The position numbers were made by a program, and so were the translations under genes. The notes beneath the pieces are model-generated. The model worked only from the letters and a program-made list of their open reading frames with translations. It was not told where the DNA came from and ran no database searches. Below are positions 1 to 64,000 of a DNA stretch of 64,000 bases, in pieces. The stretch's first letter is position 1; each line of letters starts with the position of its first letter. This stretch comes from Komagataeibacter saccharivorans. GTDB lineage: Bacteria > Pseudomonadota > Alphaproteobacteria > Acetobacterales > Acetobacteraceae. The stretch spans positions 1 through 64,000 of the forward strand of contig NZ_NKTY01000003.1 in assembly GCF_003207825.1 (NCBI RefSeq), written 5' to 3'.

Positions 1-97
1 CGACATCCATGGCTACGGCGAAGCACACCCGCTGGTGCCCACAGGTCCCGACACCCGTGAGCCCCAGAACCGTCGCGTGGAAATCATCCTGCACTGA
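1..97 (+). CDS. OmpA-family protein, C-terminal fragment
   Basis: Only the last 31 codons are in the window, read from base 2 to a TGA at 95-97. The translation ends with NRRVEIIL-H, the typical end of the OmpA-like peptidoglycan-binding domain, where the arginine pair and the following hydrophobic strand are conserved. The family anchors the outer membrane, or an outer-membrane lipoprotein, to peptidoglycan. The rest of the gene lies upstream, so full length, signal peptide and N-terminal domain are unknown. A strong intrinsic terminator follows 11 bases after the stop. Confidence 0.75.
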   Translation, partial: DIHGYGEAHPLVPTGPDTREPQNRRVEIILH

Positions 98-107
98 TCT
101 GGCAGTC

Positions 108-139
108 AATAAAGGGAGCAGTCATCTGCTCCCTTTATT
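108..139 (+). terminator. Intrinsic terminator after the OmpA-family gene
   Basis: A perfect 13-bp inverted repeat (108-120 with 127-139) encloses a 6-nt loop. The arms begin and end in A/T runs and are followed by a T-rich stretch (acttttcattt), so the hairpin can terminate the plus-strand OmpA transcript. Confidence 0.85.
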
Positions 140-264
140 ACTTTTCATTTCTTTTATTTCCGGCCTCATTCCCCTATGAGGTGCCTGCCGGTAACAAGCC
201 TGTCTGTCGCGCATCTGTCCGATAGCAAGGCCCTTCCACTCGATGCAGGCAGAAGGATACCATC

Positions 265-789
265 TTGCCCCAGCTTTCCCGTGAGAAAGTCACACAATTT
301 CTGAAATTCGGAATTGTCGGCCTGTTTGGGCTATTCTGGGACACAACAGCCGTTTACAGCCTGCGTCCGCTCATCGGACTGACGACCGCCACGATTGCGG
401 CCTATTTTATTGCGGCGTCGATCAACTGGCTCGTCAACCGGCTGTGGACCTTCCGCAAGGCGGGCAACCAGCATCATTTCGTCATCCAGTGGCTGCGCTT
501 TCTTGCGGGCAATTCACTGGGCTTCTTCCTGAACCGCGGCTGCGTGTTCATGATGTTCCACCTCTCCCCGGTCTTCAAGGCCAACCCCGTGCTGGCGCTG
601 GCCGCAGGCGCGGTAGCGGGCATGCTGGCGAACTTCCATATCAGCCGGAAGCTTGTCTTCCATTCATGCCGCCCGGCCTGTCAGCAGAAAAGTGCCGAGA
701 TCACGCCCTTTCAGCCGCAGCGCGCCGTGGCCCAGAATGCCGTTTCCAGACGGACCGAGGTTTCGAATTCCCGCCGCAAGGCCGGATAA
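265..789 (+). CDS. GtrA-like membrane protein
   Basis: A 174-residue protein with four hydrophobic segments in about the first 130 residues (FGIVGLFGLFWDTTAVY, IAAYFIAASINWLVNRLWTF, FLAGNSLGFFLNRG, VLALAAGAVAGMLANFHISRKLVF). The N-W-x-x-N-R-x-W-T-F motif and the final N-F-x-x-x-R-x-x-V-F motif are hallmarks of the GtrA/DPMS1 family, small inner-membrane proteins linked to export or flipping of polyprenyl-linked sugars. The start is a TTG with AGAAGGA about 8 bases upstream; no in-frame ATG lies near. After the last membrane segment there is a hydrophilic tail of about 40 residues that overlaps the 3' end of convergent tenA by 79 bp and looks unlike the family, so the original stop may have been lost. 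No glycosyltransferase gene is adjacent, so the substrate cannot be inferred. Confidence 0.75.
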   Translation: MPQLSREKVTQFLKFGIVGLFGLFWDTTAVYSLRPLIGLTTATIAAYFIAASINWLVNRLWTFRKAGNQHHFVIQWLRFLAGNSLGFFLNRGCVFMMFHLSPVFKANPVLALAAGAVAGMLANFHISRKLVFHSCRPACQQKSAEITPFQPQRAVAQNAVSRRTEVSNSRRKAG

Positions 790-1415
790 CGCATCTGCGC
801 GCCATAGACCGCACCAACCTGCTCAAGGCGGCTGATACCGTCTTCCACCAGCGCGGTATATTCATCCCCGCCATAAAGCGCGATCCATGACCAGTAGGGA
901 TTCCCCTCCCGCCGGGTCGCGGGATCAGCATGCAGTCGCGCGCCCACCTCCGCATAGCCGATCAGGCAGGGAGCCATGGTCACCAGCAGATCGAGCAGGT
1001 CGCCCGTCTGTGCGCGATCGAGGATGAAACGGCTGTAGGCCAGCAGTTCGAGCGATTCTTCCGCCCCCTCAAGATCGGCTTCCTCGATCCCCCATCCCCG
1101 GCAATACGCCACATGCATCGACAGTTCGGTATCCAGTATGCCCGACAGAAGCTGGGCGGCATGCCGCATGCCCGCAACACTATCCGCTTTATGGACAGCC
1201 AGCGCGCAGGCACGGACATACTGGATCAGATACAGGTAATCCTGAATCAGGAAATTCCTGAACGCATCGGGGCTGACCGTCCCCGCGCCCATACCCTGCA
1301 CAAAGGGATGACTTACGAAATCCAGCCATCGGGGCATGCAGTCCTGCCGCAGTCGTCCCGCCAGTCCCCGTGTCAGCAGTGGCCAGTCCCGTTCCGCCTG
1401 CCAGTCGTGCATCAT
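711..1415 (-). CDS. tenA: TenA family thiaminase II / aminopyrimidine aminohydrolase
   Basis: A 234-residue protein of normal TenA length. Family features are the N-terminal HPFVQGMGAGTVSPDAFRNFLIQDYLYL stretch in broken form (HPFVQ, then F-x-x-F-L-I-Q-D-Y), the E-L-S-M-H segment and the A-P-C-L-I-G-Y motif holding the likely catalytic cysteine. TenA proteins hydrolyse aminopyrimidines from thiamine breakdown so that the pyrimidine can be salvaged as HMP. The start is an ATG-ATG pair with AAAAGGAAAC just upstream. I looked for a TPP riboswitch in the 100-bp leader and found none. The 3' end runs antisense to the tail of the GtrA-like gene. The gene is divergent from alaS. Confidence 0.88.
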   Translation of the reverse strand: MMHDWQAERDWPLLTRGLAGRLRQDCMPRWLDFVSHPFVQGMGAGTVSPDAFRNFLIQDYLYLIQYVRACALAVHKADSVAGMRHAAQLLSGILDTELSMHVAYCRGWGIEEADLEGAEESLELLAYSRFILDRAQTGDLLDLLVTMAPCLIGYAEVGARLHADPATRREGNPYWSWIALYGGDEYTALVEDGISRLEQVGAVYGAQMRYPALRREFETSVRLETAFWATARCG

Positions 1416-1566
1416 GTTTCCTTTTCGCCTGGGTATGCACGCACATCACGCATCGGCCATATGGGCAAAACACGCATGTTCTCACTTCCGGTCCGGTGCT
1501 ACGTGCGCTAGGTGAATGAATCCGGTTTTACATCTATCTTCAATACAGGATCGTCTGTTTCCCGCC

Positions 1567-4215
1567 ATGCCCACAACAAACGACATTCGTGCCACCTTCC
1601 TCGACTATTTTGCCGGGAATGGGCATCAGATCGTGCCGTCCTCGTCACTGGTGCCGCATAACGATCCCACGCTGCTGTTTACCAATGCTGGTATGGTGCA
1701 GTTCAAGAACGTTTTCACCGGGCAGGAAACACGTCCCTATTCCCGCGCGACAACGGCGCAGAAGGTCGTGCGCGCAGGCGGCAAGCACAACGATCTGGAC
1801 AATGTGGGCTATACCGCCCGCCATCACACTTTTTTCGAGATGATGGGCAATTTCTCGTTCGGGGATTATTTCAAGGCCGAAGCCATCGAACTGGCATGGA
1901 AGCTGGTGACCGGCACGTTCGGGCTGCCCAAGGAAAGGCTGCTGACCACCGTCTATGCCGATGACGAGGAAGCAGCCGCCCTGTGGCGCAAGATTGCCGG
2001 CCTGTCCGATGACCGGATCATCCGTATTCCCACATCCGACAATTTCTGGCGCATGGGTGATACCGGTCCCTGTGGCCCCTGTTCGGAAATCTTCTACGAT
2101 CACGGCCCGGAAGTGGCAGGCGGCCCGCCCGGCTCCCCCGATGAAGATGGCGACCGGTTTACCGAAATCTGGAACCTCGTGTTCATGCAGTATTTCGAAA
2201 ACCCGCCCGGCACCCGTTCTCCCCTGCCCCGTCCGTCGATCGACACCGGGCTTGGGCTGGAACGCTTTGCCGCAATCCTGCAGGGCAAGCGCGACAACTA
2301 CGATATCGACACGTTCCGCGCGCTGATCCTCGCCTCCGCCGAGATCACGGGTCAGGACCCCGATGGCCCGTTCAACGCCAGCCATCGCGTTGTGGCCGAC
2401 CACCTGCGCTCCTCTTCCTTCCTGATCGCCGATGGCGTGCTGCCCTCCAAGGACGGGCGTGGATACGTGCTGCGCCGCATCATGCGCCGCGCCATGCGCC
2501 ACCTGCACATGATGGGCACCACGGAACCGACCTTCTACCGTCTGGTCCCCGCCCTGATCCGGCAGATGGGCGAAGCCTATCCCGAACTGGTGCATGCCCG
2601 CGCCCTGATCGAAGAAACGATGAAGGGCGAGGAAGAGCGCTTCAAGGCCATGCTCGACCGCGGCCTGTCGCTGCTGGCGGACGAGACGGAACGCCTTGGC
2701 GATGGCGCGCCGCTGCCCGGCGATGTGGCGTTCAAGCTGTATGACACATTCGGCTTCCCGCTTGACCTGACGCAGGATGCCCTGCGCGGCAGCAGCCATG
2801 GCGTGGATGTGGCGGGCTTCAATGAAGCCATGGACGTGCAGCGCAGGCGCGCCCGCGCGGCATGGAGCGGTTCGGGCGACAGCGCCACCGAAACCGTATG
2901 GTTCGAAGCCCGCGACACCTTCGGGGCGACCGAATTCCTCGGCTACACCACCGAAACGTCGGATGCCGAGGTGCAGACCATAATCGTGGACAATGCGCAG
3001 GTGGAAAGTGCCGGCCTCGGCGCGCAGATCGCACTGCTGCTGAACCAGACACCCTTTTACGGGGAAAGTGGCGGTCAGGTTGGCGACACCGGCACGGTCA
3101 CGGCACCGGGCCTGCGCATCGCCATCACGGATACCCAGAAGAAGCTGGGCGACCTGCTGGTGCATTACGGCACGGTTGTCGAAGGTACGGTCAAACCCGG
3201 CATGGCCGTTACCGCACAGGTTGACCATACCCGTCGCAGCGCCATCCGTGCGCATCATTCCGCAACCCATCTGCTGCATGAAGCCCTGCGCCGCCGCCTT
3301 GGCGCGCATGTCACGCAGAAGGGCAGCCTGAACGCACCCGACCGCCTGCGCTTTGACGTAAGCCAGCCCCGCCCGATCACACCGGAAGAACTGGCCGAGA
3401 TCGAAGCGGAGGTGAATGCCCGCATCCGTGAAAACACGGAAGTCACCACCCGCCACATGACGCCGGAAGAAGCCATCGAACAGGGTGCGATGGCCCTGTT
3501 TGGCGAAAAATATGGCGATGAAGTGCGCGTGGTGTCCATGGGTGGCCCGGAAGAAGGGCGCGCAGGCTGGTCCATCGAACTGTGCGGTGGCACGCATGTG
3601 CGCCGCACGGGTGATATCGGTCTGTTCCGCATCACGTCCGAAAGCGGCGTATCCTCCGGCGTGCGCCGGATCGAGGCGGTGACAGGACGTGCCGCAGAAA
3701 ACGCCACCGTCGCGACCGAGGAACGCCTGAACCAGATTGCCGCCATGCTGCGCGTGCCGCCTGCGGAAGCGCCCGAGCGCCTTGCCGTGATGCTGGAAGA
3801 ACGCAAGGTCATGGAACGCCAGATTTCCGATCTGCAGCGCAAGCTGGCATCGGGCAGTCAGGCCGCCAGCAGCATCGAGGACATCAACGGCATCAAACTC
3901 GATGCCCGCAACGTGGGTGAACTGCCGCCCAAGGAACTCAAGCCGCTGGCGGACTCCCTGCGCACTGAAATCGGCTCCGGCGTGGTGGTGCTGATCTCCA
4001 CCGCCGATGGCAAGGGCAGCATCGTGGTGGCGGCCACGCCCGATCTGGCGGAACGGGTCGATGCCGTGACGCTGGTGCGCGTGGCCAGTGCCGCAATGGA
4101 TGGCAAGGGCGGCGGTGGCCGACGCGACATGGCGCAGGCCGGTGGCCCGGACATCACCAAGGTTGATGCCGCACTTGATGCGGTGCGTGCGGCACTGAAG
4201 CAGGCAGCGGGCTAG
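1567..4215 (+). CDS. alaS: Alanine--tRNA ligase
   Basis: An 882-residue class II aminoacyl-tRNA synthetase that charges tRNA-Ala. Order: catalytic core ([19 protein letters not shown] and [19 protein letters not shown] regions, each conserved in AlaRS), tRNA-recognition region, editing domain with HHSATHLLH near residue 562 and CGGTH near residue 672 (zinc-binding His/Cys residues), and a C-terminal oligomerisation domain ending in a glycine-rich [15 protein letters not shown] motif. An upstream ATG at 1516 would add 17 residues with no family similarity. The ATG at 1567 gives [11 protein letters not shown], matching the normal N-terminus, so I chose it. Length is typical. It is divergent from tenA and followed by a non-coding gap holding a weak hairpin. 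Confidence 0.97.
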
Positions 4216-4246
4216 TTCCCGCTTCTTGCTGCGGTCCAATACCATG

Positions 4247-4272
4247 CAACGGCGCGCCCAGTCACGCCGTTG
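4247..4272 (+). terminator. Hairpin after alaS, possible terminator
   Basis: An 8-bp perfect stem (4247-4254 with 4265-4272, CAACGGCG/CGCCGTTG) with a 10-nt loop lies 31 bp after the alaS stop. There is no U-tract, so it is a weak terminator candidate. The remaining gap to 4510 is AT-rich around 4290-4370, where the promoter of the carbonic anhydrase gene probably lies; no gene is seen there. Confidence 0.35.
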
Positions 4273-4510
4273 TGCTGTACTGTGCAATCACAGGATGAAA
4301 TATATTCAGTACAGAAAGTGAATATTTATTAATTATATTGTGGTTACATAGTATTTCCACTGCACTGCATTGAGAAACATTTATGCCCGCCGGGTGTTTC
4401 CCATGGTATAGGGGATAGGAGAGACAGGCCGGACCATCGGATGCCACGGCGGCTGTACCGCACGGCATGCTTCCCCCAATGTCCGGACATTCAGGTGACA
4501 GGATTTTACA

Positions 4511-5200
4511 ATGGCCGATACCAATACTGCCCGGGATACCCTCATCGAGCTGCTGCAGGGCGTGGAACGTTTCAATACGGAAGTTTTCCCCCAGAACCGC
4601 GAGCTGTTCGCCAGTCTGGCTGAAAGCCAGTCCCCTGATACGCTGTTCATCGCCTGCGCCGACAGCCGGGTTAACCCCAGCATGATTACCCAGACCCAGC
4701 CGGGTGACCTGTTCGTGCTACGCAATATCGGCAATATCGTGCCTGCCTATGGGGAAATGCTTGGCGGTGTCTCGTCTGCCATCGAATATGCGGTCAGCGC
4801 GCTGAAGGTGTCCCATATCATCGTATGCGGTCATTCAAACTGCGGCGCGATGAAGGCCCTGCTCGATCCCGACCCCACCAACCTGAACAAGATGCCGACC
4901 GTCGCAAGCTGGCTGCGCAATGCCGAAGCCGCGCGCGCCGTGCTGGAGGCATCCGATGCTGGCCCCGCGACCGTACGCAGTCTGGCAGAACAGAATGTCC
5001 AGCTTCAGATCGCCCATCTGCGCACCCATCCCGCCGTAGCCGCAGGGCTTGCCCGTGGCACCCTGACGTTGCAGGGATGGTTCTATGACATCGCAAGCGG
5101 GGAAGTTGTCGTTCTGGATGAAACGTCGCGGCAGTTCGTCCATGTGGATGAAGCCATCGCCCGGCTGCGCGCCCAGTCGGGTACGCCCGCCACCGCCTGA
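4511..5200 (+). CDS. Beta-class carbonic anhydrase
   Basis: A 229-residue cytoplasmic enzyme that interconverts CO2 and bicarbonate. The zinc ligands are plain: C49, D51 and R53 in CADSR, then H108 and C111 in GHSNCGAMKALL. The D/R dyad next to the first cysteine is the gating pair of the beta class. The LRNIGNIVPAYG and SSAIEYAV stretches are also typical. ACAGGA precedes the ATG at a usable distance. The next gene begins directly downstream, close to or overlapping the stop, so the two may be co-transcribed. Whether it belongs to the Can or CynT subgroup is not decided here. Confidence 0.95.
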   Translation: MADTNTARDTLIELLQGVERFNTEVFPQNRELFASLAESQSPDTLFIACADSRVNPSMITQTQPGDLFVLRNIGNIVPAYGEMLGGVSSAIEYAVSALKVSHIIVCGHSNCGAMKALLDPDPTNLNKMPTVASWLRNAEAARAVLEASDAGPATVRSLAEQNVQLQIAHLRTHPAVAAGLARGTLTLQGWFYDIASGEVVVLDETSRQFVHVDEAIARLRAQSGTPATA

Positions 5201-5219
5201 AGGCTTCCACCGGCATGGG

Positions 5220-6080
5220 GTGTGGCTGGCGCTGTTCGCGTGCCTCACCACCATGCCGCCTGGCCCCGCGCAGGCGGCGGCCAGCCTTAAACTGTCCACA
5301 TGGAATCTTGACTGGCTGACCACCCGCACGCAGGGCGATGCCGCCCTGCCGCCGGATGTAACGCCCCGCACGCCCGCCGAACTGGATGCACTGGCCCGGT
5401 ATGCCCGCCACCTTGCACCCGACATTGCGGCGCTGGAGGAAGTGGATACGCCGGAACTGGCCGCCCGGCTGTTCCCTGCCCCTTCCTACCACATCATCAT
5501 ATCGGGCGATCAGGTGGTGCAGAAGGTCGCACTCGCCATCCGGGCCGACCTACAGGTGGAGCGCCATGCGGATGTTACCGCGCTGGATGTCTATCCTGCC
5601 ACCGCCCCGCGTCACCTGCGTTCCGGTCTGGATCTGAGCATTGGCAGCGGGCCGGACACGCTGCGGCTGCTTGTCGTTCACCTCAAGGCGGGATGCAGGG
5701 ATTCGTCGCCCACCAGCCGCAAGCCTGCCTGCCGTACGCTTTTACGGCAGATTGCCGTCATTCAGGACTGGATCATGGAACGGCAGGATGAAGGCGAGGC
5801 TTTTGCCGTGCTGGGCGATTTCAACCGCCTGCTCGCCCCCGATGACCCGGCGCTGCGCAACCTTGCCGAAAACGGACCGCTGACCCTTGCCACGGCGGGC
5901 CATGCCAGCCCCTGCGGGCAGGGCAGCTATTTTATCGACCACATCATACTGGGGGGTGCTGCACGCGGCTGGCTGCAACCCGACAGCCTGCGCGTCATGC
6001 TTTATCGCGGCAGTGGACAGGAGCAGGCCATGCGCCTGTCCGATCACTGCCCCGTCTCGGTCCGGCTATCGCCCCCCTGA
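5220..6080 (+). CDS. Endonuclease/exonuclease/phosphatase (EEP) family protein, probably exported
   Basis: The fold's catalytic landmarks occur in order: STWNLDW (Asn), AALEEV (metal-binding Glu), LLVVHLKAGC (His), VLGDFNR (Asp/Asn) and LSDHCPV (Asp-His) near the C-terminus. The family hydrolyses phosphodiester or phosphate-ester bonds in nucleic acids, lipids or small molecules; the substrate is not visible here. A hydrophobic stretch WLALFACLTTMPPGPAQAAA precedes the domain and looks like a signal peptide. The start is uncertain. The open frame reaches back to 5085 inside the carbonic anhydrase gene, but those residues look like read-through of another frame. I propose GTG at 5220, with GAAGG overlapping the previous stop; this leaves an unusually short n-region. 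The cysteine pair in AGCRDSSPTSRKPACR could form a disulfide, consistent with a periplasmic place. Confidence 0.8.
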   Translation: MWLALFACLTTMPPGPAQAAASLKLSTWNLDWLTTRTQGDAALPPDVTPRTPAELDALARYARHLAPDIAALEEVDTPELAARLFPAPSYHIIISGDQVVQKVALAIRADLQVERHADVTALDVYPATAPRHLRSGLDLSIGSGPDTLRLLVVHLKAGCRDSSPTSRKPACRTLLRQIAVIQDWIMERQDEGEAFAVLGDFNRLLAPDDPALRNLAENGPLTLATAGHASPCGQGSYFIDHIILGGAARGWLQPDSLRVMLYRGSGQEQAMRLSDHCPVSVRLSPP

Positions 6081-6112
6081 ACCTGAAGGACCGGACGGCG
6101 TGGCAGACAACC

Positions 6113-6466
6113 TTATTCCGGCCAGATGCCCGAAGCATGCAGCGCATTCCACCCCACACCCAGCACGACCAGCACGAACACGATTGCCCCCATCAACTGG
6201 AACAGTTCCTTGTAGGGCATGAACGGAGCGGACGCGCCAGCCATGGCGGCGGCATGGCTGCTGGATGTCGCAACAGCATCATCGGCCTGCGGCACCACCT
6301 GTGTCTGGGCCACGGGCACCGGGCCGGGATCGGGCACGTCGGTCGCCGCAGCCGATGCCTCGTCTTCCTGCGTGGCGTCGTGCAGTGCCTCGACCGGATG
6401 ATCCACGCCCACGGGAACAGCGGATTCCGCTACAACAGTCCTGTCCTGATCGGGTGTGTCGGTCAT
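6113..6466 (-). CDS. Hypothetical small protein with C-terminal membrane anchor
   Basis: A 117-residue protein. The first 80 residues are acidic and rich in Ala, Pro, Asp and Val with no recognisable domain. A single hydrophobic helix follows (LFQLMGAIVFVLVVLGVGWNAL) and then a short tail, HASGIWPE. This suggests a tail-anchored inner-membrane protein with a disordered N-terminal region. ATG start with GGAG about 10 bases upstream. It is convergent with the EEP gene and divergent from the oxidoreductase gene. I do not recognise the family and assign no function. Confidence 0.6.
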   Translation of the reverse strand: MTDTPDQDRTVVAESAVPVGVDHPVEALHDATQEDEASAAATDVPDPGPVPVAQTQVVPQADDAVATSSSHAAAMAGASAPFMPYKELFQLMGAIVFVLVVLGVGWNALHASGIWPE

Positions 6467-6586
6467 TGACGCTGTACTCCTGCTTTCCCCAACTCTGTGC
6501 CATATACCTGTCAGTTCGGCAAAGAACCAAACGGCAGATCAGACATCCCGACATACTATCACCCGCTGCCCGCGCAGGAGAAAGCC

Positions 6587-7369
6587 ATGCCCCTGAAACT
6601 GACCCGCAGGCAGAGCCTGACCACCCTGCTGGCCGGACTGCTGCCCGTCCTTACGCCCCATGGCGCCATGGCCCGCACGCCCCTGCGCATTGGCATGATC
6701 GGGTCCGGCCATGTCGGCAGCACGCTGGGGCAGTTATGGAGCCGGGCGGGGCACGAGGTCATGCTGTCCGCCCTGACATTGAGGGAGGCGCAGGAACGGG
6801 TTGAAGAACTGCATTTCGGCAGCGCGGGCACATCACACGATGCCGCTGCCTTTGGCGATGTGGTAGTGCTGGCGGTACCCTATGGGGCATTGCAGCAGCT
6901 CGGGCATACGATTGGCCCGATCCTGAATGCAAGGCCACTGATCGACGCGACGAATCCGTATACATGGCGCGATGGCAAGATTGGCCGTCAGGCGCTGCTT
7001 GAGGGCGCGGGCATGGTCACGCAGTCGCTCTTTCCCACCGCCGCCGTAGTGCGGGCCTTCAATTCAGAGGATATGACAACCCTGCTGGCCCAGAGCAACC
7101 GGCCACCGCCACGCATGGCGCTGCCCATGGCGGGCGATGTGGCGCGGGCGCTCACTATGGCGGGCTGGCTGATCCATGATGCGGGATTTGACCCGGTCGT
7201 GGCGGGTGGCCTGTCAGCGGCAGGCCTGTTTCAGCCCGGCGGCCCGGCATTCGAGGCCCAGATGGATGCCGATGACCTGCGCAGGCTGTTGGGGGTTACG
7301 GGCGACAGTGCCGTTGAACGCAGCCTTGCCGCCCAGTTTGCCGCAGCTCAGGCTTCCGGCGGCAGGTAG
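6587..7369 (+). CDS. Tat-exported NADP-binding oxidoreductase of the F420-dependent NADP reductase type
   Basis: A 260-residue protein. It opens with a twin-arginine signal, TRRQSLTTLLAG (residues about 6-17), and a cleavage region near HGAMA-RT. A Rossmann motif follows, IGMIGSGHVGSTLG (G-x-G-x-x-G), then VVVLAVPYGAL and LIDATNPYTW. This pattern fits the NADPH-dependent F420 reductase / NAD(P)-binding family 2. The later segment VVRAFNSEDMTTLL resembles the 'KAFN' stretch of that family. ATG chosen for the AGGAG 8 bases upstream; an earlier in-frame start at 6497 would place 30 residues before the Tat motif. An exported nucleotide-dependent oxidoreductase recalls glucose-fructose oxidoreductase, which leaves the cell folded with its cofactor bound. 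The real substrate is unknown. It overlaps the convergent HdeD-like gene by 22 bp. Confidence 0.8.
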   Translation: MPLKLTRRQSLTTLLAGLLPVLTPHGAMARTPLRIGMIGSGHVGSTLGQLWSRAGHEVMLSALTLREAQERVEELHFGSAGTSHDAAAFGDVVVLAVPYGALQQLGHTIGPILNARPLIDATNPYTWRDGKIGRQALLEGAGMVTQSLFPTAAVVRAFNSEDMTTLLAQSNRPPPRMALPMAGDVARALTMAGWLIHDAGFDPVVAGGLSAAGLFQPGGPAFEAQMDADDLRRLLGVTGDSAVERSLAAQFAAAQASGGR

Positions 7370-7896
7370 GCGGCCCGGCGCAGGGCAAGGCCGAACTGGA
7401 CCCAGCCGATCCCGGCTGCGATCAGTTCAATGGCGATGAATGTCCCGATCAGCCACAGGCCCGACCATGGCAGTGTGATGTACAGGCACAGCCCGACCAG
7501 AAGGCTGATCAGCCCGCCGAACAGGATGATCCACCAGCCCTGCAGCCCACGCTGCCGGAACGCCATGATGATGCGCCCGATTCCCGACACCACCAGACAG
7601 GCGGCGATGAAAATGGTGATGATCAGGGAGCCGGTGGCCGGTTCCTCCATCATCATCGTGCCCGCCAGTATATAAAGACCACCGCCAAGGATGGACATCA
7701 GCCTGCCATCCCAGTCCCGTACGGCAAAGGCATGGACAAGCTGGACCGCGCCCGCGACGAACAGTACCAGCCCGAACAGGATGGTGCTGGCCAGTGACAG
7801 CGCCAGCGCGTCCGCCCAGGCCACGAATCCCAGCCCGAGCGATACCACCCCAAGCCCGACAAACAGTCCCCAGCGCTGCGTAAGCGGCGTTTCCAT
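7348..7896 (-). CDS. HdeD/DUF308-family membrane protein
   Basis: A 182-residue integral membrane protein with about six hydrophobic segments arranged as pairs, with short charged loops (RDWDGR, RQRGLQG). The internal repeat of GLGFVAWADALALSLAS and ILFGGLISLLVGLCLYI fits the HdeD/DUF308 family, which has a repeated two-helix unit. E. coli HdeD is linked to acid resistance at high cell density, a plausible role in an acetic acid bacterium, but that is inference. The start was set to the ATG at 7896 because GGGAAGGG lies just upstream; an in-frame start nine codons earlier lacks such a site. Confidence 0.82.
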   Translation of the reverse strand: METPLTQRWGLFVGLGVVSLGLGFVAWADALALSLASTILFGLVLFVAGAVQLVHAFAVRDWDGRLMSILGGGLYILAGTMMMEEPATGSLIITIFIAACLVVSGIGRIIMAFRQRGLQGWWIILFGGLISLLVGLCLYITLPWSGLWLIGTFIAIELIAAGIGWVQFGLALRRAAYLPPEA

Positions 7897-8002
7897 GCGA
7901 AGCCCTTCCCTATGTTCCGGCATGCCGTTTCATAACAGGCCGCCAGCCCCCTGCGATACAGGTTTTGTCATGTCCGACGCAGGGTCCAGCCCCACGCCAT
8001 GA

Positions 8003-8031
8003 TTGACACGAACGGGCTGTACCCCTATACG
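8003..8031 (+). promoter_or_regulatory. Sigma-70-type promoter of rpsD
   Basis: TTGACA at 8003-8008, a 17-bp spacer and TATACG at 8026-8031 make a near-consensus housekeeping promoter pointing at rpsD. The transcript would start near 8038 and carry a leader of about 165 nt. Confidence 0.65.
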
Positions 8032-8113
8032 CGCCCGACTGCCGGGAATGTGGACGATACGGCTGGTGCCCATGGGTGATTGCTCCCCGGTGCCGGTAAT
8101 ACGTGGCGCGCCC

Positions 8114-8136
8114 GTCCTGTTCATGGGGAACAGGAC
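8114..8136 (+). promoter_or_regulatory. Hairpin in the rpsD leader
   Basis: A perfect 9-bp stem (GTCCTGTTC 8114-8122 with GAACAGGAC 8128-8136) with a 5-nt loop lies about 70 nt before the rpsD start. S4 genes are autoregulated through leader structures in some bacteria, so this could be an S4-binding site; that role is only inferred. Confidence 0.4.
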
Positions 8137-8204
8137 CTACCGGTGCAACGACATGAAACACGGCCCGCCGTGGTGCATGCAGATGAATGAAGTGAGAGCG
8201 CGAC

Positions 8205-8822
8205 ATGAGCAAGCGCCTTGAGAGCAAGTATAAAATCAACCGCCGCCTTGGCGTGAACCTGTGGGGCCGTGCGAAGTCCCCGGTCAACAAGCGCGAATAC
8301 GGCCCCGGTCAGCATGGCCAGCGCCGCAAGCAGAAGCCGTCCGACTTCTCCGTGCAGCTTATGGCCAAGCAGAAGCTGAAGGGCTACTACGGCAACATCG
8401 GCGAAAAGCAGTTCCGCAAGTATTACGATGAGGCGGTGCGTCGCAAGGGCGATACCTCCGAAAACCTGATCGACCTGCTGGAACGCCGGCTGGATGCGGT
8501 TGTCTACCGCATGAAGTTCGCGATCACCCCGTTCGCGGCACGCCAGTTCATCAGCCACGGCCACATCACGGTCAACGGCCGCAAGGTCAACATCCCCTCC
8601 TTCCTGGTGCGTGATGGCGACGTGATTGAAGTGCGTGAAAAGTCCAAGCAGCTCGCCATCGTGCTGGATGCGGCACAGAGCGGCGAACGCGATGTGCCGG
8701 AATACATGGAAGTCGACCATCGCCAGATGAAGGGCACGTTCCTGCGCAGCGCCAAGCTGTCGGATGTCCCCTATCCGGTCCAGATGGAACCGAACCTGGT
8801 CATCGAATTCTACTCTCGCTGA
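8205..8822 (+). CDS. rpsD: 30S ribosomal protein S4
   Basis: A 205-residue protein of normal S4 length. It has the family N-terminus ([20 protein letters not shown]), the [12 protein letters not shown] and [17 protein letters not shown] stretches of the S4 RNA-binding domain, and the closing [10 protein letters not shown]4 binds 16S rRNA early and nucleates assembly of the small-subunit body. It stands alone rather than within the rpsM-rpsK-rpoA operon, as in many alphaproteobacteria. A strong promoter lies upstream. It is followed 118 bp downstream by prfC on the same strand. Confidence 0.98.
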
Positions 8823-8940
8823 TCAATACCCGGAACCGGGCAGGCGTGACGCCGGGCGTGGGGCTTTGTCCCCGCGTCCGGCGTCCGCGTTTCTGGCCCC
8901 TGCCCCGTTCCCTATCCTTTCCGCCGGGCCAGCCGCAGGA

Positions 8941-10503
8941 ATGGACAAGCACGTGACCGCCAACGCTGCCGATACCTCCCTTACCGCCGAAATTGTCCGG
9001 CGGCGCACCTTCGCCATCATCTCCCATCCCGATGCGGGCAAGACCACCCTGACCGAACGCATCCTGCGCGCGGGTGGCGCGATCCAGATGGCGGGCAACG
9101 TGCGGGCCAAAGGTGAGCGGCGGCGCACCCGTTCGGACTGGATGGGCATCGAGCGCGACCGTGGCATTTCCGTCGTGACATCGGTCATGACGTTTGAATA
9201 TGGCGGCTGCATCTTCAACCTGCTCGACACGCCGGGTCATGAAGACTTCTCGGAAGATACCTACCGCACACTTACGGCGGTAGACGCGGCGGTGATGGTG
9301 ATCGACGCCGCCAAGGGGATCGAGGCCCGGACCCGCAAGCTGTTTGAAATCTGCCGCCTGCGCGATATCCCCATCGTCACCTTCATCAACAAGATGGACC
9401 GCGAGTCGCAGGACCCGTTCGCCCTGCTTGATGAAATCTCATCTTCGCTGGCACTCGATACCGCTCCGGCCACATGGCCGGTGGGACGTGCCGCGAAATT
9501 CGTGGGCACATACGACCTGCGCAGCCGCGAACTGCATGTAAACGAGGAACTGGACCAGTCCGACCCGCGCATGGTGCAGTTGAGCGAGGATCTGGAACTG
9601 GTTGAAGCGGCACTGCCCGAATTCGACCGGGAAAGTTTCAATGCGGGCCATCTGACACCGGTATTTTTCGGTAGCGCGATGAAGGAAATCGGCGTGACCG
9701 ACCTGCTGGACGCGCTGGCCGCCTTCGGGCCGCCGCCGCGCGATCAGGCGACCGAGACCCGCAACGTCCGCGCCGACGAACCCGCCCTGACCGCACTGGT
9801 GTTCAAGATCCAGGCCAACATGGACCCCAACCACCGAGACCGCATGGCATTTGCGCGAATCTGTTCGGGCAGGCTGCAGCGCGGCATGCGGCTCAAGCAC
9901 GTACGCATAGGCAAGCAGTTCGCCCTGCATACACCGCAGTTCTTCTTCGCGCGTGACCGCCAGTTGGCGGAAGAAGCATTCGCGGGCGACGTGGTGGGCA
10001 TTCCCAATCATGGCACCCTGCGCATTGGCGATACGCTGACGGAAGGCGAGGACCTGCGCTTTACGGGCGTGCCCTACTTCGCGCCTGAAATCCTGCGCCG
10101 CGTACGGCTGGATGATGCGATGAAGGCGAAGAAGCTGCGTCAGGCGCTGACCGAACTGGCGGAAGAAGGCGTGGTCCAGCTTTTCCGCCCGCAGGATGGC
10201 GCACCACCCATCGTGGGCGTGGTGGGCACGCTTCAGCTTGACGTGCTGCAGGCCCGGCTGAAGGGCGAATATGGCGTGGCGATCGGTTTTGAATCCACGC
10301 CCTACAACCTTGCGCGCTGGGTCACGGGGCCACGGGAAAAGCTGGAAACCTTTTCCATGGCCAACCGCACGGCCATGGCGGATGACATTGATGGCGACCC
10401 GGTCTTCCTTGCATCTTCCGCGTTCATGATGCGTCGCACGGCGGAGGGAAACCCCGATCTGGCCTTTCATGACATCAAGCAGATCGGACAGGAAATCGGC
10501 TGA
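8941..10503 (+). CDS. prfC: Peptide chain release factor 3
   Basis: A 520-residue translational GTPase that removes RF1/RF2 from the ribosome after peptide release. The G motifs are clear: SHPDAGKTTLTE (G1), DRGISVVTSV (G2), DTPGHEDF (G3) and NKMDRE (G4). RF3-specific segments follow, including GAIQMAGNVRAKGERRRTRSDWMGIE near the start (given here only as a landmark) and FQP-like domain III residues. Close to E. coli RF3 in length. I set the start at ATG 8941, which gives MDKHVTANAADTSLTAEI; the open frame extends 59 codons further upstream into the end of rpsD, but that part is Pro/Ala-rich and unlike RF3. Confidence 0.95.
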   Translation: MDKHVTANAADTSLTAEIVRRRTFAIISHPDAGKTTLTERILRAGGAIQMAGNVRAKGERRRTRSDWMGIERDRGISVVTSVMTFEYGGCIFNLLDTPGHEDFSEDTYRTLTAVDAAVMVIDAAKGIEARTRKLFEICRLRDIPIVTFINKMDRESQDPFALLDEISSSLALDTAPATWPVGRAAKFVGTYDLRSRELHVNEELDQSDPRMVQLSEDLELVEAALPEFDRESFNAGHLTPVFFGSAMKEIGVTDLLDALAAFGPPPRDQATETRNVRADEPALTALVFKIQANMDPNHRDRMAFARICSGRLQRGMRLKHVRIGKQFALHTPQFFFARDRQLAEEAFAGDVVGIPNHGTLRIGDTLTEGEDLRFTGVPYFAPEILRRVRLDDAMKAKKLRQALTELAEEGVVQLFRPQDGAPPIVGVVGTLQLDVLQARLKGEYGVAIGFESTPYNLARWVTGPREKLETFSMANRTAMADDIDGDPVFLASSAFMMRRTAEGNPDLAFHDIKQIGQEIG

Positions 10504-10610
10504 CCGGATGGCCTGGCGGGACGGGTTGGCCGGGCATTCATCCGCCGCGTGGATGCACGCGCAGATGAGGTCTTGCGTCCCACCGGCTGTCTGTCGCATC
10601 TAGACGCATC

Positions 10611-11987
10611 ATGCCCGATACACAGCCCCGCCTGCACCTGCACGACAGCAGGACCCGCAGCACCGTTCCCTTCGTCCCGCTCGACCCGCAGAACGTGCGG
10701 GTCTATTATTGCGGCCCCACGGTCTATGATCTGGCGCATATCGGCAACCTGCGCGCCATGGTTACGGCGGATGTGCTGGTGCGCCTGCTGCGCCACCTGT
10801 ATCCACGCGTGACCTATGTGCGCAACATCACGGACGTGGATGACAAGATCAACGCCCGCGCCCATGCCAACGGCGAATCCATCGCGGACCTGACGGCACG
10901 CACCATCCGCGATTTTCATGAGGACCTGCAGGCCGTCTCCATCCTGTCCCCGGATGCGGAACCGCGCGCGACCCACCATATCGGCGAGATGCAGGATATG
11001 ATCCGCCGCCTGATCGAAAGCGGCCATGCCTATGAAGCGCAGGGCCATGTCCTGTTCGCGGTAAGTACCTATCCGTCCTATGGCGCGCTGTCGGGACGCA
11101 GCCCGGATGACCTGATCGCCGGCGCACGGGTGGAAGTCGCCCCCTACAAGCGTGATCCGGGCGACTTCGTGCTGTGGAAGCCATCGGATGACCAGACGCC
11201 GGGCTGGGACAGCCCGTGGGGCCGGGGGCGGCCGGGCTGGCATATTGAATGCTCGGCCATGTCGCATCATTATCTGGGCGAAAGCTTCGACATCCATGGC
11301 GGCGGGTCGGACCTTCTGTTCCCCCACCACGAAAACGAACGCGCGCAGAGCATGTGCTGCCATCCGCACGGACGCTTCGCCAATCACTGGGTGCATAATG
11401 CGATGCTGCTGGTGAACGGGGAGAAGATGTCGAAATCGCTCGGCAACTTCCTGACCGTGCGCGACGTGCTGCGGGACACCCCGCCCGAAGCCCTGCGCCT
11501 GCTGCTGCTGCGCGCGCAGTACCGTTCGGTGCTGAACTTTACGCAGGCCGGTCTGGATGAAGCGCGCCAGATGCTCGACCGCTTCTACCGCGCGCTGGAA
11601 AAGCTTGATCCCGGCATCACCGCCCCGCCGCCCCAACGGTTCGTGCAGATGCTGTGCGATGACCTGAACACCCCGCGCGCGCTGGCGGAAATGCACGCGC
11701 TGGCCGATGACGCGCTGGCCCATGACGCGGCGGCTGGCGGCAACATTGCCGCTGCCCGCCTGAAGGCGGCGGGCAACCTGATCGGGCTGCTGCATGATAC
11801 GCCCGAACAGTGGTTCCGTGGCGGGGTGGATGTGGATGCCGACGCCATCGAAGCCCTGATCGCCGAACGGCTGGCCGCGCGCAAGGCGCGTGATTTCGCC
11901 CGCGCGGATGCAATCCGCAATGAACTGGCGGCACAGGGTATTGTGCTGGAAGATGGCCCGCAGGGCACGACATGGAGACAGGCATGA
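10611..11987 (+). CDS. cysS: Cysteine--tRNA ligase
   Basis: A 458-residue class I synthetase that charges tRNA-Cys. The first zinc ligand and HIGH motif are in [18 protein letters not shown], the other zinc-site residues in [10 protein letters not shown] and the HHENE segment, and the KMSKS loop is in [12 protein letters not shown]. The C-terminal helical anticodon-binding region contains [20 protein letters not shown], as in the family. Length is normal. Its stop overlaps the start of the methyltransferase gene as ATGA, suggesting translational coupling. Confidence 0.97.
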
Positions 11988-12769
11988 CCGGACGTGACGG
12001 CGGGGCGGATATCGGCCCCATAGGCAACAGTCCGGTCGTTATCCTTGTCCGCCCGCAGATGGCGGAAAACATCGGTACCACCGCGCGCGCCATGGCCAAT
12101 GGCGGCCTGTTTCACATGCGGCTTGTCGCCCCGCGCGACGGCTGGCCGCTGGAACGCGCATGGCGCAGCGCATCGGGCGCGGACCGCATTCTGGAAGCCG
12201 CCACGGTGCATGAAACGGTCGATGACGCAGTAGCCGACCTGCATCATGTCTTCGCCACCTGCCCGCGCCCGCGCCACATCGTCAAACCCGTGCTGACCGC
12301 CCGGGGCGGTGCCGCAGAACTGCGCGAGATGACCGGGCGTGGCCTGAAGGTCGGGCTTATGTTCGGCCCGGAACGCGCCGGACTGGATAACGAGGACATG
12401 GCCCGCGCCGATGCGCTGATCCGGTATCCGCTCAACCCCGCCTTCATGTCGCTCAATCTGGCGCAGGCGGTGATGATCATGGCCTATGAATGGTGGATGG
12501 CCGAAGACGCCACGCCCCAGCGCACCCTCATGACCAACGAGACGCATGTCGCGACACGGGGCGAACTCGATAACTTCATGCGCCACCTGATCGGTGATCT
12601 GGATGAATGTGGCTTCCTGCGCAACGAACAGAAGCGCGCGGGGATGGTGCGCAACCTGCGCCACTTCTTCCTGCGCGGGGAAGTGACGGAACAGGAACTG
12701 CGCACCCTGCACGGCGTGGTGACGGAACTGTCCCGCGGACGCAAGGCACGGCAGAAAGACGCCAAATAA
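11984..12769 (+). CDS. trmJ: TrmJ-like SpoU-family tRNA (Cm32/Um32) methyltransferase
   Basis: A 261-residue SPOUT methyltransferase. Motif 1 is VVILVRPQMAENIGTTARAM (N-x-G-x-x-A-R-A), motif 2 is GLMFGPERAGL, and motif 3 is YPLNPAFMSLNLAQAVMIMAYE with the SLNLAQA knot signature. The charged C-terminal extension, about 90 residues ending RGRKARQKDAK, is typical of TrmJ, which 2'-O-methylates position 32 of tRNA. ATG at 11984 is preferred because GGAG lies six bases upstream and it forms an ATGA overlap with cysS; an ATG four codons earlier is possible. The assignment to TrmJ rather than another SpoU member is good but not certain. Confidence 0.85.
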   Translation: MTGRDGGADIGPIGNSPVVILVRPQMAENIGTTARAMANGGLFHMRLVAPRDGWPLERAWRSASGADRILEAATVHETVDDAVADLHHVFATCPRPRHIVKPVLTARGGAAELREMTGRGLKVGLMFGPERAGLDNEDMARADALIRYPLNPAFMSLNLAQAVMIMAYEWWMAEDATPQRTLMTNETHVATRGELDNFMRHLIGDLDECGFLRNEQKRAGMVRNLRHFFLRGEVTEQELRTLHGVVTELSRGRKARQKDAK

Positions 12770-12794
12770 GGGATGGCCATAACCACCCTTTAAT

Positions 12795-12824
12795 AAAAAA
12801 GCCCGGTGCGAACCGGGCTTTTTT
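12795..12824. terminator. Bidirectional terminator between trmJ and gltX
   Basis: A 7-bp GC stem (12801-12807 with 12812-12818, loop GCGA) is flanked by six A's and six T's, so it works on both strands: for cysS-trmJ on plus and for gltX, whose stop is at 12829, on minus. Confidence 0.9.
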
Positions 12825-12828
12825 CATG

Positions 12829-14166
12829 TCAGCGCGCTGCAATCCGCAGGCGCCCCGCAACACGCTCCCGCCCCATGAGCGGCAGCAGGTCACGCATTTC
12901 AGGTCCGCTATCCTCCCCCGTCAGGGCAAGGCGCAGCGGATGGAACAGGGCGCGGCCCGTGCGGCCTGTGGCCTCCCGGATGGCGGTGGTCCATGTCTTC
13001 CACACCGTGTCGTCCCATGGCGCATCGGGCAGGACTTCGAGGGCCTGCAACAGGAAAGGCGTATCTTCCGCTTCCATTACCGGGGGCACGATCTCGCCCG
13101 CAACCACATCCCACCAGTGGCGCAGTTCGCCCGCCATATCCACATTGCCACGCACGGCAAGCCAGAAGGCTTCCGTCGCCCCTTCTGGCAGGCGGCTACG
13201 GATTTCATCGAAAGGCATGGCGTGCATGATGCGGCGGTTCAGGCCCAGCAACTGCCGCATGTCAAACCGCGCGGCAGAACGCGAAACGCGGTTGAGGTCG
13301 TAGCTGGCAGCCAGTTCATCAAATGACAGCGGGGCCGGGTCATCCGCGCTGCCCAGCCGGGCGAGATAGGACACAATGGCCGATGGCTCGATCCCATCCT
13401 GACGCAGAGCCCGAATCGAAAGCCCGTCAAACCGCTTGGACAGCTTGCCGCCGCCTTCATCCAGCAGAAGCGGCAGATGCGCGAAGGTGAAGCGGTTGCG
13501 CTTCGCACCCAGCGCCTCGGCAATGTCGATCTGCACGCCGGTATTGGTGACATGGTCTTCCCCACGGATGACGTGGGTAATACCCGTTTCCATATCATCG
13601 ACGACCGAGGCCAGCGTATACAGCACCGTGCCATCGGCACGGACCAGAACGGGATCGGAAATCGCGGGCAGCTTGACGCGCGACGGCCCCATGACAAGAT
13701 CGTTCCATTCCACCGTGCGATGGTCGGACAGCCGGAAGCGCCAGTAAGGCACCTTGCCATTGGCTTCGGCCTGCGCGCGCTGCTGGGGCGTCATGCGCAG
13801 CATCGCGCGATCATAGACCGGGGGCTTGCGCATGCGGATGCGCGCCTCGCGCTTGGAGGCCAGTTCCTGTTCGCTTTCAAAACAGGGATAGAGCCGCCCG
13901 CTGGCCTTCAGTTGTTCGATGGCCAGTGCGTAGCGGTCCAGACGATCCGACTGGCGGACGAATTCATCCCACCCGATGCCCAGCCAGCGCAGGTCATCCT
14001 GCAGGGCCTGCACATACTCCTCTTTCGATCGACCGCGATCGGTATCGTCAATACGCAGCAGGAAGCGTGCATTGTGGCGGCGGGCAAACAGGGCATTGGC
14101 AATGGCCTGACGCGCATTGCCGACATGGATCAGCCCGGTCGGGCTGGGCGCAAAACGGAGTTTCAT
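12829..14166 (-). CDS. gltX: Glutamate--tRNA ligase
   Basis: A 445-residue class I synthetase. The N-terminus KLRFAPSPTGLIHVGNAR carries the HIGH motif as HVGN, followed by LLRIDDTDRGRSKEEY, and the KLSKRFDGLSI loop is present. The C-terminal helical domain is shorter than that of E. coli GltX, as in the second GltX group of alphaproteobacteria, which often carry two copies; one may be non-discriminating or specialised for tRNA-Gln. Which role applies here cannot be read from this copy alone. The gene shares a bidirectional terminator with trmJ. Confidence 0.95.
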   Translation of the reverse strand: MKLRFAPSPTGLIHVGNARQAIANALFARRHNARFLLRIDDTDRGRSKEEYVQALQDDLRWLGIGWDEFVRQSDRLDRYALAIEQLKASGRLYPCFESEQELASKREARIRMRKPPVYDRAMLRMTPQQRAQAEANGKVPYWRFRLSDHRTVEWNDLVMGPSRVKLPAISDPVLVRADGTVLYTLASVVDDMETGITHVIRGEDHVTNTGVQIDIAEALGAKRNRFTFAHLPLLLDEGGGKLSKRFDGLSIRALRQDGIEPSAIVSYLARLGSADDPAPLSFDELAASYDLNRVSRSAARFDMRQLLGLNRRIMHAMPFDEIRSRLPEGATEAFWLAVRGNVDMAGELRHWWDVVAGEIVPPVMEAEDTPFLLQALEVLPDAPWDDTVWKTWTTAIREATGRTGRALFHPLRLALTGEDSGPEMRDLLPLMGRERVAGRLRIAAR

Positions 14167-14345
14167 GCCCCCTATATGCGGCGATTACGCCCCAAATGCC
14201 AGAGAACACATGCGCAATCCGGTGTGGAATACACCGACCTGCGGCAACGGCCCGACATGCCGGCCCCGTCAGATTCGCAGCAGGGTATCTGAACAGCTTA
14301 GCCGTCCATTACCCGACACATGGGGCGATTGTTTTAATGGGTTAC

Positions 14346-14400
14346 GGGGAACGCCGCCTTGTTGAAAAAAGGCAGCATCCAAAACTTTTATGACTTCTGA
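14346..14400. repeat. Dispersed palindromic repeat, copy 1
   Basis: The segment matches 60183-60239 over about 55 bp with a few changes and small gaps. Its core is an imperfect palindrome (GCCGCCTTGTTG / AAAAAAGGCAGC), followed by a conserved right part reading AAACTT..TATGACTT. On the minus strand it sits just behind the 3' end of the hypothetical gene stopping at 14428 and could act as a hairpin terminator or mRNA-stabilising element. Confidence 0.7.
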
Positions 14401-14427
14401 TAATGGCGAAGTGAACTGCGGGTATCC

Positions 14428-14796
14428 TTATGCCCCGTCATCCTCATCATCGCCACGGCGGGGATCAAACGCCCGCCAGTCGCGTTCCATCGGGGTGGCG
14501 GCGTGCGCTGCGAAATCATCCAGTTCATTGGCCGAACGCCAGCCCTGATCGCCTGCTTCCAGTACTTCCGCGTCCTCCCCAAAGGAGAACCAGGCCTTGA
14601 GAATGTCAGCCGCCGAAAGGCCGGGCATACGGCAGCGTTCGATGCTGTCGCGCACATAGGCGCGCGCAAAGGCGTTGGCCTGGATCAGGTCGGGGAAACC
14701 ACCCACTTCCTCGACAATATTGTCCTCCGCGCCGCCTGACAGATCCAGAATCCGTACGCGCCACCCCCCTTCGGGGGCAAAAATGGTCTCTGACAA
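14428..14796 (-). CDS. Hypothetical protein
   Basis: A 122-residue acidic protein, probably soluble: no signal peptide or membrane segment. It opens SETIFAPEGGWRVRILDLSGG and ends in a very acidic tail, RRGDDEDDGA. I do not recognise a domain. The proposed start is TTG at 14796, which has AAAGG six bases upstream and avoids overlap with the preceding gene; the open frame reaches 14904 but the extra N-terminal part is antisense-like filler. It lies 46 bp downstream of the nicotinate phosphoribosyltransferase gene on the same strand, so the two may form an operon. A palindromic repeat follows it. Confidence 0.6.
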   Translation of the reverse strand: MSETIFAPEGGWRVRILDLSGGAEDNIVEEVGGFPDLIQANAFARAYVRDSIERCRMPGLSAADILKAWFSFGEDAEVLEAGDQGWRSANELDDFAAHAATPMERDWRAFDPRRGDDEDDGA

Positions 14797-14842
14797 GATG
14801 AAGCCTTTCGTTATCCGTCCCCACGGGCGGGGCCGCGCGCTG

Positions 14843-16006
14843 TCAGCCGCCGTTGCGGCGCAGCAGGAACTCGCGCCCGACCTTGACCCGTGGCGTGCCG
14901 TCATAGGCCACGATGTCCGCCGTGGCGTATGTTTCCGACCAGCGGTCGGGAATGAAGGAACCGGTCCCGATCACATCGACCGGGGCGTGGGCATCCGCCA
15001 TGCTGAGGCATTTTTCCACACTGAAACCCGAGGACGCAATGATGCGCACATGGGGAAATCCCGCCTCGTCCAGCACTTCGCGCATGCGCCAGATGGCGGC
15101 GGCGGAAACGCCGGTGCCGACAAGATAGCTCAGTTCCTTGTCGGAGCGGTAGCGCCGTATGCTGCCCGGCGAGTGGCGTTCCAGCACCGCGTAGGAAGAC
15201 TGCGGGTCCAGCCCCTCCAGAAAGCGGCCGCCATGGGTATCGAGCCGCACGCCGATACGTCCGGTTGCGGCCAGTTCGGGGAAATGGCGGCAGACTTCCA
15301 GCGCATCCGTCACCTCGCGCCCGAAATAATCGACGAGGACGGCAAGGTCCATCTGGGGATAGACTTCATGAAACATCTCGGCCGCGCGCAGCGTGGACCC
15401 GGCATACCCCACCAAGGCATGGGGCATGGTGCCCAGTCCCTTGCCGGTCCCGAAATAATGGGCCGTGGCGTCGTTGGCGCCCCCGACAAAACCCAGCGCG
15501 CCTTCCTTCTGCGCGGCGCGACTGCCGACGGAGGCGGCATAGGCCATCTGGTCCTGCATGTCGAAACCCGCGCAGTGGCGGGCTTCCATCGCCATGAAAC
15601 GCACATGCGGCAGCGCCATGGCCATCTGGTAGGCGTTATGGGCGGCAACGCAGGCCGGCCCAAGCTGCTGGAGCGCAAGTGTCTCCAGCGTGGCGAGCCA
15701 TGCAAACGACCCGGTCACATAGGCCAGCGGTTCGCCCGCCCCCACCCACGTCCCTTCGGGAAACATGATGGTGCAGTCGATATCCACGCCCTGTTTCGCC
15801 GCCACGGCACGGAACCAGTCCACCATGAGGCGGGGGGCGGAAATGACCGGGCGGCGCAGGAAGATGGCGTAAGTCACCTTCCTGTCGCCAAAATGCTCCA
15901 CAATGGCGCGCGTGCGGTTGAAGTAGGCATCCGTACGGTCGGCAATCACATCATATGCCGCCGGATCGGCCAACGCGCCCTGACCGGCATGGTCACCTTG
16001 GGTCAT
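14843..16006 (-). CDS. Nicotinate phosphoribosyltransferase family protein
   Basis: A 387-residue enzyme of the NAPRTase type, which joins nicotinate and PRPP in NAD salvage. Supporting segments are the N-terminal DRTDAYFNRTRAIVEHFGD, the EGTWVGAGEPLAYVTGSFAWLATLET core, FMAMEARHCAGFD, RLDTHGGRFLEG, IIASSGFSVEK and the phosphate-binding VIGTGSFIP. The N-terminal part is shorter and more diverged than E. coli PncB and resembles the group found in many alphaproteobacteria. GGAGGG lies just upstream of the ATG. It is 30 bp downstream of the DAHP synthase gene on the same strand. Confidence 0.87.
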   Translation of the reverse strand: MTQGDHAGQGALADPAAYDVIADRTDAYFNRTRAIVEHFGDRKVTYAIFLRRPVISAPRLMVDWFRAVAAKQGVDIDCTIMFPEGTWVGAGEPLAYVTGSFAWLATLETLALQQLGPACVAAHNAYQMAMALPHVRFMAMEARHCAGFDMQDQMAYAASVGSRAAQKEGALGFVGGANDATAHYFGTGKGLGTMPHALVGYAGSTLRAAEMFHEVYPQMDLAVLVDYFGREVTDALEVCRHFPELAATGRIGVRLDTHGGRFLEGLDPQSSYAVLERHSPGSIRRYRSDKELSYLVGTGVSAAAIWRMREVLDEAGFPHVRIIASSGFSVEKCLSMADAHAPVDVIGTGSFIPDRWSETYATADIVAYDGTPRVKVGREFLLRRNGG

Positions 16007-16036
16007 GCACCCTCCTGATCCCCCCTGATGGCGGGA

Positions 16037-17440
16037 CTAGTCTGCCCCGCCAGCGATACGACCGACCCGCGTTTTCAGTTCCTCAGCCAGACGGAACGCC
16101 ATCTCAAGCGACTGTTCGGCATTCAGGCGCGGGTCGCAGAAGGTTTCATAGCGTTCACCAAGGTCGTCTTCCGTCAAGCGGTGGGCACCGCCGATGCACT
16201 CGGTCACGTTCTGCCCGGTCATCTCGAAATGCACGCCGCCGGGGCTGGCGCCAGCGGCCTCGAACACGTCAAAAAACCCGTGAATCTCGGACAGGATGGC
16301 ATCGAAGGACCGCGTCTTGACGCCCGATGCGGTCGAGCTGGTGTTGCCGTGCATGGGGTCACACAACCACGTGACCGTGCGTCCGGTGGCCATCACTTTA
16401 TCGAGCAGCGGCGGCAGATGATCACGCACCTTGCCCGCCCCCATGCGCGAGATGAGCGAAATGCGCCCCGCTTCATCGGTCGGGTTGAGGATATCGAGAA
16501 GCTGCTCCAGATCCTCGATGGTCGTGGTGGGACCGACCTTGATGCCGATGGGGTTGCGCACGCCACGCAGGAATTCGACATGCGCGCCATCGGGCTGGCG
16601 GGTACGGTCGCCAATCCACACGAAATGGGCCGAGCAGTCATACCATTCGCCCGATGTCGAATCGATGCGGGTCAGCGCCTGCTCATAGGGCAGCAGCAGG
16701 GCTTCGTGCGAGGTATAGAACTCGGTCTCGTCAATCTGGGGCGTGGTGGCCGCCGTCAGGCCGCATGCGGCCATGAAGTCCAGCGTTTCGCCAATGCGTT
16801 CGGCAAGCTGGCCATAACGCTGCGCCAGCGGCGAGCGTTCGACGAAGCCGAGGTTCCAGCGATGGACCTCATGCAGGTTGGCATAACCACCGCCCGCGAA
16901 CGCGCGCAGCAGGTTCATCGTGCCGACGGACTGGAAATACCCCGTCTCCATCCGCCTGGGATCGGGAATGCGCGCAGCTTCCGTAAAGTCGGAACCGTTG
17001 ATGATATCGCCACGATAGGACGGCAGGCTCACGCCATCCTTCGTTTCCATATCGGAAGAGCGCGGCTTGGCGTACTGCCCCGCCATGCGGCCGATCTTGA
17101 TGACCGGCACTTTTGCACCAAACGTCAGCACCACCGCCATCTGCAGCAGCACGCGGAAGGTGTCGCGCACGATGTCAGCGGTGAATTCGCTGAAGCTTTC
17201 GGCGCATGCACCGCCCTGCAGCACGAAAGCCTGTCCCGTAGCGGCCTTGGCCAGATGGGCGCGCAGGCGGCGGGCTTCCCCGGCGAAGACCAGCGGCGGG
17301 TAACGGCGCAGGCGTGCCTCCACGTCCTCCACCGCTGCTTCATCAGGATATCGCGGCATCTGCCGCGCCGGAAACGACCGCCAGCTCTCCGGCGTCCAGG
17401 CCTGCCGGGAAGAACTGTTATGCTTGTGCGTCGCACTCAT
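16037..17440 (-). CDS. aroG: Class II 3-deoxy-7-phosphoheptulonate (DAHP) synthase
   Basis: A 467-residue enzyme that condenses PEP and erythrose-4-phosphate in the first step of the shikimate pathway. It is the class II (plant-like) type: [32 protein letters not shown]-like [18 protein letters not shown]-type [30 protein letters not shown] in parts, CDPMHGNT and the VTECIGG segment near the end. The proposed ATG at 17440 gives [11 protein letters not shown]; the frame stays open 53 codons upstream but that part has no family resemblance. A terminator-like hairpin lies 73 bp before the start, which suggests control by attenuation. The nicotinate phosphoribosyltransferase gene follows. Confidence 0.95.
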
Positions 17441-17512
17441 GGGTCGGATCCTAATTCCTCTTGATACAAGACAATCCCCGCCGCCTGTGGCGGAAGGGCA
17501 GCCTTTATGTCG

Positions 17513-17556
17513 AAAAAACCCCGGCAACGCAAAGCCTGTTCTGGGCTTTGCGGGGG
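17513..17556 (-). promoter_or_regulatory. Terminator-like hairpin in the DAHP synthase leader (possible attenuator)
   Basis: On the minus strand a 9-bp stem (17544-17552 with 17528-17536, 7-nt loop) is extended by an outer GGGG/CCCC pair and followed by six T's at 17518-17513, giving the form of an intrinsic terminator. It lies between any upstream promoter and the DAHP synthase start at 17440, with no minus-strand gene behind it that would need a terminator. The whole gap 17441-17747 holds no clear gene. Confidence 0.5.
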
Positions 17557-17747
17557 ATCGGTGGGGGCCTGCTGGCGGGAAATGTTGCATTGTCGCCACA
17601 AAGCCTGCGTATCATTACGCCAGAAGGTCGCATTGCCATGGGCCGGAACCCATATGTAAAAGCGACATGGTTGGGCTGTCAGACCGGCGCTTCCCCAAAA
17701 GGGGGCGGGTTGGCATGCTTGCCACTCAGGTAAAAGGATTACGGATC

Positions 17748-18095
17748 ATGGCCACGTCACGTGGGAAATTCATAACCGCCCTATCGGCCGGGCTGTGCCT
17801 GTTCAGCGTGACAGCCATGGCCGCGCCCGCAGCGGACAGCAGCGATGACAGCAGCCAGAACGAGGACCGGATGACCGTTCACGGCCAGCGCGGCCACCTG
17901 CCGCCGGGCTATGAGGAAGCGCCGTCCATGGAACTGAACCATGGCCCTGACCCCGACCATCTGGAACACGTCCATCGTGATTCGGTCACGGGCACGGATC
18001 TGTCGCGCTTCGGTTCCGCATACCAGAGCAGCGGGATCAATGGTGATGGGCAGCTTGGCGATTCCACCGGCAATGGCTGGGTCGCGCCGCGCTAA
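17748..18095 (+). CDS. Hypothetical exported protein
   Basis: A 115-residue protein with a clear Sec signal peptide: positively charged start (ATSRGKF), hydrophobic core (ALSAGLCLFSVTAMA) and an A-M-A-A-P-A cleavage region. The mature part is polar and rich in Ser, Asp, Gly and His (ELNHGPDPDHLEHVHRDS), without a known domain; the His/Asp cluster could bind metal, which is speculation. ATG start with AAAGGA about 10 bases upstream. It is a single-gene unit closed by the bidirectional terminator at 18117-18153. Confidence 0.7.
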   Translation: MATSRGKFITALSAGLCLFSVTAMAAPAADSSDDSSQNEDRMTVHGQRGHLPPGYEEAPSMELNHGPDPDHLEHVHRDSVTGTDLSRFGSAYQSSGINGDGQLGDSTGNGWVAPR

Positions 18096-18116
18096 AGCCA
18101 GCGTGCAATATTAAAT

Positions 18117-18153
18117 AAAAAACCGTTGGCGGATCGATCCCCAACGGTTTTTT
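18117..18153. terminator. Bidirectional terminator
   Basis: A 13-nt arm (18117-18129) is the exact reverse complement of 18141-18153, with 11 nt between. The A6 and T6 ends make it usable for the exported-protein gene on plus and for gor (stop 18208) on minus. Confidence 0.88.
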
Positions 18154-18207
18154 CATGCCTGGCCGGTCCCGTACCCATGCACAGGACCGGCACTGGAGCG
18201 TCCGCGC

Positions 18208-19608
18208 CTACTCCGCGCTACGCGGCGTGACGCGCGTGCGGGTCCGCATGGTCACGAATTCCTCCGCCGCCGAAGGATGGATACCGATGGTACGGTCCCA
18301 GTCGCCCTTCTTCAGCCCGGCGGTGACGGCAATGGCCAGCCCCTGCATGATCTCGGGCGCGTCATCACCCAGCATATGCGCGCCCACTACCGTCTGGCTG
18401 GCCTGATCGACCACCAGTTTCATGAACGTGCGCTGTGCCCGCCCGCTGAGTGTATTGCGCATGGGGCGGAAGCGGCTGATGTAAATATCCACATCGCCGT
18501 TATGGGCGGCTTCCGTTTCCGTCAGGCCGACACTGGCCAGCGCTGGGGTGAAGAACACGGCCTTGGGCGTGGTGGCGAACGACCACTGCCGCGGCGGTTC
18601 ATTGCCGAACAGGCGGTCAGCCAGCATATGCCCTTCCGCAATGGCGACGGGGGTCAGGTTTAGGCGGTTGGTCACGTCACCAATGGCGTAGATGCCGGGG
18701 ATCGAGGTCTCACCATTTTCATCAACGATGATGCGCCCGTTCTCCTGTGTCGCGACACCGGCCTGAATCAGGCCCAGACTGGCGACTTTCGGATGGCGTC
18801 CCGTGGCGAAGAAGACGCAGTCCGTCTCGATACGGGCGCCATTGTCCAGCGTTACGACAAAACTGTCATCCGCCAGCCGGTCGATGCTGGTGGGTGACGC
18901 ACCGACATGCTGGCGGATACCGCGCAGGTCGATGGCGTCATGCAAAGCGTGGCGCAGATCGGAATCAAAGCCGCGCAGCGGTAGCTGCTGGCGGTAGACC
19001 AGATCCACTTCCGAACCGAGACCACGGAAAATACCGGCGAACTCCACCCCGATATATCCGCCGCCCACCATGCACACCCGCGCGGGCCGTTCTTTCAGGT
19101 GGAACGCCTGATCGGAGGAAATGGCATGCCCGATCCCATCGATCGCGGGCATGCTGGGGGTGGAACCAACGGCAATGACAATCCGTGCGGCGGTGACCCG
19201 GCGCGGGGCGGCATGGGGGGCAAGCGGGGACGGGTCGATGCGCAGGGTATGCGCGTCCTCGATCGTGGCATGCCCGGTAAACAGGGACACCCCGGCCTTT
19301 TCCAGCATGGAGACGTATATGCCGTTGAGGCGCGTGATCTCGCGGTCCTTGGCGGCGATCAGTTCGGCCCAGTCATTATGGCCCCGCCGCGTGTTCCAGC
19401 CAAAACCGTGGCTGTCTTCCACCCAGTCGCCATAATCGCTGGCCTGAACCATGAGCTTCTTGGGTACGCAGCCCAGATTGACGCAGGTGCCGCCCCAGTG
19501 CCGACTTTCCGCCACCGCCACACGCGCGCCATGGCCCGCCGCGATGCGCGCGCACCGCACCCCGCCGGAACCCGCGCCAATTACGAACAGATCAAAATCA
19601 TAACTCAT
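18208..19608 (-). CDS. gor: Glutathione-disulfide reductase
   Basis: A 466-residue flavoprotein of the pyridine nucleotide-disulfide oxidoreductase class I family. FAD-binding GAGSGGVRCAR near the start; redox-active disulfide in GGTCVNLGCVPKK; NAD(P)-binding VGGGYIGVEFAGIF; FAD contact in YAIGDVTNRLNLTPVAI; and the C-terminal dimer-interface catalytic pair in GIHPSAAEEF (His and Glu). The absence of lipoamide-type and mercury-reductase features and the GGTCVNLGCVPKK form support glutathione reductase. The ATG at 19608 (MSYDFDLFVIGAG) is preferred over the open frame extending 23 codons upstream. It keeps glutathione reduced, relevant to oxidative stress in an aerobic acetic acid bacterium. 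Confidence 0.93.
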   Translation of the reverse strand: MSYDFDLFVIGAGSGGVRCARIAAGHGARVAVAESRHWGGTCVNLGCVPKKLMVQASDYGDWVEDSHGFGWNTRRGHNDWAELIAAKDREITRLNGIYVSMLEKAGVSLFTGHATIEDAHTLRIDPSPLAPHAAPRRVTAARIVIAVGSTPSMPAIDGIGHAISSDQAFHLKERPARVCMVGGGYIGVEFAGIFRGLGSEVDLVYRQQLPLRGFDSDLRHALHDAIDLRGIRQHVGASPTSIDRLADDSFVVTLDNGARIETDCVFFATGRHPKVASLGLIQAGVATQENGRIIVDENGETSIPGIYAIGDVTNRLNLTPVAIAEGHMLADRLFGNEPPRQWSFATTPKAVFFTPALASVGLTETEAAHNGDVDIYISRFRPMRNTLSGRAQRTFMKLVVDQASQTVVGAHMLGDDAPEIMQGLAIAVTAGLKKGDWDRTIGIHPSAAEEFVTMRTRTRVTPRSAE

Positions 19609-19694
19609 GCCAGTTCCGCATCCTGTTCCGGCCGGAAGGACGAAACGGCACGCGTCGCTCCGGCAACGGGCCGCCACGCGACGGGGCGGCCCAT

Positions 19695-19726
19695 AAAAAA
19701 AGCCCCGGCCAGCGCGCCCGGCCGGG
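19695..19726 (-). terminator. Intrinsic terminator of fpr
   Basis: A 7-bp GC stem on the minus strand (19726-19720 with 19710-19704) is followed by seven T's at 19701-19695. It lies 8 bases after the fpr stop and ends that minus-strand transcript. Confidence 0.88.
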
Positions 19727-19734
19727 ACATGGGA

Positions 19735-20613
19735 TCAACGTTCGGCGAACGCCTTTTCCACTACATAGGCGCCAGGATGGGAGTTGTTGCCCTCATCAAA
19801 GCCACGTGCCTGCAGCATCTTTTCCGTATCGGCCAGCATTTCCGGCGAACCGCAGATCATGACGCGGTCATGCTCGGGGTCGAGTTCGGGAATGTTCAGG
19901 TCGGTAAAGATCCTGCCCGTCTCGATCAGCTTGGTGATGCGGTCGGTGACGGCAAATTCCTCACGCGTGACGGCGGGGTAGTACAGCAGCTTGCCCGACA
20001 CGTCCTCGCCCAGGAATTCATGCTCGGGCAGTTCGTGGCGGATATGGTTGGAATAGGCCAGTTCACCCGAGATGCGTACCGTGTGGCTCAGGATCACGTG
20101 CTCGTAACGGTCATAGCATTCCGGGTCCTTGATCAGGCTCATGAACGGCGCAAGCCCCGTGCCCGTGGACAGGAAATACAGGTTACGGCCCGGACGCAGG
20201 TTGTCCAGCAGCAGTGTTCCGACCGGCTTGCGCCCGATCAGCACCTTGTCGCCCACCTTCACATGGCGCAGGCGCGATGTCAGCGGGCCATCGGGCACGG
20301 CGATCGACAGGAATTCGAGGTGATCCTCGTAATTCGCGCTGGCAATGCTGTAGGCGCGCAGCAGCGGCTTGCCCTCGACCTCGATACCGATCATCGTGAA
20401 CTGGCCGTTCTCGAAGCGCAGCGCCGGGTCGCGCGTGGTGGTGAAGCTGAACAGCCGGTCGGTCCAGTGATGAACCGACAGAACGGTTTCAGCGTTCAGG
20501 TGTCCGTATTCCTTGCTCGGCTCGGCGAGGTGGAACACGCCTTCCTGCCCCTCGACCGGTGCAAGCCCGGTGAGCATGGTCTCGGAAGTTGGCATAATCA
20601 ACGTATCGGACAT
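19735..20613 (-). CDS. fpr: Ferredoxin--NADP reductase
   Basis: A 292-residue FAD enzyme that moves electrons between NADPH and ferredoxin/flavodoxin. The FAD-binding segment is PLLRAYSIASANYEDHLEFLS (R-x-Y-S type), the nucleotide-binding start is LYFLSTGTGLAPFMSLI, the later motif is VMICGSPEMLADT, and the protein ends with the family's short C-terminus AYVVEKAFAER. The FPR subclass with a basic-residue tail after the aromatic position fits bacterial type-I enzymes. The ATG at 20613 is used (MSDTLIMPTSE, with GGGAGAA upstream); 48 further open codons upstream are not family-like. It stands alone, with its own terminator, and is divergent from the helicase gene. Confidence 0.92.
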   Translation of the reverse strand: MSDTLIMPTSETMLTGLAPVEGQEGVFHLAEPSKEYGHLNAETVLSVHHWTDRLFSFTTTRDPALRFENGQFTMIGIEVEGKPLLRAYSIASANYEDHLEFLSIAVPDGPLTSRLRHVKVGDKVLIGRKPVGTLLLDNLRPGRNLYFLSTGTGLAPFMSLIKDPECYDRYEHVILSHTVRISGELAYSNHIRHELPEHEFLGEDVSGKLLYYPAVTREEFAVTDRITKLIETGRIFTDLNIPELDPEHDRVMICGSPEMLADTEKMLQARGFDEGNNSHPGAYVVEKAFAER

Positions 20614-20907
20614 CAGGTTGTCATTCTCCCGGCTGGAGGGACCGCGGACACAGGATCTCCTGAAACATGTCCCCCACCGCACTGCGTGGCTGAGGCGGGA
20701 ATGTTTAGGCCATCCACAGCGTGGAATTCCAGCACAAACAAATATATCACGCGCCACGGGAAGCTGAATTCACCGCACAATGCCCATGCCGGGGCGCTCA
20801 TGTCACGTCACACGCGTACGATGCGGGCCTGTATTCAATGAATTCGCGTATGGATGCAAGTACTGAGTCCATTGTCCCCGCCGCGTGGATGACGCACATA
20901 GATAGAC
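20614..20907. other. Divergent gap between fpr and the helicase gene
   Basis: Almost 300 bp with no supported gene; it must carry promoters for both flanking genes. A short AT-rich patch near 20735-20750 is the only local feature. No repeat or clear -35/-10 pair was found. Confidence 0.5.
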
Positions 20908-23355
20908 ATGACTTCAGAATTCCCCGACCGGGCCGCCCCGGCCCTGCTGGCGCTGGACGCCGCGATTGCCTCCAGCGGGCTGCATGTTGAAAACCGCGAA
21001 CGCCCGAAGCTGGAGCGCGTGATCGCCCGCATGCTGCAACCCGGCGCCGACCGGATAGACGACGCCGCCTTCCGCGCGGCCATATGCACCGTCCGGCGCA
21101 AGCCGTGGGGTTCGCGCCTGATGGACCTTACGCGCCGCGCAGGGCAGGTATGGGTTACACGCGCGGATACGGAAGCCGCCGCCATAACGGTGGATGACCC
21201 CGAACCCGACGATGCGCGCCTGCTTGCCGCCCTCGCCCCCGTGGTGCAGGCCAGGCTGCGTGCGCAGGGCGATACGCCACGCGCGGCGGTGGACAATATC
21301 CGTGCTGACCTGTTCGATGGCACCGGCCGGGTCCTCTCCCCCGGTGAACTCGGCACGCTTGCCCGTGCGGTGGCGGATGCCTTCGCCCTGACCGATACGG
21401 ACACCTTCGCTACCGATCTGGAGCGTGAGGAAAGCAGCCGCAAGGACCGGGACGCAAAAATCGAGGATACGGCCCGCGCCCGCAGGCGCGAGGAAGTCCA
21501 GCGCCTGCGCGCATGGGAAAAAAGCCTTGTCCCGTTCAGCGATGTGCCGGGCCTGCTGCGCTGTTCCCAGCGCGAGGCCCTGCGCTGGATTGCGGAAAAC
21601 CGCCTGCCCGTCGCCCGTCGCGTGCCCCAGTCCAACGGGCAGGAACGCTGGGAGTTCGATCCCGCCGAACTCATGGCCCTGCGCCAGCAGATTCCCGAAT
21701 GGCGCAGGGATGGAACAGACAGCACCAGCCGCGCGCCCATCGCGCCCGATCTTGGCAACCGGCGCGTGGGCAATGCGGTCATCGCGCAGGTGGCGGCCCT
21801 TGACCGCTACGCCGCCCATTTCCGCACCGCACGCGCGCTCAACCGCCGCATCACACTGGTGACGGGACCGACCAACAGCGGCAAGTCGCATACGGCCCTT
21901 GATGCGCTGGCACAGGCGGAAAGCGGGCTGGCGCTGGCCCCGCTACGCCTGCTGGCGCATGAGTTCCGCGAGTCGCTCATGGCACGCGGGGTGCCCACGT
22001 CCCTTGCCACGGGGGAAGAACGCATCGACATGCCCGGCAGCCGCCATCTGGCCGCAACCGTGGAAATGTGCCCGCTGAACAATCCCGTCGATGTCGCGAT
22101 CATCGATGAAGCCCAGATGCTGACCGACCCCGACCGGGGGGCGGCATGGACGGCAGCCATCATGGGGGCACCGGCACGGCACCTGTTCGTGCTGGGCGCG
22201 CCGGACTGCATTCCCATGGTGAAGCGCATTGCGGAACTGTGCGGCGACCCGGTGGACGAAATCCGGCTGGAGCGCAAAAGCCCGCTGGTTGCCGCCGAAC
22301 GGGCCGTAAGCCTGCATGAACTGCAGAAGCATGATGCGCTGATCGCCTTTTCCCGGCGCGAGGTGCTGGACCTGCGCGCGATGCTGCTGGCGCATGGCAA
22401 GCGGGTGGCGGTGGTGTACGGCGCACTCAGCCCCGAAGTCCGCCGCGCGGAAGCCCAGCGTTTCAATAATGGCGACGCCGATATCCTGATCGCGACCGAC
22501 GCCATCGGCATGGGGCTGAACCTGACCATCCGCCGGGTCGTGTTCGCGGCCCTGCGCAAATATGACGGCAACCAGACGCGCGACCTCAACCCGCAGGAAG
22601 TCAAGCAGATCGGCGGTCGCGCCGGACGTTTCGGCAAGCATGAACAGGGCGTCGTCGCCGTGCTGGAAGGGGTGGGCAGCCCATCGTTCATCCATGCCAT
22701 GCTGGCCGCCCCGCCCCAGCCGATCGAGGACATGCGCCCGCAGGTCCAGCCGGATGCCGACATCGTGCAGGCCGTCGCGGCCGAAATCGGATCGGACAGC
22801 CTGTTTGGCGTGCTGGTGCGCATCCGCCGCGCGGTGCTGCGCCGTGACGATCCGAATTACCGGCTGGCCAACATGGAACAGGCCTTCGCCATCGCAACCG
22901 CACTGGAAGGTGTAGCTGACCTGACACTGGCGCAGCGCTGGGTCTACGCCATGTGCCCGGTGGATGACCGCGACAATGGCATCCAGCGTCTTGTCCACTG
23001 GGCGGCGGACCATGCCGCAGGCAACAGCGTGGCCCCGCCGGGCACCGGTCCCCTGCCCGCGCCGGAACGGGCGGAACGTACCGAACTGGAACGGGCGGAA
23101 AAGCGGCACAAGCGGCTGGTGGCATGGCGCTGGCTGGCGCTGCGCTTCCCCGAAGCCTACGTCAACCGCGAGGAAGCGGAAGCCACGACCGCGCGCCTCA
23201 ATGACTGGATCGAAGACGTGCTGCGCCAGCAGAGCATCCGCGCCCGCACGCCCCGGACATCCCCCTTCAGCCCGGACAGACGGAGCAGTCCGCCGGGACG
23301 GCGCAACCGCGACGCAGCCCCCGGCGGCAAGCGTCCGCCCCGCAAACGGCGGTGA
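20908..23355 (+). CDS. Suv3-like ATP-dependent RNA helicase
   Basis: An 815-residue protein. Residues about 1-300 contain no named domain but include a charged, coiled-coil-prone stretch (REESSRKDRDAKIEDTARARRREEVQRL in parts) and a segment like a helix-turn-helix (FSDVPGLLRCSQREALRWIAENRLPVARR in parts). The helicase core follows: Walker A as VTGPTNSGKSHTALD, Walker B as AIIDEAQML, later motifs IATDAIGMGLNL and the QIGGRAGRFG signature. This motif set is that of Suv3, the mitochondrial degradosome helicase, which has bacterial relatives in alphaproteobacteria. The C-terminus is basic and Arg/Pro-rich (RRSSPPGRRNRDAAPGGKRPPRKRR in parts), suggesting nucleic-acid binding. Probable role: RNA unwinding in decay or ribosome assembly. 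Start ATG at 20908. Confidence 0.85.
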   Translation: MTSEFPDRAAPALLALDAAIASSGLHVENRERPKLERVIARMLQPGADRIDDAAFRAAICTVRRKPWGSRLMDLTRRAGQVWVTRADTEAAAITVDDPEPDDARLLAALAPVVQARLRAQGDTPRAAVDNIRADLFDGTGRVLSPGELGTLARAVADAFALTDTDTFATDLEREESSRKDRDAKIEDTARARRREEVQRLRAWEKSLVPFSDVPGLLRCSQREALRWIAENRLPVARRVPQSNGQERWEFDPAELMALRQQIPEWRRDGTDSTSRAPIAPDLGNRRVGNAVIAQVAALDRYAAHFRTARALNRRITLVTGPTNSGKSHTALDALAQAESGLALAPLRLLAHEFRESLMARGVPTSLATGEERIDMPGSRHLAATVEMCPLNNPVDVAIIDEAQMLTDPDRGAAWTAAIMGAPARHLFVLGAPDCIPMVKRIAELCGDPVDEIRLERKSPLVAAERAVSLHELQKHDALIAFSRREVLDLRAMLLAHGKRVAVVYGALSPEVRRAEAQRFNNGDADILIATDAIGMGLNLTIRRVVFAALRKYDGNQTRDLNPQEVKQIGGRAGRFGKHEQGVVAVLEGVGSPSFIHAMLAAPPQPIEDMRPQVQPDADIVQAVAAEIGSDSLFGVLVRIRRAVLRRDDPNYRLANMEQAFAIATALEGVADLTLAQRWVYAMCPVDDRDNGIQRLVHWAADHAAGNSVAPPGTGPLPAPERAERTELERAEKRHKRLVAWRWLALRFPEAYVNREEAEATTARLNDWIEDVLRQQSIRARTPRTSPFSPDRRSSPPGRRNRDAAPGGKRPPRKRR

Positions 23356-23517
23356 CGCGGGCGGGGCGTACCCTGCCCCGTACCGCTTCCTTCATGGCGC
23401 CCGTGAAGGCGGATCAGGGAACAGAAAGCAGAACGGGCAGGCACGGGACACTGCCCGCCCTGCCCGCTCATCCAACACGGTGCCCGGCGGCAGTACCCGC
23501 CAGCCCTGCTACGGATT

Positions 23518-24789
23518 TCAGCCCGCGCGGATGACTTCCACCCCGGCCATGTAGGGGCGCAGCACGTCGGGCACGGTGACGCTGCCATCTTCGTTCTGGT
23601 AATTTTCCATCACGGCGATCAGCGTGCGGCCCACGGCCAGCCCCGAACCGTTCAGGGTATGGACGAAAGCTGGCTTGCCATCCCCCGCGCGGAAACGGGC
23701 GTTCATGCGGCGGGCCTGAAAATCGCGCGTGGTGGAACACGACGAAATCTCGCGCCATGCCTGCTGGCCCGGCAACCATGCCTCAAGATCGAAGGTCTTT
23801 GCGGCGCCAAAGCCGGTATCCCCCGCGCAGAGCAGCATGCGCCGGTAGGGAATGCCCAGCCCTTCCAGCACCATTTCCGCGCAGCGCGTCATGCGCTCAT
23901 GCTCGGCATCGCTTTCTTCCGGCGCGGTGATGCTGACCATCTCCACTTTCTGGAACTGGTGCTGGCGCAGCATGCCACGGGTATCACGCCCCGCGGCACC
24001 TGCCTCACTACGGAAGCATGAAGACAGGGCGACAAGGCGCAGCGGCAGCACGTCCGCAGGCAGGATCTGGCCCGATACGGTGGCGGTCAGCGGCACCTCC
24101 GCCGTGGGGATCAGCCAGCGGCCATCTTCCGTGCGGAAGGACTGATCGGCGAATTTGGGCAGCTTGTCGGTGCCATACATGGCTTCGCTGTTGACCAGAA
24201 CGGGAACGGCCGTTTCCTCATACCCGTTGCTGCCGGTATGCAGGTCCAGCATGTACTGGCCCAGCGCGCGCTCCAGACGGGCAAGCTGGCCCCGCAGCAC
24301 CACGAACCGCGTGCCCGACAGGCGGGATGCGGTTTCGAAATCCATCATGCCCAGCGCTTCGCCCAGTTCGTAATGCTCACGCGGGGTAAAGGCGAACTCC
24401 TTGGGCGTTCCCTTCTGGTGGACCTGCACGTTGCCGCTTTCGTCCGCACCGTCGGGCACGGTCGCGTCAAGCTGGTTGGGCAGGCGTTCCAGCGTGTTGC
24501 GCAACTGGCCGTCCAGCGTATCCACCTGCGTCTGGAGTTCTTCCATCCGCGCCTTGCCTGATGCCACCTCGGCCTCAAGGTCGGAGGTATCGCAGCCCTT
24601 GCGGCGCAGCGCCCCGATTTCCTTGGAGATCGTGCGCCTGCGGGACTGGAGTTCCTGCAGTTCGGTTTCCGCCGCGCGGCGTTCCCTGTCCAGCACAAGC
24701 ACGGTGGAAGCCACGGCAGGCTCCCCGCGCCGCTTCAGGGCGGCGTCAAAACCATCGGGGTCGGCGCGGAGGGCGCGCAGGTCGTGCAT
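23518..24789 (-). CDS. serS: Serine--tRNA ligase
   Basis: A 423-residue class II synthetase. The N-terminal coiled-coil arm that grips the long variable arm of tRNA-Ser covers about residues 25-110 ([21 protein letters not shown] in part). The catalytic core holds the class II motifs: motif 2 in [28 protein letters not shown] in parts and motif 3 in [19 protein letters not shown] in parts. The C-terminus DVLRPYMAG is typical. The start codon overlaps the tatC stop by one base, so serS is the last gene of the scpA-scpB-tatB-tatC-serS run. Confidence 0.97.
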
Positions 24790-25598
24790 CAGGGTGTCTC
24801 CTCGGTCTCTTCAGGCGGATTGCGCGGCTCGACAAGGCGGGCGCAAAGAATGGAAATCTCGTAAAGCCCGATCAGCGGCACGGCCAGTCCGGTCTGGGTA
24901 ATCACGTCAGGCGGCGTCAGGATGGCCGCAACCACGAACGCGCCCACATAGGCGTATCGCCGTACCTTCGCCAGTCCCTTCGATGTCACCAGCCCCACCC
25001 GCGCCATGAGCGTCAGCACCACCGGCAGTTCAAACGCCATGCCGAACGCCATGATGAGCTTCATGACAAGCGACAGGTATTCCGACACCTTGGCCTGCAG
25101 TTCGATCTGCAGCCCGTCCTGTCCATCCGCCGTCTGGAAGGAGAGGAAGAACTTCCACGCGGCAGGGAAAATGAAATAATAGGCCAGCGCGGCACCCAGG
25201 GCGAACATGATCGGCGTCGCGACAAGGAAAGGTGCGAAAGCACGTTTTTCGCTACGGTACAGTCCGGGCGCGATGAATATCCACGCCTGCACCGCCACCA
25301 TGGGAAAGGACAGGCAGGCCGCGCCAAAGAAGGCGACCTTCATGTAAGTGAAGAATGCCTCATACAGCGCGGTATAGATCAGGTGCGGCTGTTCCCCCTT
25401 CTGCCGCATGATCGTGCCAAGCGGACGGGCAAGGAAGAAGTAGATCTGTTCCGAATAATAGTAACAGACGGCGAAACACACCACGAACGTCGCCATGGAC
25501 CACAGCAGCCTGCGCCGCAATTCCACCAGATGCTCCAGCAGCGGCATGGGCTGGTCGTTGATCGAATCCTCGTTCAGGGTCCTGTCTCCTGCGTCCAT
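24789..25598 (-). CDS. tatC: Sec-independent (Tat) translocase protein TatC
   Basis: A 269-residue inner-membrane protein with the six-helix TatC layout. The conserved N-terminal motif [16 protein letters not shown] precedes helix 1, LEHLxELRxR being the signal-peptide recognition site. Later landmarks are the [30 protein letters not shown]-type periplasmic loop region and [18 protein letters not shown] in helix 4-5. TatC recognises the twin-arginine signal. The window also encodes at least one Tat-type substrate (6587-7369). It follows tatB by 4 bp and overlaps serS by one base. Confidence 0.96.
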
Positions 25599-25602
25599 CG
25601 CG

Positions 25603-26169
25603 TTAGGTATTCCTGCCTGCCGTCATGACGGATACGCGCTGGCCCCGGTGGATGACGCGCACCGGCGGCAGGAAGGCCGGCGGCGCCAGATGGGGCAGTT
25701 CGGCGGCAATGCGGCGTGCGGTGCGGGGCGGCAGGAAATCCGGCGCATCAGGCACCGGTCCCGTATCGCGGTCCATCTCATCCACAAGGGGCGGAATGTA
25801 ATGGCGGGCGGGCAGCGGACGTTCCGGAAGGGGGGGCGCTGTCCCGGCGACGGGGGATGGCGGGGGCGGGTTTTCCACCAGCGGCGGCATGGTCAGCGAA
25901 CGGCGCAGCGCGCCATCACCATCAATGGCCTTCATCAGCTTGTCGCGCACGTTCAGCCGCCCCAACTGGCCAAGCTGGTCGCGCGCTTCGGTCAGGTCGG
26001 CTTCGCGCACCATCTCGTCAACATGGGACTGGAACTCGGTCGCAAGCCCGCGTGCCTTCTTGATCAGGCCCGTGACCGTGCGGATGGCGACGGGCATGTC
26101 CTTCGGGCCGATCAGCAACAGGCCGACCACCCCGACAAGGGCAAATTCAGACCACGCGAAATCGAACAT
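25603..26169 (-). CDS. tatB: Sec-independent (Tat) translocase protein TatB
   Basis: A 188-residue protein. The N-terminal hydrophobic helix MFDFAWSEFALVGVVGLLLI has the glutamate early in the helix that is typical of TatB, followed by the GPKDMPVAIRTV hinge and a long amphipathic helix (LIKKARGLATEFQSHVDEMVRE). The rest is Pro-rich and likely disordered. ATG at 26169 gives the family N-terminus; the open frame upstream is not family-like. It forms the receptor complex with TatC. No tatA gene lies between scpB and tatB, where alphaproteobacteria usually place it. Confidence 0.92.
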   Translation of the reverse strand: MFDFAWSEFALVGVVGLLLIGPKDMPVAIRTVTGLIKKARGLATEFQSHVDEMVREADLTEARDQLGQLGRLNVRDKLMKAIDGDGALRRSLTMPPLVENPPPPSPVAGTAPPLPERPLPARHYIPPLVDEMDRDTGPVPDAPDFLPPRTARRIAAELPHLAPPAFLPPVRVIHRGQRVSVMTAGRNT

Positions 26170-26235
26170 GAACCCTGTATCCTTCCCCAGCGCGCCACGC
26201 GCACGTACATACGACCATACGCCCCCGCACACCTA

Positions 26236-26901
26236 TCATGACATGGGCGGGTCAGGAACCTCGTCATCCGTGCCGGGCTGCATACCCGTATCGGGCACGT
26301 CCACCAGAAGCTCCTCACGCCGGGGCAGGTCGCCAAGGTCCTTGAGGCCGAAATGCCGCAGGAAACCCGAGGACGTGCCCCACAGGATCGGCCGCCCCGG
26401 CACTTCCTTACGCCCCAGCGGCATGATCAGTTCGGCTTCCAGCAATGTATCGAGCACCTGCTGGCTCAGGCTCACGCCACGGATTTCCTCGATCTCGGCA
26501 CGGGTGCAGGGCTGGTGATAGGCGATGATGGCCAGCGTTTCCATGGTGGAACGCGCCAGCCTGCGCGGGCGCGGCATCACGCGGGTCAGCCGGGATGCAA
26601 GGTCGGGCGCGGTGCGGAACTGCCATCCCCCCGCCACTTCCACCAGCACCACACCCCGCCCCGCATACTGCGCGCCCAGTGCCGCCAGTGTCGCGGTGAC
26701 ATAGGCGTCGCGGTCGGCCACATCATGCGGGACGCCACCCTGCGCGCTCAGCACCTCCGCCACGGCACGGGTGCTCAGGGGATCGGCGCGGGCGAATATC
26801 AGGGCTTCCGCCAGCCTGATGGAAAACTCGCGCACCGGGATGTCGACAGCCGGAGCCTCATCACCGATCAGTTCGCCCTGCGCATGCTGCGTATCGTTCA
26901 T
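26236..26901 (-). CDS. scpB: Segregation and condensation protein B
   Basis: A 221-residue protein with the two winged-helix domains of ScpB. Typical segments are SIRLAEALIFARADPLS at the start of the first domain, and LARSTMETLAIIAYHQPCTRAEIEEIRGV in parts, then the GRKEVPGRPILWGTSSGFLRHFGLKDLGDLP region of the second domain in parts. ScpB dimers bridge ScpA and Smc in the condensin complex for chromosome segregation. The start overlaps the scpA stop by one base. A short acidic tail follows the second domain. Confidence 0.94.
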   Translation of the reverse strand: MNDTQHAQGELIGDEAPAVDIPVREFSIRLAEALIFARADPLSTRAVAEVLSAQGGVPHDVADRDAYVTATLAALGAQYAGRGVVLVEVAGGWQFRTAPDLASRLTRVMPRPRRLARSTMETLAIIAYHQPCTRAEIEEIRGVSLSQQVLDTLLEAELIMPLGRKEVPGRPILWGTSSGFLRHFGLKDLGDLPRREELLVDVPDTGMQPGTDDEVPDPPMS

Positions 26902-27749
26902 CAGGCCATGTCCCCTTCCGGTTCTGTTGCCACGGCGCTGTCATCCGCCATGCGTTCACGTAGCAGGATACGACCGAACTGCCGGGCCTGCTGGAGTTCA
27001 ATCGCGCCATTGCGCGCCATTTCAAGGCTGGCCAGCAGCGTGCCCGCAACCGCGGCGCGACGACCGGTTTCGGCCATGTCATCCGCCATGTCGGGCTGCG
27101 GCAGGGGATCAGGCAGGAAATGCTCCAGCCCGCACCAGCCTTCCTCCCCCACGCCACCACCCAGCATGCGCCGCAACCGCGCCAGCGCGTCCTGCACGGT
27201 CCAGAAACGCAATACCCGTGGCTGATAGACGGACCGGCGCACGCGCCGCCGCATGGCCGCCATATAGCCCCGCATGAGCTGGGGCACATCCACCGCCAGC
27301 CCGGAGCGGTCGATTTCCACCAGATCCTCGCGCTGTCCGCGCTCGAACACCACATGCCCCAACTGGGGACGGGCCGCCAGCCACCGGCCAAGCTGGACCA
27401 TGCGCTCAAGTTCCAGCAGCCGTTCATGCAGAAGCGCCACCGCTTCTTCCGCATCGGTGGCTTCCTCATCGTCTTCAGGCAGAAGCAGGCGGGATTTGAG
27501 CCATGCCAGCCACGCCGCCATAACCAGCCAGTCCGCCGCCAGTTCCAGCCGCACCGTCTGGGCGGAGCGGACAACGGACAGGAACTGCTCGACCAGTTGC
27601 AGGATGGATATGCGCCACAGATCCACCTTCTGCGCCCGCGCCAGTTCCAAAAGCAGGTCCATCGGCCCCTGAAAACCTTCCAGATGGACGATGGGAGCGG
27701 TGGAGGCGACGGACTGCGCAGCGGGAACGGATGTACTGCTCCCGTTCAC
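26901..27749 (-). CDS. scpA: Segregation and condensation protein A
   Basis: A 282-residue kleisin subunit. After a low-complexity N-terminus (SSTSVPAAQSVAST), the family motif FQGPMDLLLELARAQKVDLWRISILQLVEQFL appears in order (F-x-G-P-x-D-L-L-L and the D-I/L-x-x-I-x-I stretch); the SRLLLPEDDEEATDAEEAV segment is the usual acidic linker. The C-terminal winged helix binds the Smc head. It lies 36 bp after the SPOR gene; a nagZ gene, commonly found between them in alphaproteobacteria, is absent. Confidence 0.94.
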   Translation of the reverse strand: MNGSSTSVPAAQSVASTAPIVHLEGFQGPMDLLLELARAQKVDLWRISILQLVEQFLSVVRSAQTVRLELAADWLVMAAWLAWLKSRLLLPEDDEEATDAEEAVALLHERLLELERMVQLGRWLAARPQLGHVVFERGQREDLVEIDRSGLAVDVPQLMRGYMAAMRRRVRRSVYQPRVLRFWTVQDALARLRRMLGGGVGEEGWCGLEHFLPDPLPQPDMADDMAETGRRAAVAGTLLASLEMARNGAIELQQARQFGRILLRERMADDSAVATEPEGDMA

Positions 27750-27785
27750 CCATCCCTCCGCTGTGTGGTCCGTATCACGACTGTC

Positions 27786-28787
27786 TCAGGAATGGACCAG
27801 ATCACACGGCAGACTTTTTGCCCTGGCCTTCTCGCAAAGCCCCGTGGCCTGCGCTTTGGTCAGCCCCTTTACCCGCAGGCGGTAGAAGGTGCGGTCATTG
27901 CGTTCGGCCTTCACCACCGCTGGCTGGTACGCCCCGAAAATGGCGGGGTAACGGCTGCTCAGGCTGTTCCAGCTTTTCAGGGCCGCCGCCTGGGAATCGA
28001 GGGCGGCAAGCTGGACGCCATATGCGCCGCTCCCCTCACCCGCCTCGCCCGATGCAGGCGGCGGCAGGGTTGCTGCGGGGGATGGCGCTTCGGCTACGGA
28101 TCGGGACGGCGGCGGGGCCGCGGCCTCCGGTTCCGGGGCTTCCTGTGCAGCCGGGGGCGGTGCGGCCGGGGGCGCGCCAGCAGGCGGGGCTGATGGCGTG
28201 GGCGGGGCTTCGGGTACCGTCGTGGCATCAGCCGGGTGGGCCGCATCGGGGGTGGCGTTCTGGCCATACTGCCGGGCCATGGCATCGGGCTGCGGCTGTT
28301 CCGGCGGCGGGGAAAGACGCATCACCCCGCCATCAGCAGGCATGCCATCGGCGGCGCCAAGTATCTGCATGCCGCCCGGATCGGCCGGCTTGACCCGCAC
28401 CGGCCCCGGTGGTGGCCCCAGAACGGGAATCCCGCCCTGATGATGGCCGAACAGCGACCAGCCACCGATCGCCACCACCAGCACGCCGCCCAGTCCGGCG
28501 GCACCGTAAACCAGTTTGCGCGTTGTCGGGTCGTGACCGATCAGACTGATCCCGCCAAGCCGCGCCAGCATGCCACGGAAGTCCATGCCCGCCCCGCTGC
28601 GTCCCGGTCGGGAGCGGCCACCCTCGGGTGGTTCCATGGGGTTGCGCGGGTCGATATCGGGGTTGGAATCCGCCCCCATGCGTTCGCGCATCCGGCTTTT
28701 GGATGCGGCATAGGGATCTGGCGCCGCCGGGTTGTGGCGGTCATCGTCAGGGGACGTATCAGGGGATGATGTATCGTCAGGACTCAT
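27786..28787 (-). CDS. SPOR-domain inner-membrane protein
   Basis: A 333-residue protein with a cytoplasmic N-terminal region (about 95 residues, polar), one membrane helix near residues 96-115 (LVYGAAGLGGVLVVAIGGWSLF), a long Pro/Ala/Glu-rich linker (about 120-250), and a C-terminal SPOR domain from about residue 255 (YGVQLAALDSQAAALKSWNSL). SPOR domains bind peptidoglycan strands stripped of stem peptides at the division septum, so the protein probably acts in cell division or wall remodelling. It overlaps the argS stop by 4 bp, a conserved argS-SPOR pairing. The linker is low-complexity and GC-rich. Confidence 0.88.
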   Translation of the reverse strand: MSPDDTSSPDTSPDDDRHNPAAPDPYAASKSRMRERMGADSNPDIDPRNPMEPPEGGRSRPGRSGAGMDFRGMLARLGGISLIGHDPTTRKLVYGAAGLGGVLVVAIGGWSLFGHHQGGIPVLGPPPGPVRVKPADPGGMQILGAADGMPADGGVMRLSPPPEQPQPDAMARQYGQNATPDAAHPADATTVPEAPPTPSAPPAGAPPAAPPPAAQEAPEPEAAAPPPSRSVAEAPSPAATLPPPASGEAGEGSGAYGVQLAALDSQAAALKSWNSLSSRYPAIFGAYQPAVVKAERNDRTFYRLRVKGLTKAQATGLCEKARAKSLPCDLVHS

Positions 28788-30589
28788 CGCATCTCCTCGA
28801 CCGGCTGCACGCCGAGTACTTTCATCCCTGAACGCAGCACGGTTGCCGTTGCTTCGACAAGGGCCAGTTTCATCCGGGTCGCCTCAACATCGTCTTCCTG
28901 AAGGAAACGCAGGGTGGTGTCGTCACGTCCCCGGTTCCACAGGGCATGGAAATCCGACGCCAGTTCATTGAGGTAGAAAGCGATCCGGTGCGGTTCATGC
29001 GCGGCGGCGGCCGATTCCACCATGCGCGGCCACTGCGCCATGCGCTGCAGCACGGCCAGTTCCGCATCCGATGTCAGGCCCGACAGGTCGCCCTGCGCCA
29101 GTTCGGCAGGCGTGATGCCACCGGGCAGCCTGCCTTCATTGACCAGACCGGCTGCGGCCCGCAGCACCGAACAGCAGCGCGCATGGGCGTACTGGACATA
29201 AAAGACCGGGTTGTCGCGGCTCTGGGCCACGACCTGATCCAGATCGAATTCCATCTGCGCGTCAGCCTTGCGCGTCAGCATGGTGAAGCGCACGGCGTCA
29301 CGCCCGACTTCGTCAATCAGGTCGCGCAGGGTAACGAAGGTGCCCGCGCGCTTGGACATGCGCACCGGCTGGCCATCGCGCACGATGCGCACGATCTGGC
29401 ACAGCAGCACGTCCAGCACGGGGCGGCCATCCGTCGCCAGCGCCGCCACGGCTGCCTTCATGCGGGTGACGTAACCGCCATGATCCGCCCCCCACACATC
29501 GATCAGCACATCCGCGCCCCGGCGGATCTTGTCCGCATGGTAGCCGATATCATTGGCGAAATAGGTGTTGGACCCGTCGGACTTGCGCAGGGGCCGGTCC
29601 ACGTCATCCCCGAATTCGGTGGAGCGGAACAGCGTCTGCGGGCGGGCTTCCCAGTCATCGGGCAGCTTGCCCTTGGGCGGTTCCAGCACGCCTTCGTAAA
29701 TCAGGCCCTTTTCTTCAAGACGGGCAATGGCGCGGTCGGTTTCGCCATCCGCCAGAATCCGGGCTTCGCTGGTAAAGACATCATGATGCACGCCAAGGGC
29801 GGCCAGATCCTGCCGGATCATGCCCATCATGGCATCGACCGTCTCGGTCCGGACGGTATCGAGCCATACGGACGGGTCGGCTGGTTTCGCGTCCGCCGCC
29901 GCAAGTGTCGCGCCGTGTCGCGCCACCAGCGCCTCGCCCACGGGGACAAGGTAGTCACCACCGTACTGGATCGCGCCACCGGGCACGATGGCGGCGAATT
30001 CCGCCTCGTCCATGGTCGTGCCCAGCGCCTGCAGGTAACGCCAGTACGCCGCCCATGCCAGGGCGATGACCTGCGCCCCGGCATCGTTGATGTAATATTC
30101 CTTCGTCACCGCGTAACCCGCCTTGGCCAGCAGGTTGGCCAGCACGTCCCCCACCACGGCGCCGCGGCAGTGACCGACATGCATGGGGCCAGTGGGGTTG
30201 GCGGAAACATATTCCACATTCACCCGCACGCCCTCGCCCGCGGTGCCCTGACCGTAATCCTCGCCCGCTTCAAGCACCTCGCGCGCGATGCCCTGCCACA
30301 CCGATGCGGACAGCGTCATGTTGACGAAACCCGGCCCCGCCACTTCGGCGCGCGTGATACCGGGCGCGCCCGCCAGCACCGTAACCAGTTCCGCCGCGAT
30401 TTCAGCCGGGCGACGCCGCGCGGCCTTGGAGATGACCAGCGCCGCATTGGTGGCCAGATCGCCATGGGCAGGATCGCGGGTGGAGGTGACTTCCACCCGG
30501 TCCAGCGTGGCGGGCGGCAGGTCAGGCAGGATTTGACGCAGCGCGTCGCGCACATGCGAGAGGTAACGGGCGAACAGACTTTCTGACAT
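28784..30589 (-). CDS. argS: Arginine--tRNA ligase
   Basis: A 601-residue class I synthetase. The N-terminal Add1 domain has RDPAHGDLATNAAL; the HIGH motif is in VSANPTGPMHVGHCRGA; the KMSK-like loop is RMSKRAGTFVTLRDL; the anticodon-binding domain includes VQYAHARCCSVLR; and the C-terminus ends VLRSGMKVLGVQPVEEM. Length is typical. The start at 30589 is an ATG (MSESLFARYLSHV). It is the probable first gene of the argS-SPOR-scpA-scpB-tatB-tatC-serS run, with dgt upstream on the same strand. Confidence 0.97.
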   Translation of the reverse strand: MSESLFARYLSHVRDALRQILPDLPPATLDRVEVTSTRDPAHGDLATNAALVISKAARRRPAEIAAELVTVLAGAPGITRAEVAGPGFVNMTLSASVWQGIAREVLEAGEDYGQGTAGEGVRVNVEYVSANPTGPMHVGHCRGAVVGDVLANLLAKAGYAVTKEYYINDAGAQVIALAWAAYWRYLQALGTTMDEAEFAAIVPGGAIQYGGDYLVPVGEALVARHGATLAAADAKPADPSVWLDTVRTETVDAMMGMIRQDLAALGVHHDVFTSEARILADGETDRAIARLEEKGLIYEGVLEPPKGKLPDDWEARPQTLFRSTEFGDDVDRPLRKSDGSNTYFANDIGYHADKIRRGADVLIDVWGADHGGYVTRMKAAVAALATDGRPVLDVLLCQIVRIVRDGQPVRMSKRAGTFVTLRDLIDEVGRDAVRFTMLTRKADAQMEFDLDQVVAQSRDNPVFYVQYAHARCCSVLRAAAGLVNEGRLPGGITPAELAQGDLSGLTSDAELAVLQRMAQWPRMVESAAAAHEPHRIAFYLNELASDFHALWNRGRDDTTLRFLQEDDVEATRMKLALVEATATVLRSGMKVLGVQPVEEMR

Positions 30590-30694
30590 GCGGCTCGGTT
30601 TCCCAAAAAACGGCGCCGGACCCCGCGGCCCGGCATAAATGGCCTGCCGTGATGCCAGATGGCATGACAGGCGGATGATCTTGCTGCGCGTGTT

Positions 30695-31873
30695 TCACCC
30701 CGGCGAGGACAGGTCCGTCAACCGTCGATATTCTTCCATCGCACAGCGATCGGTCATACCGGCAATATAATCGGCCACCACGCGACACGCACGCGCCATG
30801 TCCCCGCCATCCCGCGCGGCCAGAGCGGACTCGCGCCAGCCATCGGGCAGCAGCGTCACGTTTTCCGACAGGATGCTGAAAATCGATTCGACCGTCAGCC
30901 GCGCCTTGCGGGTCATCCGGTTGACGCGCCAGTGGCGGTAAAGGCGGGCATACAGGAATTTGCGGATTTCCAGATTGGCCGCCGCGATGGCCGGACTGTA
31001 CGCCACGACCGGGGCGGCAGCATTGCGTATGTCGTCCGATGACCGGGGGGACAGCCGTTCAAGATTGCGCTGCGTCTGCCCGATCAGGTCCATCGCCAGC
31101 GCGTTGATGACGCGGCGCAGCGTTTCATGCCGCAGGCGGGGATCGTTATTGCCGATGCTGTGGCCTGCCTGATGCTGGGCGGTGCGGGCTTCGGCCAGCG
31201 CTTCACGCACCACCGGCAGGGCTTCCAGTTCCTCGATATGCAGGAGACCCGCCCGCAGGCCATCGTCAAGATCATGGGCGTGATAGGCGATGTCATCCGA
31301 CACGGCGGCCACCTGTGCCTCGGCCGAGGCATAGCTTTGCAGTTCCAGCCCGTGCCGGGCCGCGTAATCGGCGACATAGGTGGTCGGATGATCCACCGGG
31401 CCATTATGCTTGGCCAGCCCTTCAAGCATTTCCCATGTCAGGTTCAGCCCGTCGAAGGCGAAATACCGCCGCTCCAGCAACGTCACCAGCCGCAGGGACT
31501 GGGTATTGTGATCGAACCCGCCCCACGGCTTCATCGCTGCCGCAAGCGCTTCCTCCCCCGCATGGCCAAAGGGCGTGTGGCCAAGGTCATGGGCAAGGGC
31601 AAGCCCTTCGGTCAGGTCTTCCTCCAGCCCCAGCCTGCGCGCAATCGAGCGCGCGACCTGCGCGACTTCCAGCGAATGGGTCAGGCGCGTGCGGAAGAAA
31701 TCCCCCTCATGGTTCAGGAACACCTGCGTCTTGTATTGCAGGGTACGGAACCCGGCGGAGTGGATGACCCGGTCGCGGTCACGCTGCCAGGGGCTGCGTG
31801 TCGGGGCTTCCGCTTCGCGATGAAGGCGGCCACGCGCGGTGGCGGTCTGGACAGCGTAGGGTGCAGTACTCAT
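30695..31873 (-). CDS. dgt: Deoxyguanosinetriphosphate triphosphohydrolase-like protein
   Basis: A 392-residue HD-superfamily enzyme. The N-terminal RDRDRVIHSAGFRTLQYKTQVF and FFRTRLTHSLEVAQVARSIAR hold the first metal-binding His, and ALAHDLGHTPFGHAGE is the core HD motif. SDDIAYHAHDLDDGLRAGLL supplies the later Asp. The subgroup found next to argS in alphaproteobacteria is usually annotated as dGTPase-like and hydrolyses dNTPs to nucleosides and triphosphate; its true nucleotide preference is unsettled. It lies 105 bp upstream of argS and is divergent from erpA. Confidence 0.94.
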   Translation of the reverse strand: MSTAPYAVQTATARGRLHREAEAPTRSPWQRDRDRVIHSAGFRTLQYKTQVFLNHEGDFFRTRLTHSLEVAQVARSIARRLGLEEDLTEGLALAHDLGHTPFGHAGEEALAAAMKPWGGFDHNTQSLRLVTLLERRYFAFDGLNLTWEMLEGLAKHNGPVDHPTTYVADYAARHGLELQSYASAEAQVAAVSDDIAYHAHDLDDGLRAGLLHIEELEALPVVREALAEARTAQHQAGHSIGNNDPRLRHETLRRVINALAMDLIGQTQRNLERLSPRSSDDIRNAAAPVVAYSPAIAAANLEIRKFLYARLYRHWRVNRMTRKARLTVESIFSILSENVTLLPDGWRESALAARDGGDMARACRVVADYIAGMTDRCAMEEYRRLTDLSSPG

Positions 31874-32002
31874 ATATGATCAAGACCCAGCCATGGATAA
31901 GACGGCACATGATGATACCGCCGCCTGCATCCATAACCCGCGCGCGGCCCGTGGCCAACATGATCCCGTGCCTGCGCGTTCCACACACCATGGTGAAGCC
32001 CG

Positions 32003-32368
32003 ATGTCGATGCCCCCTTCCCCCACCGCCGAAAGCTTCCGCGTATCGGATTCGGCTGCCCGGCGCCTGCGTGAGATCCTGGACGAACAGCCCACGGGCGC
32101 GGACGACGAACCGGCGCTGCGCGTGTCGGTTCTGGCGGGGGGGTGTAACGGATTTCAGTACAAATTCGCGCTCGATCCCGCCACCATGCCCGATGATATC
32201 GTCATTACGGCAGGCGATGCCCGCGTGCTGGTCGATCCGGCCAGCATGGACCTGCTGGCCGGGGCCGAACTGGACTTCAATGACAGCCTGATGGGCGCGC
32301 ATTTTACCGTGCGTAACCCCAATGCCGCGTCATCGTGCGGATGTGGCACGAGCTTTTCGGTCGAATGA
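32003..32368 (+). CDS. erpA: Iron-sulfur cluster insertion protein ErpA (A-type carrier)
   Basis: A 121-residue protein of the HesB/IscA family. The three cluster-ligand cysteines are visible: one in VLAGGCNGFQYKF and two in SSCGCGTSF near the C-terminus. The mid part, VDPASMDLLAGAELDFNDSLMGAHFTVRNPNA in parts, is standard for A-type carriers. ErpA passes Fe-S clusters to apoproteins; the ErpA rather than IscA call follows from its single-gene context next to dgt/xthA and general similarity. Its stop overlaps the xthA start. Confidence 0.92.
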   Translation: MSMPPSPTAESFRVSDSAARRLREILDEQPTGADDEPALRVSVLAGGCNGFQYKFALDPATMPDDIVITAGDARVLVDPASMDLLAGAELDFNDSLMGAHFTVRNPNAASSCGCGTSFSVE

Positions 32369-33162
32369 TGAAACTCACGACCTGGAACGTCAATTCCATC
32401 CGCCAGCGTCAGGATCATGTGCTGGACTATCTTGCCCGCGAGCAGCCCGACGTGCTGGCGTTGCAGGAAATCAAATGCGCCACCGAAATCTTCCCCGTCG
32501 AGGTGTTCAGGGCTGCGGGCTATGACAGCATCGTGGTGGGACAGAAAAGCTATAACGGCGTCGCCATCCTGACCCGCCACCCGCATACGGTCACCCATAC
32601 CAGCCTGCCCGGCTGGGAAACGGAACCGCCACAGGCACGGTATGTAGAAATCCGCACCTGTGGTCTGGTGGTTGGCAATCTTTACCTGCCCAACGGCAAT
32701 TCCGGTGGAACGCCGGGATACGAATCAAAGCTGGCTTTCATGGAAGCCCTCGCCCTGCATGCGCAGGCGATGCTGAAGGCGGGGCAGGATTTCATCCTGA
32801 TGGGGGATTACAATGTCTGCCCCACGGAAGAAGACTGTGCCCCGGGCGCGCTGTCACCCGATGACGCACTGGTCCGCCCGCAGACCCGCGCGGCCTTCCG
32901 CCGCCTGCTGTGGCTGGGGCTGACGGACGCACTGCGCGCCCTGCACCCCACCGGGGCGTTCTATACGTTCTGGGATTATCAGGCGGCTGCATGGCAGCGT
33001 AACAGCGGCCTGCGCATCGACCATGCCCTTCTGTCGCCCCGCGTGGCCGAACGGCTGCTGACCGCCCTGCCCGCCCGTGACGAGCGCGGCAGGGAACAGC
33101 CATCCGATCATGTACCGCTGACGATCACCCTTACGCCGGCTGACGCTGGCGTGGCGGACTGA
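32365..33162 (+). CDS. xthA: Exodeoxyribonuclease III
   Basis: A 265-residue apurinic/apyrimidinic endonuclease of the EEP fold. Landmarks: TTWNVNSIRQR, LALQEIKCA (Glu), the GVAILTRHP segment, NLYLPNGN, MGDYNVCPTEED (Asp/Asn), FYTFWDYQAAAWQRNSGLRIDH and PSDHVPL (Asp-His). This matches ExoIII. It acts in base-excision repair. The start is one of two tandem ATGs overlapping the erpA stop (ATGA). It overlaps the 3' end of convergent eipB by 32 bp. Confidence 0.95.
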   Translation: MMKLTTWNVNSIRQRQDHVLDYLAREQPDVLALQEIKCATEIFPVEVFRAAGYDSIVVGQKSYNGVAILTRHPHTVTHTSLPGWETEPPQARYVEIRTCGLVVGNLYLPNGNSGGTPGYESKLAFMEALALHAQAMLKAGQDFILMGDYNVCPTEEDCAPGALSPDDALVRPQTRAAFRRLLWLGLTDALRALHPTGAFYTFWDYQAAAWQRNSGLRIDHALLSPRVAERLLTALPARDERGREQPSDHVPLTITLTPADAGVAD

Positions 33163-34024
33163 CCACACCGCCCGCCGGTGGACTGGCACCGTCCATGCAG
33201 CGGTCATGAGCGGGTAACAGGCGGAATTCACGCAAGGTGCCCGCCACGCGGAACTGCCCGAAATCCAGCTCCACATTGTCGGCCACGCCATTGATGAAAT
33301 AACGCATTCCGGTCTGGAACATCGGCGTCATGTCGTGCGTGGCGCTGTTGTAATACGCAACATGCACCCGCACCGCCGGCAGGGCGGCCAGCGCGGGAAA
33401 GGGCACGGCAACCGGGGCCGCCTGCTGGCCCAGCAGCAGCACATACGTGCCCAGCGCCCCGGTTTCGACGGTTCCATCAAACAGATCGGGGGAAATCTGC
33501 CCCCTGCCTGCAAGGCCGGCTGCAATGACGGCGCGGGTATACGCTACGGGAAACAGCGTGCCCACAGGCAGGGCAACATCATGGGTGGCGGGGGCAGTAT
33601 AATGCACGCTGCCCCCCCTGGTCCCCATCCGCGCTTCACCCGCGATGCGGGGCGCGGGCGTGCCATTTTCCGTCTGGTCGGCACGGAAGACGAGGGATGA
33701 GCCGTCCTTTTCCTCCAGCACGGCATAATCCGAATCGCTTATGGCTTCCGCCCCGCTACGCCCCGTGGTGCGCAGGTGCAGTTGCTGCTGCGTGGACCAT
33801 GCCGAACACATGTCGGACAGGACAAAAGTCAGTTGCCCTTCCGCCGTGACGACATCGCCATCCCCCACGGCGGAGAGGGAAAGATCATAGACCGCGCGAT
33901 GCGGGGCCATGACGGGGGCGGAAGCGGGGGCCGCGACCGAATGGCCCCGCCACAGGGCAATTGCGCCCGCAACGATGACCATGCAGCCATGGGCAAGCGC
34001 CCCGGCACGCCCCACCCGCGCCAT
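33131..34024 (-). CDS. eipB: EipB-like periplasmic envelope-integrity protein (DUF1849)
   Basis: A 297-residue protein with an N-terminal signal sequence (GCMVIVAGAIALW, cleavage near SVAAPASA). The mature protein opens APHRAVYDLSL and includes SDSDYAVLEEKDGSSLVFR and GMRYFINGVADNVELDFGQF, which are DUF1849 landmarks. The two cysteines (one near DMCSAW, one in HDRCMDG at the end) match the conserved disulfide of EipB. In Brucella, EipB is a beta-spiral periplasmic protein that supports envelope stress resistance. It follows aspS by 5 bp, so the two are probably co-transcribed. Confidence 0.85.
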   Translation of the reverse strand: MARVGRAGALAHGCMVIVAGAIALWRGHSVAAPASAPVMAPHRAVYDLSLSAVGDGDVVTAEGQLTFVLSDMCSAWSTQQQLHLRTTGRSGAEAISDSDYAVLEEKDGSSLVFRADQTENGTPAPRIAGEARMGTRGGSVHYTAPATHDVALPVGTLFPVAYTRAVIAAGLAGRGQISPDLFDGTVETGALGTYVLLLGQQAAPVAVPFPALAALPAVRVHVAYYNSATHDMTPMFQTGMRYFINGVADNVELDFGQFRVAGTLREFRLLPAHDRCMDGASPPAGGVVSPPRQRQPA

Positions 34025-34029
34025 GAGGG

Positions 34030-35826
34030 TCAGTTCTTGGCCTGACCGGGCTTGGGACGGGGCAGGTCGAGCGCGAGGGAGAGTTCCTTCAGCCGCTGCG
34101 GCTCGACCGGGGCCGGTGCCCCCATCATCAGGTCTTCGCCCTGCTGGTTGAGCGGGAACAGGATCACTTCGCGGATGTTCGGCTCATCAGCCAGCAGCAT
34201 CACGATACGGTCCACGCCGGGGGCCGAACCACCATGCGGCGGTGCGCCGTAACGGAACGCATTCAGCATGCCGCCAAAGCGGGCTTCGACCTCGCTGGCG
34301 GGATAGCCCGCGATCTCGAACGCACGGATCATCACATCGGGCTGGTGGTTACGGATCGCGCCCGATGACAGTTCCACGCCATTGCACACGATATCGTACT
34401 GGTAGGCCTTGATGGTCAGCGGGTCCTGATTCTGCAGCGCGTCCATGCCGCCCTGCGGCATGGAGAACGGGTTGTGGGAGAAGTCAATCTCGCCCGTTTC
34501 CTCGTTGCGCTCATACATCGGGAAATCCGTGATCCAGCAGAAGCGGAAGGCGTTCTGTTCGATCAGGTCCAGTTCGGTCGCAACGCGCGTACGCACCGCC
34601 CCCGAGAACTTGACCATCTCATCGCCCTTGCCCGCCACGAAGAACACGGCGTCGCCCGCCTTCAGCCCTGTTGCCGCACGAATGGCCTCGATGCGCTCGG
34701 CTTCAAGGTTCTTGGCGATCGGCCCCTTGCCGCCATCTTCGGCGAAGATGATGTAGCCCAGCCCACCGGCACCGGATTCGCGCGCCCAGTTATTGAGCTT
34801 GTCAAAGAAGGCACGCGGGCGATCACCCGCACCCGGCGCGGGAATGGCGCGGACCTGACCACCATCGGCGGCGATGCGGGCAAACAGGCCGAAACCGGAA
34901 CCGGCGAAGGCTTCGGTCACGTCGGACAGTTTCAGCGGGTTGCGCAGGTCGGGCTTGTCGCTGCCATACACATCCATGGCCGTGGCGTAGGGAATGCGCT
35001 CGAACGGGGCCTTGCTGACGGTCCGGCCACCGCCGAATTCGCGAAACACGCCTTCCATCACGGGTTCCAGCGTCGCGAACACATCTTCCTGTGTTGCAAA
35101 CGCCATTTCGAAATCGAGCTGGTAGAACTCACCGGGCGAGCGGTCGGCACGCGCCGCTTCATCGCGGAAGCAGGGTGCGATCTGGAAATAGCGGTCGAAG
35201 CCCGCGACCATGGCAAGCTGCTTGAACTGCTGCGGGGCCTGCGGCAGGGCATAGAACTTGCCCGGATGCATGCGCGCGGGCACGAGGAAGTCGCGCGCGC
35301 CTTCGGGGGAGGATGCGGTCAGGATCGGCGTCTGGAATTCCATGAACCCCAGATCCGTCATGCGCTTGCGCAGGCTGGCGATCACCTGCGCGCGCAGCAT
35401 GATGTTACGGTGCACCTTGTCGCGCCGCAGGTCGATGTAGCGGTAGGTCAGGCGCAGGTCTTCGGGGTAATGTTCGTTCCCCGCCACCTGCAGCGGCAGC
35501 ACGTCGGCGCTGGACTGGACCGCGATTTCACGCGCACGCAGTTCGATCTCACCCGTGGGCAGGTTCGGGTTTTTGGTCGCGCCATCGCGCAGCACCACTT
35601 CGCCCGTTACCGTCAGCACGCTTTCCACGCGCACGCGCTCGGCCGTTTCCAGAACGGGGGAACCGGCGGGGATCACGATCTGCGTCATGCCAAAATGGTC
35701 GCGCAGGTCAATGAACAGCAGGCCGCCGTGGTCGCGCTTGCTGTGTACCCACCCGGAAAGGCGGGCCGTCTGCCCGGCGTCAGCAGCCCGCAGGGCCGCG
35801 CAGCTATGGGTACGATAGGGATGCAT
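34030..35826 (-). CDS. aspS: Aspartate--tRNA ligase
   Basis: A 598-residue class IIb synthetase. An N-terminal OB-fold anticodon domain ([20 protein letters not shown] in part) is followed by the class II core: motif 2 in [22 protein letters not shown] (in parts), a bacterial GAD insertion domain in the middle, and motif 3 in [17 protein letters not shown] in parts. It may be the non-discriminating type, as in many bacteria that use GatCAB; the sequence alone does not decide. It lies between mtnA and eipB on the minus strand. Confidence 0.97.
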
Positions 35827-35939
35827 GCTCTTGTCCTGATTCTACCAGAGTCCGGGGGGCGCGCCTGCCATGGACGCGCCCGGTTTCAGGCGCGACAAAG
35901 CCAATCCCGCCCCCGCCTGTCAAGGTTATAGGTGATGTG

Positions 35940-37031
35940 TCACACGTATTCGGGAAACAGGTCGCACAACCCGTCGGCCGATGCGGGGCAGCGGCCCCGT
36001 TCGGTAATCAGTCCCGTCACCAGCCGCGCGGGCGTGACATCAAAGGCCGGATTGGCCCCCTTGCTACCATCGGGCACAAGCTGCACGGTGGTCACGGCGC
36101 CGGTTTCGTCGCGTCCCTGTATATGGGTGACTTCGCGGCCGTTGCGTTCCTCAATGGGGATTTCCGTCACACCGTCACTGATGGTCCAGTCGATGGTGGT
36201 GGAAGGCAGCGCCACCCAGAAAGGCACGCCATTGTCATGCGCGGCCAGCGCCTTGAGATACGTGCCGATCTTGTTCGCCACATCGCCCGTACGCGTCACG
36301 CGGTCGGTACCGACGATGACCATGTCCACCATACCATGCTGCATCAGGTGGCCACCGGCATTATCAGCAATGACGGTATGCTTCACGCCATGACGCCCCA
36401 GTTCCCACGCGGTCAGCGACGCGCCCTGATTGCGCGGGCGGGTTTCATCCACCCATACATGCACGTCAATGCCACGGTCATGCGCCATATAGATCGGCGC
36501 AAGGGCCGTGCCCCAGTCCACCGTGGCGATCCAGCCCGCATTGCAGTGGGTCATGACATTGACCGGTCCGGGGCGACGGCTGGCAATCTCTTCGATCAGT
36601 TCCAGTCCCTGTCGGCCAATGGCCTCATTCTGGATGACGTCCTCATCACAGATGCGTCCGGCTTCGTCATAGGCGGCTGCCACGCGGTCGGCCGGGGCCG
36701 TGGTGCGCAGGCGCGTCAGCATGCGCCGGATGGCCCATGCAAGGTTGACCGCCGTGGGGCGGGTAGCCGCCAGCAGGGCAGCATCACGCTCCATCGCCGC
36801 ATCGCTGCTGTCCTGACGCAATGCAAGGGCCAGCCCGTAGGCCGCTACCGCACCGATCAGCGGTGCGCCGCGCACTTGCATCGTGCGGATGGCATGCGCC
36901 ACCTGATCGCGTTCGGTCAGGCGCAGGATGTCCAGCGACCACGGTAGCCGGGTCTGGTCAAAGATATGGACTGACCAGCCATCATCCGCATCCACCCAGA
37001 CGCTACGATAGGAGACGTTGTCGATTTTCAT
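35940..37031 (-). CDS. mtnA: S-methyl-5-thioribose-1-phosphate isomerase
   Basis: A 363-residue enzyme of the eIF2B-like family that turns methylthioribose-1-phosphate into methylthioribulose-1-phosphate. Key segments: TMQVRGAPLIGAVAAYGLALA near the N-terminus in parts, VMTHCNAGWIATVDWGTALAP with the catalytic cysteine, VWVDETRPRNQGASLTAWEL in parts, and the aspartate in VDMVIVGTDRVTRTGDVANKIGTY in parts. The ATG at 37031 (MKIDNVSYRSVW) is the usual N-terminus. It sits without other methionine-salvage genes, so it may serve the full salvage pathway or an MTA shunt; the window does not say which. Confidence 0.94.
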   Translation of the reverse strand: MKIDNVSYRSVWVDADDGWSVHIFDQTRLPWSLDILRLTERDQVAHAIRTMQVRGAPLIGAVAAYGLALALRQDSSDAAMERDAALLAATRPTAVNLAWAIRRMLTRLRTTAPADRVAAAYDEAGRICDEDVIQNEAIGRQGLELIEEIASRRPGPVNVMTHCNAGWIATVDWGTALAPIYMAHDRGIDVHVWVDETRPRNQGASLTAWELGRHGVKHTVIADNAGGHLMQHGMVDMVIVGTDRVTRTGDVANKIGTYLKALAAHDNGVPFWVALPSTTIDWTISDGVTEIPIEERNGREVTHIQGRDETGAVTTVQLVPDGSKGANPAFDVTPARLVTGLITERGRCPASADGLCDLFPEYV

Positions 37032-37344
37032 ATAATATTTGCCGCCATAGAAAAACCAGAACACCAGAAGGGCGCGTAGGGAAGCATCCGGCAGGCTGGT
37101 ATTCAAGCCCCCCTTCCCCCGAATCCCGCATGACCGGGCAGTCGGGGCAGCTTCATCCCGTCAGACCACGCGAAACCATCGCTGCGAAACCGGTCGTATC
37201 ATACAGCCAGTTCATGGATGGTTCCATATATGCGGGCGCAGTGCCGGCGGCGGAAGGGGCGCCACCTGCATCGGGCAAAAAATATCCCGCCATGCAGCCT
37301 GCATGGCGGGATGAAACAACGCGAAAAGAATGAAGCCGGAAGGC
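37032..37344. other. Gap between mtnA and htpG
   Basis: A 313-bp stretch that holds the htpG terminator (37277-37312) and presumably the mtnA promoter. I see no gene; short open frames lack ribosome sites and family features. Confidence 0.6.
37277..37312 (-). terminator. Intrinsic terminator of htpG
   Basis: A 13-bp near-perfect GC-rich stem (37312-37300 with 37297-37284) is followed on the minus strand by TATTTTTT. It lies 32 bp after the htpG stop. Confidence 0.9.
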
Positions 37345-39228
37345 TCAGCCCTGCGGGCCATCGGTCAGCGGCAGACGCGTCAGGATGGTGGTCAGCCGCT
37401 GGGCAAAGCCGGTCGGGTCCTTCGGGCTTTCGCCATCCTGGATGCGGGCCATGTCCATCAGCACAAGGGCGATATCCTGCACCGGGTCGCCGTTCTTCAC
37501 CCGTGCCGCCAGATCAAGGACAAGCGGATGCGCGGGATTGACCTGCAGCACGGGGGCCGTGTCTGGCACCTGCTGGCCACTGCGCTTCATCAGCCGGATC
37601 ATCTGCAGGTCGGGACCGGATTCGGGAGCTGCCAGCACCACGGCGCTGTTGACCAGACGGTTGGTGCCCTTCACATCAGATACCGCATCGCCCAGCGCTT
37701 CCTTCAGCGCGGGAATGACGACTTCCAGCGCATCCTTTTCGGCCTGCGTTTCTTCCGGTGCGCCAAACTTTTCCAGATCGGTATGGAACTGGCTGATATT
37801 GCGCAGCGGTGTGTCCTTGTACACGCCCAGACGATCGGGCCAGAAGGAATCCACCGGATCGGACAGCAGCAGAACCTCGATCCCACGCGCGCGGAAACCT
37901 TCAAGCTGCGGCGAGGAGGACAGCATTTCCGTGCGGTCGCCCGTCAGATAGTAAATGGCTTCCTGCTCGGGCTTCCTGCGCTCAAGGTAGGCATCGAGCG
38001 TAGTCCAGCCTTCCTGCGTGCTGGAACGGAAGCGCGCGATGGTGGCCAGGTCGGTACGGTGCTCCGCATCGTCCCAGATACCTTCCTTGAAGGTGGGGCC
38101 GAAATTGTCCCAGAACTTCTCAAAATCCGCTTCGTCCTTCGCACGGGTCCTGAGTTCGGAAATCACGCGGTTGGTAACGGCCTTGCGGATGCGGGCCAGC
38201 ACCGGCGTCGCCTGCAGCATCTCACGCGAGACGTTCAGCGGCAGGTCTTCGGTATCGACCACACCGGTCACGAAACGCAGCCATGGCGGCAGTAGCCCCG
38301 CATCGTCCGTAATGAACATGCGGCGGACGTGCAGGCGGATCTGGCTTTCACGCACCGGCTCGGCAAACTCGAACGGCTTGCTGCCGGGAATGAACAGAAG
38401 GGCCGAGAATTCCAGCGTGCCTTCAGCATGCCAGTGCAGGGTCGCCCACGGCGTATCGAAATTGTGGCTGACGTGACGGTAGAATTCGTTGAGCTGTTCC
38501 TCGTCGATCTCACCGCGCGGCTTGCGCCACAGGGCCGTCCCCTTGTTGGCGGATGTTTCCTCGCCTTCCTTGACGATGGTGATCGGCCACGAGATGTGAT
38601 CGGCCCATTTACGCACGATCGTCTCAAGCTGCCACGAATCGAGGAAGTCGTTCGCATCGTCCTTGATATGCAGGATGATGTCCGTGCCCGCCCTGTCGCG
38701 CGTGGCGGGGCTTATGGTGTAATTGCCTTTGCCGGTGGAGGACCAGCGCCATGCTTCGTCACTTCCGGCTCGGCGCGAGATCACATCCACCCGGTCCGCC
38801 ACCATGAAGGCCGCGTAGAAGCCGACACCGAACTGCCCGATCAGGTTGGGCTTGTCCTCGGGCTTCGCGTTGGCCAGTTCCTCGCCAAAGGCGCGGGTGC
38901 CGGAGCGGGCGATGGTGCCAAGGTTGCGGGCAAGCTCATCCTTGCCCATGCCCGCGCCATCATCGCTGATGGTCAGCAGGCGGGCATCCTTGTCCGGGTT
39001 GATGCGGATCTTCGCATCATCGGGCAGCGCGCGCGCGCCATCGGTCAGGGCTTCGAAACGGCGCTTGTCCGTCGCATCCGCCGCGTTGGCAACCAGTTCA
39101 CGCAGGAAGATTTCACGTTCGGAATAAAGGGCATGCACCACAAGGTCGAGAAGGCGCCCGACCTCGGCGCTGAATTCATGCTGTTCGCCCGTGGTTTCGG
39201 ACGGGCTGGCTGTGGTCTGATCGGTCAT
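37345..39228 (-). CDS. htpG: Molecular chaperone HtpG (Hsp90)
   Basis: A 627-residue ATP-dependent chaperone. The N-terminal GHKL ATPase domain has [19 protein letters not shown] (Asn/Ala-rich helix 1), [15 protein letters not shown] and [18 protein letters not shown]; the middle domain has the RRMFITDD and [11 protein letters not shown] segments with the catalytic Arg; and the C-terminal dimerisation domain ends before the short acidic tail. The second residue of 'VANAADA' replaces the more usual S of 'ISNASDA', a natural variant. A possible sigma-32 promoter lies upstream, and rpoH itself is in this window. Confidence 0.97.
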
Positions 39229-39278
39229 TGGCTGTCCTGTTGTTTATAAATGGGCTGTTAAATTACAATTTGTATTGG

Positions 39279-39313
39279 ATATGGAAATGTTTGCAGCGTT
39301 TTCAATGGGTGAT
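39279..39313 (-). promoter_or_regulatory. Candidate sigma-32 promoter of htpG
   Basis: On the minus strand TCACCCATTGAA (39312-39301) is followed by a 15-nt spacer and TCCATAT (39285-39279), close to the E. coli heat-shock consensus of CCCTTGAA, 13-17 nt, CCCCATTT. It would give a leader of about 40 nt before the htpG ATG at 39228. Confidence 0.45.
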
Positions 39314-39324
39314 CCTGCCGTGCC

Positions 39325-39963
39325 CTAGTCAAAATCCACGGGCAGGTCCGCATTGCGGGCATGCGCGAACAGACGCGCGATCTGCCGGGGCAATACCCGC
39401 CCCAGTGACAGGTCAGCGGGGATTGCATCCGCGCCGAACCACCCGATTTCAGATGTTTCGATACTGGTGCGGGCCGTACCGCCCGTCAGTTCACAGATGA
39501 AGCACAGCGTGTAGCACGAAAACGGTGCCGGCGGGTGCCCCTGCCGGTCGCGGTCCCATACGGCGGCAAGCCGGGTTACGCGCACGTCGTACCCGCTTTC
39601 CTCGCGCACTTCCTTTACGGCGTTTTCAACCGGCGTCAGGTTCACATCGGCCCAGCCACCGGGCAGGGTCCACCGGTCGTGATCCAGAACTTCACGCACC
39701 AGCAGCACACGCTGGCGGTCATCGAATACGGCGGCGCGCACCACCACCTTCGGCGTGGCGTAACCGTGCTGGCTGCTGAACAGGTCCAGCACACGCTTCA
39801 TGTCGGCAGCACTGCCTGCGGCCATCATGTCCGCCGCGATCTGCATTATGCTTTCATAGCGTTCCCGGTCGAAGGGGCTTTCGGCATAGGTCAGGCCACT
39901 CTGGGCCAGTGCCTGAAGGTCACGCGCCCAGACCAGCCATTGCGGGGTCAGTTGCATGTTCAT
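39325..39963 (-). CDS. Nudix hydrolase with N-terminal DUF4743-like/helical domain
   Basis: A 212-residue protein. The Nudix box is in residues about 112-134, GWADVNLTPVENAVKEVREESGY: G-x5-E-x7-R-E-x-x-E-E-x-G. An N-terminal region of about 60 residues (QWLVWARDLQALAQSGLTYAESPFDRERYESI in parts) is typical of Nudix proteins annotated as NUDIX_2/'NUDIX N-terminal' forms acting on ADP-sugars or similar nucleotides. Start ATG at 39963 with AAGGAG seven bases upstream. It overlaps the stop of the cupin gene by 4 bp, so the two are likely coupled. The substrate is not evident. Confidence 0.88.
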   Translation of the reverse strand: MNMQLTPQWLVWARDLQALAQSGLTYAESPFDRERYESIMQIAADMMAAGSAADMKRVLDLFSSQHGYATPKVVVRAAVFDDRQRVLLVREVLDHDRWTLPGGWADVNLTPVENAVKEVREESGYDVRVTRLAAVWDRDRQGHPPAPFSCYTLCFICELTGGTARTSIETSEIGWFGADAIPADLSLGRVLPRQIARLFAHARNADLPVDFD

Positions 39964-40415
39964 GCGCCCTCTCCTTCCGGCGACCATCCGGGCGGGGCCA
40001 GTTCGAAACTGCTGAACAGGAACGCAGGCGCGACCTGACAGGCCACAAGGCTCCACGCCCCCTGCGATGATGCCGCCTGCCACATGCCTGCGGGCACCAC
40101 GGCCTGAAGCGCCTGCTGGCTGCCCGGAAGCGGGCCAAGGATGGTGCGCGTAACCGGCATTCCCTCCGCCGCCATTTCCAGAACCAGCGGACTGCCCCCC
40201 TGCCAGCACCAGATTTCCGCCGCATCGACACGGTGCCAGTGCGACCGCTCCCCTGCTGCAAGCAGGAACTGGATGGTCGAGACAGCGCCCCGGCCACCAT
40301 GGGCTGGCGTATCGCGCCATATCTCGCGGTAGCTGCCACCTTCGGGGTGCGGTTGCAGGTCCAGCATCCGCCTTACCTCGTGCGCGGGTACGGCTGGATC
40401 TCGCAGGTCGATCAT
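39960..40415 (-). CDS. DUF985-family cupin protein
   Basis: A 151-residue protein with the family pattern: MLDLQPHPEGGSYREIWRD at the N-terminus, STIQFLLAAGERSHWHRVDAAEIWCWQGGSPL with the cupin His residues, and VPAGMWQAASSQGAWSLVACQVAPAFLFSSFEL. Proteins of this family have a cupin beta-barrel; some are tied to sugar-nucleotide or small-molecule metabolism, but no general reaction is established. ATG at 40415 is chosen for AAGGACGC upstream; 50 further open codons have no family similarity. It is followed by, and overlaps, the Nudix gene. Confidence 0.88.
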   Translation of the reverse strand: MIDLRDPAVPAHEVRRMLDLQPHPEGGSYREIWRDTPAHGGRGAVSTIQFLLAAGERSHWHRVDAAEIWCWQGGSPLVLEMAAEGMPVTRTILGPLPGSQQALQAVVPAGMWQAASSQGAWSLVACQVAPAFLFSSFELAPPGWSPEGEGA

Positions 40416-40497
40416 GATTGCGTCCTTGCTCCGGTCTTCATCCACGCACCGGCGTAGCCCCGTTGACAGGACACGGCAATGCCCGCCCGGTACCCGC

Positions 40498-41175
40498 TCA
40501 GCGTGTGGGCGGGGTCTGTGGGGCCGGCGTAAAATCGAGCGTCTGGCTGGTATAGGTTTCCACAACCTCGCTGAACGGCAGGCCGTGGGCGTCGCGCAGC
40601 ACGGCGCGCTGGCGCAGGATGATGGCGGGGGGCACGATCATCGCACCCACTGCTACCGGGGGTTTTTCATCTGACGGCGACCACAGCCGGACGAATTCCA
40701 GCCGCTCCCGGGAAAAATGCAGCGGAGCGACCACATGGCCGAAAGGCATGTCGGTCTGGTCAAGCGCGTCATTCATCTGCACCGTCAGCCGGTCGGGCAC
40801 GTACCAGTTATCGGCAACCGACAGGACATGCGCGCCACATACCAGTTGCACCTGCCGGTGCCGGATGGCCTGCGTGGCGGTGACGGCCAGATCGGTCCGC
40901 ACCCGCTCGGGCACGGTTTCGGGACTGTTTCCGGCTACCTTGTGTGCGACCACCACGGGCCTGTCGGCCATGCGATGGGTGGCGCACCACTCCTCAAGCG
41001 CACGCGTCGCGCTGGGATGGGTGAGAAGGGTGATTTCCAGTTCCTGAATGGCCGCCAGCATACGGGCACGCCCAGGCGGCGTATCGGGCCAGCCCGAAGC
41101 TGCTGCCGGTGCGGTACCAGCCCATACCATTCCCGTCGCTGCTGCGGCCATGGCCAGAAATCCGCCTTTGCGCAT
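40498..41175 (-). CDS. Chorismate-lyase-like (UbiC/UTRA fold) exported protein
   Basis: A 225-residue protein. The N-terminus looks like a signal peptide (MRKGGFLAMAAAATGMVWAG, cleavage near APAAA-S). The rest matches the outline of chorismate lyase and UTRA domains: an Arg in HRQVQLVCG, NWYVPDRLTVQM, PFGHVVAPL, RERLEFVRLW, then LRQRAVLRDAHGLPFSEVVETYTSQTL with the Glu at the position of the UbiC active-site Glu. UbiC makes 4-hydroxybenzoate in ubiquinone synthesis, but a secreted version would not meet chorismate. It may be a ligand-binding or divergent enzyme. I place it in the superfamily by eye only. It lies downstream of bcsD on the same strand, after a 238-bp gap with no gene. Confidence 0.6.
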   Translation of the reverse strand: MRKGGFLAMAAAATGMVWAGTAPAAASGWPDTPPGRARMLAAIQELEITLLTHPSATRALEEWCATHRMADRPVVVAHKVAGNSPETVPERVRTDLAVTATQAIRHRQVQLVCGAHVLSVADNWYVPDRLTVQMNDALDQTDMPFGHVVAPLHFSRERLEFVRLWSPSDEKPPVAVGAMIVPPAIILRQRAVLRDAHGLPFSEVVETYTSQTLDFTPAPQTPPTR

Positions 41176-41413
41176 CGTGCAACCCTATGATGGCTCCTGC
41201 ATGAGCGGCGGCGACCATGCCCGCATATCCCGCCTGTTCCAGACGGAACGTTACCGGCATGCGCCACAAGGGCCACCCGCAACATCATACCCAGATGAGC
41301 GCAGCCATGACCGGACGGCAGCAGCCCCTGCCCTTCCGGCCTGCACATGCCAGCACCCTTCCCCCTGCCGGAGGAGTGGCAGGAGGGAACGCATGTGTCA
41401 GTTCGCCTGTAGC

Positions 41414-41884
41414 TTACAGCGCGTTGCTGCGCACGCGCATGTAAAGGATGATGGTCTGGCGGGGCACGGAATCCAGATCTTCCGCTTCCAGATCACGCAC
41501 CACCACGTAATCACCGAACGCACCCGGCTGCGACGTGATCCAGCGGCCATACAGCCCTTCCAGCACCGGTGCCAGCCAGGTTCCCGGCGGTTCGCCCGCG
41601 CTACCGACCTGCGGCAGGTCTTCATGCACGATACGCAGGGTCTTTTCCTCGCTCAGCAGTTCAAGCGAGACATAGCCCCAGCCCAGCATGGACAGCAGGG
41701 CGTTCAGTTCGATCTGAAGCGTATCAAGCGTATTGCACAGCGGCGGCGCCAGACGGCCCGCCATGCCACGACCGACCTCGCGCAGAAGTTCGTTCCTGAC
41801 CTCGATCCCCGCCTGATCGTCGATTTCCCAGGACAGCGCCTGAAGGAACAGGGAAAAATCCGGTTGTTTCTTGAAAGTTGTCAT
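41414..41884 (-). CDS. bcsD: Cellulose synthase subunit D
   Basis: A 156-residue periplasmic subunit that forms the octameric channel guiding four glucan chains and aligns synthase sites for crystalline cellulose. The protein is close to the Komagataeibacter BcsD: PDFSLFLQALSWEIDDQAGIEVR near the start (in parts), LREVGRGMAGR, IVHEDLPQVGSAGEPPGTWL, APVLEGLYGRWITSQPGAFGDYVV in parts, and TIILYMRVRS at the end. Length equals the family. It is the last gene of the cluster. Unusually, bcsC does not precede it; bcsAB ends 204 bp upstream. The ATG overlaps the stop of an 11-codon leader ORF as TAATG. Confidence 0.96.
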   Translation of the reverse strand: MTTFKKQPDFSLFLQALSWEIDDQAGIEVRNELLREVGRGMAGRLAPPLCNTLDTLQIELNALLSMLGWGYVSLELLSEEKTLRIVHEDLPQVGSAGEPPGTWLAPVLEGLYGRWITSQPGAFGDYVVVRDLEAEDLDSVPRQTIILYMRVRSNAL

Positions 41885-41919
41885 TACTGGTCCATAACAA
41901 GATAGTGGTTCGAAATCAT
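41884..41919 (-). CDS. 11-codon leader ORF coupled to bcsD
   Basis: ATG at 41919 has the strong ribosome site GGGGGAGT five to six bases upstream and encodes MISNHYLVMDQ before TAA. The stop overlaps the bcsD ATG as TAATG. The bcsD gene itself has only GGA as a ribosome site, so translation of the leader may load ribosomes onto bcsD. It could also be the relic tail of a gene once located here, such as bcsC; I cannot prove either. Confidence 0.4.
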   Translation of the reverse strand: MISNHYLVMDQ

Positions 41920-42088
41920 GGCACTCCCCCGCGGTCGTGCTGTCGTCGCGCTGATTACGCTGCCACCATGCCGCACCGGGGCTGCGGATAAAACAGCAAT
42001 AATCTACTCTGCCACCGAATAGGCCCCGCGGCTAGGCCGTCCATGCGCCCCGCGCGCCGCTGGCGCACGGGACACGGAAGCGGCCCGG

Positions 42089-45000
42089 TCAGTCGCGATA
42101 GGTCCGGCGCTGGTCCTGCAGTTCCTTGTATCGACGGGTGGCGTGGCGGACGAGCGCACGTGTCATGACCGCCGTCAGCAGCACGCAGGCAAACAGGCCC
42201 AGCACCAGCACGCGCGAGGGATGGTTGTGCATATACCAGTCCGGCCACATCCACAGCGGCAGCGACCCCACCGTATAGAGCGGCGAACTGCGATAGGTGG
42301 ACAGCGTATCACCATGCACCAGCAGCAGGTCGCCCTGTATCTGCGGCTGGTCCTTACGCGATTCCAGCACCTGGATCAGGTTGTTCAGTCCCTGTCCATC
42401 GGCTGAAAGCAGGGCCAGGACCGTGCGCCCGGCCATGAGCGGCGACTGGGACTCCATCATCGCGCCGACCCCGCCGGTCAGGTCGCTTTCCATTTCCGTG
42501 GTCCCATGCCCCTGCAGCGCGGCCAGCGGACTGCGGAACGCATTCCATATACCACCCAGCGGCGTGCGGATGGACATGTGCAGGCGGCCATCGGAAATCT
42601 GGTAAGCCGAATTGGCCAGCAGCGGCGAGATGTCCCCGCTTTCACCCAGCGTGCTCAGGACGATCAGGTTCCGGTCCGCAACATCGCTGACATGGTCGGC
42701 GGTCACGATCTCAACACCCGCAACCGGATACCATGACGATGCGCCCATGAACCCCATCAGGTCCATGAACACGCTGATCGTGCTGGCGGAAGGATGATCG
42801 GGCAGCACGACGGCAGTACGGGACAGGTCGGCATAGGTCGTGAACGGGTACCCCGCACTGGCCAGATAGGCCAGGTTGGGCATGGTGGTGATATGGAAGG
42901 CATTTGAAAAATTGATCGTGGAATCAGGATCAACCGACAGGTGAAGCACGTTCAGCCCGGCCCGGCATACCGCGCTCGACATGGGCATGGCGTCGAAATA
43001 GAAATGAAGCTGGTTCTTGCCATAGATCAGCCATGGCGGCAGCGAGACGATATGGCTCTCCACCCCCGATGCCGCGTGCAGGCCCAGATGTTCCAGCACG
43101 TTCTTGATGGCATTGCTGTCATCACGCAGGGAATAGGAGCGGACATAGACATCGTTCACCCCCACATCCAGATGCGACCGGGACACGTCCACAATCGGCC
43201 CGTCGGGGGAGCGGAAACGCACATCCATCTTGTACGGACGGTCATGCCAGGTGTACAGATCCGGCGGCACGCGGAACGGCACGCTCATGATACCGGGTGT
43301 ATAGCCCACCCCCTGCAGCACGCCGGGCGGCACCAGTTCACCCAGCTTGACCGGCCGGTTGGTCGGAATGAAGGCGGGCGCGTCGTTAGGCCTGCTCGGC
43401 GCCAGATCGATGGGGGCGATGTCCGCGCGCGGCGCGTTGGGCAGCGTGGCGGAACCGAAGCCAAGTCCCTTGCTGGCCGTAATCACCTCATCACGGTCGC
43501 GGCCCGTCACCACCAGAACCGTGCCATTGGCATCGGACGGATTGGCAAGCTCCAGCACGGTCGGCCCGTTGACCTGCAGATGCCCCAGCGCCGCGGGCAG
43601 TTCCGCAACCACGCCCACCGCAACCGCATTACCCCGCTGCGGTATGGTGGAGGAGACGGGAAAGGTCACGCCACGGAAATCGGTCTGTTTGCCGAACCAT
43701 GAGGCGACGATGCTGCTCGCGGTCAGGATTTCAGAATCGTAGCTGGCCGCCAGCACCATGGGAATGGTCGCCTGCTGGTCCACAGCCTTGTCGAAAAACG
43801 GCTGCGGCAGGCGGGAAAGCTGCCTGCGCGGCGGCAGGGGAATGGTCGTGACCTGCAACTGCGAATTTTGGGAAATGGTTGCCCACATCAGCTTGTCGGT
43901 CGGGTCGGCACAGCCCTGCGTGCCTGCGGCGAAATTGAAATTCAGCCGGTTCCCGTTCACGAAGAAGATCGGGTTCACATCGAACGCAATCGGCCCGAAT
44001 GCCGGCTGCGAAGGGGTGGGACGCAGCGTGCCGACATACTGTTCGTTCAGCGTGATGGTGACGGCGCTGGTCTCGGGCCGCAGGCTGGGTGACATCGCCC
44101 CGGAAACGATCAGCCGCGCGGAGGTGACAAGCCGGTCGGCGGGCACACCGAATTCCAGACCCTGCAACGGCGAGTTGCTGCGCATGGTCAGGGCGCGCGG
44201 TGCGCCAAGCTGTTCCAGCGTATAGGTGTGGGTGGTGGCCATCTGCTCCCCCGCCCCACTGGCGTTCTCGCCACTATCCACTGCGGCTTCCGCAGCGGCG
44301 GCGTCGGTATCGGCATCGCTCGCCGGGACCGGTGCTGGCGTGGATACGGGTGCGGACGCGGGTGAGGGTGAGGAAGCCGCCTGCGCCGATGCCGCCCATG
44401 ACAGGCATGCCAGCAGCGGCAGTATTTTCAGGCTGCGCGTGCCGGACAGCAGACCGGTCTTGCGCCTGCGCTGGGCGCCATCCGTCCCGGCCGTTCCTTC
44501 ATCCGTTAACACATTTTCCTCACTGAGACTGGGATAGCTGGCCTCTGCCCCCGCATTGCGCCGCCGCCTGGGGAAATAGAACAGACCTTTGATGTTGATA
44601 AGGATTTCCATCACGCTGCGCAGGGGTTGATCATATCTGTAATCGTTCCAGTCCATCCACGCATCTGCACGACCGAACACGATGCGGACGATACTGGCTT
44701 CTTCCGGAATGGAGCCTATATCCCATTGCAGGACGCATTTGCCATTGCTGCTACGGATCACACGCGCCTTAAGATGCGCCTGCTCCCCTTCGATGCCGAC
44801 GCGGACATCGACCTGCTGCGGTGCCGTGACCGGGTGGGGCCAGTTCATGCTGACCGACGCCCCACCCATGGACAGGTCCTCGGTCATGCCATTCATCGTG
44901 ACGCCGTCCTCGCCCATGATGCTGACCGGCAGTTCCGCGCGGATACGATGGCTATACCGCTTCTGCTGCGTTTCCCGGCCCACGGCGATGGCGGCAAGGA

Positions 45001-46678
45001 TAATCAGCAGGCTGATTGCGGCCCACAGGGAATTGAGCAGATAACCGCGCCGGGCGATGAAATCGACATGCTCGAAAAACAGCCCGTAGATCCCCCGCGA
45101 CAGGCCGATCAGCATCACGATGCCCAGAATGATATTGGGATAGACCGCGCGCAGGTCGAAATACCCGCTTTCCAGCACGCCGCCCTTGTTCGTGACATTG
45201 AAGCGGGCGCGTCTGGGACGCAGCAGGGTCGCGATCGTCACGCGCACCAGAAACAGCGCCATGGTGGTTTCGTACACCTCGCTCCAGAACGAATACCGCC
45301 AGCCCTTGTTGATGCGCGACGCCGTGGCAATCGCGTGCAGCATATGCGGAACAGCGTAGGCCAGCACCGCCAGCGGCGAAGCGGTAATGATATTCTGGCC
45401 AAAAAACAGGAAGGCCAGTGGCGAGGTCAGGAACACCACCCGCGGCACCGCGAACAGGAAGGAGATCATGGCCGACAGGTAACAGAGCCGCTGCCCCCAG
45501 TTCAGCCCCGGCCCCAGCAGGGGATTGTCGATACGGAAAATCTGCAGCATCCCGCGTGCCCAGCGGACGCGCTGGCCGATATGCGTGATCAGCCGTTCCG
45601 TCGCCAGCCCGCCTGCCAGCGGTATGCGCAGATAGGCGGTGGACCATCCCTGACGCTGCATGCGCAGGGCGGTATGCGCATCCTCGGTCACGGTCTGGGT
45701 GGCGAAGCCGCCTATGCCCTCGATCGCCTCACGACGCAGGATGGCGCATGAGCCGCAGAAAAAGGTCGCATCCCAGAAGTCATTGCCATCCTGCACCACG
45801 CCATAGAACAGGTTGCTTTCCGGCGGGGTACGGAAACCGGTCGCCAGATTGCGCTGGAAGGGATCGGGAGAATAGAAATGATGCGGGGTCTGCATCAGCG
45901 CGATCTTGGGGTCCCCGATCATCCAGCCCATGGTTAACTGAAGGAAGGCACGGGTGGGAATATGGTCGCTGTCCAGCGTCAGGATGAACTCGCCCGATGT
46001 CCGTTTGAGCGCGTAGTTGAAATTACCGGCCTTGGCATGTTCATTTATGGGGCGCGCGATGTAGGCCACCCCGCACTCTTCGGCAAACCGGGCGAATTCT
46101 TCCCGCTTTCCGTCATCCAGGACATAGACGTTCAGCTTGTCACGCGGCCAGTCGATGCCCAGCGCGCCAAGTATGGTCAGGCGGACAATGCTCAGATCCT
46201 CGTTATAGGTGGGGATGTAGACATCGACCGTGGGCCAGTCCCTGGCATTGTCGGGCAGGGGAATGGGCGCGCGGCCCAGCGGGTAGATGGTCTGGAAATA
46301 GGTCAGGAAGAGCATCACCAGCGCATACAGTTCCGCCGTAAGCAGGAACGTGCCCAGTCCGATCTCGATCCAGGTGTCGAAATAAAGCGTATCGGTCAGA
46401 CGCCATGTGAGATAGCGCAGGGATACGGCAGCCGACAGGACTTCCAGAAAGACCTGGACATGCCGGGTCTTTTTTCTGCCAACCACGAAAAAGACGGCCA
46501 TGTAGACAAAGGCCACGACCAGTTGCTGGTTGGGCGTCAGCGTGACCGTACTGGCCGCGAACAGGGCGCACAGGGCGATAGCAACCGTAATTCCAATTCC
46601 CGGACGGGATGCGAGGAACAGTTCTAACCGGCGCGACCATGCCGATTCGGCCCGTGTTGGCGACTCAACCTCTGACAT
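42089..46678 (-). CDS. bcsAB: Fused cellulose synthase catalytic and regulatory subunit (BcsA-BcsB)
   Basis: A 1529-residue fusion. Residues 1-720 are BcsA: membrane helices, a family-2 glycosyltransferase with VLDDG (188-190), DSD (236-238), TED (331-333) and QRVRW (369-373), then a PilZ domain for c-di-GMP with R574-x3-R578 and DLSMGG (601-606). The BcsB part begins near residue 760 after [16 protein letters not shown], a signal-like helix; it contains the periplasmic carbohydrate-binding repeats and ends with one membrane helix ([21 protein letters not shown]). It polymerises UDP-glucose into beta-1,4-glucan. The ATG at 46678 ([12 protein letters not shown]) matches the family N-terminus. 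A 256-bp gap separates it from ccpAx. The type I versus type II affiliation was not settled here. Confidence 0.97.
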
Positions 46679-46934
46679 AAATCCACTCGTCCGAAATAAA
46701 CTGCAAAAACAGAAAACTGCATTCAAAAACTGTCAGACAGTCATTACGCCTGCCGCCAGCATGCACAACGGCACTCCAGCCGCCTGAAAACCGGCGGGCG
46801 GTCTGGACGGAAAAGGCCCAGATCGTGCGAAACGGCGGGGATAATGCCCCGCCTGTCCCGGTCGTCATATCGTCACACGGTTTCAGGGGAGCCATAGCGG
46901 ACTGGCCCTGAAACCACGCGCGATACGTTCCTTT
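46679..46934 (-). other. Intergenic region between ccpAx and bcsAB
   Basis: The 256-bp gap holds no gene. It has a 9-bp perfect inverted repeat (GTTTCAGGG 46880-46888 with CCCTGAAAC 46906-46914), a GGCGGGG/CCCCGCC hairpin near 46833-46853, and near bcsAB a run of CAGTTT direct repeats. It is large enough for an internal promoter for bcsAB-bcsD. Confidence 0.45.
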
Positions 46935-48071
46935 TCAGGATTCTTCTTCTTCCCGGCGGCGCAGCAGGGCGTCGCGCAGGGTGGATTTGGGGGTCAGGCG
47001 TTCGGTCGCGCGGCCACCAAGGATCATGAACATTTCGCTCATGGTCGGCGAACCATCAGCCGACGGAGTGGAGACGGTTTCGCTGTTGGGGTTCGAATTC
47101 GACTTGGTCATGCTCTTCACCTTGGAATGTTGGGGACGGGAAACGCGCACGGGAACGGAGCTGAACAGCCTGCGTTCATCCGGTGGGCGGTTGAGGGAGA
47201 AAACAAGGCTACGGCTTGCAGGGCGCGGGCGTTCCCCGCGCTGGTGCCGCGCCTTGGGAACGGGCATCCAGTCCTCCTCCCCGGTTTCCTCCGGGAAGGA
47301 TAGCGGAAGCTCCAGCGCATGTTTTTGTGGCGACGACATCGGTTCCTTATAGGGTGGTAGGGCACGGGGCCAGCGATCCACTTTGGCGTTCCGGCGCGCG
47401 GGCTGCAATGCCGGTGTGGGGACAGGCTCCTCCACCGGTGGGGCAGGAGCGGGCTCATGCGCTTCCACCGGCGGCGATTCGATTGCGGGAAGCGGCGAAG
47501 CCTGCGTTTCGTGTGGTTCCGGTTCTGGCAACGCAGGCGGCTCAGGCGCCACGGCGGCTTCCGGCGGGGGGAGCGCGGGTTCTTCCACCGCGGGTGGCGG
47601 CGGCGCTTCATGCGCTATGGCAGGCGCGGGCGGGCGGTCGTCATGCGCGGGCTCGGGCGGCACATCGGTGCCGATGGCAGGCAGGGCATGATCCCCGTGT
47701 TCGGGCGTTTCTTCCGCCGTTACGTCTTCCGGCCCGTCTTCGCCTTCATCGTGTTCTTCTGGCTCTTCTGGCTCTTCTGGCCCGTCGCGCATTTCCGGTT
47801 CTTCAGCCGGTTCGTTTTCACCCGGTTCGCTGTCACCCTGCCAGTCGTAAGGGTCCTCGGTCTCGGCGGGGCCTTCTTCTTCGTGGCTGGAAGGCGGTGC
47901 GATCGCAGGGGGACCATCCGGGGGCTGAAAGGCGGGGTCGCTAAAGGGACGGTAAACGAATCCCTGCTCGACACCGAAGCTCTGCAGGACACGTTCTATA
48001 TCCTGCGGACGCTCCCCTGCCGGGGCCTGGCCATTGCCTTCAACCCTGTCTTCCGACCCTGAACCGCTCAC
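46935..48071 (-). CDS. ccpAx: Cellulose-complementing protein CcpAx
   Basis: A 378-residue protein needed for high cellulose output and for arranging terminal complexes, where it interacts with BcsD. The N-terminal part (ERVLQSFGVEQGFVYRPFSDP) and the C-terminal signature FMILGGRATERLTPKSTLRDALLRRREEE are well conserved. Between them lies a long acidic Glu/Pro-rich stretch (residues about 55-240, many EEPEEPEE, PPPPAVEE, PEPPALPEP units) that is probably disordered and length-variable. The GTG start at 48071 forms GTGA with the cmcAx stop and has GAGGAG upstream; this choice makes it 378 residues. The open frame extends 38 codons further but overlaps cmcAx. Confidence 0.9.
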   Translation of the reverse strand: MSGSGSEDRVEGNGQAPAGERPQDIERVLQSFGVEQGFVYRPFSDPAFQPPDGPPAIAPPSSHEEEGPAETEDPYDWQGDSEPGENEPAEEPEMRDGPEEPEEPEEHDEGEDGPEDVTAEETPEHGDHALPAIGTDVPPEPAHDDRPPAPAIAHEAPPPPAVEEPALPPPEAAVAPEPPALPEPEPHETQASPLPAIESPPVEAHEPAPAPPVEEPVPTPALQPARRNAKVDRWPRALPPYKEPMSSPQKHALELPLSFPEETGEEDWMPVPKARHQRGERPRPASRSLVFSLNRPPDERRLFSSVPVRVSRPQHSKVKSMTKSNSNPNSETVSTPSADGSPTMSEMFMILGGRATERLTPKSTLRDALLRRREEEES

Positions 48072-49189
48072 TTCGCTTGCTCCTCTGCTCGCGCGATATA
48101 AACCAGAAGCGTCAATGCCGCAGAATAATAATCCGGCGAATGGTCCAGTGTCGGCAATTCCGCGACGGAAGCAAGCCCCGTGCACTGCGCCACCGCCAGA
48201 TAGCCCGGTGGAGCATTATAAGGCGAGCGCGCGCCCGTCGTCAGGTCCACCCATGCAGGCAGCCCGTCCGCGCCAAAATGATTCCAGAACCGGGCATAAT
48301 CCGCCTGCAGGCGTGGCGTCAGCATGTGGGCCCAGTACAGATACAGGGGCACACGGATCGCATCATAGGAAAAACGCGGCGGCCATCCCTTCGCGATGGA
48401 GAAAACCTGCGTATGCCGGTCCATGGCGACCCAGTCCGCAGGCAGCCGCCACTGACCGAACCGGGCCTGCAGGATGATGCGCATGCCATCATGCATGATC
48501 GTGCGCCACGCCCGGTCGGCCGTCAGTTCCAGGGCCTGCAGCAGCGCGGGCATGATGTAATAGGACAGGTTGAGTATCACCACATCCGGCGTGACAAAAC
48601 CCGTCGCCCCCGGCAGCAGGACCCGATACCCCCCGACCTGCAGGGTCATGTGTTTCAGGACATCGCGATAGATCGCAATCGCATCATGCACCAGATCGGT
48701 GCGTCCCCATCGCACCCCCGCGCGCCCAAGGGCCAGTGCGATCAGCAGGTCGCCGTCGGTGGCGTTGTTGGTGTCGGGCACGGCGGGATCATGGTCGGGC
48801 AAGAACCGCCATGAAAACAGTTTGTCCTTCGTATGCTGCAAGGTGGTGCGCGCCCAGTTCCACATGACCTCGAACGACTGGAGATCACCGGCGGCAACGG
48901 CAAAAAGCATGCCGTAGCCCTGCCCCTCGCTATGGGACTGGCCATTATTGCCGGTATCGACAATGCGGCCGTCAGGACGGAAATATTGCGCGCGGAAGAT
49001 GGCCCATTGCGCCGCGATGGCATCCGGTCCCGGCGGGGCGACAGGGGAAGCCGCACGGGCGCACGACATCCCGCCCCCGATTGCCGCAAGGGCCGCCAGC
49101 ATGGCGCGGCGGCCCATTGCCGGGCGCGGGGGGAGCGGTGCGCCGCTGTCAGATGTCATGGAATTCGCGTGCATCAGATAATCATGCAT
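48068..49189 (-). CDS. cmcAx: Endo-beta-1,4-glucanase CmcAx (GH8)
   Basis: A 373-residue family-8 glycoside hydrolase, equivalent to BcsZ, which trims and helps organise nascent cellulose. Core motifs: SEGQGYGMLFAVAAGDL (catalytic Glu), KLFSWRFLPDHDPAVPDTNNATDGDLLIALALGRA (Asp of the NNATDGD motif), then SYYIMPALLQALEL, GWPPRFSYDAIRVPLYLYWAHML and YNAPPGYLAVAQCTGL in parts. The N-terminal region has MGRRAMLAALAAIGGG, a twin-arginine-like signal, so it may be exported by Tat or Sec. Start uncertain: ATGs at 49189, 49174, 49159 and later are all possible; none has a clear ribosome site. The 94-bp gap upstream is short. The stop overlaps the ccpAx start. Confidence 0.93.
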   Translation of the reverse strand: MHDYLMHANSMTSDSGAPLPPRPAMGRRAMLAALAAIGGGMSCARAASPVAPPGPDAIAAQWAIFRAQYFRPDGRIVDTGNNGQSHSEGQGYGMLFAVAAGDLQSFEVMWNWARTTLQHTKDKLFSWRFLPDHDPAVPDTNNATDGDLLIALALGRAGVRWGRTDLVHDAIAIYRDVLKHMTLQVGGYRVLLPGATGFVTPDVVILNLSYYIMPALLQALELTADRAWRTIMHDGMRIILQARFGQWRLPADWVAMDRHTQVFSIAKGWPPRFSYDAIRVPLYLYWAHMLTPRLQADYARFWNHFGADGLPAWVDLTTGARSPYNAPPGYLAVAQCTGLASVAELPTLDHSPDYYSAALTLLVYIARAEEQAK

Positions 49190-49283
49190 CCTGTGGAGTT
49201 ATCAGGTTTTCCTATCCGAAATCCATCAAACTGCAACCGCAGCCAGTCCCTGCATACCTTCCTCCGCGCGGCAGCACGCCGGT

Positions 49284-50972
49284 TCAAGGCGCTTCCAGCA
49301 GCAGGCGTCCGATCCGGTCCCAGACCATGCTGGCCAGAATGGCATGCCCCGTCTGCGAGGGATGCGTATCATCAGCCAGCCAGTTGGTATGGTTTTCGAC
49401 GTTGTAGAGCGGCTGGTCAGGCGCGAAGGGATCGATCTCGATATCGGGGGCAAGCGTTCCGTCGTGGATCGCGGCTTTCAGTGCCGCACGCGGCGCGCCG
49501 CCGGTACTGGTCTCATCAATCAGGGCTACGGTGAAACCGGCCTTTTTAAGCCGCCTGATGATTTCCGCGATGTTCCGCACGGTTTCATCTGCCGGGATAT
49601 GGCTAGAAGGCAGGTGGTCATTATAACCACCGAACACGACGGCCACCTTCGGGCCGGCACCCCGGCCTACCGCTTCCGCCGCGGGAACCATGCCCAGCAT
49701 CTGCCGCGTGTTCGCACCCGATACCGCCAGATCATAGCTCTGGTAACGTCCGTACTGCTGCATGAGGTATGGCCAGTTCCGGCCATCGGACAGGCCATAC
49801 CCCTCCGAACGGCTGTCACCGATCGTGACAAGGGCCGGGCGAAGCTGGGGCATGTAGTTTCCGGCTGCCGCTGCCGCTGCATGGAACAACCGCCGCTGCG
49901 CGGGATCAGGTGCATGGTCGGCAATAACCAGACCGCTCCACTGTCCCGTATTGCGCCCCTGCGAAAACCACGGACCGCCATCCATGTTGAACCCGACATA
50001 CCCCCCGGCCAGTCCGCCCGCCGCCACGCTGCCGGACAGGCTGGCGGCTGCATTGCCGGAATGGAGGCCATAGCCCGCAGGTGTCGCATACACGTCGAAC
50101 GCGGCGGGCGCGTTGGTAATGACCAGATCCGTCCGGCGGTCCGGGCTGGCCGCATCACCTATATGGGTGAACCCATCCAGACTGTAACTGCCGAAAAAGA
50201 CCCTGAACGTCCGCCCCCGCCCGGCACTGCCCAGCAGGACTGGCACGGGATAGGCCGCATATCCGGAATTGGAGGAAGCATAGGTGCCCACACTTCCAAA
50301 AAAGAAGTCATTCGCCGGAACCTTCACCCCCGCCGGGATGACAAATCCCCCCGGCCCGTTCTCTTCCCCCCATGAAAGGGTCTCGTTCCCCGCGATACGG
50401 ACCTCACCGATATGGACCACATGCCGTCCTTCGGTCGCCAGCAGGTGATGGCCATGCCCGCTCTGGTCATATACCCGCAGGACCGTGGCGAACGTGCCCG
50501 CGTCACGCCCGGCAAGACGTGTTCGCAACGTGTCCTGATCCAGCATGCCGCCAGGCAGGATCGCAAGCGTGGTCACGACCCGCCTGCCCCCCTGCACCGT
50601 TTCCACATCGACCGCAGGCCCGACATAGCCGGAAACCATCTGCACCGCGCCCCCCGCAAACACCACATGACCGGCCAGCGCATCCGCCGGACGCGCGACC
50701 ACCATCGGTTCCCACCGCGCGCTTCCCGCCGTTACCGATGCCGCCTGCCAGACCTGTCCGCCCGCCTGCCAGATATCGCCCGTGGCATAACCCTTCGTGC
50801 TGTCATCATATTGTCCCGGCGCGCGGTCCATACCGCCGGATCGGCTATCAGGCGCAGGAATGCACACGCCGCTTCCCCCCGGCGCATCCGCGCATGACGC
50901 CGCATGGCCGGGCAGCGTATGGCCCGTGATCCCAAGGGTCAGTACGGCAAGGCAGAGAGATTTCTTTTTCAT
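49284..50972 (-). CDS. Secreted SGNH hydrolase with arabinofuranosidase-like N-terminal domain (ORF569-like)
   Basis: A 562-residue exported protein, with signal peptide KKKSLCLAVLTLGITGHTLPGHA. After a Cys/Gly-rich segment, residues about 90-320 resemble a concanavalin-fold arabinofuranosidase-like domain (VLRVYDQSGHGHHLL is the YDQSG signature). The last third is SGNH: VTIGDSRSEGYGL (Ser block), FGGYNDHLPSSH (GxND block) and DDTHPSQTGH (Asp/His block). Such proteins act on acyl groups of glycans. Its place after bcsC and its size fit the ORF569 reported behind bcsCII, but identity is inferred by position and length. ATG at 50972 starts the signal peptide; the open frame extends 32 codons further. 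It overlaps no gene and lies 34 bp after bcsC. Confidence 0.78.
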   Translation of the reverse strand: MKKKSLCLAVLTLGITGHTLPGHAASCADAPGGSGVCIPAPDSRSGGMDRAPGQYDDSTKGYATGDIWQAGGQVWQAASVTAGSARWEPMVVARPADALAGHVVFAGGAVQMVSGYVGPAVDVETVQGGRRVVTTLAILPGGMLDQDTLRTRLAGRDAGTFATVLRVYDQSGHGHHLLATEGRHVVHIGEVRIAGNETLSWGEENGPGGFVIPAGVKVPANDFFFGSVGTYASSNSGYAAYPVPVLLGSAGRGRTFRVFFGSYSLDGFTHIGDAASPDRRTDLVITNAPAAFDVYATPAGYGLHSGNAAASLSGSVAAGGLAGGYVGFNMDGGPWFSQGRNTGQWSGLVIADHAPDPAQRRLFHAAAAAAGNYMPQLRPALVTIGDSRSEGYGLSDGRNWPYLMQQYGRYQSYDLAVSGANTRQMLGMVPAAEAVGRGAGPKVAVVFGGYNDHLPSSHIPADETVRNIAEIIRRLKKAGFTVALIDETSTGGAPRAALKAAIHDGTLAPDIEIDPFAPDQPLYNVENHTNWLADDTHPSQTGHAILASMVWDRIGRLLLEAP

Positions 50973-51006
50973 GGCCTGCGATCCCGGTTGCGCCGCATCT
51001 CTCCGC

Positions 51007-54000
51007 TCAGTCCTCTTCCGCCGACAGGCGGGAAGATGACGCAGCCTGCGTTTTGTCAGGCGCATCAAATACGTAATGAAACATCAGCATCCCGCTGGTT
51101 TCCGACCAGCTTCCCGCGCGCGTGAAACCGCCATTCAGCCCCAGCCGGAACTGCGGCGTAAGCTGGTAGACCAGTTGCCCCGACACGTTGCCCGCAACCC
51201 CGCTTGCGCCACCCCCTGCCAGTCGGCCACTGCCCTGCGACAGCGTGGCCTGAAGCTGCGGGTCGCGCGGATAGACCGGGGAACTGCCGCTATGGTAATT
51301 CTGGTATCCTGCCTCCCCACGCAGGAACCAGTTCCAGCGGCCCTGACGCCCGGACCATGTAACCGGCACCATCGCGCCGTAATAGGAGCTGGGGGAAAAG
51401 TATCCCCCCTGCCCCATCGTGAAGAAATAGGTGTTACGCCTGTACCCGAAATAGATCAGGTCCAGCCCCACGCGCAGGGCCTGCCGGTCGTTGTGATTCC
51501 ACACGATCACATTGCCACCGGCACCGGCCTCGCCTTCCGTATTGCCAACGACATTGGTGCCTTCCACATAGGCGCCGCCGCCCCCGGCATACAGGGTCCA
51601 AAACGGACGGGCGTATTCTATCGCCCCATGACCGAATACACGCGTCACCCCGCCCCATGTCCTGCCGGTACCGGGATCGGTCATGCCGGCATAGGACAGG
51701 ATGCTATCGGTCACCATGCGGCGGCCGCCACTGATGTGCAGCCGCAGGTTACGCGTAAGCGAGGGGGCGAATTCGACACCACCCAGAACGTTGGTAATGG
51801 GGAAGCCCAGCGGTGATGTGCCCACATCGCCCGTAAACCAGCGGTTGGTGTAACTGACACCCAGACTGACACCCTGCGCGTCGTAATGGTTCTTCAGCGT
51901 GCCGCCATTGACCCCGACCGTCCCGAACATGTTCATGCCATAGGATGTCGGCTGGGGCCTGCCGGTGAACAGGAATGTCGGCGTAAGGGAAAATGTCAGC
52001 CGGTGCGCCCATGACGAGAGCGGGAAGGTGGCCGTCACCGGCACGGCCAGTTCCGTCATCTGCCCTTCCCCGCTGGCCCCGGTGCGGCCCCGGACATAGA
52101 TGTTCGAATCAATCTGCGGGGCAAGCGTTTCGCGCAGGTAGGCGATCTGCCGGTCGGTCGCCTGTATGGCCGTGTCATCGAACATGATCTGATAGCCCGC
52201 AGGCAGCGGGACAACACCCGGCCCGTTACGCTCGATGTGCATTTGTGGCCAGACATAGTCCGGCACAAAGGTATCGTGCGGTGGGCATTTTTTGGTCAGG
52301 CGGCCAGAGCACAGCAGCTCACGCACATGTTCCAGATCCGCAAGCTGGATGCGGGCATGGCCTTCGGCGCGGGCAATGTCCGACCGCGCTTCCCATGTCG
52401 GCGCGGCTTCAGGTGCGACATCCATCAGCCGCTTCATGTAGGCATGGGCGGATGCCATGACGTCCGCCCCCACCGAATCATCCACCGCCGCCGTCAGGGC
52501 CGACGGATTGTCCGGATGTGCATTCAGCACCGTCACGTCTTCATCCAGCGCGCGGCGCGGTTTGTCTTCCCTTGCATATACGCGCCCCAGCGCCAGATGC
52601 GCGGCGGCAGAGGAAGGATTGCCCATCACCAGTGGCAGCATCAGCTTTTCCGCCAGAGCCGTCCGGCCTTTCTGGTCCAGCCGGTCCGACTGCATGATGG
52701 TCAGGCCAATCTCGATCTGGTGGCGGACATCGCGCTGCTCTGCGGTGATGATATCGGGACTGTCCGTGGCGATGCGATCGAATTCCGTAAGATACGCCCG
52801 CGCATCCCGCAACGAACCGATACGCAATGATGTCCCGGCATAGGACAGTTTCTGGTTCGGCTCGGGATTGAACGTGATTGCGTTCTCGTGCTGCAGCACC
52901 TTGCGGGCCGAACGGGGATCGTCACGGTCCATAAAGGCGATGGCGACGATCATGCCCCGCATGCCGTCCGGGTCGGGCGTGTTCGCCAGCGCCATAAGCT
53001 GGTCCGTATAATCCGCCACACCGGGGTCAATGGCCCGCACTTCATGCGTCAGGCGCAGTTCACGCCCGGCCCGCACCATGTTGGGGGTCTGGCGCGCAGA
53101 CGGCGGCAGACGGGCATAAAGTGCTGTTGCCGTGTCAATTTCGCCATGCGCGATCATATACAGGATCGCCACCTCGATATTCACCGCGGGCACCTGCGCC
53201 CCGCTGGTAAGCTGCTGGATAAGGGCGGCGGCCTGTTCCGTATCCTCATGGACATACAGCGCGTTTGCCAGTTCCAGATGCACCCATGGATCTTCAGGCG
53301 TGTACTCCAGAACTTTCTTCAGCAGGGCGATGCGCTGATCCCCGTCAGTCGCGTGGTCTGCTTCGTAATGCAACTGCATGGCGCGCAGGGTGGGGATACG
53401 CGCGGGCTGCGTGCTTTCCACCATGCGCATCAGTTCATTCACCTGTTCGCCCTGCCCCTTCCCCTGCTGGAGCAGGACATAGGCAAGGTTATAGGCGGCA
53501 TCGGCATTATGGGGCGCAAGACGCAGGATTTCCCGATACGCCTGCGCCGCGTCATCCAGCCGCCCCAGCTTGCGGTCCAGTGCCGCCTGCAGGAACAGCG
53601 CCATGTCGGCGGCATTCGCATGCCTGCGCAAGCGGTTGATGTCATCCTGCGCTGCGGCATACCGTCCGGCGTCGATGGCCGAGCGGGCATTGGCGATCAG
53701 CGGATCGGGCGCCGCGCCGACATAAACTTTCTGCAACGCCGCGCGCCAGTGGCTGTCCGGCGTGGAATCCGCCGCGATCGCCTGCATGAAATAGGCCTTG
53801 GCCTCGTCCGGGTGCTGCTGCGCCTGTGCTGCGATCCCCAGCCCGCCAAGGGAATCCGGATCATTGGGGCTGAGCGTCAGGGCCTGCTGGAACTGGCTGG
53901 CAGCTTCGGCGTATTTCTTTTCCGACAGCAGCTTATACCCGGCCATCCGGGCAGTGGCGGCATCAATGCTGGCCTGTGTCAGTTGCGCCTTCTGCATGAG

Positions 54001-54909
54001 CTTGCGGATTTCCACATCATCGGGATGGCTGGCCAGCCATTCCTGATAGAGCGGGATGCTTGAACCCGTTACCGGCTCCCATGGCAGGGCTTCCCGCCAG
54101 GAAGCCAGTGCCCGATGGCGGATATGGGTGGAATCGGCATCGCGCGCCATCTGCTTCAGATCCGCCAGCCCCTCCGCACGGCTTGCGATGCGGTAGGTCA
54201 GTATGCGGTCATATTCCAGACGTGCATCCATATCTTCCGGATTACGGGCGACATAGTCACCCAGTTTCGTCCGCGCTTCCTGATAGCCCAGAATGGTGGC
54301 CCCGAGTACGCGGTAGTATTCCAGCGCCAGATCGGGCGGTGGATCACCATCCCTGAACAGGGCTTTGTACTTGAACATCGCCGGCATCATCTTGCCGGTT
54401 TCAGCCAGATGCCGTGCCTCCGCCAGTGCCCTGGGGTCGATCGCACTGTATTTGATCTGCGCGTTCAGCATATCGGCATAGGACGCGCCATCACGGCGCG
54501 CCACCAGTTGCTTCGCCGTTGCGTGGGCAGCCGCCATCTCGCCCGTGCCGATCTGGATGCGCCCCTGAAAATACAGGATACGACTGTCATCAGGGGCGAT
54601 GCTCTGCGCTTCGCGCACGACCTCAATCGCCTTGTCGTACTGCTGCTGCCCGATCCAGTACTGGGCCTTGCGCAGGAGCAGACCCAATTCGGGATTATCA
54701 GGCGATGGAACCGTATTTCCGGCCACAACGCCCTGCACCGCGACCGATTGGGAACTGAGCGCAGGACCATCATCCGCGCGCGCCATGCCAAAAGGGATGC
54801 ACAACGTGACACCACATAGCAGCGTCATATTGTACATGCCCTTTGGCATGGACGCGCGGATGCGTCGGGGCACCCCCGCGCCGCGTGGGTCAGGTGCCTT
54901 AATGCACAC
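51007..54909 (-). CDS. bcsC: Cellulose synthase outer-membrane export subunit BcsC
   Basis: A 1300-residue protein. Signal-like region (MTLLCGVTLCIPFGMARA), then about 800 residues of TPR repeats (for example LLRKAQYWIGQQQYDKAIEVVREAQSIAPDDSRILYF in parts and QFQQALTLSPNDPDSLGGLG), ending in the BCSC C-terminal beta-barrel (residues about 930-1280, GTVGVNGGTLKNHYDAQGVSLGVSYTNRW in parts, and MLMFHYVFDAP). It carries glucan across the periplasm and outer membrane. The start could be GTG 54909, overlapping the bcsY stop by 11 bp, or ATG 54849; neither has a good ribosome site. A 92-bp hairpin spans the region. The gene is upstream of cmcAx, not between bcsAB and bcsD. The only bcsC in the window. 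Confidence 0.95.
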   Translation of the reverse strand: MCIKAPDPRGAGVPRRIRASMPKGMYNMTLLCGVTLCIPFGMARADDGPALSSQSVAVQGVVAGNTVPSPDNPELGLLLRKAQYWIGQQQYDKAIEVVREAQSIAPDDSRILYFQGRIQIGTGEMAAAHATAKQLVARRDGASYADMLNAQIKYSAIDPRALAEARHLAETGKMMPAMFKYKALFRDGDPPPDLALEYYRVLGATILGYQEARTKLGDYVARNPEDMDARLEYDRILTYRIASRAEGLADLKQMARDADSTHIRHRALASWREALPWEPVTGSSIPLYQEWLASHPDDVEIRKLMQKAQLTQASIDAATARMAGYKLLSEKKYAEAASQFQQALTLSPNDPDSLGGLGIAAQAQQHPDEAKAYFMQAIAADSTPDSHWRAALQKVYVGAAPDPLIANARSAIDAGRYAAAQDDINRLRRHANAADMALFLQAALDRKLGRLDDAAQAYREILRLAPHNADAAYNLAYVLLQQGKGQGEQVNELMRMVESTQPARIPTLRAMQLHYEADHATDGDQRIALLKKVLEYTPEDPWVHLELANALYVHEDTEQAAALIQQLTSGAQVPAVNIEVAILYMIAHGEIDTATALYARLPPSARQTPNMVRAGRELRLTHEVRAIDPGVADYTDQLMALANTPDPDGMRGMIVAIAFMDRDDPRSARKVLQHENAITFNPEPNQKLSYAGTSLRIGSLRDARAYLTEFDRIATDSPDIITAEQRDVRHQIEIGLTIMQSDRLDQKGRTALAEKLMLPLVMGNPSSAAAHLALGRVYAREDKPRRALDEDVTVLNAHPDNPSALTAAVDDSVGADVMASAHAYMKRLMDVAPEAAPTWEARSDIARAEGHARIQLADLEHVRELLCSGRLTKKCPPHDTFVPDYVWPQMHIERNGPGVVPLPAGYQIMFDDTAIQATDRQIAYLRETLAPQIDSNIYVRGRTGASGEGQMTELAVPVTATFPLSSWAHRLTFSLTPTFLFTGRPQPTSYGMNMFGTVGVNGGTLKNHYDAQGVSLGVSYTNRWFTGDVGTSPLGFPITNVLGGVEFAPSLTRNLRLHISGGRRMVTDSILSYAGMTDPGTGRTWGGVTRVFGHGAIEYARPFWTLYAGGGGAYVEGTNVVGNTEGEAGAGGNVIVWNHNDRQALRVGLDLIYFGYRRNTYFFTMGQGGYFSPSSYYGAMVPVTWSGRQGRWNWFLRGEAGYQNYHSGSSPVYPRDPQLQATLSQGSGRLAGGGASGVAGNVSGQLVYQLTPQFRLGLNGGFTRAGSWSETSGMLMFHYVFDAPDKTQAASSSRLSAEED
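54771..54862. repeat. 92-bp inverted repeat over the bcsC signal-peptide codons
   Basis: The arm 54771-54810 pairs with 54824-54862 (about 34 of 40 positions, e.g. CATCCGCGCG, CCATGCC, AAAGGG, ACAA, TGAC in both) around a 13-nt loop. It lies within bcsC coding sequence, and both arms encode near-mirror peptides (MPKGM.N.T versus reverse-strand). In mRNA it would fold into a strong hairpin that covers the internal ATG start options. Confidence 0.85.
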
Positions 54910-56059
54910 GTGACACGGACGATATGTAGAACAGAATCATCGCCAGCCCCCCACAGGCACCGACCAGCGCCAGCGCGCCGTAATTACGTGCAGTAGGTGT
55001 CAGGCGGCCTTCGTAATCAAGGAAAACACGCTCCACAAACACATAACTCAGCAGGCTTGCAACCAGGGCCGCCAGCAGCACGCCCCCCATCACCATGCCA
55101 TGGACCTGGAACTGCAGCAGGTAATTGGCAACCACGATGGCGGGCCAGTGCCACAGGTACACCGAATAGGAAACAACCCCCAGCGGCGACAGGGGAACCA
55201 GCGCCATGCGGGCCACATCGTGCTGCGGGCACATGATGATGGCCATGACCGCCAGACAGGGCACGATAATCATATAGGACGGACAGGCGTACTGCAGCGT
55301 GTAGAAAAACATCACGCCCACAAGAAGGGCGATCGCCACGCCACACACGATATTGGACACGGCCCGCCCCGGTTGTGGACGCGGCAGTATCCAGATCATC
55401 GCACCAAGGGAGAACTCCCACAGGCGGTCGAGAATATTATAATACCCCTGCGTATCGCCGGTAAAATGGCTGTACAGGTCATATCCCAGCGACAGGACAA
55501 AAATACCGATCACCACCATATGCCGCAGCGGCGCCAGCCTGACCGCGAGCGCCACGGCAAGGATGACCAGATAGAACTGCATCTCCAGCGAGAGCGACCA
55601 GGTATGCAGGAAGGGGTAGGCAATGCTCTGCCCCTCGAAATACCCGACATGGCCCGATGCCCATATATTGGACAGATAGACCAGCGCATACGCCCCGTTG
55701 ATGGCGATATCCGCACGGTCGCTTTGCAGTACCCACCACAGCATTCCGGCGGATATGGCGGCAATCATGCACAAAAGTGCGGGCAACAGGCGGTACAGCC
55801 GGCGGCAGATGAACCGCATGGGCTGGAACGGCTGCGTCACCAGTGCGGAATGTCCGATGAAATAACCGGAAATGACAATAAAGATATCGACGCCAATAAA
55901 GCCGCCCTGCAGCCACCCGGCATGGAAAAGCATGACGGACAGCACGGCCAGCCCCCGCAGGCCGTCGATATCGCGCCGACGGCTTGTGGGAAAGAACTCG
56001 TTCTGAAGTATGCGTCGCCATGTATTGTGGGCAGCATTGACCGCCTGACTCTGGATCAT
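54899..56059 (-). CDS. bcsY: Acyltransferase-3 family membrane protein BcsY
   Basis: A 386-residue integral membrane protein with about ten helices. The OafA/YrhL pattern is plain: RDIDGLRGLAVLSVMLFHAG (catalytic His in LFHA), GGFIGVDIFIVISGYFI (G-V-D-x-F-F-V-x-S-G-Y), RRLYRLLPAL and HTWSLSLEMQFYL. Family members transfer acyl groups, often acetyl, to sugars or polymers at the membrane. BcsY is known from type II cellulose operons, where it is thought to acylate cellulose. The ATG at 56059 (MIQSQAVNAAHN) is used; a TTG three codons upstream is also possible. It is downstream of bcsX by 63 bp and overlaps bcsC. Confidence 0.9.
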   Translation of the reverse strand: MIQSQAVNAAHNTWRRILQNEFFPTSRRRDIDGLRGLAVLSVMLFHAGWLQGGFIGVDIFIVISGYFIGHSALVTQPFQPMRFICRRLYRLLPALLCMIAAISAGMLWWVLQSDRADIAINGAYALVYLSNIWASGHVGYFEGQSIAYPFLHTWSLSLEMQFYLVILAVALAVRLAPLRHMVVIGIFVLSLGYDLYSHFTGDTQGYYNILDRLWEFSLGAMIWILPRPQPGRAVSNIVCGVAIALLVGVMFFYTLQYACPSYMIIVPCLAVMAIIMCPQHDVARMALVPLSPLGVVSYSVYLWHWPAIVVANYLLQFQVHGMVMGGVLLAALVASLLSYVFVERVFLDYEGRLTPTARNYGALALVGACGGLAMILFYISSVSRVH

Positions 56060-56122
56060 GATCCGCAATCCATGAAATACACCACCCTTCGGCCCGCGCC
56101 CCCTGTCGGGGCAGACACGGGG

Positions 56123-56794
56123 TTACTGCGCCGAAGCGGGTGATTCCGCCCTGATCTTCTCCAGCATGGGCAGTGTTGTCTGGATGATCGCGTTACCCCA
56201 GACCTGATAACTTGCGCCCGTGGCGTGAATACCATCGATGGTGTTGACCGAACCGGGTTTCATGAGCTGCGTGCCGTCAACATAGGCGCAGGGCGAAACC
56301 TCGCTTTTCAGCAGTTCCGCCATTTCAGCCGCGCGCTTGTCGGTCTTGCCGTAGCGCGGGCTGTACTGCCCCCATGTGGGACCAATCCAGATGCACGCGG
56401 TCTTGCCGATGGTATAGGTCAGGGTCTTGACCTGTTCATCCACCCAGTCCTTCGACACCGTGTTCTGGCCATAGGCCGCCATGGTGTCGCCCAGCACGAC
56501 CATGATGACATCCGGATGCCATTTTTCCATCAGCGCGGAAATGGGCGGTGGGGAGGCGGGTTTCATGTTGGGGGCGCCGATCGGCGCATCGCCGATGCGC
56601 TCGGCCGCGCCACAGCCGTTATTGGGATTGGGCACGACCCAGTCCGCCGCCGTGGATGAACACACCCCGTATGTCACGACTTTCGCACCCTGCTTCGTAT
56701 ATTCATCAGGGAGAATGGAGAGCAGGGAATCCTTGAATGTTACATGGCTGTCGCCAATGATCAGAAGCGTGAGACCAGCCAGCAACGCATTCAC
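56123..56794 (-). CDS. bcsX: SGNH-family hydrolase BcsX
   Basis: A 223-residue protein. It begins with a short hydrophobic stretch (NALLAGLTLL) running into IIGDSHVTF, the GDS block of the SGNH family; a later VVLGDTMAAYG block and the DGIHATGASY Asp-His pair complete the triad. The family cleaves ester bonds; BcsX in type II cellulose operons is thought to work with BcsY on acyl groups of cellulose. The GTG start has GGAG eight bases upstream. It is the first gene of the cluster, with a 640-bp AT-rich region upstream. The name BcsX is taken from position beside bcsY and fold. Confidence 0.85.
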   Translation of the reverse strand: MNALLAGLTLLIIGDSHVTFKDSLLSILPDEYTKQGAKVVTYGVCSSTAADWVVPNPNNGCGAAERIGDAPIGAPNMKPASPPPISALMEKWHPDVIMVVLGDTMAAYGQNTVSKDWVDEQVKTLTYTIGKTACIWIGPTWGQYSPRYGKTDKRAAEMAELLKSEVSPCAYVDGTQLMKPGSVNTIDGIHATGASYQVWGNAIIQTTLPMLEKIRAESPASAQ

Positions 56795-57435
56795 AATCCA
56801 TTACTCCACAAGTTTTTTACGAATGTTAAGCGCATAGCAGAAAAAAAAATATCGAACCAGAGCCACAGCCACCGTGCGCGCGATGGCGACCGCATCGGCC
56901 TTTATCAGCCATCTGCGCTTCTATTATTATGATTTTAATCGTTTTTATTTCCATTTTCACGCTGGCGGACCGATACGAAAACCGGACAGAAAGTTAGACT
57001 GGCACATCTACGTGCCTGACAAATTCATGAAAAAACAGGCCCGGCCCCAAAAATAGAGGCCGACAGTCCGGTATTCTTTCTGCCTGTCGCCCCGCGAATA
57101 TCACAAAAATATATTTTTTTAAAAAATTGTCATGAAAAATTATGGAAAAAAGTCAGAAAATATCCATCAAACCCCCGGCGAAAACCAGATCGTTTCGATC
57201 TGTTGATCACCACATGCCATGATATGTTTTTACAAACCGTAAAGTGCCGCAACAGTAGTCCTGCTTTCCAGAACAGCATTCCGCCGGCACCTGCACGAAC
57301 TGCATTATATTTACAAAAGCAGACAGAAATCCCGCACAGGACTTCAGATGCGCACAAGTGGGCGCATCCATATGCCACGCCGCTATTGCCCGCATAAGCA
57401 GGAAGGGCAATATCATTTGCGATATGAAGAATTGG
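56795..57435. other. AT-rich upstream region of the cellulose locus
   Basis: No gene is seen in 641 bp. The region is far richer in A/T than its neighbours, with runs such as AAAAAAAAA near 56840 and the TATATTTTTTTAAAAAATT stretch at 57113-57127, and short hairpins (ATTGCCC/GGGCAAT near 57385-57413). It must contain the bcsX promoter; no confident -35/-10 pair was picked. An intergenic position beside a tRNA gene makes it a plausible island border. Confidence 0.5.
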
Positions 57436-57508
57436 CGTCCCGTACGGGATTCGAACCCGTGTTGTCGCCGTGAGAGGGCGATGTCCTAGGCCTCTAGACG
57501 AACGGGAC
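57436..57508 (-). tRNA. tRNA-Glu (anticodon CTC)
   Basis: On the minus strand GTCCCGT begins the acceptor stem and ACGGGAC closes it, with G as discriminator. The anticodon stem TCGCC/GGCGA carries the loop CTCTCAC, so the anticodon is CTC (Glu, codon GAG). The T-arm holds GGTTCGAATCC. The 73-nt length fits a tRNA without an encoded CCA. Confidence 0.95.
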
Positions 57509-57586
57509 CAGGGCCGAGGCCGCTTCTATGTGATCCCGCATTCCAATGCAAGAGGCAAGAATGCTGCCGCCCCGCTTTTCCGGCTT

Positions 57587-57934
57587 TCAGCGCCCGATCA
57601 GCAGCCGCGCCACAATCCGCCTGCCCGCCGGGTCCCATATGATGATACGTTCAGCACTTCCTCCACCCGACAGGGCGGCGGCGATCATGCCATCGGGGCG
57701 CGTGGTCAGCGATTCAACATGGGTGCCTGCCGGTTCATCCAGCATCAGCGCCTCATATCCCCCCTGCGCCGGCAGTGTCGGCACGGACGCCGAAACCGCC
57801 GGACGGGTAGCGGCAATGGACGGATGCATCATCCGGTGCACCAGCACGCCCACCAGCACGAGGGAGCCGACAAACAGCAGAACCCCCATACCGATCACAG
57901 CCGCCAGCAGCGCGCGCGATCCCTGTTTTTCCAT
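57587..57934 (-). CDS. Small membrane protein (DUF6476-like)
   Basis: A 115-residue protein with one N-terminal membrane helix (LLAAVIGMGVLLFVGSLVLVGVLV) and a soluble C-terminal domain that ends in RIIIWDPAGRRIVARLLIG. The layout resembles short alphaproteobacterial proteins of the DUF6476 type (membrane helix, then a WD-like strand such as 'vWD...Gr.l..i'). Function unknown. ATG at 57934 has GGAAAG upstream; fifteen extra codons upstream are not needed. It lies between the tRNA gene and the divergent pseudouridine synthase gene. Confidence 0.65.
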   Translation of the reverse strand: MEKQGSRALLAAVIGMGVLLFVGSLVLVGVLVHRMMHPSIAATRPAVSASVPTLPAQGGYEALMLDEPAGTHVESLTTRPDGMIAAALSGGGSAERIIIWDPAGRRIVARLLIGR

Positions 57935-57982
57935 TATGTGCTTTCCGTTCCCGTATGCCGTTTTTTCCGATAGACACATGCC

Positions 57983-58954
57983 ATGACCGACACCGCCCCC
58001 CCTGCCCCCGTCATCGCCACCGCCGAGGACGCAGGCCAGCGTACCGACCGCTTCATTGCCAGTGCGGTCACCACGCTGTCACGCTCACGCATCAAGTCCC
58101 TTATGGAAAGCGGCCACCTGTTACGCAATGGCAGCCCGCTTCGTGACCCGGCGGAACCCGTGCGCGCGGGCATGTGTTATGAAATTCATCTGCCCCCCGC
58201 AATCCCCGCAACACCGCAGGGGCAGGATATCGGTCTGGACGTACTCTATGAGGACCGCGACCTGATCGTACTCGACAAACCGGCAGGCATGGTCGTCCAT
58301 CCCGCGCCGGGCAACGAGGACGGCACATTGGTCAACGCCCTGCTGGCCCATTGTGGCGAGGGGCTGACCGGAATCGGTGGCGAAAAAAGACCCGGCATCG
58401 TCCACCGTCTGGACAAGGATACGTCGGGCGTCATGGTCGCGGCCAAAACGGAAATGGCCCATCAGGCGCTTTCCCTCGCCTTTGCCGAACGCAGGATCGA
58501 CCGTGCCTATCAGGCCATATGCTGGGGCATTCCCACGCCCGCCAGCGGATCGTTTGACGGTGCGATCGGGCGCGACCGCCGCGACCGCAAACGCATGGCG
58601 GTGATCGCCAATGGCGGCGGCAAGGCGGCCCTGACGCATTACCGGATTCTGGACACCTTCCATGGCGGGCTGTCCCATGTGGAATGCAGGCTCGCCACCG
58701 GGCGCACGCATCAGATCCGGGTTCATTTCGCCCATGCGGGTCACGCGCTGGTGGGCGATCCTGTCTACCTGCGCCGCATTCCCGCAGCCGCCCGCGGCCT
58801 GCCCCCCGATGCGAAGCATGCCGCGCTGGATTTTGCCCGTCAGGCGCTGCATGCCCGCAGGCTGGGATTCATCCATCCGCGCAGCGGCGAACAGATGCTG
58901 TTCGAGACCGCGCCCCCCGAAGACTTCCGCCAGCTTCTGGACAGCATCGCCTGA
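57983..58954 (+). CDS. rluD: RluD-type RluA-family pseudouridine synthase
   Basis: A 323-residue enzyme that isomerises uridine in 23S rRNA. Domains: N-terminal S4-like domain (QRTDRFIASAVTTLSRSRIKSLMESGHLLRNG in parts) and the catalytic core with the motif GIVHRLDKDTSGVMVAAKT, in which the Asp is catalytic, followed by the LATGRTHQIRVHFAHAGHALVGDPVYL segment. The presence of the S4 domain supports RluD rather than RluA/RluC, and RluD modifies helix 69 in E. coli; the exact target here is inferred. The gene is divergent from the small membrane protein, and rpoH follows on the same strand. Confidence 0.9.
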   Translation: MTDTAPPAPVIATAEDAGQRTDRFIASAVTTLSRSRIKSLMESGHLLRNGSPLRDPAEPVRAGMCYEIHLPPAIPATPQGQDIGLDVLYEDRDLIVLDKPAGMVVHPAPGNEDGTLVNALLAHCGEGLTGIGGEKRPGIVHRLDKDTSGVMVAAKTEMAHQALSLAFAERRIDRAYQAICWGIPTPASGSFDGAIGRDRRDRKRMAVIANGGGKAALTHYRILDTFHGGLSHVECRLATGRTHQIRVHFAHAGHALVGDPVYLRRIPAAARGLPPDAKHAALDFARQALHARRLGFIHPRSGEQMLFETAPPEDFRQLLDSIA

Positions 58955-58970
58955 CCTGCTGGCATATTTA

Positions 58971-58999
58971 TTGACATAACGGGGAAAAATCCCTACATT
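58971..58999 (+). promoter_or_regulatory. Sigma-70-type promoter of rpoH
   Basis: TTGACA at 58971-58976, a 17-bp spacer and TACATT at 58994-58999 form a good housekeeping promoter. It would give a leader of about 190 nt before the rpoH ATG at 59194. Confidence 0.65.
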
Positions 59000-59005
59000 C
59001 CATGA

Positions 59006-59193
59006 TTGTTTGCCGGGGCCGACGCCCCCAGGCTAACTGGACGTCCTGTATGAAACTGCCCATGACGGGGGTTTGATATGGGGACGTGAGAAGTCCAGTC
59101 GTGCGTCTAGCAGAGTGATGATGCAACCCTTCCGGTCACAATTACGTTGAACCGGATTACCGCTGCCCATCCCTGCAACAGGAGTCCGTTACA
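59006..59193 (+). promoter_or_regulatory. Structured 5' leader of rpoH
   Basis: The leader contains several helices: GGGGC/GCCCC near 59015-59028, a long-range stem ACTGGAC (59036-59042) with GTCCAGT (59093-59099) extended by GTCC/GGAC, a local helix between them, and TCCGGT/ACCGGA (59131-59156). A long structured leader before a heat-shock sigma gene could act as a thermosensor or other translational control. This is inferred from pairing only. Confidence 0.5.
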
Positions 59194-60090
59194 ATGGCCT
59201 CTTCTGCTCTCATTTCCGGTCCCGAAAACAACCTGTCCAAATACCTTCGGGACATCCGCAAATTCCCCATGCTCTCCCCCGAGGAGGAGCTTCGCCTGTC
59301 GCACCGGTGGAAAGACAAGGGCGACACCGAAGCCGCGCATAAACTCGTAACCTCCCACCTGCGGCTGGTGGCCAAGATCGCCATGGGCTATCGCGGCTAC
59401 GGCCTGCCGGTGGGCGAACTGATCAGCGAAGGCAATATCGGGATGATGCAGGCCGTGCGCCGCTTCGACCCTGATCGTGGCTTCCGTCTGGCCACCTACG
59501 CCATGTGGTGGATCAGGGCCGCAATACAGGAGTACATCCTGCATAGCTGGTCACTGGTCAAGATCGGCACAACCGCCGCCCAGAAAAAACTTTTCTTCAA
59601 CCTGCGCCGCCTCAAGGGGCAGATGCAGGCGATTGACGATGGCGACCTGCCGCCCGAACAGGTCAACAAGATTGCCCAGTCCCTCGGCGTGCCCGAACAG
59701 GACGTGGTGAACATGAACCGCAGGCTTGCCGCCCCGGATCACAGCCTGAACGCGCCCTTGCGGCTGGATGGCGAGGGCGAATGGCAGGACTGGCTGGTTG
59801 ATGACAATGACAACCAGGAAGAAACCCTTGCCCAGAGCGAGGAATTTTCCGGCAGGCAGGCCCTTCTGGCCAACGCCATGAAGTCGCTTAACGAGCGTGA
59901 ACGCCACATCCTGACCGAGCGCAGGCTGAAGGAAGAACCCGCCACGCTGGAAGAACTGTCGCACGTCTACAACATCTCCCGCGAACGGGTGCGCCAGATC
60001 GAGGTCCGGGCCTTTGAAAAGGTGCAGAACGCCATGAAAGCGGAAGTCGCCACCCGCCGCGCGAAACACGAGGCACAGGCCGAGGCCTGA
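59194..60090 (+). CDS. rpoH: RNA polymerase heat-shock sigma factor RpoH (sigma-32)
   Basis: A 298-residue sigma-70 family factor for heat-shock genes. Region 2 contains HLRLVAKIAMGYRGYGLPVGELISEGNIGMMQAVRRFDP in parts and the GFRLATYAMWWIRAAIQEYIL segment. The RpoH box QKKLFFNLR is at residues 130-138, which separates it from other sigma factors. Region 4 holds LNERERHILTERRL and NISRERVRQIEVRAFEKVQ for -35 recognition. No region 1.1 is present, as expected. Its leader is structured. One candidate target promoter, htpG, is in the window. Confidence 0.97.
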   Translation: MASSALISGPENNLSKYLRDIRKFPMLSPEEELRLSHRWKDKGDTEAAHKLVTSHLRLVAKIAMGYRGYGLPVGELISEGNIGMMQAVRRFDPDRGFRLATYAMWWIRAAIQEYILHSWSLVKIGTTAAQKKLFFNLRRLKGQMQAIDDGDLPPEQVNKIAQSLGVPEQDVVNMNRRLAAPDHSLNAPLRLDGEGEWQDWLVDDNDNQEETLAQSEEFSGRQALLANAMKSLNERERHILTERRLKEEPATLEELSHVYNISRERVRQIEVRAFEKVQNAMKAEVATRRAKHEAQAEA

Positions 60091-60109
60091 CCCCGCGTTA
60101 CTTCCCGAT

Positions 60110-60149
60110 AAAAAAGCCCCGCACGCTTCTGGCGCTGCGGGGCTTTTTT
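60110..60149 (+). terminator. Intrinsic terminator of rpoH
   Basis: GCCCCGCA (60116-60123) pairs with TGCGGGGC (60136-60143) and is followed by seven T's, after six A's on the other side. It lies 20 bp after the rpoH stop. Confidence 0.9.
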
Positions 60150-60182
60150 TGTCTGTGCTGACCACAGGAGGGAAGAAGCTTC

Positions 60183-60239
60183 AGGGAATACCGCCTTTTT
60201 GAAAAAAGGCGGTACCCAGAAACTTCCATGACTTTCAGA
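60183..60239. repeat. Dispersed palindromic repeat, copy 2
   Basis: The core is a perfect 12-bp palindrome at 60189-60214 (TACCGCCTTTTT, GA, AAAAAGGCGGTA), with a right part shared with copy 1 (AAACTTCCATGACTTTCAG). It lies directly behind the purA stop on the minus strand and may serve as its transcription terminator or RNA end. Confidence 0.75.
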
Positions 60240-61529
60240 TCAGTCCTCGAACGGGTCACGCATCAGGATGGTGTCGTCACGTTCCGGGCTGGTGGACAGC
60301 AGCGTTACCGGCGCTTCGACCAGTTCCTCGATCCGGCGGACATATTTGATGGCCTGCGCGGGCAGTTCAGCCCATGAGCGCGCGCCCTTCGTGCTGTCCT
60401 TCCACCCTTCCAGCGTTTCAAACACGGGACGGATACGCTGCTGCGCACCGGGGGCGGAGGGGAAATGCTTCGTCGTCACGCCATCAAGCTCGTAACCGAC
60501 GCAGATCCTGATTTCGTCCAGCCCGTCCAGCACGTCCAGCTTGGTCAGGGCAAGGCCGTTCACGCCACCAACACGCACCGCACGACGCACCAGCACGGCA
60601 TCAAACCAGCCGCAGCGACGCGGGCGCCCCGTCACGGTACCGAATTCATGCCCGCGCTCGCCCAGCGTGCGACCCATTTCATCATGCAGTTCGCTGGGGA
60701 ACGGGCCTTCACCCACGCGGGTCGTATAGGCCTTGGCGATACCCAGAACGAAACCGATGCTGTTGGGGCCGACACCCGCGCCGGTACCGGCATTGGCGGC
60801 AACCGTGTTGGAACTGGTCACGAACGGATAGGTACCGTGATCCACATCCAGCATGACCGCCTGCGCGCCTTCGAACAGGATACGCGCACCACCACGGCGG
60901 CTGTCATCCAGCAGGTCCCATACCGGGGCCATAAACGGCAGCACGCGCGGCGCCACGCCGTTCAGGAAGTCCAGCAGTTCCTGTTTGGTGAAGGTGTCCG
61001 CACCCAGCCCCTTGAGGAGGGTGTTGTGGTGCAGCAGCAGTTCGTCCAGCTTCCAGTCCAGCGTTTCCGGCTCGGCCAGGTCACACAGACGGATGGCGCG
61101 GCGGGCGACCTTGTCTTCATAGGCGGGGCCGATGCCACGGCCGGTCGTGCCGATCTTGCGATCCCCACGCGCGGCTTCACGCGCACGGTCCAGCGCGCCA
61201 TGCACGGGCAGGATCAGCGGCGCGTTTTCAGCAATCTTCAGCGTCTCGGGCGTGACTTTCAGGCCCTGCGCGGTGACACGGTCGATTTCCTTCAGCAGGG
61301 CTTCAGGGTCAACAACCACGCCATTGCCGATCACACCCGTCTTGCCACGTACCAGGCCGGAAGGCAGAAGCGACAGCTTGTAGGTCTGATCGCCCACAAC
61401 CAGCGTATGGCCCGCATTATGGCCACCCTGGAAGCGCACGACCACGTCGGCCCGGCTGGCCAGCCAGTCAACGATCTTCCCCTTGCCCTCGTCACCCCAC
61501 TGGGTGCCGATCACGGTGACGTTGGACAT
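60240..61529 (-). CDS. purA: Adenylosuccinate synthetase
   Basis: A 429-residue GTP-dependent enzyme that makes adenylosuccinate from IMP and aspartate in AMP synthesis. Landmarks: [18 protein letters not shown] (P-loop-like phosphate site), [74 protein letters not shown] and [13 protein letters not shown]. The normal E. coli length is about 432. It is downstream of hisZ (82 bp) on the minus strand. The dispersed palindrome copy 2 follows its stop. Confidence 0.97.
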
Positions 61530-61611
61530 TTCATGCTCCTTGATTGCTGCCCGGCGGCGACTGCTGTGCCTGCCGGAAAAAACTCTGCTGTTCAGAAAAT
61601 CAGGCGAAAAA

Positions 61612-62763
61612 TCAGGCCCCGTCCACCGGCACGGCCTGCCCGTCCACCACCATCAGCGGACAGGACAGCATCACCGCTTCCGCCCGCGCATCCCCATCGG
61701 GCGCCAGCGCGCCAACCGTGGCATAGCCCCCGGCGCGCAGTGCCGCCCCGGTTTCCGCCGGGGTGCCCCACGGCAGGAACACCCGCACGCGGCTGGGCAG
61801 CGCCGGGGCGGCACGCAGGATGATGTCCGGGCGCAGGGTCAGACCGCAGGCCGGTTCGTCATCATTGGACAGATAACGGCCACCACGGCCCAGCTCCTCG
61901 CGCTGTCCGGCTGCGTACACGCTGACGCAGACGCCGGTATGATACTGCCAGCCCCGGAATTCCACCGGGTCAACCGTCAGGCGGATACCCGGCACGCGGG
62001 CTTCGATCGCGGCGACAGTCGCGGCCAGCCTTTCGCTCAGCGCACGTACGGCAGGCGGCAGGTCGACCGCAGCCAGTTCCGCCAGCGCGCCACGCGCCGG
62101 ACCCGCCGCATGCAGCAGGCGGATCAGCACCGGGGCCAGTTCACCGCCATGGCGGGCAACGGCGGCCGCGTCCTTGCGGTCCAGCGCGCGCATGAGCGTG
62201 CCGCGCACCTGTCCGTCAAACCCGCCCGTATCCAGCAGCGCCGTGGTCAGGGAAGGCATGGTCAGGTCGAATGACACGCCACGCACCTGCAACGTGGCCA
62301 GACATTCCGCGGCGATGGCGACGATTTCCGCATCCGCTTCAGGCCGGTCGGGACCGATCAGTTCGATACCGGCCTGCGAAATCTGGCGATCCCCCTCACC
62401 CCGATTGCTGGCCATGAGGATACACGGCCCCGCATAGGCAAGACGCAGCGGACGCGGCACGTCCGGCAGCCGTGTTGCGGCAATGCGGGCGATCTGCGGT
62501 GTCATGTCGGGACGCAGCGCCATCATGCGGCGTGTATCAGGGTCCATCAGCCGGAACGTCTGCTCCGCCACGGCAGAGCCCGAACCGGACAGCAGCGTTT
62601 CCTCGAATTCCAGCAGGGGCGGCGTCACGCGGTCATAACCGTGGGCCGCGAACACGCGCATCAGCGTCTCGACACCGGCGGCCTCGGCTTCAGCCTCGGG
62701 GGGGAGCCTGTCCACGAAACCGGCGGGCAGCAGCGCGGGATTGAACGGCGGATCATCAGTCAT
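61612..62763 (-). CDS. hisZ: ATP phosphoribosyltransferase regulatory subunit HisZ
   Basis: A 383-residue paralogue of histidyl-tRNA synthetase. It keeps the class II core outline ([41 protein letters not shown] in parts) but lacks the HisRS His-A loops and the C-terminal anticodon domain, and has [21 protein letters not shown]. HisZ activates the short form of HisG in the first step of histidine synthesis. Its position between serC and purA is common in alphaproteobacteria. No hisG lies in the window. Confidence 0.93.
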
Positions 62764-62837
62764 ATCGGGGGCCTATCGTGCTGCACCCTGCCCGGCCAGC
62801 GGCGGACAGGGTGGAGAGGACATGGAAGCGGATGGCT

Positions 62838-64000
62838 TCAGGCGTGCTGGGGGCAGACCTGTGCGTAGGCCCAGTCAAGCCACGGCAGCACGGCACGCAG
62901 GTCGGATGCCTCCACCGTCGCACCACCCCACAGCCGCAGGCCCGGCGGCGCATCACGGTAGCTGCCCACATCAAGCGCCACACCTTCCTGCCCCAGCAGG
63001 GAGACGATCTTCTTCGCCGCCGCCGTCTGGCCCGCATGGTCCAGCGCGGTAAACCACGGCGCCACGATACGCAGGCAGATGGCGGTGCTGGAACGGTGCG
63101 CGGGATTGGTCGCAAGGAACTGCGCCCAGTCGGACTTTTCTTCCCATTCGGCTATGGCGGCAAGGTTGGCTTCGCTGCGCGCGATCAGCCCCTTCAGCCC
63201 GCCAACGCTTTCGGCCCATTTCAGGCCGTCAAGCGCGTCTTCCACACACAGCATGGACGGGGTGTTGATGGTGTCGCCACGGAAGATGCCGTCAATCAGC
63301 CCCTTGCTGTTGGTCAGGCGGAAGATCTTGGGCAGGGCACGCGGCGCGGGCGTTGAAACCAGTCGTTCAACCGCGCGTGGCGACAGGGCCAGCATGCCGT
63401 GCGCGGCCTCACCACCAAGCACTTTCTGCCACGACCACGTCACCACATCCAGCCTGTCCCATGGCAGGTCCATGGCGAAGGCGGCGGATGTGGCATCACA
63501 GATCACCAGCCCGTCGCGCTGCGCGGAAATGGCGGCGTCATAGGGCAGGCGCGCGCCCGATGTCGTGCCGTTCCAGGTCAGCACCACGTCGCGCGCCCAG
63601 TCGACCTGCGCCAGATCGGGGATTTCGCCGTAATCCGCTTTCAGCACGCGGGCATCGGCCAGTCTGAGCTGGGCAATGATGTCATTGGCCCATGTAGCGG
63701 AAAAGCTTTCGAACGCCAGCACATCCACCGGACGCGTGCCGAGGATGGACCACAGCACCATTTCCACCGCACCCGTATCCGATGCGGGCACGATGCCCAG
63801 AACCCAGTCATCCGGCATGCCCAGCAGCGCCTTCGAGCGCGTGATGACATCATTCAGGCGCGCGCGGCCTTCCGTCGAACGGTGCGAGCGCCCCACCAGC
63901 GCATCGGACAGGGCGGAAAGCGACCAGCCCGGGCGCTTGGCGCACGGCCCGGAAGAAAAGCACGGATTGGCAGGCCGTGCGGACGGCTTGGCAGTAAGGG
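62838..64000 (-). CDS. serC: Phosphoserine aminotransferase, N-terminus cut by window end
   Basis: The frame continues from the stop at 62838 to the end of the window, reading [25 protein letters not shown] at the visible N-terminal side (in parts), which is the expected SerC start region. The pyridoxal-phosphate enzyme converts 3-phosphohydroxypyruvate to phosphoserine. Landmarks: PNFSSGP-type [80 protein letters not shown] with the PLP lysine after SWQ, and the C-terminal [15 protein letters not shown]. The start codon lies just beyond base 64000. This long type is common in alphaproteobacteria. hisZ and purA follow. Confidence 0.95.

What the first reader, a model, noticed from the sequence alone, without database searches (positions are those of the whole stretch)
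41414..56794. Composite cellulose synthase locus joining type II and type I parts, with a single bcsC out of place
In transcription order the eight co-directional genes are bcsX, bcsY, bcsC, an ORF569-like SGNH gene, cmcAx, ccpAx, bcsAB and bcsD. As I know the published operons, type I is cmcAx-ccpAx-bcsAB-bcsC-bcsD and type II is bcsAB-bcsX-bcsY-bcsC-ORF569. Here the type II tail lacks its bcsAB and the type I core lacks bcsC between bcsAB and bcsD. The join lies in the 94-bp gap at 49190-49283. This would make one locus in which crystalline-cellulose genes (ccpAx, bcsD, cmcAx) share transcripts with acylation genes (bcsX, bcsY). It suggests recombination or an ancestral arrangement.
Basis: partly seen in the sequence, partly recalled or inferred. 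Interest (0 to 1): 0.75.

Follow-up and report, generated by a model that had tools for sequence, protein, structure and literature searches.

The report
Merged cellulose operon, already published
In a small group of vinegar bacteria two cellulose-making gene clusters have become one and a cellulose-export gene was lost; the merged order was already reported in 2022, but a short leftover of the lost gene still sits in the DNA and shows how it arose.

Summary
In detail: eight co-directional genes, bcsX-bcsY-bcsC-SGNH-cmcAx-ccpAx-bcsAB-bcsD, with BcsC of type II and BcsAB/BcsD of type I, and no second BcsC or BcsAB found in the genome. It is not new: two 2022 papers describe it, for strain FNDCF1 (PMC8855687) and K. 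saccharivorans (PMC9318390). I found the same order in 3 of 19 Komagataeibacter genomes (one split over two contigs); the other 16 have a bcsC next to bcsD. Added here: (1) the flanks, with a tRNA-Glu, are those of the ordinary type I locus, so a bcsX-Y-C-SGNH block lies in the native type I site; (2) the bcsAB-bcsD gap ends in 38 bp matching the 3' end of the missing type I bcsC, identical in all three species: a deletion scar; (3) bglAx, bcsAB-II and the TetR-like neighbour of type II were not found. So it is a derived merger, not an ancestral layout. Function is open: the three sequenced carriers with a reported phenotype make no cellulose.

The parts
56123..56794 (-). bcsX, SGNH hydrolase of the type II set, first gene of the composite
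   Evidence: 83-84% identical to BcsX of the two sister composites
54899..56068 (-). bcsY, membrane acyltransferase of the type II set
   Evidence: (Acyl_transf_3, E 1.3e-28)
51007..54909 (-). bcsC of type II, outer-membrane export protein, the only BcsC found in the genome; the real start is probably some codons downstream of the GTG (inferred)
49284..51068 (-).
49190..49283 (-). 94-bp junction between the type II block and the type I core
   Evidence: no terminator-like site on this strand
48068..49189 (-). cmcAx (GH8 endoglucanase), first gene of the type I core
46935..48185 (-). ccpAx; the long ORF overlaps cmcAx, so the real start may lie downstream
   Evidence: CBP_CCPA, E 1.2e-75
42089..46726 (-). 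bcsAB, fused type I cellulose synthase; likely start at 46678 (MSEVES...), inferred
   Evidence: GT2 and PilZ motif strings present; motifs recalled
41885..42088 (-). 204-bp bcsAB-bcsD gap where canonical type I loci carry bcsC
41885..41922 (-). deletion scar: 38 bp matching the 3' end of the canonical type I bcsC, next to bcsD; identical in three species
41884..41919 (-). possible 11-codon leader ORF (MISNHYLVMDQ) made of the scar, preceded by GGGGGAG and overlapping the bcsD ATG as TAATG; inference
41414..41884 (-). bcsD, type I accessory subunit
57433..57508 (-). tRNA-Glu(CTC), upstream neighbour of the type I locus; the type II block lies between it and cmcAx
37345..41175 (-). conserved downstream neighbours of type I bcsD (gene at 40498-41175, then NUDIX-type gene and htpG; the last two names are from PMC8855687 and recall, not from a family search), directly after bcsD because bglAx is absent

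Best explanation
This is the merged type I/type II cellulose locus of the lineage of K. saccharivorans, K. melaceti and FNDCF1 (near K. kakiaceti). Shown by sequence: it sits in the native type I site, between tRNA-Glu and the htpG neighbourhood; a bcsX-bcsY-bcsC(II)-SGNH block lies between the tRNA and cmcAx; bcsC(I) is gone but for 38 bp of its 3' end next to bcsD; bglAx, bcsAB(II) and the TetR-like neighbour of type II were not found in the three genomes. Inferred: in a common ancestor two systems were reduced to one, in which type I BcsAB makes the glucan, BcsD and CcpAx organise it, the only remaining outer-membrane channel is the type II BcsC, and BcsX, BcsY and the SGNH protein could modify the same product. 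The scar was probably kept because the bcsC-bcsD junction carries the translation-start context of bcsD. Whether the hybrid makes cellulose is not shown.
For: Same gene order in 3 of 19 genus genomes: window, G012 (one contiguous chromosome) and K. melaceti AV382 = G005 (two contigs, broken in or near ccpAx); the other 16 have a bcsC match within 250 bp of bcsD. tRNA-Glu upstream of cmcAx in 13 of 13 canonical type I loci scanned that reach far enough, 0 of 5 type II loci scanned; the rluD-like neighbour matches in 14 loci. Scar: 33 of 38 nt match the canonical bcsC 3' end; best elsewhere in the window 23; maximum in 1000 single-base shuffles of the gap 21; 38 of 38 identical in the three species, within a 93-bp run of identity, next longest 22. 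The 30-nt junction, with one site allowed A or G (A in canonical, G in composites), is found in 16 of 16 named Komagataeibacter/Novacetimonas-group type I loci and once in the window, 0 expected. One BcsAB match in each of the three genomes. bglAx: 88% full-length match in the one canonical genome tried; only partial matches of 30-41% in the three composites. TetR-like neighbour: 74% in the canonical genome, 28% (E 2.7e-4) in G000, none in G005 and G012. Both papers report the missing bcsCI.
Against: All three sequenced carriers with a reported phenotype make no cellulose: FNDCF1, whose bcsC has a premature stop, K. melaceti AV382, K. saccharivorans LMG 1582. PMC8855687 takes the gene losses as the cause. 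G012's bcsC is frameshifted. So the locus may be failing rather than rewired. Flank genes put the lineage inside Komagataeibacter (100/100), but 5 of 7 composite bcs proteins are further from Komagataeibacter than a Novacetimonas is, and the small trees place CmcAx and BcsY with Novacetimonas and BcsX with Gluconacetobacter; import of the locus is not excluded. I found no repeat or mobile element at the join. bcsC-bcsD adjacency is common but not universal in the family.
Confidence: 0.75

Rival explanations
1. The composite was assembled in another, unsampled acetic acid bacterium and replaced the type I locus of this lineage by homologous recombination through the flanks.
For: Mean Komagataeibacter-composite distances exceed Novacetimonas-Komagataeibacter distances for 5 of 7 proteins: BcsAB (0.452 v 0.419), BcsC (0.790 v 0.600), CmcAx (0.408 v 0.310), BcsX (0.230 v 0.157), BcsY (0.443 v 0.343), whereas flank genes show 0.078 v 0.184 (one Novacetimonas species). 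CmcAx (92/99) and BcsY (98/94) of the composites group with Novacetimonas, BcsX with Gluconacetobacter (92/89). BcsAB is fused as in the 4 Novacetimonas-group loci, split in all 12 Komagataeibacter type I loci checked.
Against: BcsD (0.183 v 0.268) and the SGNH protein (0.572 v 0.623) go the other way. AU tests do not reject composite + Komagataeibacter as a clade (BcsAB p 0.482; BcsC p 0.141). No closer BcsC among 249 sampled family genomes, of which only two candidates each were scored. Relative to the flanks, 5 of 7 proteins also diverge faster among the composites themselves than among other Komagataeibacter (BcsAB ratio 3.66 v 2.19), which a faster rate explains in part.
Confidence: 0.3
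2. A decaying locus: the loss of bcsC-I, bglAx and bcsAB-II is reductive and the lineage is losing cellulose synthesis.
For: Three of three sequenced carriers with a reported phenotype make no cellulose; frameshifted bcsC in G012.
Against: All eight ORFs are open in the window and the GT2, PilZ and SGNH motif strings are present; BcsD of the two relatives is 96-97% identical to the window's; gene order is kept in three species. Strains of these species reported to make cellulose exist, but K. kakiaceti JCM 25156 (listed '+') was not checked for the composite and K. saccharivorans MD1 was identified by 16S.
Confidence: 0.3
3. Ancestral arrangement that predates the canonical type I order.
For: Deep, poorly resolved placement of composite BcsAB and BcsC within their types; bcsD lies away from the listed bcsC in some other family genomes.
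Against: The bcsC 3' scar; bcsC-bcsD adjacency in 31 of the 60 BcsD-bearing family genomes by my hand match of the two lists, a lower bound since only two BcsC candidates per genome were scored.
Confidence: 0.03

Closest known systems
Sole 'fused type I and II' bcs operon of Komagataeibacter FNDCF1 (PMC8855687, 2022; operon section read, passages elsewhere)
   Same: One bcs operon only; no bcsCI, bcsAII or bcsBII; type I and II parts fused; same downstream neighbours
   Different: FNDCF1 has a premature stop in bcsCII; the window's bcsC is open over 1300 codons. The parts I read mention no scar; whether its bglX is lost I could not see (figure not held)
K. saccharivorans bcsII placed upstream of a bcsI without bcsCI (PMC9318390, 2022; sections 2.1 and 2.5 and abstract read, passages elsewhere)
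   Same: Starts with bcsX, lies upstream of type I lacking bcsC; those authors already propose that bcsCII compensates
   Different: None found in gene order. The window is probably this species (inference)
Canonical type I operon (bcsZ-bcsH-bcsA-bcsB-bcsC-bcsD-bglX)
   Same: Chromosomal site, cmcAx, ccpAx, BcsAB, BcsD
   Different: bcsC gone but for a 38-bp scar, bglAx absent, bcsAB fused (split in the 12 Komagataeibacter loci checked)
Canonical type II operon (bcsAB-bcsX-bcsY-bcsC, often with the SGNH gene)
   Same: bcsX-bcsY-bcsC-SGNH order and protein kinship
   Different: bcsAB and the upstream TetR-like gene not found; different chromosomal site

Membership tests
Merged I/II operon as described for FNDCF1 and K. 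saccharivorans | starts with bcsX and lies directly upstream of a type I core without bcsC | tested here: met
   descriptions
Merged I/II operon as described for FNDCF1 and K. saccharivorans | no bcsCI and no type II bcsAB elsewhere in the genome | tested here: met
   (draft of 107 contigs, rated 100% complete)
Merged I/II operon as described for FNDCF1 | premature stop in bcsC | tested here: not met
   open over 1300 codons; a frameshift is seen in G012 instead
Canonical type I bcs operon | bcsC between bcsB and bcsD | tested here: not met
Canonical type I bcs operon | BcsAB and BcsD of type I kinship, in the conserved type I site | tested here: met
Canonical type II bcs operon | headed by a type II bcsAB | tested here: not met
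Canonical type II bcs operon | bcsX-bcsY-bcsC-SGNH of type II kinship | tested here: met
Either operon | genes co-transcribed | not testable with these tools
   needs RT-PCR or RNA-seq

The most novel reading that the evidence does not exclude
A working hybrid synthase: type I BcsAB with CcpAx and BcsD exports through a type II BcsC and is modified by BcsX/BcsY, and the scar of the deleted bcsC has been kept as an 11-codon leader that sets bcsD translation. This lineage would be a natural experiment on whether crystallisation depends on the cognate BcsC.
Probability: 0.22. Interest if true: 0.5.

Novelty: already known. Interest (0 to 1): 0.27.

Why it matters
It is a ready-made test of whether a type II BcsC can serve the crystalline cellulose machinery and whether BcsX/BcsY act on that product. 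The scar turns a described gene order into a demonstrated deletion and argues against an ancestral layout.

Tried and rejected
Ancestral layout: rejected because of the scar. Mosaic BcsC: rejected, type II is closer in 21 of 21 windows (in the first window both round to 42%). Insertion by a tRNA-targeting element: I looked by eye for a copy of the tRNA-Glu 3' end in 49190-49283 and saw none. Capture of the type I promoter by bcsX: the tRNA-bcsX interval shows no similarity to canonical tRNA-cmcAx intervals at E 1e-3, so not shown. Remnant of bcsAB-II upstream of bcsX or of bglAx after bcsD: nothing convincing. A nearer donor in the family: none seen. Naming the species from 16S: no match in the held assembly; the control rang in only 9 of 14 genomes, so that says little. 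Promoter-like and terminator-like sites are only modestly above shuffles (13 v 6.4, 18 v 12.1) and were given no weight, either way. Five of the seven stretches fetched (L097-L101) were not analysed; L102 and L103 were used, whose output was cut in the middle.

Rows dropped: L039, L043, L047 and L051 from the BcsAB tree for low coverage (L051's matched chain covered half, though its bcsA and bcsB are open); rows under 60% coverage in the other trees; L052, L053, L058 and L060-L080 were not used in trees; no tree was made for ccpAx or the SGNH protein. Tests used 18 BcsAB and 19 BcsC rows; the flank tree 16 rows and four genes. Distances used 7 Komagataeibacter species, 1 Novacetimonas and the 3 composites. 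One search scanned 14 of the 16 named type I loci (L027 and L031 left out); L005 is cut short and gave none.
Full report
What is there. Reading the minus strand from 56794 to 41414, the window carries bcsX, bcsY, bcsC, an SGNH hydrolase gene, cmcAx, ccpAx, a fused bcsAB and bcsD, all open, with the expected Pfam domains except for BcsX, which has none but is 70-85% identical to BcsX of type II loci. One BCSC_C protein and one BcsAB were found in the genome; a second BcsC hit is a weak TPR-only match, E 6.7e-4.

Which types. Against loci from named species, BcsAB is closest to type I (59-64%; 57% to an uncultured relative) and BcsC to type II (45-54%, against 31-34% for type I). In trees of 52 BcsAB and 42 BcsC sequences the composite proteins form one clade that groups with type I and with type II respectively, each with support 100 (quick method, SH-aLRT only); the order inside these groups is poorly resolved. 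BcsC is not a mosaic.

How common. Of 19 genus genomes, 19 have BcsD and 18 have BcsX. In 16 of 19 a bcsC match lies within 250 bp of bcsD, by my reading of the two lists; in G004 that bcsC is in two pieces, and in G002 the match stops 243 bases short of bcsD. The three exceptions are the window, G012 and G005. G012 has the whole composite on one contig; G005 has it on two contigs that break in or near ccpAx. G005 is K. melaceti AV382, because the bcsAB position matches its contig in the named collection. The window is probably K. saccharivorans: PMC9318390 gives this gene order for that species, AV382's closest relatives are K. kakiaceti and K. saccharivorans, and K. saccharivorans is missing from a list that may leave out the window's own genome. 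This is inference.

Where it sits. Genes upstream (rluD-like, rpoH-like, purA-like, hisZ-like; names recalled from the sequences) and downstream (NUDIX-type, htpG; names recalled and) are the neighbours of the canonical type I locus in Komagataeibacter and the Novacetimonas group. A tRNA-Glu(CTC) stands upstream of cmcAx in all 13 canonical type I loci that I scanned and that reach far enough; L005, also scanned, is cut short, and L027 and L031 were not scanned. It is also in the window, G012 and K. melaceti, and in none of 5 type II loci scanned. The composite is therefore the type I site, with the bcsX-Y-C-SGNH block between tRNA-Glu and cmcAx.

What was lost. (a) bcsC of type I: the 204-bp bcsAB-bcsD gap ends in 38 bp matching the 3' end of canonical type I bcsC, including the TAATG overlap with bcsD. 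The match is 33 of 38; the best elsewhere in the window is 23, the best of 1000 single-base shuffles of the gap 21. It is identical in all three species, within a 93-bp run of identity into bcsD, while 861 of the last 1200 positions of bcsAB are identical. The 30-nt junction, one site allowed A or G (A canonical, G composite), is found in 16 of 16 named Komagataeibacter/Novacetimonas-group type I loci, not in the uncultured L045, and once in the window with 0 expected. (b) bglAx: an 88% full-length match in the one canonical genome tried, only partial matches of 30-41% in the composites. (c) type II bcsAB: not found. (d) a TetR-like neighbour of type II, found in 9 of 16 type II loci (some of the others are cut short): 74% match in the canonical genome, 28% in G000, none in G005 and G012. 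The query itself matches TetR models below Pfam's cut-offs, its neighbour ORF above them.

A reading of the scar (inference). In the three composites an ATG near the start of the scar is preceded by GGGGGAG, four bases upstream, not seen in the 16 canonical loci printed, giving an 11-codon ORF that ends on the bcsD start. The junction is strongly conserved in canonical loci too, so it may simply be the translation-start region of bcsD.

Evolution. Four flank genes place the lineage inside Komagataeibacter (100/100). Yet 5 of 7 composite bcs proteins are further from Komagataeibacter than Novacetimonas cocois proteins are; BcsD and the SGNH protein are not. In small trees CmcAx and BcsY of the composites group with Novacetimonas (92/99 and 98/94) and BcsX with Gluconacetobacter (92/89). 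bcsAB is fused as in the Novacetimonas group, split in all 12 Komagataeibacter type I loci checked. Topology tests on BcsAB and BcsC settle nothing (p 0.482 and 0.141 for composite with Komagataeibacter). Faster change after the merger, or import of the locus from an unsampled relative, both remain possible.

Function. The three sequenced carriers with a reported phenotype do not make cellulose: FNDCF1, K. melaceti AV382 (the same paper notes homologues of some bcs1 and bcs2 proteins in it) and K. saccharivorans LMG 1582. PMC8855687 takes the gene losses as the cause in FNDCF1. K. kakiaceti JCM 25156 is listed as a producer (whether it has the composite was not tested), and K. saccharivorans MD1, named by 16S, makes cellulose. 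In K. hansenii bcsY deletion changed the fibre network, crystallinity and stiffness although no acetylation was seen (PMC10106347, passages). If this locus works, type II BcsC as the export channel for a type I synthase is the likeliest way, as PMC9318390 proposed; this is not shown.

Known or new. The gene order is in print twice. PMC13028821 (passages) reports dispersed bcsA signals in two K. saccharivorans genomes, which does not fit a single bcsAB; I could not check those genomes. I saw no mention of the bcsC scar in what I read, and a search for 'Komagataeibacter', 'bcsC' and 'remnant' listed 4 papers, none about this by title (listing only, apart from passages of PMC13028821). Figures and supplements were not available, so prior notice of the scar is not excluded.

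Papers and what I saw: PMC9318390 (abstract, sections 2.1 and 2.5, passages); PMC8855687 (operon section, passages); PMC7465234 (passages; 18, 67); PMC6528568 (passages; 32, 74); PMC11858473 (passages; 19); PMC13028821 (passages; 31); PMC10106347 (passages; 40); PMC7044201 (passages; 75); PMC7098900 (whole text; 39).

Noticed in passing
L091 about 6115-6205 (G012, tRNA-bcsX interval): A roughly 90-bp dispersed repeat that matches, in either orientation, at least 10 of the 12 canonical loci searched; looks like a REP- or MITE-type element.
   Followed up: no
type I loci L024-L028, L030, L031, L033, L034, L040, L049, L051 v L003-L005, L023: bcsA and bcsB are split but overlapping in all 12 Komagataeibacter type I loci checked, fused in the 4 Novacetimonas-group loci and in the window.
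   Followed up: partly
L011 7711-8331, L048 8375-8956: A TetR-like gene stands divergently upstream of type II bcsAB in 9 of 16 type II loci of Komagataeibacter and the Novacetimonas group, which suggests a shared type II site rather than repeated independent gain.
   Followed up: partly
L091 8659-12556 (G012 bcsC): bcsC is split by a frameshift near residue 1165-1171, in the stretch that matches BCSC_C in the window's protein.
   Followed up: partly
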